DNA of 45,058 bases. Source: a virus. Made by a program: the position numbers and the translations under genes. Positions 1 to 45,058 of this stretch are shown piece by piece; within the stretch, counting starts at the first letter, position 1; every line of letters starts with the position of its first letter. The DNA lies in the IMG/VR virus record IMGVR_UViG_3300021964_000138, positions 1-45,058 of that record; one strand, given 5' to 3'. Below the pieces are notes generated by a model. The model had not been told where the DNA came from, made no database searches, and saw only the letters and a program-made list of their open reading frames with translations.

Positions 1-10
1 AAGTGAAGGT

Positions 11-3000
11 ATGTTTGATGCAGACTTTTTTAATCTTCCTACCTTAGATGATTTATCCAAAATAACTAAACCAATAGATGCTCCTCAAGTAAAAGAAAGA
101 AATATATTGCGTGGTTTAGGAGAATTTGGTAGTCAATTTGCACAAAGAGGTGCTGAAACTGCAACATTGGGATTAAGTAAATTTGCATTTGGGGAAGCTG
201 AAGAAGCTGAAACGTTAGGGGGTAAAATAGGTGCAACATTAGGTACAGTTGCTGGTTTTATGGCTCCTATGAGTTTATTTGGAAAAGCTGCTAAAGTTGG
301 AGTAAGAGCAACAAGCAAATTTAGTGGAACAAAAATGGTTGAAGAATTAAGACCATGGGCTAAAGAACATTTAAAAGGAAAAGTTAAACATGTAGGAAAA
401 CAAAGAGATTCTCTTGCTCCTTTAACAGCTGAACAAACAGAAAAAATGTTTTTTGACGATGTTGTAGAAAGAGGATTATTAAAGAAGATAGAAGAATTTG
501 GAGCAGATAGAACCTTCAAAACAGTAGTAGATAGAAATAAATTTAGTTCTGATACTATGTTATACGCTGGTAAATTTTTACAAAAAAGAGCTAGCGAACT
601 AGGATTAAAAATTGGAGATGATGTTATTGACCCTAAAACAGGAGAAATAACTAATACTGTTTTAAACAAATTTGGTAGTCAATTTGCAAAAGAATGGGAG
701 AGAGTTGGAGCAAGACCTATTACTGAGTTTCGTCAACAATTAATGAGAGCAGTTCCATTTGGAAACGAAGGAAAAGCATCAGCTAGATTAGCAACAGCTT
801 TAGAAGAAGGTATAGCATTTGCAGCAGTAGAAGGAGCTATGCACGTAACTAATGTTGCTGGAGGATTTCATCAACACGACGGAACAGAAGCTAGATTGGA
901 TGAAATGGATGACGTTTTAGGACAAGCGTTTGTATTAGGTAATTTATTAGGTGTCGGTAGATTTATTCCAGGAGGTGTACAGGGAGGAGCAATACCTAAC
1001 TTATTTACAAAAAGTGGAAGAGCTCAAGGTAAATTATTATTAGGTTATATGCCAAAAATGGCTGATAAATATAATCCTATTGGAACAAACACTGCGGCAA
1101 TAAATGATAGATTGAGTTTGTATAATATGTTTAGACATTACGACAAATTAAAAATGGGCGATGGTCAAATGCGTAAACAAATGAGAACAGCTTTTGAAGA
1201 CCATCCATTAAAAGGAGTATTGCCTAAAGAATTTAATTTTAGCAGAGCTAATATAAGAGAAAAATTACATTTTGGAACTGATGTTGAAAAAGATGCATTA
1301 GGACAAATGTTAAAAGATAATTTAAAAACTGTAGGAACTTACGCTTCAAAAGCATGGAGAAAAGATTTTCCAGCTCTTTTAAGAAAAGATATAGTTGGAA
1401 GTCAATTGCGTATGGGGTATGGTGGTATGGTTTTAGGTGGAGGTCCTCAAGTTTTATTTGATGAAAATATTATGTTTGAAGATAAAATGATAGGATTTTT
1501 AACTGGATATTTTTTATTTAAACATGGTAAAGAAATTAATTTTAAACAAGGTGAAATAAAAGCTGAAGATATGTACGGAAGCTGGAGCGGTTATAAAAAA
1601 GAATATGGTGAGCAAAGAGCTGAATTGCGTCAAATAGGAGAAATGTGGGAAGCTTTAGGCGTTGATTTTGGTCAAGGTCCTTGGGCTAGTATTATTGCAA
1701 GAAGCAGAAGAATGGATGAAACTATAGCTGATAGAGCAGAAGTAAACGCAGCTTTAACATCAACAGAATCAATTCTTAATGTTATTAATCCAATAACAAA
1801 AGATAGAGGTATGAAAGTTCAACAAACAAAAGCTGAATCTGAAAAAATTACAAGAGATAAAGACTATCAAATGACTAATGAAATTCATCAAAACGTTAAA
1901 AAACATTTTGAAAATGAAGGATACATAGAAAGTTCTAAAAAAGAAATTATGGAACTTTCAGAAATGAGTTATAAACAATATACAGATACAATAAAAAATT
2001 ATAGAGAAATGGGTTGGGAGCGAGACCTTGACATACAAATGTCAGTTATGCATACTAAAGTAGAAAGTTATAGCAATACAGGTATAAGCCAAGTCCCTAA
2101 AATTACAGAAATATCTGAATTATTAAAAGATAAAGATGGTAACAGTTATGCAAAAAGTATTTCAAAAGAAAAAGATGGAGCAAATTTATTAGACCCAGAT
2201 GTACAAGGAATATATCAAATACAACAAGTTCCTAGAATTAGAAATAGAGGAAACCTTACTTTAGAACAATCAGATGCTATAGAATGGTATAATAGACACG
2301 TAGAACATACTAGTCTAATGACACAAAGTTTGCGAGGTGGGGCAAAAGTAGAACTTAAAGGCGAAGTAAAATTAAAAGAAGATGGTACTGGTTTAAATAG
2401 ATTTGTTAAAGCAGTACAAGACATGAAAGAATCTTTTGAATTAGATTATCATAAAAACTTAGAAGTAGAAGCTGATAGACAAATTTTGTATAACAATTCT
2501 TTATTTAGATTTAATGCTGAAAATTTCAATTATGTATTAGAAGCAAATAGATTTAAAAAATTGTTTAAAACACTTTCAAGCGAAAGCACTATAAAAAATA
2601 AAAGAGAGCAACAAGTGTTAGAGTCTTTAAAAGCTTTATATGAAGTAGATAACGCTAATGTATATCATTCAAGCTTAAAAGAATTTAAAGATGCTGATTA
2701 TAATCAATTAAATAAAGGTGAAAAAGCATTTTTTAAAAATATGTTACCTTTAATATCAAGACTTGGAAACACAACTGAAATCTCACAAATCAGAAAAGAT
2801 AAATTATCATCTATTGACAAAGCAGAGGTTAAAAAATTAAAAGAAATATTTGAATCTGAAGGATTTAATTTAATTAGTTCTCCTAAAGAAATAGGTGCAT
2901 TTTTCAAATCAGATATGACAGATTTATTATTAAGAGAAGATATAAGTATGTTTCCTATGCCAGACGGAGCAGGTGGGACTAGAGTTAGCACTATTAATGA

Positions 3001-6000
3001 TAGAGCAATCATATCTAGAATATTTGCTAGTCCTTTAGTAAAAAATAGAGAAAGTAGAATGCTTCGTGAAACATTTAATGTATTTGATACCGTAGATATG
3101 AAAACTTTTGGTACTTGGAAAGATTTTACAAGTAGCGATAAATTCCAAAAATTGCCTTTAATAGAAAAGAAAAACATGGAATCGTTTAAAGAAGCTTTAG
3201 ATTCACAAGGAATAAATTTTAATCAATTAAATGCTTTAAATAAATTTTTAGAACCATATATGCTACAAGATGTAAAAGGTGTTCGTGCTGGATTTTTTAG
3301 AAAATCACAAGAAATTGTAGAATTGCCTCCAGAAAAATATGTTGAATTATTACAAACATTAAGATATTTAAAAGACCAACATGTAACTACAGTAGAATAT
3401 CCTTTATTTATAAAAGATTTGCAACAAATTGCTAAATCAGAAAAACATGAATATAAATCTATTGCTGGAGAAATCAATAAAATGATTAACAAGGCATTGC
3501 CTAAACAACAATTGCATATATATACTTTATTAAAAAATCATAAAATGTTAAATGAGCAAAATATGTTAGGCTATAAAAGAAATATGAAAATAGAAGACCC
3601 ACAAACTTCTATGGAAAATAGTTTTAATGCTTTTAAAGAAGATTTTGGAAGTAGAACACATGTAGAAAACAAAGATTTTGATGCTCTTGTTAAAGAAAAA
3701 TTTGAAGACGGACAATTTATGTCAGAAATATTTGACAATCCTATTAGAACTCCAGACAATTTATTTGATAAATATCAATTTCCTGTAAATGGTAAATTTG
3801 CAACTAAAGATAATATTGTAGATACACGTGGAGAACAATTAAAAAGCGTATTTTATTCTGAATACAAAGGAAAAGATTTATACAATTTTGGTAAAGATTT
3901 AAAAAGAGAAATTTTAGAAAACAATGAAAATGTAAACGTAGAACATTTAGATGTTGAAGTTACTACTATGATGAAATCTGTTAATAAAGCAGAAAGAGTT
4001 ATGCAAATAGATATAGATGCAAACAGTAGACCTAGCAATATGAGTGAAACAACTGTAGCTAGTAATAAATTTTATAAAACTTTAAAAAGAGTTATAGGCG
4101 ATGATATAATAATTATTAACGAAAACTTTATACCATTAAGCAAACAAAAATATGCTGATACTAATAGTATGGAACATATTAAAAATTTAAATGAATCATT
4201 AGGAGCTGAAAATAATTTACTTGTAAACGGAGAAAAGATTGCTAAAAGAAGAAATAATCAATCTATGGAACAATTAAAATTAGAAGAAAAAAATAATAAT
4301 CCTAATGCATATATTGATAGTATGCCTATAGGAACTTTTGTAAAATTTCCAAACGCTTCTGGGGGTGCTTTTGTAAAAGAAACACAATATTCTTCAATAG
4401 CTAGACAATATGCAAAAAAATTTCCTAATGCAGATTTAACAAAATTAAATGTGTTAAAAGACAAAGATGGTAATTATTATTATAAAGACAATAGAGCGCA
4501 AAGTCAAAATTTAGAACCAATTAATCAAATGGTAGTAGATTTAGTATATTCTGATTTTATGAGCGAAGGTCAATTTAAATCAATAACACAATCTACAGAT
4601 AAAGCATTAAACAAAAATTTAAAATATTTTGTATTATTTAAAAACGACAATGAATTTACACCTACTAAAAGATTTAGAAACGATGCATCTAGATTGTTAC
4701 AAGAGAGTACTGCAGATTTTGGTATGCGTAAAAACCAATTGTTAGACGGATTAAGTTTTGATGAAACTAATTCTAAAGTTTTTGTCATAAGAGATGAAGT
4801 TGCTCCAGGACAAGGGTATAAAGGAGGCAATATACCAGAAATATTTTCACAAAAAGCAAGATTCGATAGAAGATTGCATAAAGAAAATCCTGATTTATTT
4901 GTATTGACAAACACAATGGGTCAACCAATAAGAACAGCTGATGTGCAAATGATTAGTAGAGCAGATGCACAAGCTTTAGGAAAAGAAAAAAAATGGGAAA
5001 TAATTAAAGAAAATTATGAAAGCACAGATTTTGTAGACAAATCTATGTTTGATGGTGTTACATTTGAACACCCTAGTGTACACATGGCAAAAGCTTACAT
5101 AAATGGCAAAAGTCCAGAATCTATAGATTTAGTTCAAGGTAATAAATGGATAGGTAAAAGATATACAGACAAAGGAGAATTAGAATTTGTTAAAAGTTAT
5201 GGTATTAAAATGGAATATTTTGACAATATTTTTGGTAAAACATTATCAGATGGAACACGTATAGCTCAAATTGAAACTGTTTCTGGAAATAAAACTATAG
5301 GTCGTCAAAGTGATAGATTGAGTCAAAATATAATAGAGATAACCAATATGAAAGATTTAGAATTTTTACCAGCTGATAAAGGGATTCCTTTTAAATTTGA
5401 AGAATATCCATTGTTATATACGTCTGAAAGTAAAGATTATATTAGAAAAAGTCCTGATAATATGAAATATTTTCAAGACAGAGATGCAATGCAAGCAGAT
5501 TACTTAAAAGATGTTCAACCTGGAATAAGTAAAGCTTTAGATAAAATAAATGATATAGGGTTAGATAGTCCGTATAGAGAATCAGCAAGAGCTTGGTATG
5601 CAGCTGAAATAATGAAAAATTATTTTACAAGAGGAGAAGGTGTAGATTTAGATACTAAACAAACAGGATTAAACTTAACATTAGCTAAATATGGAATAGA
5701 CCCTTCATTTAATATGATGGGTGTAAATGATATGTTGCATAGGTCTTATGTAAACGGAGAAATATATAAATATAAAAACGAAGGAACTAAAACTTCTGTT
5801 GCTCCAGAATTGCCAGGAATGAATTTAAAACCTATGATAGGAAGCCCTAAAGAAGGAATATGGCAATACCCTGAAGCTTTACCTTCTATTTTAGACGCAA
5901 ATGTAACTGTTAAATCAAAAGAAGGAGAAAGCAATGCAATACTTATTAGGTCTGAAAAAACAAAAGATTCTGCACCTGAACAAGCAATAGTTTTATCTGA

Positions 6001-8743
6001 TATTGTAAAAGAAAATCCTGTTGAATTAAACAAAATATTAAAAGATTTACCAACTCAACAAAAAGCTACTTTGCAAAAATTGATAGAAATATCTAAAGCT
6101 GAAATGAATGCTGGTAAGTATGTTAAAGAATTAGCAAAACTTGGAGACAATGGCGTATCATTTCAATTGTTAAAAGAATTTAGAAGAGACCCTAATCAAG
6201 CTGGTTCTGCTAGAATGTTATTTGCCGTCAAAGATTTTAATAAAGACAATTCTCACATTATATCAAGTGTAGAAGGAGCAAGAAGAGCAGAATATGATTT
6301 TGATGGAGATACTATTACTTCTATGTCTAATTTTACTAAAAATGGATTAAAAGAATTAGTAGAATTGCAAACATCAGTATTAGATGCACCAAAAGTAAAT
6401 GAACTTGCAAATGCTATGTCTTATGACGGATTAACTTGGAATTTTGCTGGACTTGTTAAAAGAGGAGAATTAGAAAATAAAGCACAAAATTTTAAAGCGA
6501 TATTTATGCAAGCTCCACAACTTATGCAAGAAATAAGAATGATAGGAAATAATAATGTTATTTTAAGAAATCATGGATACACAGGAGCAGCTATACAAAT
6601 ACAACCTAATGTTTTTCTAGCAGCCAAAGGAGGTACAGGATTTAAAAGCGCTGACGCAATAGCATTAAATAGAGAATTAAAACAATTAGGACAAGCCTCA
6701 TTAGATACAGGAGGACAAGGATATAGAAAAGATATATTTACTACTTCGGAAAATTTATTAGAAAGATTATTTTTAACTGGAGATGCTCCTCTTTTTGATG
6801 TCGTAACTGTAGATTGGAAGACTAATGAATTAAGACCTGTTGCCGATTCTAGGCTTGGAAATAGAGAATTGTATTTGTTCCATACATTGCTAAGACCTTT
6901 AAGAAGTTTATTAACAGCTGAAAAAAATGATTTTAGTAGCGGTAAACAAGAATCTTCTGGTCCTTACAGCATTACAAAAGCAATAGATGGTTATAACAAA
7001 AGAATGAAATGGTTAGAAAAAGATGTGTTTGATGTTCCTAAAGACCATCCATTATATAGTTCTTTAAAAGAATACGAAAAAAGATTAAAAGATACTGGAA
7101 GAAAACAAGAAATATTTACTGGTTTTGGAACTAACGCACATTTAAGTGGAGTATTAACAAATCCTGAAAATTATAGTCCAAGAAACAGAGCTTTAATGGA
7201 ACAATATGATATGTATAATCGCAAAATAGATTATACTAGACAAGGTGGTCAAAATGTAAATGAATTTTATCCACAATACGAAAGTATAATTGCTACAGAA
7301 TCTAAAGCATATAGTGAATCTTTAAAAGGAATGGAGTTAACCGAAAAAAGTATTATGCAACTTTTAAAAGAAGCTTCCTATAATCAGAAAAAATTAAGAG
7401 AAGCTCAAGATGAATTAGCTAGTTATATAACCACTAATAAAGGCGATATACAATTAGGTGTTAATAATAAAGACAATGTAACTTTAAAAAATATAGAAAG
7501 AACACAAGTTTATAGATTGGAAAAAGAAATTAGAAGATTAGAAAATTCTATTAAAGCAAACGAAGAACAAGCAAATCAATATTATGGTTCAAAAAATGTA
7601 TTAGAAAAAAGAGTTAAACTATTAGAAGATTATGTTAGAAACTATCAATTGCCTAATGAAATTAAAAATAGAGCAAAAAAGAATGAAAAATTTGATAGAA
7701 AAGAACAAAACGCATGGGTAAAACAACAAGTTAAAAAAGGTAGAAAAGTTACTACTCCTAAAAATGATACTCAATTTATAGTTAATCAATCTAATAGAAT
7801 GTTTGCTACAGTAATGCATGGATATAGTCAACAAAAATTAGGATTAAATACTTTTGATAGTATGAGATTTGATAAAGAAGCTAGTCAAATTAAATCTTAT
7901 TATCGTAAAAATTCTAAAAATTTAAAAGACCAAACTGGTGAATATAATGTTAATCAAAGAAATTTGTTAGAACTTGATACTTTTGATAGAATAGATAATT
8001 ATTTAGAAAATAGAACACCTATGGAACAAATCCATTTACTTACAAAATTAATGGAACCAGAAAGCAATATCATGGAATTGCAAATATTTCAAGGAGAATT
8101 GTATCCTACTATCGTAGAACCAGGTTATCATTCTAGACATATGATGCTTTTAAGATATATGAACACTAGACTCGCAGAAAGAAATCCTTTCTTATCAGAA
8201 TTTATGTTATCTAATTACGCCAAAGCGTTTAACGAATCTGTAGATGTGTTTGCTGGAACTGCGACAAATAATAGATTTAGTAAAGCTATGGGTCAAGAAT
8301 TTTATGATGCAAAACAAGCTGAGATGTACACAGTAGATATAAATCCAGTAAGACACCACGCAGCTGAATTTTTTAGAAATTATGCACCACATAGCACTTC
8401 TGAAGTCAACAAATTAAGTAGATTAAGTCAATATGAAGCTATAATGACTTTATACGGAGGAAAAATGTTTTCTGATGTAGTTAATAATAATAAAATTTTG
8501 AACTCTCCTATAGGTAAAGTAGATTCTAATGGTAATTGGCTAAAACCAGGAGCAAGAGATGAAAATATACAAGCTCAAATTATTAGCCCAGAAAGGAATT
8601 TAATATTTGATGAAGCTATGCCTTCAAGTGTAGATTTACCATCAGGATTTACTGGTAAACAAAATGGTTGGGGTGGAGGAAAAAAACACTACGATAATTT
8701 AATTAGTGAAGCTGTAAAAAAATGTGTAGGTGAGGTAAAATAA
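11..8743 (+). CDS. Giant virion protein, candidate two-barrel DNA-dependent RNA polymerase (at least 2910 aa)
   Basis: The largest gene in the window. Residues 2096-2100 read DFDGD, preceded by a Tyr and followed by Thr-Ile. This is the metal-binding motif of double-psi-barrel RNA polymerases (NADFDGD in bacterial beta', DxDGD in QDE-1-type enzymes, DxDxD in crAss-like virion polymerases). About 360 residues upstream there is an FDG (1680-1682) and then YGIK (Lys1733), resembling the DG...GxKG segment of the partner barrel; the order of the two is as in that family. The N-terminal third has Gly/Ala-rich hydrophobic stretches (about 65-100, 255-330, 420-470) like phage ejection proteins, and a coiled coil lies near 2480-2560. 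It is coupled to the next gene by a TAATG overlap. No stop precedes the ATG within the window (AGT GAA GGT is open), so the true start may lie upstream. The polymerase role is inferred from motifs and is not proven. Confidence 0.72.
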   Translation: MFDADFFNLPTLDDLSKITKPIDAPQVKERNILRGLGEFGSQFAQRGAETATLGLSKFAFGEAEEAETLGGKIGATLGTVAGFMAPMSLFGKAAKVGVRATSKFSGTKMVEELRPWAKEHLKGKVKHVGKQRDSLAPLTAEQTEKMFFDDVVERGLLKKIEEFGADRTFKTVVDRNKFSSDTMLYAGKFLQKRASELGLKIGDDVIDPKTGEITNTVLNKFGSQFAKEWERVGARPITEFRQQLMRAVPFGNEGKASARLATALEEGIAFAAVEGAMHVTNVAGGFHQHDGTEARLDEMDDVLGQAFVLGNLLGVGRFIPGGVQGGAIPNLFTKSGRAQGKLLLGYMPKMADKYNPIGTNTAAINDRLSLYNMFRHYDKLKMGDGQMRKQMRTAFEDHPLKGVLPKEFNFSRANIREKLHFGTDVEKDALGQMLKDNLKTVGTYASKAWRKDFPALLRKDIVGSQLRMGYGGMVLGGGPQVLFDENIMFEDKMIGFLTGYFLFKHGKEINFKQGEIKAEDMYGSWSGYKKEYGEQRAELRQIGEMWEALGVDFGQGPWASIIARSRRMDETIADRAEVNAALTSTESILNVINPITKDRGMKVQQTKAESEKITRDKDYQMTNEIHQNVKKHFENEGYIESSKKEIMELSEMSYKQYTDTIKNYREMGWERDLDIQMSVMHTKVESYSNTGISQVPKITEISELLKDKDGNSYAKSISKEKDGANLLDPDVQGIYQIQQVPRIRNRGNLTLEQSDAIEWYNRHVEHTSLMTQSLRGGAKVELKGEVKLKEDGTGLNRFVKAVQDMKESFELDYHKNLEVEADRQILYNNSLFRFNAENFNYVLEANRFKKLFKTLSSESTIKNKREQQVLESLKALYEVDNANVYHSSLKEFKDADYNQLNKGEKAFFKNMLPLISRLGNTTEISQIRKDKLSSIDKAEVKKLKEIFESEGFNLISSPKEIGAFFKSDMTDLLLREDISMFPMPDGAGGTRVSTINDRAIISRIFASPLVKNRESRMLRETFNVFDTVDMKTFGTWKDFTSSDKFQKLPLIEKKNMESFKEALDSQGINFNQLNALNKFLEPYMLQDVKGVRAGFFRKSQEIVELPPEKYVELLQTLRYLKDQHVTTVEYPLFIKDLQQIAKSEKHEYKSIAGEINKMINKALPKQQLHIYTLLKNHKMLNEQNMLGYKRNMKIEDPQTSMENSFNAFKEDFGSRTHVENKDFDALVKEKFEDGQFMSEIFDNPIRTPDNLFDKYQFPVNGKFATKDNIVDTRGEQLKSVFYSEYKGKDLYNFGKDLKREILENNENVNVEHLDVEVTTMMKSVNKAERVMQIDIDANSRPSNMSETTVASNKFYKTLKRVIGDDIIIINENFIPLSKQKYADTNSMEHIKNLNESLGAENNLLVNGEKIAKRRNNQSMEQLKLEEKNNNPNAYIDSMPIGTFVKFPNASGGAFVKETQYSSIARQYAKKFPNADLTKLNVLKDKDGNYYYKDNRAQSQNLEPINQMVVDLVYSDFMSEGQFKSITQSTDKALNKNLKYFVLFKNDNEFTPTKRFRNDASRLLQESTADFGMRKNQLLDGLSFDETNSKVFVIRDEVAPGQGYKGGNIPEIFSQKARFDRRLHKENPDLFVLTNTMGQPIRTADVQMISRADAQALGKEKKWEIIKENYESTDFVDKSMFDGVTFEHPSVHMAKAYINGKSPESIDLVQGNKWIGKRYTDKGELEFVKSYGIKMEYFDNIFGKTLSDGTRIAQIETVSGNKTIGRQSDRLSQNIIEITNMKDLEFLPADKGIPFKFEEYPLLYTSESKDYIRKSPDNMKYFQDRDAMQADYLKDVQPGISKALDKINDIGLDSPYRESARAWYAAEIMKNYFTRGEGVDLDTKQTGLNLTLAKYGIDPSFNMMGVNDMLHRSYVNGEIYKYKNEGTKTSVAPELPGMNLKPMIGSPKEGIWQYPEALPSILDANVTVKSKEGESNAILIRSEKTKDSAPEQAIVLSDIVKENPVELNKILKDLPTQQKATLQKLIEISKAEMNAGKYVKELAKLGDNGVSFQLLKEFRRDPNQAGSARMLFAVKDFNKDNSHIISSVEGARRAEYDFDGDTITSMSNFTKNGLKELVELQTSVLDAPKVNELANAMSYDGLTWNFAGLVKRGELENKAQNFKAIFMQAPQLMQEIRMIGNNNVILRNHGYTGAAIQIQPNVFLAAKGGTGFKSADAIALNRELKQLGQASLDTGGQGYRKDIFTTSENLLERLFLTGDAPLFDVVTVDWKTNELRPVADSRLGNRELYLFHTLLRPLRSLLTAEKNDFSSGKQESSGPYSITKAIDGYNKRMKWLEKDVFDVPKDHPLYSSLKEYEKRLKDTGRKQEIFTGFGTNAHLSGVLTNPENYSPRNRALMEQYDMYNRKIDYTRQGGQNVNEFYPQYESIIATESKAYSESLKGMELTEKSIMQLLKEASYNQKKLREAQDELASYITTNKGDIQLGVNNKDNVTLKNIERTQVYRLEKEIRRLENSIKANEEQANQYYGSKNVLEKRVKLLEDYVRNYQLPNEIKNRAKKNEKFDRKEQNAWVKQQVKKGRKVTTPKNDTQFIVNQSNRMFATVMHGYSQQKLGLNTFDSMRFDKEASQIKSYYRKNSKNLKDQTGEYNVNQRNLLELDTFDRIDNYLENRTPMEQIHLLTKLMEPESNIMELQIFQGELYPTIVEPGYHSRHMMLLRYMNTRLAERNPFLSEFMLSNYAKAFNESVDVFAGTATNNRFSKAMGQEFYDAKQAEMYTVDINPVRHHAAEFFRNYAPHSTSEVNKLSRLSQYEAIMTLYGGKMFSDVVNNNKILNSPIGKVDSNGNWLKPGARDENIQAQIISPERNLIFDEAMPSSVDLPSGFTGKQNGWGGGKKHYDNLISEAVKKCVGEVK

Positions 8744-11631
8744 TGAATATTGTACAAAAATGTGTAAGTTTATTTTTTCCAAATAAAAAAATAGAAGCTG
8801 ATACAAAATCTAGAGCAGATGCATATCAAGCTATTGTAGATACATATTGGAAAAAGACATCTCCTGTTCATCAATTAGACCCTGTATTACAATCTTCAAG
8901 ATTTAATGGATTAGTGAGCAAAGTAACTAATGGTCAATTAGAATTGCCAAAAAATAAAATACCTACAGTAGAACAATTAAAAGATTTAAAAAGGTTAGTT
9001 GAAAAAGATTTAAAACTTATGGTAAAAAAACCTAATATTTTTCAAAGACATTTTTATATTGGAGAATCTTTTGTAAAAAACCATAAAGAAATAGCTGACC
9101 AATTTAATATTATGTTAAAAAGCAATGAAGTAAAAGCAGTATCTACACAAAAATATGCAAATGCAAATAAAATGGTATTTGAACAAATGAGGATTGCAGC
9201 TGAAGGAGAAGGATTTAAACTTACTACAATGCTTAGAGGAGGAAGGTCAAAAACTTTAGACAAATTGATGAAAATGCAACAGGAGTATTTAAATATATTA
9301 TATGATAAAACAGGTAAATATACTTATCAAGGAGAATCTGGTCCTAGAGCAGCAGAAGCATATAGATTAAATAGTGGAGGTAAATATAAAGATTCTTTAG
9401 AATATTTTGCAAGTCAAGGTGAAGGTAAGATATATCAAGATTTTATGACTTATGTTACAATGAGTGAACCAAGATGGAATCAAGTTTCTAAAGATGTTAA
9501 TGCAAATCCTCATGTAATTAAAGCAGCTAGAATATGGAGAGATATTATTTTAAAAGATACAAATGAAGCAATGATAAACTCTTTTAGTAGATTTAAAAAC
9601 ATATTAAGTAATTTATCTCAAACAGATAAAAACACTAATGAATATAAAGATTTATATAATTTTGTAGAAAATCAATTATTAGAATTTAAAAGTATAAGCA
9701 AAACTGACAAAGGATTATTTCCTGTTATGACATTAGATGTAATGCCTACATTAGAAGCTAATTTACATAAAATAATTAGTCCTAAAAAAGGCTCTCAAGA
9801 TTTTGTTGAAGGAGCAAATAGTATTGTAGCTTTAAGAGATATTATAAAAACAAATATTTATAAAAATAATAAATTATCTAATAGGGCTCAACAATCAGAA
9901 GGTGCGAATCAAATGGCATTTAATTATTTGGGATTACTTGATTCTTATGCTAGAAACACAGTAAAGTTAGAACATAGTTTAACTAACACAGGTTCTATGT
10001 TAGAAGTTATGAAGTTTGTTACAGATACCAAAAATAGAGGTAAGACTCTTAATGATGGTAAAACTACAGCTTTTGATGAAGTAAATGTTGGATTGCAGGA
10101 TTATATGCAAAATATTTATATGTATCAAATGGGAATAAAAGACTTAAATCCAATTACTGGAGAGCCTACAATATATTCTAAAATGGCTAGAATGGCTACT
10201 TCTGCGCAATTCTTTAGTAAGTTAGGATATAACATTAGGTCTGCAGCTAGAAACTCAGCACAAGCGTTATTTCATTATGTGCATTTTGGAGTAGCTGGTG
10301 TAAACAGATTAAATAAAGAATTAGCAAAAGACAAAAATTTACAAGCTAGAGTTAATATAGGTTTGGAAAAAAGTGGTTTAAAAATGGAATTTGGTGAAAC
10401 CGCAAATATTAGAGATGTGTATGGACAAATGATTCCAGAAAGAATTTTCGACGAATCAACTGGTACATATAGAACTAAAACAGATTTTAAAGCAATAGAC
10501 AAGCTTGATAAACTAATAGATAATGCTTCTACTAAGTCTGGTGTATTTATGAGAAAAATAGAAAACGAATTAAATCGTGGCTGGGCATACAAGTTAGGAT
10601 ATGTTAACGCTTGGAAAACAGATAAAGCATTAGAGCCTAAACTAAGAAAACAGTATGAATGGAATAATTTTAGAGATAAAAATAATAGGCTGGACATAGA
10701 CGCAATTAAGAAAGCTCAAAATACAGAAATTAAATCTGATATTTTAGGAAAAACTACAGAATATGAAGCTAATTTTGAGTTGTATAGAAGAAGAAGAGCT
10801 GAAAATGCTGCTAGAGATACCGTAAGATTAATACATTTTGATTATTCAGGTATTAATAAAGCTCCTATATTAAGAACTAAATCAGGTGCAGTTTTAGGAC
10901 AATTTCAACATTATGGAATGAGTTTGTTTGTATTGCAAAAAAAATGGATACAAGAAGGATTTGGAGACATTCGTAAAGGTGATTTATTTGGAGAAAAAGC
11001 AAATCGAATGCATAGATTGTTTTTTATGAACACTATGGTTCATGGAATATTTAGTCCATTATTTAACACAGATTTAGGTAATCTTATACAAAATGATACA
11101 ATAGATAGAGCTAACAAATGGTGGACATTGTGGGATAGCGATGACGACGAAGAAAGAGCAGCAGCTTTCTTTAACAAAGGACCTGTAGCTGGTAGCTTAG
11201 GACCTACAGTAAGTACAGTATTAGATGTAAAAAGCCTTGTAGATGAAACATTTGATACTGGAGAAATGTTTGCATGGTATGACGATTTTGATGATGATGG
11301 TATTATGTCTTATATGACTGGTAGAGAGTATGCAGCTGAATTAGATGACGATACAACAATGTTTGGTAAACTTTTAAATTTATTTAATATACAATTAGGA
11401 AGACTATATAACAATACTGGACCTAAATCATTGCAATCTAATAATTTCTTTGGAACATTCGCAACAAGCGAATTAGGGTTGTATAGCACTAAAGAAGTTA
11501 AAGAGATGAGAAAAAATGTACCAGCATTAAATGCAAAGAATTGGTTTGACAATCCTAAGCCTGCAAAACAAGTAAACTTTGACGCTCAAGTGTTACAAAG
11601 TCTGCAAGCCTTAGAATCTGAAGCTTCTTAA
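8743..11631 (+). CDS. Large internal virion (ejection-type) protein, 962 aa
   Basis: The start ATG overlaps the stop of the giant protein (TAATG), so the two are translationally coupled and probably used together. The protein is mostly helical and polar, with long Lys/Glu-rich stretches. An acidic run (DSDDDEE) lies near the C-terminal third, followed by a Gly-Pro-rich hydrophobic segment (FNKGPVAGSLGPTVSTVLDV) of a kind seen in large phage proteins injected with DNA. I see no catalytic motif. By position and size it is probably an internal core or ejection protein that accompanies the candidate virion polymerase; this is inference from context. Its stop codon overlaps the stop of the opposing gene at 11628. 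Confidence 0.65.
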   Translation: MNIVQKCVSLFFPNKKIEADTKSRADAYQAIVDTYWKKTSPVHQLDPVLQSSRFNGLVSKVTNGQLELPKNKIPTVEQLKDLKRLVEKDLKLMVKKPNIFQRHFYIGESFVKNHKEIADQFNIMLKSNEVKAVSTQKYANANKMVFEQMRIAAEGEGFKLTTMLRGGRSKTLDKLMKMQQEYLNILYDKTGKYTYQGESGPRAAEAYRLNSGGKYKDSLEYFASQGEGKIYQDFMTYVTMSEPRWNQVSKDVNANPHVIKAARIWRDIILKDTNEAMINSFSRFKNILSNLSQTDKNTNEYKDLYNFVENQLLEFKSISKTDKGLFPVMTLDVMPTLEANLHKIISPKKGSQDFVEGANSIVALRDIIKTNIYKNNKLSNRAQQSEGANQMAFNYLGLLDSYARNTVKLEHSLTNTGSMLEVMKFVTDTKNRGKTLNDGKTTAFDEVNVGLQDYMQNIYMYQMGIKDLNPITGEPTIYSKMARMATSAQFFSKLGYNIRSAARNSAQALFHYVHFGVAGVNRLNKELAKDKNLQARVNIGLEKSGLKMEFGETANIRDVYGQMIPERIFDESTGTYRTKTDFKAIDKLDKLIDNASTKSGVFMRKIENELNRGWAYKLGYVNAWKTDKALEPKLRKQYEWNNFRDKNNRLDIDAIKKAQNTEIKSDILGKTTEYEANFELYRRRRAENAARDTVRLIHFDYSGINKAPILRTKSGAVLGQFQHYGMSLFVLQKKWIQEGFGDIRKGDLFGEKANRMHRLFFMNTMVHGIFSPLFNTDLGNLIQNDTIDRANKWWTLWDSDDDEERAAAFFNKGPVAGSLGPTVSTVLDVKSLVDETFDTGEMFAWYDDFDDDGIMSYMTGREYAAELDDDTTMFGKLLNLFNIQLGRLYNNTGPKSLQSNNFFGTFATSELGLYSTKEVKEMRKNVPALNAKNWFDNPKPAKQVNFDAQVLQSLQALESEAS

Positions 11632-11858
11632 TCTATTGTGTTTATTAAGTTTTCAATACCTTGTTGAGATAATCTATAACCTTCTGTTTCTAATTGATTA
11701 ATCGTAGGTATGTTTGCTGCGTCGTAAGTATCCATTATAGTTTGTAGTTCTGTTATTTCTTTTTGCAATTTGATTCTAATTTCATATACGTGCATTTTGT
11801 AATTTTTATTATTAAGTTCTACTTTGTATTTTAATAAGTCTTTATATTCTTTTTTCAT
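11628..11858 (-). CDS. Small hypothetical helical protein, 76 aa
   Basis: Last gene of the leftward unit. Highly charged, beginning MKKEYKDLLKYK, with heptad-like Leu/Ile spacing over residues 20-45, so a short coiled coil is likely. It overlaps the RuvC-like gene by 4 bases (ATGA) and so is in the same transcript. Its stop overlaps the stop of the convergent 962-aa gene. No family recognised; the position suggests an accessory of the replication group. Confidence 0.7.
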   Translation of the reverse strand: MKKEYKDLLKYKVELNNKNYKMHVYEIRIKLQKEITELQTIMDTYDAANIPTINQLETEGYRLSQQGIENLINTID

Positions 11859-12298
11859 TTTTCCTCCGTTAATGCGTACATTCCAATACAGATTGCGTCT
11901 GCATTCTTTAATGTAACTCTATGATTATTACCTGCCCAGTCTTGAGCCACTTTCTTAAAATATCTTTTTCGTTCTGTGTAGTCTTTTGGTATATCTCCTC
12001 CAATGAAATGTTGCCATACTTTAGGCAATACATCTACTCTCTGCAACTTTAATGACGCTATAATACCTAACCAAACGCCATAATTTTCTCCAAAAGTAAA
12101 AGCACCTCTTTCGTAAGGTCTAGCCCAAACTCTTTCTATGTATACTTTAGGTTTTTTACGACCTATAGCATTTCTAATGACTTTAACCATATCTTTTGGT
12201 TCCCTTGAAGTAGGACAATTGGTAGTGAATTGGAGGTTCGTTGAGTCAAAGAAAGCAACTGCCCCACTCCATCCAGGGTCTATAGTTAAAATTTTCAT
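11855..12298 (-). CDS. RuvC-like Holliday junction resolvase
   Basis: 147 aa with an RNase H-fold layout typical of RuvC/phage resolvases. The first strand carries DPGWSGA (Asp7), a second acidic residue sits in YIERVW (Glu55), and a late NADA motif gives Asp134. Together these form a plausible metal-binding catalytic set for cutting four-way DNA junctions. The length is close to that of short phage RuvC proteins. It lies directly downstream of the DnaB helicase with a 4-base overlap, which suits resolution of recombination or replication intermediates before packaging. Substrate choice cannot be read from sequence. Confidence 0.85.
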   Translation of the reverse strand: MKILTIDPGWSGAVAFFDSTNLQFTTNCPTSREPKDMVKVIRNAIGRKKPKVYIERVWARPYERGAFTFGENYGVWLGIIASLKLQRVDVLPKVWQHFIGGDIPKDYTERKRYFKKVAQDWAGNNHRVTLKNADAICIGMYALTEEK

Positions 12299-13647
12299 TT
12301 ATTCATCATTCTAATAGCTTCATTTCGGTCAAAGTACACGCTACATTTATCTCCATTAAAGCCCATATTATATGAACCTAATTGCCCATATCTAGCTTTT
12401 TGACATATTACTTCAATTTCATACTTATCGTTGTCTCTATTATCTACCGCATAAGGATAGTATACAAAGAACGCCGCTTCAGCTGTTTGTTCAATCACAC
12501 CGCTTTCCGCAAAGTCTGATAACTTAGGTCTAGGGTCTAACCTTCTTTCAATTTCTCTATTTAATTGCGATACTAATATAGCACTACACTTAATTTTCTT
12601 ACAAATCCACTTATAGTCAAGCATTATATCTTCTATTTCAAACCTTCTATCTTTATTGCCTCCATCTGTACGAATAAGTTGGATATAATCATCAAGGACT
12701 ACATCTGGTTTTTCTTTACTTATCTCTTTCATAGCGTCTGCAAGCGTTTTACAATCATCTAACATAATCAAGTTCTTGTATTTTTCACCAAGTTCTTCTT
12801 TCTTTAGATTGATTTCGGTTATTTCTTTACTAATATCAGCAGCTTTTCTAATACGTTCATAACTAAATTGTTGAAATTCCATTACTAAAATCTTTTTCAT
12901 CATCTCAACATTAGTCATCTCACGATTAAATAACATAACTTTCTTACCTTGTTCAAGTAATCGTTTGACAATATTAATAATCATAGTAGTTTTACCATGT
13001 CCTGGTCTACCACCTACAACTGTAATCTCACCTCTAGTCATACCACCCGCTGCATTGTCTAGCTGTTCAATACCAAAAGGTATTAAGTTTGTGCCTTCTT
13101 TTAATGCTTCTACTGTATTAGTCAATATGTCTTTAGTTTCAACTACTTTACTTGGAGCAATATCTTTTAAGTCTTGTATAATCTTTTCATGTTGATGTAA
13201 GACTTCTACAATATCATCCGTATTTTGTAAAGTTAAGTTATATAATATTTGGGAACTTTTTACCGCTTTACGTTGTATAAACTTATACCAAATGTTCTTA
13301 GCGTAAGTTTCAGCGTTCGCAGTAGTAGGAACTCCATTAGCCAATCCAGTTAAATAATAAGTAGTTAAATTATTGTCTTTTACATTATCCTTTAAATCTC
13401 CAAATACTGTAATAGTATCTATTGGCACATTGTTCTTATACAGCCTATGAAACGATTTCCACAACTCTTGATGCTTTGTAGTATAAAAACATTTAGGTTC
13501 TTTGATAATCGCTTTAGCTTTTTCAAAGATTTCATCACCTTTTAGTAAAATACTACCTAATAATGCTATTTCTGCTTCTTCATTCTTAGGCATAGGTTCC
13601 AGTCCGTTTGTCTGCTTAAGTTCTTTTTTGTCTGTAAACTCTTTCAT
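12295..13647 (-). CDS. dnaB: Replicative DNA helicase, DnaB family
   Basis: 450 aa with the two-domain DnaB plan. The N-terminal helical domain (about 19-165) begins with the usual EAEIALLGSILL. The RecA-like ATPase domain has Walker A GGRPGHGKTT (212-221), an NREM segment (241-244), Walker B VVLDDY (about 317-321), ILVSQLNREIERR (motif H3, about 357-369) and LSDFAESGVIEQTAE (376-390), the last being diagnostic of DnaB. It unwinds DNA at the phage fork as a hexameric ring. The start overlaps the methylase stop (TAATG) with GGAGG just upstream. No primase or helicase loader is recognisable in the window. Confidence 0.95.
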   Translation of the reverse strand: MKEFTDKKELKQTNGLEPMPKNEEAEIALLGSILLKGDEIFEKAKAIIKEPKCFYTTKHQELWKSFHRLYKNNVPIDTITVFGDLKDNVKDNNLTTYYLTGLANGVPTTANAETYAKNIWYKFIQRKAVKSSQILYNLTLQNTDDIVEVLHQHEKIIQDLKDIAPSKVVETKDILTNTVEALKEGTNLIPFGIEQLDNAAGGMTRGEITVVGGRPGHGKTTMIINIVKRLLEQGKKVMLFNREMTNVEMMKKILVMEFQQFSYERIRKAADISKEITEINLKKEELGEKYKNLIMLDDCKTLADAMKEISKEKPDVVLDDYIQLIRTDGGNKDRRFEIEDIMLDYKWICKKIKCSAILVSQLNREIERRLDPRPKLSDFAESGVIEQTAEAAFFVYYPYAVDNRDNDKYEIEVICQKARYGQLGSYNMGFNGDKCSVYFDRNEAIRMMNK

Positions 13648-14477
13648 TACACCTCCGATTCTGTAAATAAACTAATTTGTTTTTCTTTTGGAATATAGTT
13701 TGTAATAACTAATTCATTTTTCTTTTCATTGCTATGTAATTGACCAGCATATTTAATTGGTATTTCATCTATAAAATAAAACCTATACATTTGCCATATT
13801 TCAGGTCTATTATCATAAGACACCATAAATTTTCCCCCGCCTGCATCAATTTCATCGCAAACTTCTTTTAAACTTAAATGGTCATCTTCTGTAAATGAAT
13901 GTATATAGTAATCATTTCTATCTGTAGCTGCAAAGTAAGGAGGGTCTAAATACCACATGTCTCCTTCTTTTGGCTTATACTTTTCAATTAACTTTCTAAA
14001 ATCCATGTTTTCAATAAACACATCATTTAACTTTTTTCTACTTGGTTCTAAATCAGCCAGAATATCGTCATTCCATTTAGCAGCGTTACTAATTGGTAAG
14101 AAAGGGCTTTTGTTAAACGCCGTTTTTAATACAAAAAAGTACATTGCTGCTCTTTTATAATCTGGTATGTCTACTTTTGATTTACTATGTATTAGTTTTC
14201 TATAGTCTTCGTGAAGAGTTCTAGACAATAGTATATGTTTACAATAATGTCTAAACTTGTCGAAATCCTCCGCTACTGAAATATACAAATTTATTATGTC
14301 ATTATGCAAATCATTTAATATATTTATTTTTGCTTTGTTTTTTCTAAAGAACATACTTCCTCCACCAAGAAATACTTCAATATATCGTTCATGAGGATGA
14401 AGCTTAGGAACAAGTTTCCTTGATAAGCTATATTTGCCTCCATAGTAAGGAAATATAGTTGGACAATCATTTTTCAT
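13647..14477 (-). CDS. dam: DNA adenine methylase, D12 class (Dam-like)
   Basis: 276 aa. PYYGGK at 10-15 and FLGGGS at 36-41 form the S-adenosylmethionine pocket, an ND pair follows at 55-56, and DPPY at 178-181 is the catalytic motif for N6-adenine methylation. The motif order (AdoMet site first, DPPY later) is that of Dam/DpnM-type enzymes. No partner restriction enzyme is present, so it is an orphan methylase, most likely protecting phage DNA or marking it during replication. The target sequence cannot be deduced. It overlaps both neighbours by 1-4 bases in the replication operon. Confidence 0.93.
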   Translation of the reverse strand: MKNDCPTIFPYYGGKYSLSRKLVPKLHPHERYIEVFLGGGSMFFRKNKAKINILNDLHNDIINLYISVAEDFDKFRHYCKHILLSRTLHEDYRKLIHSKSKVDIPDYKRAAMYFFVLKTAFNKSPFLPISNAAKWNDDILADLEPSRKKLNDVFIENMDFRKLIEKYKPKEGDMWYLDPPYFAATDRNDYYIHSFTEDDHLSLKEVCDEIDAGGGKFMVSYDNRPEIWQMYRFYFIDEIPIKYAGQLHSNEKKNELVITNYIPKEKQISLFTESEV

Positions 14478-14827
14478 TTAGTTTTTCCTACATAATTTAG
14501 TTTTTCCCACATATCTCTATATGATGAATTGCTTTCTACACCTACTGGTAAACAAGAAGTACATAATCCCTCTTTTTTGAACTGTTTTCTACGTTTTTCA
14601 TCCATACCGATATGTAAAGCACCAGGACCATTACCTTCATCATCCATTCCTACAAAGAATGCATCGCCTTTGTCTGTAACAAATACTAATCCAGTCCCTT
14701 CTTCTGGATAGTCTTCATCCCATTCTTGCCACCATACATTTTCAATGGTTCTACCCATAAGTAATTTCTGTGCTGAATCATACCACATTTTAGTTCTATC
14801 GTATTTTTCTTTTAATGTTTCTCTCAT
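14474..14827 (-). CDS. Hypothetical protein, 117 aa
   Basis: Starts with MRETLKEKYDRTKMWYDSAQ after a strong AGGAGG, so the start is well supported. The middle is acidic and Trp-rich (VWWQEWDEDYPEEG) and is followed by a beta-rich stretch with TDKGDAFFVGMDDEGNG. A lone CTSC lies near residue 88. I do not recognise a family. It overlaps the methylase gene by 4 bases and follows the radical SAM gene closely, so it is co-transcribed with them. Confidence 0.75.
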   Translation of the reverse strand: MRETLKEKYDRTKMWYDSAQKLLMGRTIENVWWQEWDEDYPEEGTGLVFVTDKGDAFFVGMDDEGNGPGALHIGMDEKRRKQFKKEGLCTSCLPVGVESNSSYRDMWEKLNYVGKTK

Positions 14828-14836
14828 ATTTTCCTC

Positions 14837-15700
14837 CTAAAATATGTATCTTATTTCTTGCCACGGAACGTGTCGTTTCATAGCATTACGAAATGCGTTT
14901 ATATAATCTCTTTTAATATTGTATTTATATCTAATATTACGACCTCCATATTGACTTGTTTTAGCTTCTTGTAACTCATTTCTCCATAATAAGTTTTCGC
15001 CTTCTACTCCCTCTGTAACATTAAACTTATGCATATCTTCGTTGTGAGTTAAAAAAATGCATTCTGCTTTTACTTTATGCTTAAACAAGTTATGTACGTG
15101 CGTATCTACTAAGTCAAATAACTCCGCATATGCTTTTTTAGAATTTTCATATACTATTATTGGTGAGTAATTTACGTGTACATCATAACCAGCTTCTATA
15201 AAATCATTAATAGCTTTTATTCTATCTATAATTTTACTTGTTCCTGGCTCTAGTTTATCAGACAACTCTTGTGGCATTAGACTAAATCTAATACGAACTT
15301 TTTGTAAAGGGTTGAAAGATAATAAATCATTATTTACATATTTTGTTGCCGCAGTACCCATAATCTGTTCGTTGTATTTAAATATACCAAACAACTTTTT
15401 CCAATCGTGATACTTTGCGTGCAATACATAATCTTCATTGCAACTAAAATCATATGTATAATATGTTTCGTGTGTTTGATTTGGTGTTTTCGGGTAAGGT
15501 AGTGTAATACTGTGTTGTATAATAGCTTCTATTATATCATCTATATTATCAGCAATTGTTACACCAGACTTTACGTGTCTTCTCATGTAACAATAATTAC
15601 ATTTAAATAAACAACCGTATCCAAAACTAGGTGTAATAAAATCACTACTTCTACCAGACTCTCTAATTAACATAGATTTACGATTGACTCTTTTTATCAT
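14837..15700 (-). CDS. Radical SAM protein, spore photoproduct lyase-like
   Basis: 287 aa. The N-terminus has C30-x3-C34-x2-C37 (CLFKCNYC), the site that binds the 4Fe-4S cluster and S-adenosylmethionine in radical SAM enzymes, preceded by FGYGC. The residues after it (YCYMRRH) and the body, with IRFSLMPQELSDKLEPGTS and INDFIEAGYDVHVNYSPI, resemble spore photoproduct lyase relatives, which reverse a thymine photodimer in spore-formers. In a marine phage it may repair or modify DNA bases; the actual reaction is not known. It ends 9 bases before the 117-aa gene and overlaps the upstream small gene by 4. Confidence 0.85.
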   Translation of the reverse strand: MIKRVNRKSMLIRESGRSSDFITPSFGYGCLFKCNYCYMRRHVKSGVTIADNIDDIIEAIIQHSITLPYPKTPNQTHETYYTYDFSCNEDYVLHAKYHDWKKLFGIFKYNEQIMGTAATKYVNNDLLSFNPLQKVRIRFSLMPQELSDKLEPGTSKIIDRIKAINDFIEAGYDVHVNYSPIIVYENSKKAYAELFDLVDTHVHNLFKHKVKAECIFLTHNEDMHKFNVTEGVEGENLLWRNELQEAKTSQYGGRNIRYKYNIKRDYINAFRNAMKRHVPWQEIRYIF

Positions 15701-15915
15701 TCAAATATCTCCTTCGCTTGTTCATATAAATCGCTAGTCATATTATCCATAGCATAATCTCTCTGTTTATCAGACCAACCATCTAAATCACCCTGTGTAT
15801 TAGCCGCACATTGTAACATATGCTGTTCGAATTGATTTCTCATTTCATCATAGTCATATATTCTAATTCCGTTTTCATCTGTTCTATAATTTAGTTTAAT
15901 ACTTATAAATTCCAT
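15697..15915 (-). CDS. Hypothetical protein, 72 aa
   Basis: Acidic small protein (MEFISIKLNYRTDENGIRIYD...) with a Trp-Ser-Asp segment GDLDGWSDKQRDYAMDNM in the middle and a helical C-terminus. Its stop overlaps the start of the radical SAM gene, so translation is coupled and it may assist that enzyme. Only a weak purine-rich site precedes the ATG, which lies 1 base after the stop of the 53-aa gene; it is probably read by re-initiation. No family recognised. Confidence 0.7.
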   Translation of the reverse strand: MEFISIKLNYRTDENGIRIYDYDEMRNQFEQHMLQCAANTQGDLDGWSDKQRDYAMDNMTSDLYEQAKEIFE

Positions 15916-15916
15916 T

Positions 15917-16078
15917 TTATTTTCTCTTTCTTCTTATTGAGCTTATATTGTTATAATACATATACTCAAATCCAAGCTCATTTAATTTATCTATTAGATT
16001 TGCTATTTTTTCTTGCAAATCAAATGCTTTTTCAGAATTATACATTTTTTCTAATTTTTTTCCTGTTGGATTACTCAT
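15917..16078 (-). CDS. Small hypothetical helical protein, 53 aa
   Basis: A short reading frame filling the gap between two longer genes. ATG at 16078 is preceded by GAAGGAG, overlaps the upstream gene by 8 bases, and its TAA is 1 base before the next ATG. It begins MSNPTGKKLEKMYNSEKAF, has a helical middle (LQEKIANLIDKLNELGF) and a basic tail (SIRRKRK). The tight packing and ribosome site support it as real. Function unknown. Confidence 0.7.
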   Translation of the reverse strand: MSNPTGKKLEKMYNSEKAFDLQEKIANLIDKLNELGFEYMYYNNISSIRRKRK

Positions 16079-16310
16079 CTCTATGCTCCTTCAATTCATC
16101 ATTAACTTTTTTTATGTTTTGGTAAAGTTTTTGATATTTATTAGTATGGAAGATTATATTATTTTTATTCAAGTGTCCTTCGTGTTTAATACTCCAAGTC
16201 TTATCTTCAATTGGTTGCACAGGAACATCTACTCCGTCTTCAAAATCTTCTGCTTCTCTTAACTTGTAGTTATCCATTTTTTCTATTTCTAATTTCTTGT
16301 AATATCCCAT
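16071..16310 (-). CDS. Hypothetical protein, 79 aa
   Basis: Charged small protein (MGYYKKLEIEKMDNYKLREAEDF...) with a Pro/Asp central stretch (DGVDVPVQPIEDKTW) and a Lys-rich helical C-terminus. The ATG overlaps the stop of the upstream zinc-binding gene by 1 base. No motif or family recognised. It is held in the same run of overlapping small genes. Confidence 0.7.
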   Translation of the reverse strand: MGYYKKLEIEKMDNYKLREAEDFEDGVDVPVQPIEDKTWSIKHEGHLNKNNIIFHTNKYQKLYQNIKKVNDELKEHRDE

Positions 16311-16573
16311 TACATTCTACTCCCACTTGTTATTTCATCATATTTATCTTTATTGCCTCCGCATTCTTCAGCAATTTTTTCTGTCCATTCAAAATATGTC
16401 ATCGGTGCTACTTCGTCATTGCAAATATTGCACCAACGTGGAGTATCATCTACACTTTCTGTGACTTCAAGCGTATTCATATTAACCCACGCTTTTTCGT
16501 CTACTTCTTCTGAACCGCAATAGTCGCATACCCACATATCATCCATATCTATTTTTGATTTTCTTTCACTCAT
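16310..16573 (-). CDS. Small zinc-ribbon-like protein, 87 aa
   Basis: Contains two CxxC pairs, CDYC (about 16-19) and CNIC (about 48-51), separated by about 28 residues. This spacing fits a zinc ribbon that could bind nucleic acid or a protein partner. The rest is acidic (EVDEKAWVNMNTLEVTESVDD). It overlaps the upstream gene by 8 bases and the downstream gene by 1. Zinc binding is inferred from the cysteines; the target is unknown. Confidence 0.75.
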   Translation of the reverse strand: MSERKSKIDMDDMWVCDYCGSEEVDEKAWVNMNTLEVTESVDDTPRWCNICNDEVAPMTYFEWTEKIAEECGGNKDKYDEITSGSRM

Positions 16574-16799
16574 TTATCTCTCCATCTAATATTCTATATT
16601 GGTTAATCCATTGATTTTCATATTTTTGTACTACTGGTACTGCACAAAATATCCACCAAGCTCTACCAAATCTTTTGTAGAATTCTTCACGTTCTGCAAT
16701 AGATTCTTCGCTCCAAACATCTATTGACTTAAAAGTTTTAAGTCTTTTTTTAAAATTTCTTTTATATTTTAAGGGATTATTATTTTCATCGTACGTCAT
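16566..16799 (-). CDS. Hypothetical basic protein, 77 aa
   Basis: Starts 26 bases downstream of the structured element at 16826-16954 and has a strong AGGAGG site 5 bases before the ATG. The N-terminus is Lys/Arg-rich (YKRNFKKRLKTFK), and the middle has an aromatic segment (GRAWWIFCAVPVV) that might contact membrane or a hydrophobic partner. No family recognised. It is the first gene after the structured leader and so the one most likely to be controlled by it. Confidence 0.72.
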   Translation of the reverse strand: MTYDENNNPLKYKRNFKKRLKTFKSIDVWSEESIAEREEFYKRFGRAWWIFCAVPVVQKYENQWINQYRILDGEINE

Positions 16800-16825
16800 T
16801 TTTCCTCCTTTTCTGTAGTTTTATC

Positions 16826-16954
16826 AGCAAGAGAATAGACTTTGTAGAGAGGGTCGTGCTACACTTCTATACGACTTCGGTTAACGTAGCCAGTCTCTAT
16901 CAAGTGGTCTATATCTCAGGGGCCTTATGCATTTTAGGAACCTACGCTCTTGCT
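16826..16954 (-). ncRNA. Structured RNA element (nested helices with interleaved core)
   Basis: Strand is taken from the surrounding genes. Helix 1 pairs 16826-16833 with 16947-16954 (AGCAAGAG/CTCTTGCT, perfect). Helix 2 pairs 16835-16840 with 16907-16912 (6 bp). Helix 3 pairs 16842-16850 with 16894-16903 (9 bp, one bulge). Inside it, 16853-16857 can pair with 16871-16875 and the adjacent 16858-16862 with 16886-16890; these two 5-bp stems interleave, so they form a pseudoknot or two mutually exclusive hairpins. Helix 1 uses the last codons of the DUF932 gene, and the element ends 26 bases before the next ATG, as for a cis-regulatory leader or a processed small RNA. No known class recognised. 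Confidence 0.55.
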
Positions 16955-17724
16955 AATCTTGTTATTGTTGGATAAATCTGATTCTCCATAATATGAATAG
17001 ATTCTCTATCTCTATGCGCAACGTGTGTTGCTACATAAGTACAAGCATTTAATAAATCCCAATATGTTTTCATATTATTATTTAAACAATATCTTGTAAA
17101 ATCTTCCATATATTGTTGTGGAATCAATTTAGCCATATCAACTAAATGTTTACCTCTTAACTTAGTTTGTGTTAGTCTTGGAAATTCTGTTTCAAACATT
17201 TGAACTAACATAGCAACTGTATCATTAATAGTACTATCTATTTGATTAATACTAGTATTACTATTTTTATGTACAGCTTTCTTTTTCGTTAAGACGTTAC
17301 CAATTGTCAATCCATTTAAGCATACAAGCCTAAATGCACCACCCATAACATTAACAGAAGTGCTACCATCGTAACTATTTGCTACTATTAATTGTGGATT
17401 TATTAAATCACCCTTTTCAACCTTAACTTTGGTTTTAGGAAAATTCCATTTCCAAATAGCTCTTTGACCATTTGAGAATGTTCTAGCTTCTGATAGTTCG
17501 GCACCAGAACCTTTTAATACTTTTTGAACTTTATCAACAACTGATTTGTTGTCAACTATTTTATATTCATCGGTCATACAAGACAATACATCTCCTGTAT
17601 CTTCTCTTATGATGAATTTATGACCTGTTCCATCAAGTGGTTTATCTTGTACAGATTTGTCAAGATATATTGCTGGAACTTCTTTAACTGGAAATAGAGT
17701 CTCCTCCATTGCTACTATAGACAT
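16942..17724 (-). CDS. DUF932 phage/plasmid-like protein, 260 aa
   Basis: Matches in length and sequence pattern the DUF932 family: LSCMTDEYKIVDNKSVVDKV near the N-terminus, then GQRAIWKWNF, NSYDGSTSVNVMGGAFRLVCLNG, and a helical C-terminal half. Such proteins are widespread in phages and plasmids, usually beside recombination genes; their biochemical role is unsettled. Start chosen at the first ATG, with GAGGAG about 10 bases upstream; a second ATG five codons later is also possible. It overlaps the upstream gene by 41 bases. Its last codons are part of the structured element that follows. Confidence 0.85.
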   Translation of the reverse strand: MSIVAMEETLFPVKEVPAIYLDKSVQDKPLDGTGHKFIIREDTGDVLSCMTDEYKIVDNKSVVDKVQKVLKGSGAELSEARTFSNGQRAIWKWNFPKTKVKVEKGDLINPQLIVANSYDGSTSVNVMGGAFRLVCLNGLTIGNVLTKKKAVHKNSNTSINQIDSTINDTVAMLVQMFETEFPRLTQTKLRGKHLVDMAKLIPQQYMEDFTRYCLNNNMKTYWDLLNACTYVATHVAHRDRESIHIMENQIYPTITRLARA

Positions 17725-18118
17725 TTTTATACTCTCCTCTTTCTACTTTGACTTTCTTTGGTGTTCTACCAAACTTTCTTATTTCATTTTCTAACATTTT
17801 TTCTTCATTTTGATACCCAGATATAATCATTTTCTGTAAATAAGCAAATCCTTTACCTTGGTATACGTGTTCATCCATATTATATTGATGAATTATTCTT
17901 TCTACAGTTTTATCAGGTATTTTAGATATTGCTTGCAGAAAGTAAAATGTTTTTTGATTGTTTTTATCAGAATTTATATTTTCACGAATTAACTTTATAA
18001 CTCGTTTCAATCTTCTTTGACAAATTGTATTGCTTCCTCTTTCTTCCAAAAGCGAAATGATACGCTTTGTTGGATTGTATTTTCTTCCTGTTTCGTATCC
18101 ACAAGCCTCGCATTTCAT
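17684..18118 (-). CDS. Hypothetical protein with N-terminal CxxC, 144 aa
   Basis: Start set at the ATG reached by GGAGG 5 bases upstream and overlapping the previous stop (ATGA); a longer frame to 18148 lacks this support. Begins MKCEACGYETGRKYNP, with a single Cys pair like half a zinc ribbon. A helical, basic central region follows (ICQRRLKRVIKLIREN, AISKIPDKTVERIIHQY), somewhat like DNA-binding helical domains. The C-terminus runs 41 bases into the DUF932 gene. No family recognised; a replication accessory is possible but unproven. Confidence 0.72.
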   Translation of the reverse strand: MKCEACGYETGRKYNPTKRIISLLEERGSNTICQRRLKRVIKLIRENINSDKNNQKTFYFLQAISKIPDKTVERIIHQYNMDEHVYQGKGFAYLQKMIISGYQNEEKMLENEIRKFGRTPKKVKVERGEYKNVYSSNGGDSISS

Positions 18119-18318
18119 TGTTCCTCCACCAATGTACCAGCTGACCAAGTATGTTTTCCTTTATAATAACTTTCATTGCTATTATAATGTTTGCTATCTG
18201 GTATACTGTACACCATTACTTCTGCATTAATACCAACACTTAACAATACACCTTCTGTGCCATTTTTGTCAAACCTTGTGCCTGGTTTTAATGTTTTTAG
18301 TTTAACTTTTTTACCCAA
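18115..18318 (-). CDS. Small beta-rich hypothetical protein, 67 aa
   Basis: Begins MGKKVKLKTLKPGTRFDKNGTEGVLL, a pattern common in small SH3/beta-barrel-like phage proteins (basic start, 'LKPGTRF', then alternating hydrophobic residues). It overlaps the upstream frame by 8 bases and its stop overlaps the next start (ATGA), so it belongs to the run of coupled genes. Function unknown; the fold statement is inference from pattern only. Confidence 0.7.
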   Translation of the reverse strand: MGKKVKLKTLKPGTRFDKNGTEGVLLSVGINAEVMVYSIPDSKHYNSNESYYKGKHTWSAGTLVEEQ

Positions 18319-18514
18319 TTTTTACCTCTCTACTTTCAATAAGTTTATTTTCTCTTCTTCTTAGTGTTACCATATTTAATATAGCTACTAAATCATCTTC
18401 TAGTTTTTGTAATGGTTTTTTCATCTCACCATTTAAGGTGCTATTTTTAAGTGTTTCAACCATTAAGTTTATTTCACTATCTGTTAATTTAATTGTTATT
18501 ACTGCTTCGTTCAT
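18311..18514 (-). CDS. Small hypothetical protein, 67 aa
   Basis: The ATG at 18514 has AAGGA 8 bases upstream; an in-frame extension to 18553 lacks a ribosome site. It begins MNEAVITIKLTDSEINLMVETL, predicted strand then helix, and ends in a basic stretch (RRRENKLIESREVK). It overlaps the upstream gene by 26 bases and the downstream one by 8. No family recognised. Confidence 0.68.
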   Translation of the reverse strand: MNEAVITIKLTDSEINLMVETLKNSTLNGEMKKPLQKLEDDLVAILNMVTLRRRENKLIESREVKIG

Positions 18515-18668
18515 TCTTTTTTTCCTTCGCCCATTCATTATGCACAATATCATCTATCATGTCTTTTTCGCTAGAACCAATTTCTAAATTATCTTTAATT
18601 TTTTGTATAATTTTATTCCAGACAACATTAACACGTAGCAATTCTTGTGCTTGTTTTAATTTATCCAA
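18489..18668 (-). CDS. Small hypothetical protein with TTG start, 59 aa
   Basis: Read from TTG at 18668, which sits 5 bases after AAAAGGAGG; the frame stays open to a GTG at 18722, but that codon has no ribosome site and lies inside the structured leader. The protein (LDKLKQAQELLRVNVV...) is helical and charged with an acidic centre (EIGSSEKDMIDD) and a basic end. Function unknown. It is the first gene downstream of the structured region at 18688-18935. Confidence 0.62.
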   Translation of the reverse strand: MDKLKQAQELLRVNVVWNKIIQKIKDNLEIGSSEKDMIDDIVHNEWAKEKKNERSSNNN

Positions 18669-18687
18669 GATTCCTCCTTTTATACAA

Positions 18688-18935
18688 GGGTCTAGGTAGC
18701 CAACCTTTGCAATAACAATCACCAGGACTATCCTGGTTAATTTCTTATTATTTAGACCCCTATATAAATTACGTTTTTTAAATTATATTTCAAAGAGATA
18801 AATGAATCCATCAGATTTATTTCATTGTTTATGTGGAGTTTCGCTACTATAGAAGCTCTCTTTAATATTAGACTTGGGGTCTGTTATATATGAAAATAAC
18901 GCAATGATTATTAATGTTCACCGACCCCGTTGTCT
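18688..18935. ncRNA. Structured non-coding region, three consecutive closed domains
   Basis: This 273-base gap between the SSB-like gene and the TTG-start gene holds no credible gene. Domain A (18688-18759) is closed by GGGTCTA/TAGACCC and contains a perfect 7-bp hairpin with a 3-base loop (ACCAGGA at 18721, TCCTGGT at 18731). Domain B (18792-18863) is closed by AAAGAGA/TCTCTTT and contains a 9-bp stem (18800-18808 with 18814-18822). Domain C (about 18870-18935) is closed by AGAC/GTCT and GGGGTC/GACCCC with an inner GTTAT/ATAAC hairpin. Domain A ends just before the ribosome site of the next gene. The one G-U pair (in B) would favour the + strand, so strand is left open. Confidence 0.45.
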
Positions 18936-18941
18936 GGTAAG

Positions 18942-19505
18942 TTAAAATGGCAAGTCGTCTACTTCTACTTCTTCTTCAGATAATCTATCACCATCATCCC
19001 ATTTGTGAACGTTAGTCACTTTAAGAGAGGTTCTTTCTTTACCTTCTGAATTAGTAAATGAAGTTTCTTTTAATTCAATTAAACAAGGAAATCCGATAAC
19101 ATCCTTTTCTTCTATTTCAGCTAGTGTAGTATCTCCAGCGTCATTGCTTGGAAATTGTACACCTAAGCCTTCAAAGAACTCTTTGTATCTTCTGTTTTTC
19201 CATCCTTCACCTTCTGCGGGATTAGGAGTTAACCAAACACCTTTATCTACACGATATGTGTTTCCTGATACAAAACCAGCACTAACAACATCACCTGTAG
19301 GTACATATTTACCATTAGAATCTTTAGTTAGCTTTGGTATTTCTATTTCCTTAGCTTCTTCTGCTACTTTGAATGTTAGGTTAAACACAATGCTACCATT
19401 GTATTCATTAGATTCAAACTTGCTAACATGAGCAGGATAAGTTCCTTCTGCTACTGGCAAAAATCCGTCATCTTTTTCGTTATACGTTGCTTTTACTTCC
19501 TTCAT
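18942..19505 (-). CDS. Single-stranded DNA-binding protein-like, 187 aa
   Basis: The C-terminus reads EEEVEVDDLPF: an acidic tail ending in DDLPF, the hallmark tip through which SSB proteins recruit replication and repair partners. The body is beta-rich (GTYPAHVSKFESNEYNGSIVFNLTFKVAEE) and contains KNRRYKEFFEGLG, like DUF669-type phage ssDNA-binding proteins. It would coat single-stranded phage DNA during replication and annealing. It lies in the same unit as the annealing protein and helicase and overlaps the upstream gene by 4 bases. The SSB role is inferred from the tail plus context. Confidence 0.72.
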   Translation of the reverse strand: MKEVKATYNEKDDGFLPVAEGTYPAHVSKFESNEYNGSIVFNLTFKVAEEAKEIEIPKLTKDSNGKYVPTGDVVSAGFVSGNTYRVDKGVWLTPNPAEGEGWKNRRYKEFFEGLGVQFPSNDAGDTTLAEIEEKDVIGFPCLIELKETSFTNSEGKERTSLKVTNVHKWDDGDRLSEEEVEVDDLPF

Positions 19506-19771
19506 TTAGCTTTTCCTTCCGTGTATTTTTCTATTACTTTATTTACTTCCATTTTGAGCTTAGTCATCTCTTCAGAATACTTTGCTCCTTTTAAACCCGC
19601 AAAATATAACATAGGTGATACCCAAGTACCATCTCCTGTTTTGACATATCTACGAGTTGTGCCTCTACCTGCACTAATCAAACCATCAGATTGCATTTTC
19701 TCAAGGTCTGATTGTTTAAAGACACCATCTTTTACAAGGTCTTCCGCTTGTTTTAAAGTTAATTTACCCAT
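19502..19771 (-). CDS. Hypothetical basic protein, 89 aa
   Basis: Begins MGKLTLKQAEDLVKDGVFKQSDLEKMQSDG, a helix pair resembling a small DNA-binding or SAP-like fold, followed by an Arg-rich turn (SAGRGTTRRYVKTGDG) and an aromatic strand. The C-terminal helix is charged. It sits between the SSB-like gene (4-base overlap) and a 90-aa gene (8-base overlap), so an accessory role in ssDNA metabolism is plausible. No family recognised with confidence. Confidence 0.68.
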   Translation of the reverse strand: MGKLTLKQAEDLVKDGVFKQSDLEKMQSDGLISAGRGTTRRYVKTGDGTWVSPMLYFAGLKGAKYSEEMTKLKMEVNKVIEKYTEGKAK

Positions 19772-20036
19772 CTTGTTTATCCTCCATAGGTTCTTCTATA
19801 CTATAAGACAAATAACTTTGATTAATATTTAAATTAATGTGATTATTTCTAGCAAAGTCATCAGCTGTTTGCATTACAAATGTTAACATTGGTTTTCCAT
19901 GATATAATTTAGTTCCTGTAAACGTTGCATTACGAAACTCTTTTCCGTCATTTACACCAATAGTATAAGATTTATGTAATTCATACAATTCGTCTCTATA
20001 GTTTTCTTTTGCTTTTCCAATTTCACTTAGTTTCAC
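19764..20036 (-). CDS. Hypothetical protein, 90 aa (GTG start)
   Basis: GTG at 20036 lies 7 bases after AAGGAG, which settles the start; it overlaps the annealing-protein gene by 14 bases. The protein begins MKLSEIGKAKENYRDELYELHKSY and has alternating hydrophobic residues (NATFTGTKLYHGKPMLTFVMQ), so a mixed helix/strand fold is likely. The C-terminus is acidic (SIEEPMEDKQDG). Function unknown; it is placed in the recombination block. Confidence 0.68.
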   Translation of the reverse strand: MKLSEIGKAKENYRDELYELHKSYTIGVNDGKEFRNATFTGTKLYHGKPMLTFVMQTADDFARNNHINLNINQSYLSYSIEEPMEDKQDG

Positions 20037-20604
20037 TTTTAGCTCCTTTTATCTTATCCGCTTTACGCTTTAATTTATTAAAAGCTGCTTTATAGTTAGA
20101 ATCGTTGATAGTTTCATTACCAATTTGTTCAACTATTTTAGCTTCAAACTCTTTATCGCCAATAATAGAAAGTAAATCTAACATTGATTTGTATTGCTCT
20201 TTATTTAATGCATCTGGAGCTTGTGGTAAATCCTCACCAGCATAGATATATAAACCTAATCCATGTAATGCTATTGCTTTTGCTAAACAACGTTGTATTG
20301 CTGTGTTTATTTGAAAAGCATTAGGTTCTAATACAGTTTTGTTTGTATGGTCTAGTACTGGGTGTACTTGGCTTCTACGTATTCCTTCTACATTTACTGA
20401 TACTTGTACAAATGCACCAGCTTCAGTACGCATATAAGGTGTTTCTACACTATTATCAAAATAAGTATGTACTTCCCAAGTCGATTCTGGAAAGTGTTCT
20501 AGTAATACTCTTACAGCCCAAGCCCAAGAAAGATAGCTAAAATTACCTTTCTTTTCTATGTGTTCACTTACATCTATTTTACTTAACGTTTTAAATGCAC
20601 TCAT
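20023..20604 (-). CDS. Single-strand annealing protein, DUF1071 (Sak3-like)
   Basis: 193 aa. YLSWAWAVRVLLEHFPESTWEV (about 24-45) is the characteristic opening of DUF1071 proteins, and ...NAFQINTAIQRCLAKAIALHGLGLYIYAGEDL (about 114-145) is the conserved core. These proteins are phage recombinases that anneal complementary single strands, acting with an exonuclease; here the candidate partner is the Cas4-like nuclease at 21747. The C-terminal tail is Lys-rich and may bind DNA. GGGGGG lies 6 bases before the ATG, so expression should be strong. Confidence 0.85.
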   Translation of the reverse strand: MSAFKTLSKIDVSEHIEKKGNFSYLSWAWAVRVLLEHFPESTWEVHTYFDNSVETPYMRTEAGAFVQVSVNVEGIRRSQVHPVLDHTNKTVLEPNAFQINTAIQRCLAKAIALHGLGLYIYAGEDLPQAPDALNKEQYKSMLDLLSIIGDKEFEAKIVEQIGNETINDSNYKAAFNKLKRKADKIKGAKSETK

Positions 20605-20785
20605 TTAAATCCCCCCAGTATTTATATAAATCATCAAAATTACTTATGATTTGTTTCCATTTATTTTTATCAAGACCAGCGCTATGCCTAGCTTCAGGAC
20701 TAAACATATTATATTGTCCGTCTTGTCTAACTTCTAAAAATGCTATCCATTCATCTTTAGTTACTTTATTTTTTTCTTCTAACAT
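20591..20785 (-). CDS. Small hypothetical protein, 64 aa
   Basis: Preceded by AGGAGGG 9 bases before the ATG and overlapping both neighbours (7 and 14 bases). Begins MLEEKNKVTKDEWIAFLEVRQDGQYNMFSP, has a central turn (EARHSAGLDKNKW) and ends with aromatic residues (DDLYKYWGDL). The compact sequence with 'WIAFLEVR..GQYNM' is common in small phage proteins of unknown role. No function assigned. Confidence 0.7.
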   Translation of the reverse strand: MLEEKNKVTKDEWIAFLEVRQDGQYNMFSPEARHSAGLDKNKWKQIISNFDDLYKYWGDLNECI

Positions 20786-21408
20786 ATTGAAAACCCTCCT
20801 GATTGTTCTGCAAACTCAGCAAAATGTTCTATATTATCTCTGCTAATAGGATAACTAGATGCCCAATTTCTTTCTTCAAGCAATTCATCAAATTGTTTCT
20901 TCAAATCTTTAGGATAATTCATAGGAACAATGTCCTTGTCTCCCGTCATTGTTATAGCAATTTTATTTAAAGCTTCTTTTTGTTCATTAATCTTTTCATT
21001 ATCTTTCTTTGCTTGTTGCATAGCTTTTGCATGATTATCAAGATATTCTTGAGTTTCAGGAGTTTCTAAAGCTTCCTTTAATCTTTTAGCTATTGCTACT
21101 GCTTTATCTTCAGTAATTAAATAGTTATCATTGTAACATCCAGCATTCATGTCATCTATTGTTAATATATCTTCACAATGTTCACAAGTAAATTCCCATA
21201 AAGGTCTCCACCACCAAACATTATTTCTAAAATAACTTCCTGGATTATTATTTTCCCATTCAGTTTGTAATTCCCAATATTCATCATTAAGGTCTTGTTT
21301 TTCTCTATCATCATAGTTCATAGCGCTTAATTCTTCATATCGTTCGGCTTTTTTATCTGAAAAACCTTTTGCTACTTTTGGATTTTCTCCATATAAATCG
21401 AATCCCAT
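20779..21408 (-). CDS. Conserved phage hypothetical protein, 209 aa
   Basis: Begins MGFDLYGENP and carries YFRNNVWWWRPLWEF (about 78-92), a signature of a conserved hypothetical family found in phages and some bacteria, followed by a CEHC pair (about 94-97). The later part is a charged helical stretch (about 125-170). The role is unknown; the Cys pair and aromatic cluster suggest a small metal- or ligand-binding site but this is unproven. It overlaps the 64-aa gene by 7 bases and follows the zinc-finger gene by 3. Confidence 0.75.
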   Translation of the reverse strand: MGFDLYGENPKVAKGFSDKKAERYEELSAMNYDDREKQDLNDEYWELQTEWENNNPGSYFRNNVWWWRPLWEFTCEHCEDILTIDDMNAGCYNDNYLITEDKAVAIAKRLKEALETPETQEYLDNHAKAMQQAKKDNEKINEQKEALNKIAITMTGDKDIVPMNYPKDLKKQFDELLEERNWASSYPISRDNIEHFAEFAEQSGGFSIC

Positions 21409-21411
21409 TTG

Positions 21412-21618
21412 TTATTCCTCCAACTTTCTTTGTTTAACTTGTTTTACTATCATTTCACTAACTTGTTTACCTCTATCAGCAAACATTAATCTTATTCTTG
21501 TGGGCAAGACTATATCGAAATTACAGACTGCACAACATCTACCATCATTGATAGGTTCTGCATTGTGTCCATAAGGGTCGTTATGCTCCTGTCCACATAT
21601 ACTACATTCTAGTTTCAT
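21412..21618 (-). CDS. Small conserved phage zinc-finger protein, 68 aa
   Basis: CSICGQEHNDPYGHNAEPI at the N-terminus and GRCCAVCNFDIVLPTRI after it give a C-x2-C ... C-C-x2-C layout with a conserved GHNAxPI. This pattern recurs in small proteins of marine and T4-like phages, where the function is not established. The C-terminal half is basic and helical (MIVKQVKQRKLEE). A GGAGG site precedes the ATG. Probably a zinc-stabilised nucleic-acid or protein adaptor. Confidence 0.78.
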   Translation of the reverse strand: MKLECSICGQEHNDPYGHNAEPINDGRCCAVCNFDIVLPTRIRLMFADRGKQVSEMIVKQVKQRKLEE

Positions 21619-21650
21619 TTAGTTTCCTCCGTGTTATTAGACAGACAATA

Positions 21651-21696
21651 CATAATTTTTATCATATACGTTGTTTATAATTATGCCACTGGGCAT
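21651..21696. other. Hairpin pair in a 128-base gap
   Basis: The gap between the Cas4-like gene and the zinc-finger gene contains CATAATT (21651-21657) pairing with AATTATG (21679-21685), and ATGCC/GGCAT (21683-21687 with 21692-21696) around a 4-base loop. The two share bases 21683-21685, so they compete. A leader hairpin for the zinc-finger gene is possible. No poly-T follows, so it is not a standard terminator. Confidence 0.3.
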
Positions 21697-21746
21697 TCTT
21701 TTCCCAAGACTGTTTCGTTTCCAGCCATTTAAATGTTTATGTCTAT

Positions 21747-22496
21747 CTAAATACTATACAATCCAGGACAGTATTTACCCTGAAATTCACAATATTTACA
21801 TTCCCAATTATATACAGGAACATTTTCTGTGCCAGGTTTAAGCATTTCTGCTTCACCTTGTATGCTATCACTTGTTTCATTTAAATCAGTCCAATAATTA
21901 AACGCTTCTTCAAGATATAATTCACTAATCTTTTCTTCACGCATCATTGAATTGTCTTTATTATACCACATAATAGATAGTCTTATATCAGTAATATCTT
22001 CTTCATTACCTAATCCTATCGCATAAGTAGCTAATTGTAATTCATAGTTCACACTTGGGTTCTTGTCTGGATTTCTACCAAACTTCATACGCCATTTCCA
22101 AGCTCCTGCTGTCTTTATATCGTATACATGAATCATTTCACCTTCTCTATTAATAACACCTACATCTAAGTGTCCTACTACATTAAGTTCAGGTATTTCT
22201 ATTCTATGTTCTGTAACAACTTGTAATTCATCAGGTTTATCTGCTCTTTCTTGTATGTCGTAATCTTTCATCGCTTCTTCAAAATCAGCGTGTACAAGAG
22301 TTCCAAGTCTTAGTAATCTAGCACTCTTTTCATCTAATGCTCCAACTTCTAAACCTTGTGTTCTATGTATTTGTTTTCTATAGCAACTACCAGCACTACT
22401 AGCTGAGAACCAACCTAAATGGTCTTTGTATTTTTCACGATTCTCAACGCTTTTCTTTTGCAAGTATTCGTTATATATTTTAGGTATGTCTATCAT
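21747..22496 (-). CDS. PD-(D/E)XK nuclease, Cas4-like with Fe-S cysteines
   Basis: 249 aa. Nuclease residues in order: GTLVH (His69), GHLDV (Asp111), YDIKTA (Asp126, Lys128) and QLATYA (Gln154), the RecB/Cas4-type core. Four cysteines, C38 in AGSCYR and C233-x2-C236-x6-C243 near the end, match the 4Fe-4S arrangement of Cas4/AddB-type exonucleases. It probably resects DNA ends to give single strands for the annealing protein. There is no CRISPR array or other cas gene, so it is a phage recombination enzyme rather than an adaptation module. It has its own promoter (22513-22541) and GGAGG before the ATG. Confidence 0.88.
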   Translation of the reverse strand: MIDIPKIYNEYLQKKSVENREKYKDHLGWFSASSAGSCYRKQIHRTQGLEVGALDEKSARLLRLGTLVHADFEEAMKDYDIQERADKPDELQVVTEHRIEIPELNVVGHLDVGVINREGEMIHVYDIKTAGAWKWRMKFGRNPDKNPSVNYELQLATYAIGLGNEEDITDIRLSIMWYNKDNSMMREEKISELYLEEAFNYWTDLNETSDSIQGEAEMLKPGTENVPVYNWECKYCEFQGKYCPGLYSI

Positions 22497-22512
22497 AGGT
22501 TCCTCCGTCTAT

Positions 22513-22541
22513 AATATAATAATTTATCAGGTTATAGTCAA
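22513..22541 (-). promoter_or_regulatory. Sigma70-type promoter for the Cas4-like gene
   Basis: On the - strand TTGACT (22541-22536) is followed after exactly 17 bases by TATATT (22518-22513), each one mismatch from consensus, and then by the ribosome site and ATG at 22496. It is the best host-type promoter I found in the leftward unit. It would allow the nuclease and downstream recombination genes to be read independently of the genes upstream. Confidence 0.6.
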
Positions 22542-22559
22542 TACCTTTTCAGGCTATAG
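22527..22559 (-). promoter_or_regulatory. Direct-repeat operator overlapping the promoter
   Basis: On the - strand the 11-mers CTATAGCCTGA (22559-22549) and CTATAACCTGA (22537-22527) differ at one base and are spaced 22 bases start to start, two turns of the helix. The second lies within the -35/-10 spacer. This is the layout of a cooperative repressor or activator site. The HTH protein encoded just upstream (22623-22889) is an obvious but untested candidate to bind it. Confidence 0.42.
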
Positions 22560-22622
22560 AGGGCTGTTGTTCTGGAGAACTGAACCATTTAACTCTTTAC
22601 TCAAAAAGCACCTATCTATTAC

Positions 22623-22889
22623 CTAATTAACTAATCTTCTATACTCATATAATAATTGAAGATTATTCTGAGTATCTTCTAACACATACTTACCAAAGTT
22701 TGCTTCTTTGTGTTGTATTCTTCTTGTATCAATATCAAAACCTTCTTCTCTAAGTCTAAATATTATTGCACTTAGCCTTGTTGCACGATAATTTTCAAAT
22801 GCATCTAAGCTAGTAATACTACCATATTTCTTTAAGTGTCTTAATATTTTTAATGTTTTAGTATCTTTACCAACTTTAAATCTTAACAT
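22623..22889 (-). CDS. Helix-turn-helix DNA-binding protein, 88 aa
   Basis: LKILRHLKKYGSITSLDAFENYRATRLSAIIFRLREEGFDIDTRRI is the winged-helix pattern of the HTH_39-type phage family: a first helix, 'GSIT', a recognition helix around TRLSAIIFRLR, then a basic wing. It could regulate the promoter 64 bases downstream of its stop. A GGAGA lies upstream of the ATG. Separate from the repressor of a lysogeny switch, of which there is no other sign. Target is inferred. Confidence 0.75.
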   Translation of the reverse strand: MLRFKVGKDTKTLKILRHLKKYGSITSLDAFENYRATRLSAIIFRLREEGFDIDTRRIQHKEANFGKYVLEDTQNNLQLLYEYRRLVN

Positions 22890-22912
22890 AATATTTTAAT
22901 CTCCTATTCTGT

Positions 22913-23068
22913 TTAGCTTCTTTTGTTTATTATATCAATTAGTCTATTAAATCTATCTGCAATACGACCAAGTAATGTTTCACGTCTGTACTTTGCGTAT
23001 GCCGATAATACTGCTTTAGTTTTTCTATTATGCGTACCTTCATAATAAGATTTAGGTATATTTCTCAC
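22913..23068 (-). CDS. Small basic protein, 51 aa (GTG start)
   Basis: GTG at 23068 with GGAGG 5 bases upstream, overlapping the preceding TGA (GTGA), so the start is secure. The product begins MRNIPKSYYEGTHNRKTKA and continues with an Arg-rich helix (YAKYRRETLLGRIADRFNRL) and a basic end (INKRS). The charge suggests nucleic-acid contact. No family recognised. Confidence 0.68.
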   Translation of the reverse strand: MRNIPKSYYEGTHNRKTKAVLSAYAKYRRETLLGRIADRFNRLIDIINKRS

Positions 23069-23202
23069 TTTAACCTCCATAACCATTTACATACTTCCCA
23101 ACATAATACAGGAAGTACAATAATTAATATCAACTCATGTGTTTGCAAACAAGCTATATACATTATATCAGCGTCTGCGTCATACCAATAATGTTGCGTC
23201 AT
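23065..23202 (-). CDS. Small membrane protein, 45 aa
   Basis: ATG at 23202 with AAGGAG 7 bases before it. The protein starts MTQHYWYDADADIMYIACLQ and has one strong hydrophobic segment (ELILIIVLPVLCWEV, about 24-38) followed by a positive end (CKWLWRLK), consistent with a single membrane span. It may act at the host membrane early in infection. Tightly coupled to the next gene by a 4-base overlap. Confidence 0.65.
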   Translation of the reverse strand: MTQHYWYDADADIMYIACLQTHELILIIVLPVLCWEVCKWLWRLK

Positions 23203-23212
23203 ATACGTCTCC

Positions 23213-23734
23213 TTAAGGTTGAAATGCCCATGGTTTAACTGGAAACCATAGTCTTGCTTTGTTTTTCAAAGTTCCATTTTTATTTATATCTTGATGAAAT
23301 ATATAATAATTTTTCTTCAACGTAAATCTTGTATCAGTCTTAAATGGAATAATTTTAGTTTTAGGTATAAAATAATAAGGCTTATCGTTTTGGTCTTTGT
23401 GTAAAGATAACCAAGATACTTTAGTAAACTTATTATCTATTAATCTCCACATCAAATAACGTGGAATAGCATGTAAACTTCTATAACGTTTTCTATACTC
23501 TTTAACTTCATCTGTTACTACTATAGTATCATCCCACATAATATGGAACTTTTTTGTTGCGTCTTCATAATAATCATTGAGAGTTATATGATATGTATAC
23601 TTACTACTAAATACTACCATGTAATATGTTCTACTATGTTTATCTTTAGCTTTTCTAGCCCAAGCCATAGATTGTAACGCTGTATCATAACCTTGACTAC
23701 CGCTTTGTATAAATGGTGCTAATAAATCTTTCAT
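23213..23734 (-). CDS. Hypothetical protein, 173 aa
   Basis: A basic, aromatic-rich protein (MKDLLAPFIQSGSQGYDTAL...). It contains a beta-rich region (TYYMVVFSSKYTYHITLNDYY, about 41-61) and many Tyr, Trp and Lys residues up to the end (ARLWFPVKPWAFQP). I do not recognise a family or catalytic motif. Its start overlaps the 40-aa gene (TAATG). By position it is among the first genes of the leftward unit, where phages often keep host-takeover proteins. Confidence 0.72.
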   Translation of the reverse strand: MKDLLAPFIQSGSQGYDTALQSMAWARKAKDKHSRTYYMVVFSSKYTYHITLNDYYEDATKKFHIMWDDTIVVTDEVKEYRKRYRSLHAIPRYLMWRLIDNKFTKVSWLSLHKDQNDKPYYFIPKTKIIPFKTDTRFTLKKNYYIFHQDINKNGTLKNKARLWFPVKPWAFQP

Positions 23735-23856
23735 TACATTCTTCCGTGTTTAGCTAAATACTCTTGTATTAATTTAGGAAGCTTGTGTAAACCAACTCTT
23801 TTAGCTTGTTCTATTAAAGCTGATTCTATTTTATATACTGCTTTTCCAAATTTCAT
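23734..23856 (-). CDS. Small basic protein, 40 aa
   Basis: Short frame with GAAGG 5 bases before the ATG and a TAATG overlap with the next gene. Sequence begins MKFGKAVYKIESALIEQAKR and continues through one amphipathic helix to a basic end (YLAKHGRM). The overlap and ribosome site argue for a real gene. It is the first coding sequence after the structured region at 23909-24186. Confidence 0.65.
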   Translation of the reverse strand: MKFGKAVYKIESALIEQAKRVGLHKLPKLIQEYLAKHGRM

Positions 23857-23908
23857 GTCTACCTTCTTTCTTTTATCTATTGTTGTTATATATTAAAATA
23901 CGTCTATA

Positions 23909-24186
23909 GTAGGATTACGCATTGGGAAGCTATCCCCCTACAATACCTATAAGATACACCTGCGTTTTCTTTTTAGGTATCTTGATTAGCATAGGTTTGC
24001 TCAGTCATTTGACCATTGCCTAACTACTTGAATGTTCTTTTGGACACTCAATTGCCTCAAGGTGGATTATGCATGGTGTTACATTGTTATCCACGAATAT
24101 AGCCGCATTTTAATTCTTGAAATTAAAGGGACAAGACGAGGTAAATGAGATATACTACTAACTGATATTAGGTAGAGTCTCGCCCC
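23909..24186 (-). ncRNA. Long structured non-coding RNA region
   Basis: The 338 bases between the 40-aa and 63-aa genes hold no credible gene but a chain of hairpins. In - strand order: 24186-24177 with 24137-24128 (10 bp) enclosing a bulged hairpin at 24155-24175; 24127-24121 with 24115-24109 (7 bp); 24094-24089 with 24067-24062 (6 bp); 24051-24044 with 24035-24028 (8 bp); 23983-23977 with 23957-23951 (7 bp); and 23941-23937 with 23913-23909 around a small inner stem. Three pairs in the 10-bp and 8-bp stems are G-U only if the - strand is the RNA; on the + strand they would be A-C mismatches. No known RNA class recognised. A replication origin is an alternative. Confidence 0.5.
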
Positions 24187-24194
24187 TTAAATAT

Positions 24195-24386
24195 TTAATC
24201 ATTTAATTCTAGTAACATTTTTAGTGCTTCGATACGTATTTTTAAATCTCTATCAGTTATATTATTAATTAATAACCTACGCATTTTTAAATCACTCATA
24301 GATACTCCGTAGTATTGTTTATATAATGTTCTATAATCACTAAATAATCTATCTCTACGTTCATATCCTAATTCATAATAAGTCAT
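24195..24386 (-). CDS. Small hypothetical helical protein, 63 aa
   Basis: Begins MTYYELGYERRDRLFSDYRTLYKQYYG with GAGGT upstream of the ATG. The sequence is Arg/Tyr-rich and helical, with a repeated Leu pattern in the second half (RRLLINNITDRDLKIRIEALKMLLEL). A DNA-binding role is possible from the charge. The start lies after a 10-base direct repeat (two AACTAAGAAA-like copies, about 24399-24420). It ends 8 bases before the structured RNA region. Confidence 0.65.
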   Translation of the reverse strand: MTYYELGYERRDRLFSDYRTLYKQYYGVSMSDLKMRRLLINNITDRDLKIRIEALKMLLELND

Positions 24387-24504
24387 ATCTACCTCTTTTC
24401 TTAGTTTTTCTTAGTTTATCCCCATGTTATACACATATCTATATATAAATATGGTATTATATCTCTACTTCTTCTTCTTTTAATATATAAGAGTAGAAAC
24501 AATA

Positions 24505-24541
24505 CAAAAAAAGATATAAAAGGGTAGCATTACACTACCCT
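24505..24541 (-). terminator. Rho-independent terminator
   Basis: On the - strand AGGGTAG pairs perfectly with CTACCCT around a 7-base loop (24541-24521), followed by a T-rich tract with seven consecutive T. It lies 16 bases after the stop of the 104-aa gene, so that gene is probably a separate transcript. Confidence 0.8.
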
Positions 24542-24556
24542 CTCATACTTACGGAG

Positions 24557-24871
24557 TTACGGAGCTACAACATTACCAGTAGTTACCTGATGAAACAACT
24601 GAAAGCCCTGCTGAGCAGTAGCCATGTTATCTTCAATAGGTTTAAGTTTAGCAATGGTAACAGCTTGAATCATTTGCATGGCTTCAGCTGCTTTTAATGT
24701 ACCATTGTAACTAGTGGCAGTAGATTGTAGAGTCACGTTGCCGAATCTATCACGTCTAGTCTTAAAGAACTGTGCGTTTAATGCTGTTTCTAATACTACA
24801 TCGTAAGCTGTGTTACGTTGTGCTATAGCTGCATCATAGATAGGGTCTCCTGGTTTATAAGTTAGACTCAT
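24557..24871 (-). CDS. Hypothetical protein, single-gene transcript, 104 aa
   Basis: Start set at 24871, where ATG follows GGAGG by 5 bases; the frame is open to 24955, but that extension covers the divergent control region. The protein begins MSLTYKPGDPIYDAAIAQRN, is Ala/Thr/Gln-rich and helical (AAEAMQMIQAVTIAKLKPIE) and ends TTGNVVAP. Base use looks less AT-rich than in neighbouring small genes. It stands alone between the control region and a terminator, as for a separately and strongly expressed product. No family recognised. Confidence 0.7.
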   Translation of the reverse strand: MSLTYKPGDPIYDAAIAQRNTAYDVVLETALNAQFFKTRRDRFGNVTLQSTATSYNGTLKAAEAMQMIQAVTIAKLKPIEDNMATAQQGFQLFHQVTTGNVVAP

Positions 24872-24916
24872 AATTTCCTCCAGTACTGATTCTAAGTTAA
24901 TCTTACATATATATAA

Positions 24917-24930
24917 CCCCATTAATGGGG
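24917..24930. promoter_or_regulatory. Perfect 14-base palindrome in the divergent control region
   Basis: CCCCATTAATGGGG is a perfect inverted repeat, and its GC-rich arms stand out in this AT-rich DNA. It lies 46 bases before the - strand ATG at 24871 and about 50 bases before the + strand promoter. It could be an operator for a dimeric regulator or an RNA hairpin in the 5' leader of the 104-aa gene. Confidence 0.45.
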
Positions 24931-24977
24931 GTCCCGTGTGCGTATATGAGTGCATTTCAAAATCCTACAATTTTTTC

Positions 24978-25006
24978 TTGGAAATAACATGGGGTATACC
25001 TATATT
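24978..25006 (+). promoter_or_regulatory. Sigma70-type promoter for the rightward unit
   Basis: TTGGAA (24978-24983), a 17-base spacer and TATATT (25001-25006), followed by AAAGGAG and the ATG at 25029. The -10 has one mismatch, the -35 two. It is the only promoter-like pair I see ahead of the + genes. Confidence 0.5.
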
Positions 25007-25028
25007 ATAGATAAACAAAGGAGTCTGT

Positions 25029-25220
25029 ATGACGATAACTAGTAAAGATTTAAGCGGTAGAGAAGGGCTAACTGGAGTAGCTAGAAAAGAAGCTGAAAAA
25101 GCAAAGATAAACGAACAGTTACTGCAAAAAGCTATAGCGCACATAGAATCTGAGAAGAAAAAAGCAGCAGATAAGAATTTAAAGAAAAAGAAAGAACCAA
25201 AGAAAAAGAAATCTACATAA
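25029..25220 (+). CDS. Small Lys-rich protein, 63 aa
   Basis: First gene of the rightward unit, with AAAGGAG 5 bases before the ATG. Begins MTITSKDLSGREGLTGVARKEAEKAK. The C-terminal third is almost entirely Lys, Glu and Ala and ends KKKKEPKKKKST. It is one of several tiny basic proteins around the packaging genes and may bind DNA or RNA. No family assigned. Confidence 0.7.
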   Translation: MTITSKDLSGREGLTGVARKEAEKAKINEQLLQKAIAHIESEKKKAADKNLKKKKEPKKKKST

Positions 25221-25250
25221 TCTACTATTATCTACTAGTATCTGCGGTAG
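25212..25250. repeat. Helically phased TCTAC/G repeats
   Basis: TCTAC recurs at 25212, 25221 and 25231, with a variant TCTGC at 25241, at 9-10 base spacing, the pitch of the DNA helix. A palindrome CTACGTAG follows (25251-25258). The repeats lie between the first two + genes and could be a protein-binding array or a packaging recognition site beside the terminase genes. Confidence 0.35.
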
Positions 25251-25306
25251 CTACGTAGACTACTTGAAGATAGGGTGTTTTATGTATGTTGTCAAGGAAA
25301 AAAAGT

Positions 25307-25585
25307 ATGGGTACATCAATTAATTGGTTAGCAAGACTATCTCAAAAGGACCAGGAACGAATCTTGGGACATATTGAGCGCTTGGTTAAATTAGAAAACA
25401 AATTATCTAAGCAGATTATAGAAGACGAAGAAATGGCGATGGAATATGTTGAAAACGATATAGATGCTGAAGAAGGAATTAGTAGCGTACCTATAGAAAT
25501 TAATGGAAAGAAGTATTGGATTCACAAAGATGTTATGCATTTAATTGAATCCTTGCATAAACAATTAGCAAAACGTGGAGAGTAG
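25307..25585 (+). CDS. Hypothetical acidic-helical protein, 92 aa
   Basis: Start set at the ATG at 25307 (MGTSINWLARLSQKDQ), which has AAGGA 8 bases upstream; an ATG seven codons earlier has a weaker site. The first part is helical (RILGHIERLVKLENKL), the middle acidic (EDEEMAMEYVENDIDAEEG), and the last part has KKYWIHKDVMHLIESL. Immediately upstream of the terminase small subunit, with an 11-base overlap. Probably linked to packaging by position; no family recognised. Confidence 0.68.
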   Translation: MGTSINWLARLSQKDQERILGHIERLVKLENKLSKQIIEDEEMAMEYVENDIDAEEGISSVPIEINGKKYWIHKDVMHLIESLHKQLAKRGE

Positions 25586-26357
25586 AAAAATTAAACAAGT
25601 ACGTCATTGCGTATATGATACAAAAAAAGAGTTTTTAAAGGACCATCCCAAAGGGATACTTCACTCCGAATGGAGAGATGCTAAACAAGGTGATTGGGTA
25701 AAGAGTGATGATGGTCGTATTGTTCAGCTTTTAAAGGTTTCCAGTAATCTATCGCATCCGAAAGATTCTAAAAACTATAAACAATCTAAAGGCTATGTAA
25801 GAACCATAGTTGGCACATTTATCAATTCTAAGAAAACGTACATGGACACCGATTTCCAGAAACACCCAAATCGCTACACATTTAGCACCAAAATCAAGAA
25901 TACTTCTAGTAGGGTGAAGGAGAGGTCCAAATGTACAAACAGAGAAAAAATTTTTGCGACTAGCGTCGCAGTGGGAAAGGATGCTGTGAGTGCTTATATG
26001 AAAGCATTTACTGAAAAAAATCGTAACACGGCTAGAAAAAAAGCTGTAATATTACTTAAACAGGAGAGAGTAATGAGTGAGATAGAAAAAACTTCAAAAG
26101 AAATAGCAAAAGAGCTAGGGATTGACCACGCATATATTTTAGGTTCCCTAAAACAACTAGCTGATACAAGTGAAGACCAGAATATTGCATTGCAATCCTT
26201 AAAAGAACTAGGAAAAGCAATCGGTACGCTAGGTAATCAAGTTAAGAAAATAGAAACTGGAGTCGTAGGAATGTTCCAAGGATTTAGTCCCGAAGAAATA
26301 GAGGGAGCTTCTAGAGCGTTACTTCCAGAAACAACTTCCGAGGAGGAAATCACATGA
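25575..26357 (+). CDS. terS: Terminase small subunit (probable), 260 aa
   Basis: The region FATSVAVGKDAVSAYMKAFTEKNRNTARKKAVILLKQERV (about 126-165) has the helix-turn-helix layout of phage terminase small subunits, in which 'A..KA..LL....V' is typical; the following helices and acidic tail suit an oligomeric DNA-recognition protein. The N-terminal 120 residues are basic and beta-rich and have no match I recognise. Read from GTG inside the end of the preceding gene, without a clear ribosome site, so the start is less sure. It would select phage DNA for the large subunit encoded 1.3 kb downstream. Confidence 0.7.
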   Translation: MESRKIKQVRHCVYDTKKEFLKDHPKGILHSEWRDAKQGDWVKSDDGRIVQLLKVSSNLSHPKDSKNYKQSKGYVRTIVGTFINSKKTYMDTDFQKHPNRYTFSTKIKNTSSRVKERSKCTNREKIFATSVAVGKDAVSAYMKAFTEKNRNTARKKAVILLKQERVMSEIEKTSKEIAKELGIDHAYILGSLKQLADTSEDQNIALQSLKELGKAIGTLGNQVKKIETGVVGMFQGFSPEEIEGASRALLPETTSEEEIT

Positions 26358-27238
26358 TATGTCCACATTGTAGTAGTATGTTGACAAAGAAAGAGGGTAA
26401 AAAACGCAACAAAGATACTGTAAAACAACAATTTAGCTGTAAGTCTTGCGGGAAATGGTTTTCCATACCAATACCTTCTGATGTAAAAGAGTACGACAAG
26501 AAGCACATAGAACCAGGAAAATTATTTAAAATAGAATCAGACGAAAAACTGCGAATACATGGATTAACGGATATACACGTAGGAGCACACGAATTTGATT
26601 TGAAAAAATTTCAAGAGGCAATTAAAATTATATATGAAGACCCAAATGCACGATGGTTTGGTAATGGAGATATGATAGAACTGATTCCCCCTAATTATAA
26701 AATAAATCAACGAGGGCAAAGTATTCCACCAGAAGAGCAATATCTAAGCTTCTTAAAACTGGTACAACCCATACAGGATAAGTGCCTATTTATAAGAGGA
26801 GGGAATCACGACTATCTAAGAAGTTTTAATATACTAGATTTTGATGTATGTAAAACATTAGCAAGTGAAATGGATGTTCCATATTTTAGATTGCCTGGAT
26901 ACGCACAAATTAGTATTGGCGATAAAGATTGGTTTCTTGTTAGTGGACACGGAAAAAGTGGAGCAAAGAACGGAGACACGGAATTAGATAAAATGGCTTC
27001 GGTTTATTCTGATGGCGATGTATATTTCTTAGGACATAATCATCAGTTGTATTGTAAACCAATTGATTCATTGACAATAGAAGAAGGAGAAGAAAGTCTA
27101 AAACGAAAATGGTATGTAAGAGGAGGGTCGTTCCTCAGATACGCAGACTATGCTCGTTATAGCTTCTATGGTATTCAGCGTACGGGTTGGATTACTATGG
27201 AATTTACTAAAGATAAAATAAATTGTTGGGAGAATTAA
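26354..27238 (+). CDS. Metallophosphoesterase with N-terminal zinc ribbon, 294 aa
   Basis: Residues 3-6 (CPHC) and 29-32 (CKSC) form a zinc ribbon. The calcineurin-like metal motifs follow in order: TDIHVG (Asp73, His75), GNGDM (Asp106), GGNHD (150-153), SGHG (His199) and GHNH (227-230), so all the usual metal ligands are present. It should hydrolyse phosphate esters, either nucleic acid ends or nucleotides; the substrate is not shown. Its place between the two terminase subunits, coupled to the small subunit by a 4-base overlap, suggests DNA end processing or packaging control, but this is inference. Confidence 0.88.
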   Translation: MICPHCSSMLTKKEGKKRNKDTVKQQFSCKSCGKWFSIPIPSDVKEYDKKHIEPGKLFKIESDEKLRIHGLTDIHVGAHEFDLKKFQEAIKIIYEDPNARWFGNGDMIELIPPNYKINQRGQSIPPEEQYLSFLKLVQPIQDKCLFIRGGNHDYLRSFNILDFDVCKTLASEMDVPYFRLPGYAQISIGDKDWFLVSGHGKSGAKNGDTELDKMASVYSDGDVYFLGHNHQLYCKPIDSLTIEEGEESLKRKWYVRGGSFLRYADYARYSFYGIQRTGWITMEFTKDKINCWEN

Positions 27239-27239
27239 A

Positions 27240-27341
27240 ATGCCAAAAGTAGGAAAAAAAACATATTCGTACACTAAAGCTGGTAAAGCAGCAGCTATAA
27301 ATGCTATGAATAAATTAAAGAAAAAGAAGAAAAAGAAATAA
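27240..27341 (+). CDS. Tiny Lys-rich protein with MPxxGKK start, 33 aa
   Basis: Starts 2 bases after the phosphoesterase stop and ends directly before the next ATG. Begins MPKVGKKTYSYTKAGKAAA and ends in a near-pure Lys run. The opening resembles that of the peptidoglycan-binding protein at 29464 (MPQIGKKKYSYD) and the peptidase at 29796 (MPRFGKK). Such tiny basic proteins recur in marine phage packaging regions; the role is unknown. Confidence 0.65.
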   Translation: MPKVGKKTYSYTKAGKAAAINAMNKLKKKKKKK

Positions 27342-27482
27342 ATGAGAAGAAGAATATTCGGAACTTTCCAAAAGAAGGTTAAAAGAAAGAAGAAGACTAG
27401 ACAAGGTATGAGTAATAATACAAAATACTATACCAAAGAAAGTCCAAACTATAAAAAAAGAAAGGTGGGTCAAGGTGGCTAA
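27342..27482 (+). CDS. Tiny Arg/Lys-rich protein, 46 aa
   Basis: ATG directly follows the previous stop. The sequence starts MRRRIFGTFQKKVKRKKKTR and keeps a basic composition to the end (YKKRKVGQGG). The net charge suggests DNA or RNA binding, perhaps in the capsid. It overlaps the next gene by 8 bases. No family recognised. Confidence 0.62.
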   Translation: MRRRIFGTFQKKVKRKKKTRQGMSNNTKYYTKESPNYKKRKVGQGG

Positions 27483-27723
27483 ACAAAATAAACCTACATT
27501 GTCTAAACATGATTTAGTTAGAGGCATTAAAGAACTAACTATGCAAATACAAATGTTGCATCGTCATGTTATGATGATGGATAATGTTATTGATAAATAT
27601 ATTCGCATGAATGGAGACGAAGATAAATTAAAACAATACATGGAAGATGTGTTAAAAAAAGAAAAAAATGAACAAGATACAAAACATAAGCAAAGCAGAA
27701 GAAGCGCTAAGACTAGCAAGTAA
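27475..27723 (+). CDS. Small helical protein before the terminase, 82 aa
   Basis: GTG start with AAGGTG upstream. The core (HDLVRGIKELTMQIQMLHRHVMMMDNVIDKYI) is a Met-rich coiled-coil-like helix, then an acidic turn and a basic tail that runs 56 bases into the terminase gene. The length and helix suggest an oligomeric accessory of packaging. No family recognised with confidence. Confidence 0.68.
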   Translation: MAKQNKPTLSKHDLVRGIKELTMQIQMLHRHVMMMDNVIDKYIRMNGDEDKLKQYMEDVLKKEKNEQDTKHKQSRRSAKTSK

Positions 27724-29239
27724 AGATATGATTGCATTTGGGAAGTTATTTCTTCCTGATGACTTTATGCGAAGTGAAACACCTCCATTTCATTATGAAA
27801 TGGCTGATGCTATTGATAATCCAGAAGTAAAACAATTAGCGGTTATTTTACCTCGTGGTCATGGAAAAACTGTGCTTACGAAATGCTCAATTATCAAAGA
27901 CTTTTGTTTTTGCCCTAAAGACGATATGCTATTTTACGCATGGGTATCTGCTACGCAAAAACTTAGTACTGGTAATATGGATTATATTAAATACCATTTT
28001 GAGTATAACGATAAAATAAAATATTACTTCGGTAATATGAAAGGAAAAAAATGGACAGAAGAAGATGTGGAGTTAACCAATGGATGTAAACTCATTAGTA
28101 AATCGAATGTTGCAGGTATCAGGGGAGGTGCTAAATTGCATAAAAGATATGACCTCATCATCCTTGACGACTTTGAACACGAAGCAAATACTATCACGGC
28201 TGAAGCAAGGGCTAAAAACAGTAACCTCGTTACTGCTGTTGTTTATCCTGCTATTGAGCCTCATACTGGTCGTCTTAGGGTCAATGGTACTCCTGTGCAC
28301 TTTGATAGCTTCATCAATAATCTTATCGTTAATTACGAGCGTCAAGGAGAAAACCAAAAAGATTTTGCGTGGAGAGTAATTACTTATAAAGCTATATTGC
28401 CCGATGGAACTTCTTTGTGGCCTGGGTGGTTTCCTATAGAAAAGTTAGAAGAAAAGAAAAAATTCTATCAAGATAGTGGAACGCCTTCTAAGTTTTACCA
28501 AGAATATATGATGCAAGTTCAATCTGAAGAAGATTCTATTTGGACACAAAAACATATTAAATATTGGGAAGGCTATTATGAATATAACGAAGACGATAAA
28601 ATAGGTTATATTATACAAAATGGAGAAAAAATTCCAGTAAATACATTTATTGGATGCGACCCTGCAACGGATATTGACACCAAAGAATCAGATTTTAGTG
28701 TTATTATGGTTATTGCAGTTGATACAAATAATAATCGTTATGTGCTAGAATATGAAAGACACAGAAGTATTCCTACGCTAGGAGCAAAAGATAAAGATGG
28801 TAAAATATTTGATAAAAAAGGAGTAGTAGATTATATCATCGAGCTGTATCAAAAGTATAATTGTAGTAGTGCAACAGTAGAAGATGTAGCTATGAATCGT
28901 AGTGTATTTCAAGCTTTAAATGACGAAAGAAGAAGAATAAATCGCTATGATATTAGCGTAATTCCTGAAAAACCAGGAGGAACACAGAAAAGAAATAGAA
29001 TTTATTCAGGTTTATCTGGCATTTTTAGTGTAGGTTCCTTATATTTTAGGGAAAATATGTTTGATTTAATTAACGAAATCATTACATTTGGACCAAGAAT
29101 GGCTCATGATGATACAATTGAGGGACTATATTATGCTAATTTACACGCTTTTCCCCCTAATTATCAACAAAATGGGACTAAAAAAGAGCCAAGATGGTAT
29201 AAACCAAAACGGAAAGCTAAAAGTTGGATAACTGCTTAA
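27668..29239 (+). CDS. terL: Terminase large subunit
   Basis: 523 aa with both motor and nuclease domains. Walker A LPRGHGKT (61-68), Walker B LIILDDFE (163-170) with the catalytic acid, then the C-terminal RNase H-like nuclease with acidic residues Asp331 (GCDPATD), Glu405 (VED) and Asp481/Asp482 (HDDT). It pumps DNA into the prohead through the portal encoded at 30321 and cuts it at the end. No ribosome site precedes the ATG, which lies within the preceding frame, so translational coupling is likely. Confidence 0.94.
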   Translation: MNKIQNISKAEEALRLASKDMIAFGKLFLPDDFMRSETPPFHYEMADAIDNPEVKQLAVILPRGHGKTVLTKCSIIKDFCFCPKDDMLFYAWVSATQKLSTGNMDYIKYHFEYNDKIKYYFGNMKGKKWTEEDVELTNGCKLISKSNVAGIRGGAKLHKRYDLIILDDFEHEANTITAEARAKNSNLVTAVVYPAIEPHTGRLRVNGTPVHFDSFINNLIVNYERQGENQKDFAWRVITYKAILPDGTSLWPGWFPIEKLEEKKKFYQDSGTPSKFYQEYMMQVQSEEDSIWTQKHIKYWEGYYEYNEDDKIGYIIQNGEKIPVNTFIGCDPATDIDTKESDFSVIMVIAVDTNNNRYVLEYERHRSIPTLGAKDKDGKIFDKKGVVDYIIELYQKYNCSSATVEDVAMNRSVFQALNDERRRINRYDISVIPEKPGGTQKRNRIYSGLSGIFSVGSLYFRENMFDLINEIITFGPRMAHDDTIEGLYYANLHAFPPNYQQNGTKKEPRWYKPKRKAKSWITA

Positions 29240-29454
29240 TGTGGGAATTATTTAAAGATAAAAACGAATACAACGAAAAGAATATCATAGGATTTCTTTC
29301 GTTTGCACTTATGTGCGTATTTGGTATTGTAGATTTAGCAATGGGAATTATAGGCATAGAACTTATGGTTAATGACTATATTTATAATTCGTTTGTTTGG
29401 GTTACGCTTGGTTCATTTGGTATTTCAGCATCAGAAAAAACTTTTAAAAAATAG
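29239..29454 (+). CDS. Holin candidate, 71 aa, two membrane spans
   Basis: Start set at ATG 29239, which overlaps the terminase stop (TAATG). Two hydrophobic segments, IIGFLSFALMCVFGIVDLAMGIIGI (about 15-39 in two pieces) and YIYNSFVWVTLGSFGISA (about 48-65), are followed by a basic end (SEKTFKK), as in class II-type holins. It is followed by two cell-wall genes, which supports a lysis role: pores that let the endolysin out. The class assignment is inference from size and topology. Confidence 0.68.
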   Translation: MWELFKDKNEYNEKNIIGFLSFALMCVFGIVDLAMGIIGIELMVNDYIYNSFVWVTLGSFGISASEKTFKK

Positions 29455-29463
29455 GAAATAATT

Positions 29464-29793
29464 ATGCCACAGATAGGAAAGAAAAAATATAGTTATGACG
29501 CACAAGGTATGCAAGACTATGTTCAAGATATGAAAAAAAGACAATCTAAAGGAACTGACCCTTTTGTAAAGCTTGATAAAACGCAAGTTGCTAATTTGCA
29601 AAATTTTTTGAAACATTACGGATATTACGAAGGTAAAATAGATAGTATTGCAGGACCAAAAACAAAAGAAGCTTTTACTAAATATTCAAGTCAAACTGAT
29701 ATACCAGTTCAATCAGAAGGAATGAGAGGAGCTGGTTTGGGTGGAAAATTAGGTAATAAAATTATGAATTATTTAAAAGAATTGAGAAATTAG
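29464..29793 (+). CDS. Peptidoglycan-binding protein, 109 aa
   Basis: Residues about 40-76 (QVANLQNFLKHYGYYEG then KIDSIAGPKTKEAFTKY) match the PG_binding_1 repeat ('LQ.FL...GYY.G.IDG..GPKT..A'). It begins MPQIGKKKYSYDAQGM, sharing its opening with the tiny protein at 27240. There is no catalytic domain, so it may act as a separately encoded wall-binding part of the lysis enzyme next door. An AGGAAA site lies before the ATG. Confidence 0.75.
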   Translation: MPQIGKKKYSYDAQGMQDYVQDMKKRQSKGTDPFVKLDKTQVANLQNFLKHYGYYEGKIDSIAGPKTKEAFTKYSSQTDIPVQSEGMRGAGLGGKLGNKIMNYLKELRN

Positions 29794-29795
29794 TA

Positions 29796-30188
29796 ATGCC
29801 AAGATTTGGAAAAAAATCACAAGAAAGATTAAATACTTGCGACCCAAGATTAGTAGAACTATTTGAAAGAGTAGTTGAAGATTTTGATTGTACTGTTTTG
29901 CAAGGACATCGTGGAGAAGAAGAACAGAACAAATTATTTGAAGAAGGGTTTAGTAAATTAAAATTTCCAAAAGGAAAACATAATCAATATCCATCATTAG
30001 CTGTAGACGTAGCTCCATATCCTATTGACTGGGAAGATAGAGAACGTTTTACATATTTTGCTGGTTTTGTTATGGGAATCGCAGCTTCAATGGGCTTAAC
30101 TATACGTTGGGGTGGAGATTGGGATAGAGATAAAGATTTAAAAGATAATAATTTTGACGACTTACCACATTTTGAAATAAGGGACTAA
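29796..30188 (+). CDS. Endolysin, M15-type peptidase (VanY/L-alanyl-D-glutamate peptidase-like)
   Basis: 130 aa. Contains QGHRG (about 36-40) and EQNKLFEEGFSKLKFPKGKHN (about 43-63). It then has VDVAP with Asp71 and IRWGGDWD, and ends with PHFE (His125, Glu127). His62, Asp71 and His125 are the expected zinc ligands. The enzyme should cut stem peptides of peptidoglycan. It opens with MPRFGKK, like the neighbouring wall-binding protein. No signal peptide is seen, so it needs the holin to cross the membrane. Confidence 0.88.
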   Translation: MPRFGKKSQERLNTCDPRLVELFERVVEDFDCTVLQGHRGEEEQNKLFEEGFSKLKFPKGKHNQYPSLAVDVAPYPIDWEDRERFTYFAGFVMGIAASMGLTIRWGGDWDRDKDLKDNNFDDLPHFEIRD

Positions 30189-30189
30189 T

Positions 30190-30321
30190 ATGAGTTTAGT
30201 AAGAAATATTAATAAAAGAAAAAAAGCTGGAACAAGTAGAAGTAAGGCAAACAGCACAATTACTAAAAAAGCATATAATAATATGAAAAGTAATTGGGGT
30301 AAAAAAAGGAAAAAGAAATAA
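30190..30321 (+). CDS. Tiny basic protein before the portal, 43 aa
   Basis: Starts 1 base after the endolysin stop and overlaps the portal start (TAATG). Begins MSLVRNINKRKKAGTSRSKA, with a Ser/Thr-Lys stretch (NSTITKKAYNNMKSNWG) and a KKRKKK end. Tiny proteins of this composition, with 'KKAGTSRSK' and 'KKAY..M', recur just upstream of portal genes in marine phages. Function unknown. Confidence 0.65.
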   Translation: MSLVRNINKRKKAGTSRSKANSTITKKAYNNMKSNWGKKRKKK

Positions 30322-32573
30322 TGGCTAAACCAGGGAGAAAAAATAAAGCTGATATAAATAAACATTTGTTTCAAAAGGCAAATAATTATTTTAGAAAAAA
30401 ATGGTTTACCGATTCTCAAAAAAGTATGGACTTTTTTTTAAATGAGCAATTGTCAGCAGAAGAATTAGAAGATTTAAGAGAAGGTGGTATGCCAGACTTT
30501 ATTATCAATCGTATTACACCAGCGATTGAGATTATGAAATACTTTGTTACAGCCAATAACCCTAAATGGCAAGCAGTTGGTGTAGAGGGTAGTGATTCTG
30601 ATATTGCACATATTCACAGTATGATTGCTGAATATTGTTGGCACCTATCAAGCGGTAAAAGTTTGTTTAGCACAGTAATACAAGACGCTCTAGTAAAAGG
30701 TCTTGGATTTTTTAGAATAGACGTAGACCCTAATGCTGATAATGGTGTAGGAGAAGTAAAGTTTGACTCTATTGACCCTTACGATGTTTACGTAGACCCA
30801 GTTAGTAGAGATTTTTTATTTAGAGACGCAAGTTATATTATTGTTCAAAAAAACATTTCTAAAACAAGTTTAGTTAGATTGCTTCCACAATATAAAAGAA
30901 AAATTGTTAGAGCTACTGGTTCTACTGAAAGTAAACAATACTCTAAAAGAGACATACACGAAGCTGAAAATGTATTACCAGGAGACGTAGAAAATGAAGC
31001 TTGGACTTTAGAAGGAGAACAAGATGAAATTCTAGATTTTTACGAAGTATATTCTAAAGAAAAAGTTGCTTTTGTAAACATATGGAGAAAAGAGCCTCCT
31101 TCAAAAGAAGAATTAAAAAAGATAGAAGAACAAGCAACTATAGAAGTAGAAAAATTAATCCAAGAATTAAATGTTCAATTACAAGAAAAACAAGTTGAGT
31201 TAAATGCCTTAGTAGAAGAAGGGGAAATTTTACCTGAAAGAATGCAACTAGAATTGCAAAAGTTTCAAGAAGAAATGGCAGCTAAGATAGAAGAAACTAA
31301 AGCTATGATGCAAGCAGAATTAATTAGGCAACAAACTAGAACAATTCAAGAAACGTTAAAAAAAGAAAATTTTGAAAAACTATTAGATTCTGATGTATAT
31401 GCAAAATCTATTGTAGATGTTATAGAATTTTTTAAAACGCAAATAAAAGTTTGCGCTTCTGCTGGTGATATGTTTTTATACGAAGCATTATTGCCAATAG
31501 AAGAATATCCTATTGTTCCAGTCGTTTATAGTCATACAGGAACGCCTTTCCCTATGGGAGCGGTACTTCCTATGATAGGAAAACAAAGAGAAATAAATAA
31601 AGCGCATCAAATTATGCTTCACAATGCAAATCTTGCAAGTAATTTAAGATGGTTATATACTGAAGGAGCTATTGACGAAGAAGAGTGGGAAAAATATTCA
31701 AGTTCTCCTGGAGCTATGTTAAAATATAGACAAGGATTTGAAGCTCCTAGTGCAGTTCAACCTTTGCCAATTAATAACGCTTTTTATACAGTAACTAGAC
31801 AAGGTAAAGAAGATATAGAATATATTAGCGGTATTTCATCTAGTATGCAAGGTGTTGGTCAAGATAGCCACGAAACCTATCGTGGTATGTTAGCGATGGA
31901 TGAATATGGAACAAGAAGAATTAGACAATGGGTAAATAATTGCGTAGAACCAGCATTAGAACATTTAGGAAAAATATTTAAAGAAATTGCTCAATTTACA
32001 TATACTAGTCAAAAAATATTTAGAATTGTACAGCCAGAAGCTGGTGCTGGAGAAGGAGAAGTTCAAGAAGTATCTATTAATATTCCTATATATAATGATT
32101 TTGGAGAAGTTATACAAAGATTTAATGACTATCAAACTGCTAAATTTGACATAAGAATAGTTGCAGGTGCTACCCAACCAGTAAATAGATGGGCTTTACA
32201 AGATGAATATTTTAAATGGTTTCAAGCTGGATTAATAGATGATATAGCTATGTTAGAACAAACTGACATTAGAAATAAAAAAGCGTTAGTACAAAGAAAA
32301 AGTTTATATTCTCAATTACAACAACAATTAGCTCAGATGGAAGAAACTATTAAAAATCAAGAAGGGGAAATACAAACCCTAGAAAGACAAGTAGTTCAAT
32401 CTGGAATACGAGATAAAATAGTAGAAGGTGCAAAAGTTGTAGATAAAGAATTGCATAAAACACAAGCACAACAAGAAATATTAAGAGGGCAAATGAAAAA
32501 TGCCTTAGAAGCTACTAAAAAAGAATTAGCGCTAGAAAAGAAAAATAATAGTGTTGATAATAAAGAAAAATAA
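30321..32573 (+). CDS. Portal protein, P22-like
   Basis: 750 aa, close to the P22 portal length. The N-terminal portion has the family's FFLNEQL..GGMPDFIINRITPAIEIMKYFV pattern and the 'DPYDVYVDPVSRDFLFRDASYIIV' region. A Glu/Gln-rich coiled coil follows (about 255-350), then the wing/stem region with PIEEYPIVPVVYSHTG and a helical, Gln-rich C-terminal barrel (about 655-740). It forms the dodecameric ring for DNA entry and is the docking site for terminase and tail. A P22-like portal supports a short-tailed phage. Confidence 0.9.
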   Translation: MAKPGRKNKADINKHLFQKANNYFRKKWFTDSQKSMDFFLNEQLSAEELEDLREGGMPDFIINRITPAIEIMKYFVTANNPKWQAVGVEGSDSDIAHIHSMIAEYCWHLSSGKSLFSTVIQDALVKGLGFFRIDVDPNADNGVGEVKFDSIDPYDVYVDPVSRDFLFRDASYIIVQKNISKTSLVRLLPQYKRKIVRATGSTESKQYSKRDIHEAENVLPGDVENEAWTLEGEQDEILDFYEVYSKEKVAFVNIWRKEPPSKEELKKIEEQATIEVEKLIQELNVQLQEKQVELNALVEEGEILPERMQLELQKFQEEMAAKIEETKAMMQAELIRQQTRTIQETLKKENFEKLLDSDVYAKSIVDVIEFFKTQIKVCASAGDMFLYEALLPIEEYPIVPVVYSHTGTPFPMGAVLPMIGKQREINKAHQIMLHNANLASNLRWLYTEGAIDEEEWEKYSSSPGAMLKYRQGFEAPSAVQPLPINNAFYTVTRQGKEDIEYISGISSSMQGVGQDSHETYRGMLAMDEYGTRRIRQWVNNCVEPALEHLGKIFKEIAQFTYTSQKIFRIVQPEAGAGEGEVQEVSINIPIYNDFGEVIQRFNDYQTAKFDIRIVAGATQPVNRWALQDEYFKWFQAGLIDDIAMLEQTDIRNKKALVQRKSLYSQLQQQLAQMEETIKNQEGEIQTLERQVVQSGIRDKIVEGAKVVDKELHKTQAQQEILRGQMKNALEATKKELALEKKNNSVDNKEK

Positions 32574-32597
32574 CTGTAAATTCAAAGGAGATACAGT
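32573..32597 (+). promoter_or_regulatory. Hairpin holding the scaffold ribosome site
   Basis: ACTGTA (32573-32578) pairs with TACAGT (32592-32597). The 13-base loop contains AAAGGAG (32584-32590), and the 3' arm touches the ATG at 32598. The ribosome site is displayed in a loop, which could tune initiation of the scaffold gene. Confidence 0.35.
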
Positions 32598-33467
32598 ATG
32601 AGTGAAATTACACAGGATAACCTACTTATGGATGATGCCGAAAGAGCAGAACAAAAAGTAGCCCCTATTGAGAACGATACTGTGGCTGAAGATTTTTTTT
32701 CTCAGCTTGATAAACAAGTCATGGGTGATGTAATATCCCAGCCAATAGAAGAAGCTCAAGAACAACAGACAACTTCCCCACAAGGGAACCCTGAAGTAGA
32801 GCAAGAGTCTACTGAAGAAGTAGACAATTTAGAAAAGAGATATAGCGATTCATCTCGTGAAGCTAAGAGACTTAATTCTCAGCTTAAAGAGATTGAACCA
32901 TATATGCCTTTACTAAATGCAATGAAAGAAGACCCTAATTTAATTTCTCATGTTAGAAATTATTTTGAGGGTGGCGGCTCAGCTCCAACGAGTATAAAAG
33001 AGCAGCTTGGCGTAGACGAAAATTTCGTATTTGATTATGACGAAGCTTTGTCAGACCCTAGTTCCACTTCAGCAAAATTGTTTAATGCAACTGTTGATGG
33101 AGTGGTACAAAGAAGACTTGGAGATTTTGCTAAACAACAATCTATGCAATCTCAGAAAGCTTCTCAAGAAGCAGCTTTTAAACAAAAGCACGAAGTTTCT
33201 GAAGAAGACTATCAGGATTTAATGGATTATGCAAAATCGCATAAGCTAACATTGGAAGATGTTTACTACTTAAAGAATAGAGATAATCGTGATGCTAAAA
33301 TAGCAGAAGGTGCTCGTCAAGAAGTAGCAAATCAAATGAAAAATGTTAGACAAATGCCTACAAGTGTTGCTTCGGTAGGGAATGCACAAAAAGAAGAAAA
33401 ATCAATGGATGATGTCGTTTTTGACAAGTTGTTATCTCAAGGTGCAGGGCTGGATGAGTTAATGTAA
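32598..33467 (+). CDS. Capsid scaffolding protein (probable)
   Basis: 289 aa, directly between portal and major capsid genes as in P22-like and other phages. The composition is typical: an acidic, Gln/Glu-rich N-terminal half (EEAQEQQTTSPQGNPEVEQ), a coiled coil near 78-100 (LEKRYSDSSREAKRLNSQLKE at 77-97), a helical middle and a final helix (MDDVVFDKLLSQGAGLDELM) that could contact coat protein. Scaffold proteins vary greatly in sequence, so the call rests on place and character. Confidence 0.78.
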   Translation: MSEITQDNLLMDDAERAEQKVAPIENDTVAEDFFSQLDKQVMGDVISQPIEEAQEQQTTSPQGNPEVEQESTEEVDNLEKRYSDSSREAKRLNSQLKEIEPYMPLLNAMKEDPNLISHVRNYFEGGGSAPTSIKEQLGVDENFVFDYDEALSDPSSTSAKLFNATVDGVVQRRLGDFAKQQSMQSQKASQEAAFKQKHEVSEEDYQDLMDYAKSHKLTLEDVYYLKNRDNRDAKIAEGARQEVANQMKNVRQMPTSVASVGNAQKEEKSMDDVVFDKLLSQGAGLDELM

Positions 33468-33494
33468 ATATAAACAAACCCCTAGGAGGGAAAC

Positions 33495-35060
33495 ATGCCT
33501 AATACACCTTTAGCATTGTCTACTTCTACTGGTTTACTTGAAAGAGGAAGAGTTGTTGGTGGAGTTAATTCCAATACTTTTCTTACTGGTGATTTACGTA
33601 GACGATATGACTTTGGCGATAGATTTTCAGAACTCGCTTTAGCTCAGACTCCTTTTTTTAGACTTGTTTCAACAATGGCTAAAAAACCTACGGATGACCC
33701 AACTTTTAAGTTTACCGAGAAGAGACATTCATTCATGAAGCGTTATGTATATATCGTTGGAAGTATCAAATCTGCTTCAACTGATGTATTTACAGACGCA
33801 ACCCTAGCACAAGCAGCAAACACTTCAGCACCCGTTGTTGGAAGTGAAGTAAAGCTTTATGCTGGAACAGACTATTATTCAGCTGGAAATATTCAAAATA
33901 TTAAAGGACAAAGTAATAGTGAAATTAAAGTAGGAGACGATGGTACAAGACCACAATTCTTACAACCTAATCAAATCCTTAAAGTACCTATGACTGACGC
34001 AGCTGGAAATGCAGTTAACGATTATATGTTAGTTCGCATTACAGCAGTAGCAGACGCAGCGGATAAAAATCTTGGCACTGGTGGAGCAGCGGCTGGCGGT
34101 TCAACTACAGCTAAACTATCTCTAATTACTGGTAAAGTTCTTAGAATGTCTAGCGGTGCTGAATTAGCATCTTATTTAGCTAATGACAAACCTGACGTAT
34201 CTGTATATGCAGAAGATATTGCTGAAGCATTAGAAGGAAAACGTTCATATGTTGTTGGTACTTCATACGGAGAAGGTTCTTCATTACTTGGAGAGTCTTG
34301 GAAAGATAACCCATACTCAACTGGTTACGGACAAACTCAAATCTTTAGAAGCGAGTTTGGTATGACTAATACTGCAAGAGCAACAGCTCTTAAATACGAA
34401 CCAAATGAGTGGGCTAGAACATGGAAAGAAAAACTTATTGAGCACAAATGGGACATTGAATGGGCTGGATTATTCAGTTCACAAGTTACAGATAGTTCAG
34501 TAAACCACACTCAAGGTGCATTAGATTACATCTTGAATTTTGGTAATATCTTTACATTAGACCTAGCTACAAAAACTATTGATGACTTCTTACAAGATAT
34601 GTCACAATATTTTGACCCTAGATACAATCAAGACGGAGCAACAGTATTCTTATGTAGTACTGCTGTGTACACTTGGTTACATAAACTAGGTGGGTTCTTT
34701 AAAAACAACATTGCAATTGGCGATAATGGTAGTAACTTTAATCGCTTCCAAGCAGACTTAGCCGTTACTGGTAGAAAGAAAGTAATGGGATTAGACGTGA
34801 CAGAAATACAAACAGTATACGGTAAAATGAACGTAGCTAGATGTATTGCCTTAGATGGTTCACACGTTAAAATCGCTGCTATCAACATGAACAATGTTGC
34901 TTACAGACCACTAGTTGGTAATGGAGTTAATAGAGACACTTCTATTTATGTTGGAGTTCAGAACTTAGAGAACACTGGTGTAGACAAGAGAGTCGATATG
35001 ATTCTAACTGAAGCTGGTTTCGAGTATAAGATGCCAGAATCACACGCTATTTGGAAATAA
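33495..35060 (+). CDS. Major capsid protein
   Basis: 521 aa, preceded by AGGAGGG and followed by a stable hairpin, as for a highly expressed gene. Starts MPNTPLALSTSTGLLERGRVVGG; the N-terminal part includes FRLVSTMAKKPTDDPTFKFTEKRHSFMKR. A long insertion of Gly/Ala/Thr-rich sequence (about 100-225) and a conserved second half (EFGMTNTARATALKYEPNEWARTWKEK; GVQNLENTGVDKRVDMILTEAGFEYKMP) follow. It has the size and layout of HK97-fold coat proteins of marine podoviruses. It forms the icosahedral shell. Confidence 0.88.
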   Translation: MPNTPLALSTSTGLLERGRVVGGVNSNTFLTGDLRRRYDFGDRFSELALAQTPFFRLVSTMAKKPTDDPTFKFTEKRHSFMKRYVYIVGSIKSASTDVFTDATLAQAANTSAPVVGSEVKLYAGTDYYSAGNIQNIKGQSNSEIKVGDDGTRPQFLQPNQILKVPMTDAAGNAVNDYMLVRITAVADAADKNLGTGGAAAGGSTTAKLSLITGKVLRMSSGAELASYLANDKPDVSVYAEDIAEALEGKRSYVVGTSYGEGSSLLGESWKDNPYSTGYGQTQIFRSEFGMTNTARATALKYEPNEWARTWKEKLIEHKWDIEWAGLFSSQVTDSSVNHTQGALDYILNFGNIFTLDLATKTIDDFLQDMSQYFDPRYNQDGATVFLCSTAVYTWLHKLGGFFKNNIAIGDNGSNFNRFQADLAVTGRKKVMGLDVTEIQTVYGKMNVARCIALDGSHVKIAAINMNNVAYRPLVGNGVNRDTSIYVGVQNLENTGVDKRVDMILTEAGFEYKMPESHAIWK

Positions 35061-35076
35061 TCTAAATAGTTAATTT

Positions 35077-35131
35077 GCATTAGGTCCTTGTAGGTTCTTT
35101 ACCTCCTTTCTCCCTACGGGGACCTGGATGC
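35077..35131 (+). other. Stable hairpin after the capsid gene with 16S-like loop
   Basis: AGGTCCTTGTAGG (35082-35094) pairs with CCTACGGGGACCT (35113-35125), 13 bp with two U-G pairs on the + strand; GCAT/ATGC (35077-35080 with 35128-35131) extends it. The 18-base loop contains ACCTCCTTTCT (35101-35111), matching the 3' end of many bacterial 16S rRNAs. The following gene's GGAG lies a few bases downstream. No poly-T, so not an intrinsic terminator. Confidence 0.55.
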
Positions 35132-35146
35132 ATACGGAGAATAGAT

Positions 35147-36916
35147 ATGAAATTATGGGAAAAAGTAAATAATATAACTGGAAACGATACTAAAGCTAGA
35201 TATTTAGTAGAGTATGTTAACGCTGGAGCTAAATTTATATTAGCATCATTGCCTGAAAAATTTTTATGGACTATTGCTTCTGAAGTAGAAGTTACGGGTT
35301 GGAATGAAGCTGGTACTGATATTTTAGGAAATGGTTCTTCGTTAGCATATGATAAAATATTAGCAGTTTATCGCTTAGATAGTGGCAAAAAAAGAGTAGC
35401 TCAAGAATCTCCTGATAATAGTATACACATATTTGACGAAGCTGATAGTTTGTTAACAGCTACTGAAATGTTTCCAAAATATTATAAACTAAGTGGTAAA
35501 ATTTATATTAAACCAGACCCTGATTATAATTCTTCAGGAGCAAATAAAACATATACACCATTAGGGGGCAGTTCAACAACTGTTAATGCTGGTACTGGAG
35601 ATAAAGGAGTAATTGTTTATTCAGCTCCCCCAATAATTGACGAGAATACCGATGATTGGATTCTTACAGAATATGAAAACATAGCTATATTATATGCTTG
35701 TTCATTAGATTATATGAGATTAGCTTCTTATTATAGAGGATTATGTAAAACGGAAATAGATAAAATATTTGCTACAACTATAGAGTCTTTTTCTAACACA
35801 TTGCCTTCTAATTATCCAGTATTTAATTTTACCGAAAGCGTACCTAGTAAATTTAATTTAACAAAAACTATTCCACAATTTGTGTTTAACAAAGATTTGC
35901 CTACAAATGTTAGTTTAACTAAATCTTTACCAAGTAGTATTTCTATCACAAATCCTTTGCCAAGCGCAATAAATGTTTCTAAAAGCTTAGCTTCAGATTT
36001 TAATCCAGGATTATCATTGCCTAATTATAATTCAGAATCTATTGTTATAAATGCTTCTGAAGTGTTTGGAGATATTAATAATGCTGAATCAATATTAGAA
36101 AGTGGTTTTACTTCAGGAGACTCTAGTGCAAAAACAAGTAAATCAGCTATTTATTGGTTAGAAGACGAAGACCCAGAAATGGTAAACGCTACAACTAATG
36201 TTTTACAAGCTGAATTGGCATTAGGGCGTGAAAGACTAATAACTGAAAAAACAAAATTAGAAGAATTTGGAGCAAAGGTAGACCAAAATAGAGCAGACTT
36301 TACAAGTAATTTAGAAAAATATTCAAGTGAAGTTCAAAGAGAAGCAACAAGAGTAAACACTTTTATATCTAATTATCAAGCTGATTTGCAAAAAGAAATA
36401 CAAAGAATTAATACAGAAGTTTCTAAATATCAATCTGAATTGCAAAAAGAAACTCAAAGATTTAATGGAGATATTGCTTCTTATCAAGCTGAACTAACTA
36501 AAGAACAAGCTAACAAAAATATAGATTTACAAAATTATACAGCTGATTTAAATAGAGCGGTTCAAAAATATCAAAATGAATTGGCTTCATATACGTCTGA
36601 AATACAAAAAGAGCAATTAAGAATTGCTTCTGATTTACAAGTGCACGGAGCTAAACTAAATGAAGCTAATATAAAATATCAAGCTGATGCTCTTAAATTT
36701 AATTCAGAAATGTCTAAAGCAAATTCTTATTTACAAGAAAGCGGTATAAGATTACAAACAGCTAGTGCTTATACTCAAAAAAGTAGAGATAGTGTACAAA
36801 GTTCTCAATTATTTTTATCTAGAGCGGTAGGAGAATTACAAGCTATTACGGGTGCAATAACTGCTCCAGAACAACAACAACAATCACAAAGAAGAGAGCA
36901 AGGAGCTACATCATGA
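35147..36916 (+). CDS. Connector/tail protein with 18-residue helical repeats, 589 aa
   Basis: N-terminal domain (about 1-215) begins MKLWEKVNNITGNDTKARYL and includes DDWILTEYENIAILYACSLDYMRLA, a head-tail connector-like helical domain of marine podoviruses. A stretch of decapeptide repeats (about 231-290, LPxxxxxTKS-like) follows. Next come eight consecutive 18-residue repeats (389-532) with consensus IxxYQxELQKExQRxNxD, strongly helical. The C-terminus is Gln-rich. It probably sits at the neck or reaches into the tail; the repeats would make a long straight rod. The role is inferred from place and structure. Confidence 0.68.
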   Translation: MKLWEKVNNITGNDTKARYLVEYVNAGAKFILASLPEKFLWTIASEVEVTGWNEAGTDILGNGSSLAYDKILAVYRLDSGKKRVAQESPDNSIHIFDEADSLLTATEMFPKYYKLSGKIYIKPDPDYNSSGANKTYTPLGGSSTTVNAGTGDKGVIVYSAPPIIDENTDDWILTEYENIAILYACSLDYMRLASYYRGLCKTEIDKIFATTIESFSNTLPSNYPVFNFTESVPSKFNLTKTIPQFVFNKDLPTNVSLTKSLPSSISITNPLPSAINVSKSLASDFNPGLSLPNYNSESIVINASEVFGDINNAESILESGFTSGDSSAKTSKSAIYWLEDEDPEMVNATTNVLQAELALGRERLITEKTKLEEFGAKVDQNRADFTSNLEKYSSEVQREATRVNTFISNYQADLQKEIQRINTEVSKYQSELQKETQRFNGDIASYQAELTKEQANKNIDLQNYTADLNRAVQKYQNELASYTSEIQKEQLRIASDLQVHGAKLNEANIKYQADALKFNSEMSKANSYLQESGIRLQTASAYTQKSRDSVQSSQLFLSRAVGELQAITGAITAPEQQQQSQRREQGATS

Positions 36917-37191
36917 CGATTTTAGAGTTAATGGAAAGAGCTAATACAAGAGAAACTAAATTAGTTATTGCTTTTGTTGAAGATGCAATAAATAAAATAC
37001 AATCATCTAATGAAATAAATACTAAAGTATCTAAAATTGATATTGTAAAAAATCAAAGAGATTATGATTTACCTTTAGATTTTATTGCTTTAAAAAATAT
37101 AAGTGTATTAGATACTGAAGATGATAATAAATATAAAATTATTAAAAGATTAGGAAGCGAACCTTTAGTTAGCGAGGATACAAACCCATGA
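36913..37191 (+). CDS. Small neck/connector candidate, 92 aa
   Basis: ATGA overlaps at both ends couple it to its neighbours, and AAGGAG precedes the start. Begins MTILELMERANTRETKLVIAFVEDAINKIQSSNEI, a helical start, followed by strands (IDIVKNQRDYDLPLDFIALKNISVLD). The 'D-Y-DLP.DF..L' segment is common in head-tail connector proteins of marine phages. It probably forms part of the head-tail joint. No exact family named. Confidence 0.65.
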   Translation: MTILELMERANTRETKLVIAFVEDAINKIQSSNEINTKVSKIDIVKNQRDYDLPLDFIALKNISVLDTEDDNKYKIIKRLGSEPLVSEDTNP

Positions 37192-37649
37192 GTTATGACA
37201 CAGATAGAACTTATGCTTATATACAAAGCGGTAAAAAATTAAGACTTTATAAAATTAGAAGAAGTTCTGGTAGAATTATAGATAATCAAGGTAGAGTTAA
37301 AGGTGGAGAATTTGATGATATTATATATCCAGATGAAGCCATTACTAATGGATTACGAATTGAATATACTTGCATAGATAAACCATTTACAGTAGAAAAT
37401 CCAGAAGAAAATGCTCAATCAGCTTTAAATGAACCTACAAAAGTAATAGAATCAAGTTATATAAATTTAAATAGAATGTTAAGTCTAGCAGTTGTAGATT
37501 ATGTACGTGCTATGATGGCAGAAAGAATGGGGGATTTAGAAAGAAAAGAGTATTATTTAAGAGAATTTCATAAAAAAGTTGCTGATAACGAAAGCAACAG
37601 AAACAAAATGTATATCGCAAATACAATAAAAACATTTGCGGTAAAATAG
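37188..37649 (+). CDS. Neck/tail protein, 153 aa
   Basis: Begins MSYDTDRTYAYIQSGKKLRLYKIRRSSG. Mixed strand then helix: the second half is an amphipathic helical region (SSYINLNRMLSLAVVDYVRAMMAERMGDLERKEYYLREFHKKVADNE) typical of phage connector proteins that pack in rings ('A.VDYV.A.MAE..GD...KEYYLREF'). It overlaps the preceding gene by 4 bases. It likely joins portal and tail together with the 92-aa protein. Confidence 0.68.
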   Translation: MSYDTDRTYAYIQSGKKLRLYKIRRSSGRIIDNQGRVKGGEFDDIIYPDEAITNGLRIEYTCIDKPFTVENPEENAQSALNEPTKVIESSYINLNRMLSLAVVDYVRAMMAERMGDLERKEYYLREFHKKVADNESNRNKMYIANTIKTFAVK

Positions 37650-37658
37650 GGGAATAAA

Positions 37659-38099
37659 ATGGCAAGAATAGATTATGCAATAAGCGTATCAGCAATACAA
37701 AGCACTACATTAGAAGGTAATACTATAGAAGCTATTGACGCTGAAATTGGTAGAAGTTTAGGTGGAGGAAACTCTAGTTTAACTTGGGATGGTTCAAATA
37801 TTGATGCTTGGGATGGTGGAGTTATGACGCATATAGAAGCAAGTACTACTCCAGTTGCAGTAGCAGCTAATGGAGATGATGGTGTTTGGATAAAACATAC
37901 TGGTTTAGAATATATAAGTACAGCTCCTCATTTGGGTACAGTAGCTAATAATGATTCTGTAACTATAAAGTTAGCTTCAACAAATCTTTGTACACTTAAT
38001 AGTGGAGATTGTATTTTTATACCAAAACCTTTAGGAATTATTAATGTAGTTGGAGCAGACGATACTGGTCCAGCAATTGAATACGCAAAATTAACTTAA
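37659..38099 (+). CDS. Hypothetical tail-associated protein, 146 aa
   Basis: Beta-rich and Gly/Asp/Thr-rich (LGGGNSSLTWDGSNIDAWDGG; VAANGDDGVWIKHTG), predicted extracellular-type sandwich with few charged residues. It begins MARIDYAISVSAIQ. Position between connector and fibre genes and the composition suggest a virion decoration or tail component. No catalytic motif; no family named. Confidence 0.68.
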   Translation: MARIDYAISVSAIQSTTLEGNTIEAIDAEIGRSLGGGNSSLTWDGSNIDAWDGGVMTHIEASTTPVAVAANGDDGVWIKHTGLEYISTAPHLGTVANNDSVTIKLASTNLCTLNSGDCIFIPKPLGIINVVGADDTGPAIEYAKLT

Positions 38100-38111
38100 C
38101 AGGAGAAAAAA

Positions 38112-38348
38112 ATGGCAAAAGGACTTAATGATTATGCAGTACAGGAAAGCGTAGCTCCATATATCAAGGCAGTAGTTGCAACAACTAGCGACCAAGATGC
38201 GTGTAGAGCAGTTCATATGAAAGGCACGTCAGCAAACGTTACTTTAACAGTAAATGGTGCTGATGTTGTATTTTATTTGTTACAAGGACACACATATCCA
38301 ATTTGTGCTACAAAAGCAAGTGCTAACACGGTAGTATTTTTATATTAG
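38112..38348 (+). CDS. Small tail/spike-base-like protein, 78 aa
   Basis: CAGGAG 8 bases before the ATG. Begins MAKGLNDYAVQESVAPYIKAVV; the rest (DACRAVHMKGTSANVTLTVNGADVVFYLLQGHTYPI) is the compact beta pattern of small spike-base proteins common in marine phages. It may cap or link fibres at the tail. Assignment by pattern and context. Confidence 0.68.
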   Translation: MAKGLNDYAVQESVAPYIKAVVATTSDQDACRAVHMKGTSANVTLTVNGADVVFYLLQGHTYPICATKASANTVVFLY

Positions 38349-38357
38349 GAGTATATA

Positions 38358-38705
38358 GTGATTACCGCAGAACAATATCAAGATATACAAATAATGCAAA
38401 ATACTGATTTTGAAAACACTATTACATTTGAAGCGCCTCACGATACTGGGGATTATGATTATAGGGTAATAATAGCTAAAGATTTTTCTTCAGCTGCTGA
38501 TATTACATTAACTGTAGGTGATGGATTAACTAAAACAAGCGCTACAGTTTTAACTATGACAATAGCAAATACAGCTACAGATGATTTAGCTGATAATTAT
38601 GAAGGTGTTTGGGAATTAGTGTCTAAAAAAACTAGTGGTGGTAAATTAACAAGAGAAATACAAGGCGATGTTGTAGTTTCTCCTGGATTGGTACCTGTTT
38701 GGTAA
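38358..38705 (+). CDS. Baseplate/tail-associated protein, 115 aa (GTG start)
   Basis: GTG at 38358 with AGGAG upstream. Beta-rich (FENTITFEAPHDTGDYDYRVIIAKDF; ADITLTVGDGLTKTSATVLTMTIANTATDDLADNYEGVWELV), an Ig-like strand pattern found in phage tail and fibre-attachment proteins. The end (REIQGDVVVSPGLVPVW) is typical of such domains ('G.v.v.pg..'). Placed among fibre genes. Confidence 0.68.
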   Translation: MITAEQYQDIQIMQNTDFENTITFEAPHDTGDYDYRVIIAKDFSSAADITLTVGDGLTKTSATVLTMTIANTATDDLADNYEGVWELVSKKTSGGKLTREIQGDVVVSPGLVPVW

Positions 38706-39097
38706 TGGCTATTAGTGCAAAAGTATCAACTCCTGTAGAGGTTAAGACTAGCGTTGACAATCAAAGTGTTAACAAGTCCGTAGGCGTACAAAATGCGTCT
38801 AAAACCGATGATACATTTACAATTAATGCTACTGAGATACCTATAACACTTACAGGAACAAATGCAAAGAATTTACAGGCTGCGGTACAAGAAAATGTAA
38901 ATGGAAGTGGAGTTATTTCGTCTTCAAATGTAACAACAATAGATTTAACAAAATTAAAAAATATTACGGCTACTGCTTCTGAATTGAATCAGTTAGACGA
39001 TAAAGTAATAGGGGGAACTAATAATGGTGATATAGTAGATTTAAATTCTAATCAAACATTATCGGGAAAAACAATAGATGGAAATACTTATACTTAA
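38705..39097 (+). CDS. Tail fibre-associated protein, 130 aa
   Basis: Start set at ATG 38705, overlapping the previous TAA by 1 base; an in-frame TTG two codons earlier is less likely. Sequence MAISAKVSTPVEVKTSVDNQ, then NATEIPITLTGTNAKNLQAAVQENV and ATASELNQLDDKVIGG, a fibre-type composition rich in Asn, Thr and Val with the ELNQLD element seen in marine phage fibres. Probably a short fibre or adaptor. Confidence 0.66.
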   Translation: MAISAKVSTPVEVKTSVDNQSVNKSVGVQNASKTDDTFTINATEIPITLTGTNAKNLQAAVQENVNGSGVISSSNVTTIDLTKLKNITATASELNQLDDKVIGGTNNGDIVDLNSNQTLSGKTIDGNTYT

Positions 39098-39112
39098 TAA
39101 AAGGTAAATAAA

Positions 39113-40048
39113 ATGGCGAATATAGTACAAATAAAACGACACTCAAGTAATACTAATACAAGTCCCCCTGGAAGTTTAGCAGATGGTGAATTAGCATTAA
39201 ATCAAGCAGCTAAAAGATTATTTGTTGGAAGACATAATAATACAAGCGTAGAAGTTTTTCACTTGCCTACATTGCAAGATTTAACTTATGGCGCTGGTAT
39301 TAATGGAACAGTAGCTTCTGGCTCAGATGACAATGCATCTACAATAGCGGTAGACTTAACTGACTCTAACATTTTTGCATCAACAAGTGCAAAAGGTATA
39401 GCTTCTTTTGCAAGTGCAGACTTTTCTGTAACAAGTGGAGCGGTTTCTATTAAATCTGGTGGTATATCAAGCGGTCAAATCGCAGCAGACTCAATTACTG
39501 GAGCTAAAATAGCTGATGACCAAATTAATAGCGAACATATTGTAGCTGATTCTTTAGACACGGAGCATTATGCTCCTGGTTCTGTGGACACTGCAGCTTT
39601 GGCTGACAATTCAGTTACTTCAGCAAAAATAGTCAATGGAACTATTGTTAATGCAGATATAGCTGATGATACTATTACCGCAGCTAAATTGGCTCATGAT
39701 TTAACACTTCCTGGAAATATAACATCTGGTGGTAATCTTACAGTTACTGGTAATTTAACAGTACAAGGTGATACTACTACTTTAAATACAGCAACATTAA
39801 CTGTAGAAGATAAAGAGATTGTTATAGCTAGTGGAGCAGCTGATTCAGCAGCAGCAGATGGAGCTGGTATTAGGGTTGACGGAGCAAATGCAACATTATT
39901 GTATGACCATACTGGAACTCAATGGGAAATGAATCAAGACCTAGAGATTACTGGTACATTAGCGGTATCTAGTACATCTACATTTACTGGAGCTATTACA
40001 GCATCAGGTGGATTTGCTAATACTACTTTTGATGGTGGTACTTATTAA
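39113..40048 (+). CDS. Tail fibre protein with short tandem repeats, 311 aa
   Basis: Begins MANIVQIKRHSSNTNTSPPGSLADGELALNQAAKRLFVG, the usual N-terminus of marine fibre proteins, with a sibling start in the next gene. Residues about 120-200 are near-regular repeats built on 'xSITxAKIADDxI', expected to form a triple-stranded helix. The C-terminus (NLTVTGNLTVQGDTTTLNTATLTVEDKEIVI) is a beta-repeat. It likely forms the proximal part of the fibre. Confidence 0.78.
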   Translation: MANIVQIKRHSSNTNTSPPGSLADGELALNQAAKRLFVGRHNNTSVEVFHLPTLQDLTYGAGINGTVASGSDDNASTIAVDLTDSNIFASTSAKGIASFASADFSVTSGAVSIKSGGISSGQIAADSITGAKIADDQINSEHIVADSLDTEHYAPGSVDTAALADNSVTSAKIVNGTIVNADIADDTITAAKLAHDLTLPGNITSGGNLTVTGNLTVQGDTTTLNTATLTVEDKEIVIASGAADSAAADGAGIRVDGANATLLYDHTGTQWEMNQDLEITGTLAVSSTSTFTGAITASGGFANTTFDGGTY

Positions 40049-40059
40049 TAGAGGATTAA

Positions 40060-43000
40060 GTGGCAAATATTATAAAAATTAAAGCTGGTAGCGGTGTACC
40101 TACAACTAATGACATTGTAGATAGAGAACTTGCTTTCAATAGAAGCAATAGTAAACTTTATATTAATGATTCTGGTGAGATTGTAGATTTATCTGGTACT
40201 GGTGGAGGTGGTGGTAGTGCAGAAGAAGCAGATAGAGTTGTATTTACTGCACAAGCAGGAGAAACATTATCTAAGGGTGATGTAATATACATATCTGGTA
40301 TATCAGGAAATACTCCTATTGTAAGTAAAGCAGATGCAGACGATAGTGCTAAGATGCCTGCGTTTGGATTAGCAAGTGCTTCTGCAAGTATTAATAATAG
40401 TGTTGAAATTGTTACATTTGGTACATTAGAAAACTTTGATACGTCTGGATTTAGTGTTGGTGATACAGTATATGTATCTACTACAGCAGGTGGATTAACT
40501 GCTACTAAACCTACTGGAGAGTCTGGATTAATACAGAATATGGGACACATTGTACGTTCTCATGCAAGTACTGGTGCTATAAAGATTGCAGGTTCTGGTA
40601 GAACTGCAGCAACACCAAACTTAAATGAAGATAAAGTATTTTTAGGTAATGCAAGTAATCAATCAACACCAACTGCATTGTCTTCTATTGGATTAAGTAA
40701 GTTTAATAATGACTTAGGTTTTGGTGGAGGTGCAAACAGACTGATTACTGATGATGGTGATGGTACTGTTTCTACTGAAGCTAATCTTACTTTTGATGGA
40801 AGTACAAATACGCTGGCACTTACTGGAGATTTAAATGTAGGTAGTGGCGATTTTTTTGTAGATGATAGTGCAGGACGAGTCGGTATAGGAACTAACTCAC
40901 CTGGTTCTTACAATTCAGCAGGAGATAACTTAGTTATAGCAGAAACAAGTGGTGGTGCAGGTATAACTCTTGCTTCGGCTACTAATGGTAGTGGACACAT
41001 ATTATTTGCTGATAGTACATCAGGAACAGGTGCTTATGATGGGTTTATTCGTTATGACCACACTACAAGTTCAATGAGATTTGCTACAGCTGCTGGTGTA
41101 GAAAGAGTAAGAATAGACTCATCAGGTAATGTCGGTATAGGAACTCAATCACCTGGATATAAGTTAGATGTAACTGGTAATGTAAGATTTACTTCTGATT
41201 TAAGAAACGAAGCGAGACTTTTAAATTCTGTTGGAAGTGCTGCTTCTCCATCGTATTCATTTTTCTCACAAGGCAATGCAGGAATGTATAGAAGTGGAGA
41301 TGGAGTAGGATTTTCAGCTGCTGGTTCAAGTGTATATGATATTAATAGCACAAGAATGTATATCAATACTAATGTCGGTATAGGTGGAGATACACCACAA
41401 TCTAAACTAATGGTAGTGACTTCAGCTGAAACATCAATACCAAGTGCAGGTGCAGACTCTACATTCTTTACTATTGGTGATGTATCAAGTGGTACAGCAC
41501 AATATGGTACAATGATGGGTACTTTGAATAATGGTAATGGTTATATACAACAACAAAGATTTGATGGAACTGCAACTACTTACAATTTATTATTACAACC
41601 TAATGGTGGAAATGTCGGGATAGGAACTGCATCGCCAAATACTTTATTACATTTATATAGCACAAGCAATACTCAAATGAGATTGCAGTCAAATAATACA
41701 GGTGCTCAATGTAATATTATATATCAAAATGGAACTGCATCTTATTCAGTAGGTATTAATTCTGCTGAGCAATTTAGTTTTTATTCAAGTCAATTAGGTG
41801 CTGATGCAGGATTTATTAACACTGATGGAAATTTATATTGGAATCATCATTTTTTATTTAATACTAATCATAAATTTATATATGCAAAAGATACAAATGG
41901 CGCAAATACAAGACTGCTAGGCTTAAATAATAGTAATACTACTTATATAGGACCAATAGATGCTTATGCAGGTGGTAGTGTTATTTATGGTCTTAGTTCA
42001 AATGTTTTAGCTCACTATTTTTACACAGATGGTGCTATCAGAATGAAATTAGATGGTCCTGTTTTAGACTTGCCTAACACTGGAGATTGGAGTTCTATAT
42101 TAAACAACACAAATTCAGGTGGCTTAAGATTTGGTAGTAAAGACGCAGGTGGAACATTAGCATATCAAATAGAATTATCTAATACTGGTAATTATGTAAA
42201 GTTAAATGAAAACACTACAGTAACTGGAAATTTAACGGTATCTGGAAGTATTACTGGTACAGCATCAAATTCAACTTTATTAAATAATTTAGGAGCTGGT
42301 AGCTTTTTAAGAAGTGATGCTGCAGATACTATAAGTTCTCAACTTACAATGGGTACTCAAACATCTCTTGTTGCATCAAATTATGGACACGGTGTATTTG
42401 GTGTATATCATGCGACAAAGTATCAACATGTTTGGAGTATGGGAACAGCATATAAAGGTCCTGCAGACGGAGTAAGTACAGGAAGCGTAGGTAATTTATA
42501 TGGTTTAGCTTGGAGTTATAATCCAGATTATGGTGCAGTAGGAAATAATGCACAATCTAAAACAGGTTTAAGCCACCAATTATTGCTAACAATAAACGGT
42601 ATTACTAAAACTGCTTTAGGTGATGGTATATGGACAAATGGCCATGTAACAATGCAAGGAACTAAAAGACTTTACTTAGATGGTGGTAGTGATACTTATA
42701 TACACGAACAATCAGGAAACCAAATAGGATTTGTTACTGGGGGTAATACAAGATTATTAATTTTACCACATAAAACTTATATTAACTCAACTGGTGCTAA
42801 TGGATTAGTTATTAACAATGATGAAGGAACTACTACTAATTCAGGAAGAATATTCTTTGAAGGAAATAGTACAACTGCCTTAATGCAAGAATTTGATGAT
42901 TTTAGCATTAGAACTGGAGCAACTACTGGTAGTTCGAGTGGAACAGAAAGATTTAGAGTAAATACAAGCGGTGTTGATGTTGTTGGTAATATAACATTAA

Positions 43001-45058
43001 CTGGAACAGTAGATGGTAGAGATGTTGCTTCTGACGGAAGTAAATTAGACGGAATAGAAAGTGGAGCTACCGCAGACCAAACAGCAGCACAAATATTAAC
43101 TGCTATTAAAACAGTAGACGGAAGTGGTAGTGGATTAGACGCAGATACATTAGACGGATATGATTCATCAAGATTTTTTAGAAGACAAGGAAGTGCTTCT
43201 GCTACAGTAGGTCCAGGTTGGATGACGGTAGCTACAAATACAAGCGGTAGAAAAGCTGGAGAAATATTAGTTACAGATGGAGATTCTGGAGACCACGGAT
43301 TTATTAGAATACATTGGTTAAGAAGTTTTTCTGATAGCAACTTTACTGTTATTAATTGTGGTGGATACAACAATAGAATTTCTGGGGTTAGAGTATTAAG
43401 TCAAGATAGTGACAATACTTATGGAGAAAAAATTCTACAAGTTTATGTAGAAGCTAATTCTGCTTATGAAGCTAAAATATTTCGTATGGGAGATAATCAA
43501 CATTATTCCGACCACACAATACACACACCTACAATAGAAAATACTATTACTGGTTATTCTTTACACGGGAATCAATTAGAAAATTTAGACACTTATGGAT
43601 TTGCACACGAAGAAGGAATATTAGCTGGTGGAAATATGGAAGCAGATAGAATGCGTACTGGTGTTGGAACTGCAGCATTTCCAGCTTACAGTTTTGAAGC
43701 AGATACTGATACTGGTATATTAAGAACTGCAGCAGATACAATAGGATTTTCAACTGGTGGCTCATCAAGATTTACAATGAATAATAGTGGAGTATTTTAT
43801 GCATCAAATTTAATACAAGCTGGTAATGGTGGTGTACAAATTTGGGATGGAACACACGGATTTAAAACAGTATTAGCAAAAGATAGTACTTACACCAAGC
43901 TATTAAATAATGATGGAGCTACTTGTATACATCTTGGAGATACTGGCGACGGTACAAACTATTTTAACAACGGTACACATAGATTTAGAAGTATTGGTGG
44001 TAGTGAATATATGCGTATTCAATCTGGAAACATATCTGGAGTTGGTTCTGATTTAAGTTTAAGAAGAGCTAACAACAACGACGATAGAATTACTATACAA
44101 GCATCGGCACATAGATTTTATGTAGATGCCGTAGAAAGACTTTCAATAACTTCTTCAGGGCTTCAAGCAGACCAAAATATAAGAGTAGGTAATGGAAGTC
44201 AAGGAACTCCATCTCATAGTTTTGGTAATGATACTGATACTGGTATGTATAGATTGGGAGCTGATGATTTAGGTTTTACTGCTGGTGGTTCATTAAAGTA
44301 TGGTATATTAAATGGGCTAAATAGATTTTATTCTAATGTAGTAGTTGGTCCTAATAACAACAATTCTAAACCATATATACAATACAAAGACGGATATGAT
44401 ACAGCGTCTACTCCTAGTTATTCTTGGTACTATGATAATGGTTGTGGTATGGGACATCCAGCAGGTAGTACTATAGCTTTTAGTACAAGTAGTGCAGAAA
44501 GATTAAGAATTAGTAATTCTGGATTATTGGTTAGTGGAGATATTAGTATTAATGGAAATACAACTGCTCAAGCAGGACATTTTTTTTCAGCACACAATGA
44601 AGCAAAATATGATAAATATAGGATGTATGCAGGTAGTGGTTCTTATGCTATAGGTATGTACTCAGGTAATGCCTTTGGTGGTTTAAATGATTGGGCTATG
44701 ACATTTACTTTTAATGATGAAGCGGATAGAGGTTTTTTGTGGAGAGATACTTCTCATAGTCAAGGTCAAGGTGCTATGTCTTTAACAACTAATGGTAAGT
44801 TAGCAGTAGCACATAGTGTAAGACTAGGATATGGAGAATCAGATACTACAACACCAGGAGCAACTTATAGATTAGATGTAAGTGGTAGTATTGGAGCAAC
44901 AGCAGATGTAGTAGCTTATATATCATCTGATAAAAGATTAAAAGACAATATTAAAAATATTGCAAATCCATTAGAAAAATTAGAAAAACTTAATGGCGTA
45001 GAATTTGACTGGAATGACAAGCAAGACTTGTATGAAGGACACGATATTGGTGTTATAG
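40060..45058 (+). CDS. Long tail fibre with S74 intramolecular chaperone domain (3' truncated by the window)
   Basis: A single frame open from GTG 40060 (GAGG 5 bases upstream) to the last base: at least 1666 aa and no stop. Begins VANIIKIKAGSGVPTTNDIVDRELAF. The middle has repeated fibre motifs: 'VGIGT.SP' (four copies or variants between 40880 and 41640), SKLDGIESGATADQ near 43040, and two DTDTG(I/M)...GFxxGGS repeats (near 43700 and 44230). The last 60 residues start the Peptidase_S74 chaperone: SSDKRLKDNI with the Ser-Asp cleavage point at about 1623. That domain folds the trimeric fibre and then cuts itself off. The adhesin decides host binding. Confidence 0.88.
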   Translation, partial: MANIIKIKAGSGVPTTNDIVDRELAFNRSNSKLYINDSGEIVDLSGTGGGGGSAEEADRVVFTAQAGETLSKGDVIYISGISGNTPIVSKADADDSAKMPAFGLASASASINNSVEIVTFGTLENFDTSGFSVGDTVYVSTTAGGLTATKPTGESGLIQNMGHIVRSHASTGAIKIAGSGRTAATPNLNEDKVFLGNASNQSTPTALSSIGLSKFNNDLGFGGGANRLITDDGDGTVSTEANLTFDGSTNTLALTGDLNVGSGDFFVDDSAGRVGIGTNSPGSYNSAGDNLVIAETSGGAGITLASATNGSGHILFADSTSGTGAYDGFIRYDHTTSSMRFATAAGVERVRIDSSGNVGIGTQSPGYKLDVTGNVRFTSDLRNEARLLNSVGSAASPSYSFFSQGNAGMYRSGDGVGFSAAGSSVYDINSTRMYINTNVGIGGDTPQSKLMVVTSAETSIPSAGADSTFFTIGDVSSGTAQYGTMMGTLNNGNGYIQQQRFDGTATTYNLLLQPNGGNVGIGTASPNTLLHLYSTSNTQMRLQSNNTGAQCNIIYQNGTASYSVGINSAEQFSFYSSQLGADAGFINTDGNLYWNHHFLFNTNHKFIYAKDTNGANTRLLGLNNSNTTYIGPIDAYAGGSVIYGLSSNVLAHYFYTDGAIRMKLDGPVLDLPNTGDWSSILNNTNSGGLRFGSKDAGGTLAYQIELSNTGNYVKLNENTTVTGNLTVSGSITGTASNSTLLNNLGAGSFLRSDAADTISSQLTMGTQTSLVASNYGHGVFGVYHATKYQHVWSMGTAYKGPADGVSTGSVGNLYGLAWSYNPDYGAVGNNAQSKTGLSHQLLLTINGITKTALGDGIWTNGHVTMQGTKRLYLDGGSDTYIHEQSGNQIGFVTGGNTRLLILPHKTYINSTGANGLVINNDEGTTTNSGRIFFEGNSTTALMQEFDDFSIRTGATTGSSSGTERFRVNTSGVDVVGNITLTGTVDGRDVASDGSKLDGIESGATADQTAAQILTAIKTVDGSGSGLDADTLDGYDSSRFFRRQGSASATVGPGWMTVATNTSGRKAGEILVTDGDSGDHGFIRIHWLRSFSDSNFTVINCGGYNNRISGVRVLSQDSDNTYGEKILQVYVEANSAYEAKIFRMGDNQHYSDHTIHTPTIENTITGYSLHGNQLENLDTYGFAHEEGILAGGNMEADRMRTGVGTAAFPAYSFEADTDTGILRTAADTIGFSTGGSSRFTMNNSGVFYASNLIQAGNGGVQIWDGTHGFKTVLAKDSTYTKLLNNDGATCIHLGDTGDGTNYFNNGTHRFRSIGGSEYMRIQSGNISGVGSDLSLRRANNNDDRITIQASAHRFYVDAVERLSITSSGLQADQNIRVGNGSQGTPSHSFGNDTDTGMYRLGADDLGFTAGGSLKYGILNGLNRFYSNVVVGPNNNNSKPYIQYKDGYDTASTPSYSWYYDNGCGMGHPAGSTIAFSTSSAERLRISNSGLLVSGDISINGNTTAQAGHFFSAHNEAKYDKYRMYAGSGSYAIGMYSGNAFGGLNDWAMTFTFNDEADRGFLWRDTSHSQGQGAMSLTTNGKLAVAHSVRLGYGESDTTTPGATYRLDVSGSIGATADVVAYISSDKRLKDNIKNIANPLEKLEKLNGVEFDWNDKQDLYEGHDIGVI

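Follow-up and report, generated by a model that had tools for sequence, protein, structure and literature searches.

A giant protein at the end of a phage late operon is probably a virion-carried two-barrel RNA polymerase

Introduction

Jumbo phages, crAss-like phages and the P23-45 group are already reported to carry virion RNA polymerases of the two-barrel type. In crAss phages, RNA-polymerase-related proteins are present in virions (PMC10172136); gp66 of Cellulophaga phage phi14:2 (PDB 6VR4) is encoded at the end of the late operon, and its record cites virion mass spectrometry. In P23-45, the RNA polymerase is fused to the tape measure protein (PMC10770324), and the two-barrel core of gp96 (FRNP...VDFDGDT) occupies the N-terminal part of this 5,002-aa protein of a long-tailed phage, which is thought to be ejected. 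The giant N4 enzyme is expelled together with two ejection proteins; in N4 and DEV of the Schitoviridae, the enzyme is an ejected protein of ~3,000-3,500 aa that has a channel part at its N-terminus and the polymerase in its center, and two smaller ejection proteins are encoded along with it (PMC12633501). Finally, YonO of SPbeta is a single-chain two-barrel RNA polymerase of ~840 aa that is not fused to an ejection protein (PMC5467207).

We analyzed a 45,058-nucleotide stretch of viral DNA (IMG/VR record IMGVR_UViG_3300021964_000138, positions 1 to 45,058; hereafter the window), which encodes a giant protein that resembles each of these systems in part. As in gp66 and its Crassvirales relatives, the predicted core lies on a single chain with barrel B before barrel A and has R-x-P...DxDxD, K-P and F-x-S-x2-K-x-G motifs. 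The gene also stands at the end of the late operon and encodes a giant protein, which in the case of gp66 is a virion protein. Unlike phi14:2, with its genome of ~100 kb, this phage has a genome of ~57 kb and different partner proteins, and its likeness to gp66 is detectable at the profile level only. A two-barrel core in a giant protein presumed to be ejected is shared with gp96, but the core lies here in the central to C-terminal part, and no tape measure protein was recognized in this phage. The overall layout, including small neighboring genes, resembles that of the N4/DEV enzyme, so that the protein would pair a layout like that of N4 with a catalytic core of the crAss type.

Results and Discussion

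Position and motifs of the giant protein

The giant protein, P0001, is open at the left end of the window, and its missing 5' end was supplied by a public contig (L002) that is identical to the window over 18.7 kb. The full-length protein has 2,941 aa (L002 9917-18742); its gene starts ~84 bases before window position 2, outside the window, at an ATG 93 bases 5' of the one used in the original prediction. Residue numbers below follow that prediction, and full-length numbering is obtained by adding 31. The N-terminal half contains two hydrophobic Gly/Ala-rich segments, and the giant ORF overlaps the ORF of its 962-aa partner by one base. The original prediction took an FDG (residues 1680-1682), a YGIK (1730-1733) and a DFDGD (2096-2100) as signatures of a two-barrel RNA polymerase, and all three were found in the translation, at window positions 5048-5056, 5198-5209 and 6296-6310. 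The features are as follows; those inside the giant protein were placed with the family alignment described below.

2..8743, + strand: giant protein P0001, 2,913 codons in the window, left end open
4589..7441, + strand: predicted two-barrel RNA polymerase core
5048..5056, + strand: FDG, start of presumed barrel B (DG, DS or NG in the family)
5144..5146, + strand: Lys1712, aligned with the K of the family K-P-I
5192..5194, + strand: Lys1728, aligned with the K of the family K-T
5207..5209, + strand: Lys1733, the lysine originally chosen, not conserved (Ser in L009)
5291..5293, + strand: Lys1761 in S-G-N-K, family S-x2-K, like crAss F-x-S-x2-K-x-G
6185..6193, + strand: R-D-P, the invariant R-x-P of the catalytic barrel
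6290..6310, + strand: E-Y-D-F-D-G-D, predicted catalytic loop, with E and three D invariant in 11 proteins
6692..6706, + strand: Q-A-S-L-D, the invariant Q-x3-D, 3' of the catalytic loop
8743..11631, + strand: 962-aa partner protein of the GQFQHYG family, adjoining the giant protein in relatives that show both

A DFDGD in one sequence proves little and is a weak clue, because a motif scan found EYDFDGD in many EF-Tu-like proteins. With a phage beta'-barrel profile, P0001 scored 10.6 bits, its relative L009 14.4 bits and the proven RNA polymerase gp96 13.2 bits, and some decoys reached 11-12 bits, similar to P0001. The giant protein had no informative match in Pfam, PHROGs, PDB sequences or 50,697 phage records. 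Scanning for YDFDGDT, E-x-DFDGD-T and DFDGDT[I/M] brought up L009 as a single close relative, together with numerous beta' proteins and two further loci (L034 and L040). A scan of genome contigs yielded EF-Tu and calcium-binding-like repeats in large number, and the giant protein had no relative among these results. The frequency of the motif on its own and the lack of database matches are what would be expected if the protein were an ordinary ejection protein and DFDGD a chance or unrelated acidic loop, for example one that binds calcium.

The two further loci (L034 1-8025 and L040 2-8524) encode giant proteins of uncultured phages, of at least 2,674 and at least 2,840 aa, whose C-terminal part is a polymerase-like core with R-S-P...EFDFDGDT; in both loci another gene comes next, which in L040 encodes 1,146 aa. 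A cultured relative of L034 was looked for and none was found. Additionally, many viral loci (e.g. L281 and L190) contain ORFs of 2,000-2,500 aa with a cellular beta'-like KRDPALHKHSVQAF...NADFDGDTM segment; these may be enzymes of uncultured phages in which beta and beta' are fused.

Conservation in the family

L009 is 56% identical to the giant protein of the window and keeps the motif. More distant relatives were reached through the better conserved 962-aa partner by scanning for GQFQHYG, which revealed ~18 related contigs with homologous partner genes, several of them with a giant protein upstream. All nine upstream giant ORFs that covered the region had a DxDxD loop after R-x-P at the expected distance, in the form DHDGD, DFDID, DYDID, DYDVD, DYDFD or DYDYD.

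The family alignment (A4) comprised 11 giant proteins including that of the window, to which the relatives are 13-56% identical; all except L009 share only 13-28% identity with it. R-x-P, E-x-D-x-D-x-D and Q-x3-D are invariant in all 11 proteins, with R-x-P ~37 residues before the Asp triad, the Glu two residues before it and Q-x3-D ~130 residues after it. The DxDxD metal loop expected of barrel A is therefore present throughout the family, whereas its fourth position varies (G, I, V, F or Y), as in the DFDID of gp66. In the upstream half, where the alignment contains fewer sequences, the 'D-G' position of barrel B is kept as DG, DS or NG, and three recurring lysines, in K-P-I, K-T/S and S-x2-K, are mostly kept, so that a barrel B with conserved lysines is recognizable by sequence. 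The barrel-B lysine had been assigned to Lys1733; this residue is Ser in L009 and K, R, Y or H in the others, and the recurring lysines correspond instead to Lys1712, Lys1728 and Lys1761.

Profile comparison with known RNA polymerases

We compared the giant family by hhalign with a gp66 set consisting of phi14:2 gp66 and seven relatives; the figures are pairwise statistics and not those of database searches. The two families aligned on the catalytic barrel with a score of 68.5 (E 8e-7, probability 92%). After removal of gappy columns, the score was 63.8, whereas 60 shuffles of the giant-family columns, with E-x-DxDxD left intact, averaged 21.0 and never exceeded 28.6. The barrel-B half upstream of the catalytic barrel, taken alone, scored 37.2 against gp66 (shuffle maximum 17.9) in a colinear alignment of 266 columns, in which FDG, K-P-I and S-x2-K fell on their counterparts in gp66. 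Past the catalytic loop, the downstream half showed no significant match to gp66 (17.3; shuffle maximum 19.7), and the window protein and L009 without the distant relatives gave no gp66 match.

As a yardstick, known two-barrel enzymes matched gp66 less well (gp96, 28.7; YonO, 22.6). With the YonO family, phage beta' proteins and the L034/L040 group, too, the giant-family profile scored above its shuffles, and the similarity to gp66 (63.8) was higher than that to the other two-barrel sets (YonO family, 33.6, on the catalytic loop; phage beta' set, 34.1; gp96, 20.3). The remote similarity to gp66 and YonO that the original prediction had anticipated was thus borne out, most strongly for gp66. 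A supposed likeness of window residues to the S-A-G-Q-x-R region of YonO was discarded because L009 lacks those residues. The virion RNA polymerase of N4 has a T7-type right-hand fold. Neither Pfam nor PHROGs matched a T7-type single-subunit polymerase domain in P0001, and with a two-barrel core any likeness to N4 would be convergent.

With the loop context conserved in 11 proteins and a significant gp66 match outside the motif that surpasses shuffled controls, a chance or unrelated acidic loop is hardly credible, and it is very likely that the giant protein is homologous to two-barrel RNA polymerases. The barrels might also be relics whose only remaining role in the ejection apparatus is structural or to grip DNA; the fast divergence of the family and the downstream half without a gp66 match would suit such a loss of the predicted polymerase activity. 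We consider this very unlikely, since the three Asp, the Glu, R-x-P and Q-x3-D are invariant at identities down to 13% and the three lysines are mostly kept. Catalytic activity of the giant protein is likely.

Structure model

An AlphaFold model built from the 11 sequences of A4 was of low confidence (pLDDT 56, pTM 0.34), with many blocks at 70-88 around the catalytic barrel. In a Foldseek search of the PDB with this model, the first 34 matches were RNA polymerase largest subunits, or complexes entered under that chain, although the matches were weak (E 0.02, probability ~0.2). A model built from two sequences, which failed although it covered almost the same stretch, had no polymerase among its PDB matches. 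The A4 model contained a strand (555-558), a helix (560-566), a loop (570-574) and a strand (575-579), which, together with the aligned R-x-P, is the strand-helix-loop-strand context expected around the loop in two-barrel RNA polymerases. QDE-1 was absent from the 50 best structure-search matches listed. Against a viral library, two unnamed proteins matched the model strongly (E 1.5e-9 and 2.3e-6).

Gene neighborhood and cassette exchange

The late operon runs from terminase, portal, capsid and fibers to genes of 172, 166 and 422 aa, and it ends after these with the giant protein and its partner. A coupling of the giant protein with the 962-aa protein had been proposed; the partner does adjoin it, but the block has at least five genes and not only two. 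Comparison of L002 7614 to window 11631 with a related phage (G007; L358-L360) revealed that the 172-, 166-, 422-, 2,941- and 962-aa genes were replaced together, whereas almost all other genes compared were 74-98% identical. Within the block, identity was 27% for the 166-aa protein, 25% for the giant protein and 30% for the 962-aa protein, and the 172- and 422-aa proteins had no match. Because they are replaced as a unit, the five genes behave as one exchangeable cassette, which supports an ejection module. As the polymerase-like protein sits in this ejection-like block, the phage probably brings its own enzyme for transcription into the cell along with the DNA.

The enzyme could instead be made late, remain unpackaged, and transcribe late genes or prime replication in the cell. 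The giant gene does belong to the late operon, a virion and a non-virion two-barrel enzyme occur side by side in P23-45, and no primase was recognized beside the DnaB-like helicase; nevertheless, this seems unlikely for a giant fusion whose closest relative, gp66, is a virion protein and which is exchanged as one block with small proteins that occupy the position of ejection proteins.

The divergent early/late region is 79% kept between phages whose polymerases are only ~25% identical. This is a point against the injected enzyme if it reads a specific promoter there; a very different polymerase would have to recognize the same signals in this region or need none. A repeat search of 15.6-25.3 kb found no convincing repeated early promoter motif.

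Proposed function

Taken together, family conservation, the controlled profile comparison and the gene neighborhood support the original view that a giant injected protein contains a two-barrel RNA polymerase on one chain, like the crAss virion enzyme, and a virion-carried, ejected RNA polymerase is, with good probability, what the giant protein is. The center (residues ~1560-2510 of 2,941, in full-length numbering) would form two double-psi barrels on one chain, in which the E-x-DFDGD loop of barrel A would hold the catalytic Mg2+ and the lysines of barrel B would touch the nucleotide or the RNA end. The N-terminal half and the neighboring small proteins may form a channel across the cell envelope. 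By analogy with the crAss, P23-45 and N4 enzymes, the protein would be made late with the tail genes, packaged in the head, and threaded out either before the DNA or together with it. Once refolded in the cell, it would transcribe the first genes on the entering DNA, before or beside the host RNA polymerase. Virion carriage and early transcription are probable on this analogy.

The present locus adds a family in small (~57 kb) uncultured phages that, judged by the rest of their genes, are not related to crAss-like phages. Since almost the same genome can take up very different polymerases, these enzymes may start without a lineage-specific promoter, for instance on the entering DNA end. We tentatively suggest, as a possibility rather than an expectation, that giant two-barrel virion RNA polymerases and their channel proteins are, unless already covered by the 23 RNA polymerase families of PMC10770324, a previously unannotated family, an exchangeable ejection-and-transcription cassette of small non-crAss phages that may start in this way. 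The cassette exchange makes it testable how an ejected polymerase picks its start site.

Other features of the genome

The right end of the window overlaps the far end of L002, and about 1.8 kb is estimated to lie outside the loci compared, so that the genome of this uncultured tailed phage is estimated at ~57 kb. A 50-kb region of phi14:2 containing terminase, portal, capsid and gp66 gave no blastp match to the window ORFs at 1e-4, and the best-ranked terminase matches were to Zobellviridae and others at ~24%. Judged by its structural genes, the phage is outside Crassvirales, with no terminase, portal or capsid of the crass type found in these comparisons. The giant proteins of Zobellviridae (CRP-4, P12053L and MEP401) were considered as homologues and set aside, as no homology was detectable.

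The early region (11600-25000, - strand) encodes a DnaB-like helicase, SSB, a Sak-type annealing protein, a Cas4-like exonuclease, a Holliday junction resolvase and a DNA methyltransferase. Among its scanned proteins, neither a primase nor a DNA polymerase was recognized, and PHROGs and Pfam revealed no other polymerase among the proteins scanned. A radical-SAM protein at 14837-15700 (- strand) matches spore photoproduct lyase (Pfam SPL, E 1.5e-20) and is perhaps a UV-damage repair enzyme. At 40060-45057 (+ strand), the end of a long fiber-like ORF diverges (91% plus a gap) from an otherwise near-identical contig, which suggests fiber variation between near-identical phages.

Follow-up and report, generated by a model that had tools for sequence, protein, structure and literature searches.

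Phage cis-acting antitermination RNAs, such as HK022 put and EAR, are located where an early operon begins. GOLLD assembles into a 14-mer RNA cage, has no known function, rises in expression during lysis and is often found near tRNA islands (PMC12286853). The locus described here lies in the record of a marine bacterial virus (IMGVR_UViG_3300021964_000138) whose whole analysed stretch of 45,058 nucleotides is called the window below, and no tRNA genes were found in the window. We have identified in it, within 338 bases (23857-24194), two RNA-like elements, A and B, and with a probability of about 0.6 we read them as two parts of a leftward early transcript, A being a regulatory hairpin and B a discrete RNA that substitutes for GOLLD. 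The surrounding features are the following.

24514-24548, minus strand: terminator-like hairpin and T run, separating the upstream 132-aa gene from the leftward unit
24456-24483, minus strand: predicted promoter-like site TTAAAA-16-TATAAT from a consensus scan, inside a block conserved in relatives
24195-24386, minus strand: 63-aa ORF ("gene 2"), the first to follow the promoter-like block, RBS GAGGUA, homologues of 37-100% identity in relatives
23734-23856, minus strand: 40-aa ORF directly downstream of B, with a homologue (82%) also in the GOLLD-type loci L008 and L009

The 338 bases run from the stop of the 63-aa gene (24195), for which no family match was found, to the start of the 40-aa gene (23856), both read leftward. 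An earlier note, made from the letters of the window, had called this stretch gene-free, and this holds: the minus strand carries ORFs of 20 and 24 aa only, and no reading frame is common to the 12 homologues of the B region, where loop indels of several lengths occur, so that B as a protein-coding sequence was rejected. For the minus strand the folding energy is -82.2 kcal/mol (z -3.7, with 0 of 100 shuffles equally good), and the plus strand folds more weakly (z -1.9). Among 133 windows of 338 nt across the genome, taken as a control, the mean z was -0.8 (sd 1.3) and several coding windows reached -3.5 to -5. Such scores are too common in this genome for folding energy to be decisive; the z-score was therefore dropped as sole evidence, and the case rests on comparison and covariation.

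Relatives were collected through the neighbouring 173-aa protein, giving ten IMG/VR contigs, and through the adjacent metallophosphoesterase (MPE), giving 80 loci, and all of those found are metagenomic phage contigs. With TerL as query, the best matches in phage records were below 25% identity and none was found in GTDB contigs, from which a 23-base B pattern was absent as well. A DNA similarity search of the phage collection with 23857-24194 returned one match, by chance, and the pattern ATCCACCTTGAGGCAAT for B also matched L096 and L106 by chance. All-against-all clustering of the spacers collapsed into one component because the promoter-like block is common to them, and it was replaced by element profiles. 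No report of A or B was found in the open-access literature (bioRxiv itself and subscription papers being outside the scope).

The comparison divides the stretch into two separable elements, A (roughly positions 1-84 of the query) and B (roughly 71-338), which are contiguous in the window and together span ~300 nt. In L033 a stretch of ~320 nt, element D, separates the two, and in L040 A followed by D occurs without B; the single RNA that the earlier note had proposed thus gives way to two. The structure of B is composed as follows.

23892-24114, minus strand: element B, a branched RNA of ~225 nt with 12 distinct homologues, matched by covariance model R1 at 261-289 bits
24114-24104/23902-23892 and 24102-24098/23908-23904, minus strand: closing stem P1 of B
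24094-24089/24067-24062, minus strand: hairpin P2
24061-24054/23990-23981, minus strand: P3, branched, carrying two hairpins
24051-24044/24035-24028, minus strand: P3a
24027-24024/23994-23991, minus strand: P3b
23980-23976/23947-23943, minus strand: P5
23941-23937/23913-23909, minus strand: P6
23936-23933/23927-23924, minus strand: P6b
23917-23965, minus strand: pseudoknot of ACGCA (23965-23961) with UGCGU (23921-23917), 95% of cells paired

B is a new RNA family with a solid covariation model. Its 12 distinct copies, all within one uncultured phage group (the window's copy is also that of L003), align on 71 pairs in 12 helices with 99.4% of the cells paired. Both sides have changed at eight pairs in five helices, pseudoknot included, against a mean of 2.5 for shuffled alignments and 0-2 for slid structures; cells with a double change number 20 versus 4.0 in the shuffles, of which 0 of 500 were as high. 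Thus GUAGG/CCUAC becomes GUGGG/CCCAC in L056, L064 and L098, AUACC/GGUAU becomes AUACU/AGUAU in L056, and in the pseudoknot a C-G pair becomes U-A in L064 and L098. The gapped columns fall at 18 unpaired positions and 0 paired ones. Since the copies are 84-100% identical, several helices (P1, P2) hardly vary. The earlier note's picture of a hairpin-rich structured RNA is in this way borne out by covariation. That an AT-rich spacer folds by chance, a view for which the similar z-scores of several coding windows could be quoted, is refuted by the same covariation and is further opposed by the gap placement and by the conservation of B (~89%, versus ~75% for the core genes), leaving it a negligible probability.

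The block at 24420-24485, conserved in the phage group, holds the promoter-like site and a DnaA-box-like word, TGTGTATAA, and lies near the local minimum of cumulative GC skew; variants of TGTGTATAA are repeated in L005 and L036. Possibly, this block is a replication origin. Its DnaA-box-like word and the nearby turning point of the GC skew are also what would favour a structure working as DNA, either as an origin or as a single-strand hairpin. Read on the leftward strand, however, the alignment of B has 69 G-U cells and 0 A-C cells, as expected for an RNA of one strand; since this strand had also served for choosing the structure, the count is supporting and not independent. The direction that the earlier note had drawn from three such pairs is thus maintained across the alignment. 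Moreover, the first base of the DnaA-like word in P2 is variable, and the element that takes the place of B in sister phages, GOLLD, is a known RNA, all of which makes a DNA role very improbable.

When 23857-24194 was scanned with cmscan against all 4227 Rfam families, at gathering and at relaxed thresholds, no match was obtained, antitermination and riboswitch families included. This negative covers the covariance models of ROOL, OLE, HEARO, raiA, tmRNA, RNase P and group I intron; ARAGORN found nothing either. The earlier note was accordingly right in setting aside tmRNA, RNase P and group I intron, and right that no known large phage RNA fits the stretch itself, yet it missed GOLLD in the same slot of close relatives. 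The GOLLD model found nothing in the window at E<=10, nor in a scan of short regions. B has the genomic position of GOLLD, with flanks 94-96% identical, but at ~225 nt falls short of a length of ~800 nt or more. B as a cut-down GOLLD was rejected, as the GOLLD model on a B genome and the B model on GOLLD loci revealed no kinship either way. In L054 (431-513, minus strand), a weak alpha_tmRNA match of 21.3 bits (E 0.023) lies below gathering.

In the members examined, terminase genes read rightward come first. They are followed by one gene read leftward, a hairpin resembling a terminator (scanned for in the window only), the promoter-like block, gene 2 (sometimes two), the slot and further early genes. 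The slot measures 0.9-1.2 kb in most relatives without B. GOLLD (RF02032) is found there in 16 of 50 records at 106-141 bits, over the full model length (positions 1-416), and in L005 at 90 bits; the slot of L069 is 97% identical to that of L055 over 908 nt and has a GOLLD profile match. With 90-141 bits, these matches do not reach the gathering score of 150 bits, but their E-values are 1e-21 or lower, and 14 control genomes gave no RF02032 match at the threshold used for the 50 records. Because all the GOLLD copies of the phage group (L004-L011 and other loci) stay under 150 bits, standard annotation misses them.

No locus and no record, among them contigs of 47-72 kb, was found to contain B together with GOLLD. 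In a DNA tree of terS and MPE with 31 rows, at least five changes between the B and GOLLD states are forced by well-supported branches, and the window's group stands beside a GOLLD carrier. The closest comparison is that of L043, with B, and L072, with GOLLD: their DNA is 93.7% identical in the left flank, 96.4% in the right flank and 95.6% in the promoter gap, and both share the same A-type hairpin, while the slot holds ~240 nt of B in the first and ~830 nt with GOLLD in the second. Judged from these aligned loci and from the tree, B replaces GOLLD at the slot. In L043 and L060, B is 97% identical and the core genes 77%; B being far closer than the core genes, it moves as a cassette. L036 and L040 have neither B nor GOLLD, so that the function is either dispensable or filled by other RNAs (C, D).

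Further RNA-like elements were observed in the relatives. Element C, conserved and free of ORFs, is an RNA of ~150-200 nt that precedes A/B; six of its pairs show double changes, and the window has no copy. It is located at L010:4230-4420 (plus strand) and L060:3540-3770 (minus strand), and also occurs in L022, L033, L040, L056, L062, L063 and L064. C, A' and B are direct neighbours in the L056-L064 group, where they make up ~515 nt of RNA. Element D (~230-320 nt) lies between A and B at about 2670-2990 (minus strand) of L033, where it has no Rfam match, follows A without B in L040, and in L036 is near an A-type hairpin, again without B. L036, L076, L083, L086 and L090 have, upstream of terS and in or close to the slot, further stretches of 0.5-1.2 kb that lack ORFs and match no Rfam family, and it is possible that these are further RNA families. 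Upstream of the 249-aa gene of the window, in the region 22497-22622 (minus strand), lies a 66-bp segment that recurs with ~95% identity directly after B in L097 and L098. Finally, at about 2840-2870 (minus strand) of L040 the first ~16 bases of B (AGAATTAAAATACGGC) are joined directly to the downstream leader, in what appears from the junction to be a clean loss of B.

The slot might then be a recombination hotspot for unrelated RNA cassettes, where B and GOLLD share an address and not a function and B is, for example, a decoy or an anti-defence RNA. The presence in or around the slot of unrelated conserved elements without ORFs (C and D, with others in L036, L076 and L083), the movement of B between distant clades and its clean loss from L040 are in line with this, and the mutual exclusion of B and GOLLD could be a simple competition for one insertion site. 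Yet stacking, which is possible among C, A, D and B, never occurs between B and GOLLD, and we regard the hotspot as a somewhat unlikely explanation.

Element A lies at the other end of the stretch.

24126-24188, minus strand: element A, a hairpin (arms 24188-24177 and 24137-24126) that immediately follows the stop of the 63-aa gene
24138-24146, minus strand: anti-RBS part of the A loop, AUUUACCUC, complementary to GAGGUAGAU at 24395-24387

A folds with a z of -3.3 on the minus strand and -0.5 on the plus strand. An A-type hairpin follows gene 2 in most relatives, B-type and GOLLD-type alike, and persists where B is missing. Its stem sequences are unrelated among relatives (GGGGCGAGAC/GUCUUGUCCC, GAGGGAGUAGG/CCUACUUCCU, GGGCGUGA/UCACGCUC, GGCGCAUC/GGUGCGCC and others). 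The loop AUUUACCUC forms a 9-bp run with the RBS of the 63-aa gene, tied for the longest among the 47 window genes, and the loop changes together with the RBS of the flanking early genes: AUUUACCUC goes with GAGGUAGAU in the window, UAGUUCACUUC with GGAGUGAACUA in the clade of L043 and L072, UUAUGUCUUACCU with AGGUAAGACAUGG in L005 and CUUUGCCUCUUU with AAAGAGGCAAAG in L032. In 12 representatives, where the loop is complementary to the flanking RBS and tracks it, the longest Watson-Crick run averages 9.0 bp with the own genes versus 7.0 (sd 0.37) with swapped ones, a value reached in 0 of 20000 permutations. Several of these runs are individually within the range of shuffled loops, so that the support is collective, and L009 is an exception to the tracking. 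This co-change suggests that the A loop acts in translational control, in cis or in trans; perhaps, A is also a processing site.

B is situated near the head of the leftward unit, as the earlier note had proposed for the stretch; the unit is ~12 kb long, and B comes just behind the conserved promoter-like block. This location would fit a cis-acting leader of the early transcript, be it an antitermination RNA like HK022 put or EAR or a translational or riboswitch-like leader. No promoter or terminator of its own was identified for B, which could therefore act in cis as an mRNA leader, and genes with RBSs follow it directly with no terminator in between. Nevertheless, the genes downstream of B, the next one included, differ between its carriers, and this speaks against a single-gene switch; the switches in the tree replace B by GOLLD, which has no known cis action; and no antitermination or riboswitch family was matched. 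Taken together, a cis-acting leader seems unlikely.

Under our preferred reading, a regulatory hairpin followed by a discrete RNA, early leftward transcription from the promoter-like block would produce gene 2, A, B and further genes on one RNA. Standing at the 3' end of gene 2, the first small gene, A would pair through its loop with the RBSs of the flanking genes, damping or timing their translation, and might be a cleavage site freeing the downstream RNA. B would fold, be released from the mRNA and act in trans, on its own as an RNA, in GOLLD's place. Considering that B sits in the GOLLD slot and that the replacement occurred repeatedly, its likeliest role would be that of GOLLD in these phages. 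That B evolved independently as a compact stand-in for GOLLD, doing the same job and perhaps self-assembling too, is put forward tentatively, at less than even odds.

Compared with described systems, A resembles cis antisense and anti-Shine-Dalgarno hairpins in having a loop complementary to RBSs and co-changing with them; it differs from them in lying 3' of its best-matching gene and preceding a large RNA, an arrangement for which we found no described family. It provides a testable rule, namely that the loop tracks the RBSs of the flanking early genes. B shares with HK022 put and EAR its place at the start of an early operon, but it is larger, pseudoknotted and exchangeable with GOLLD, the sequence comparison with those RNAs having been made through Rfam only. 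ROOL and B are both structured phage RNAs without a known protein partner (for ROOL, PMC12286853), of different size and fold, with no Rfam match at any threshold used. GOLLD (RF02032; cryo-EM in PMC12286853) is the nearest counterpart, as both are phage-encoded structured RNAs in the identical slot between the same genes of sister phages, yet GOLLD measures ~830-1100 nt in these phages and B, at ~225 nt, about a quarter of that, and neither sequence nor covariance models, applied both ways, relate the two. The exchange suggests that selection keeps the slot rather than the GOLLD sequence, and close phages swapping GOLLD for a 225-nt RNA of unrelated fold amount to a natural complementation experiment. 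If B does substitute functionally, sister phages differing mainly by this swap would reveal the purpose of GOLLD.
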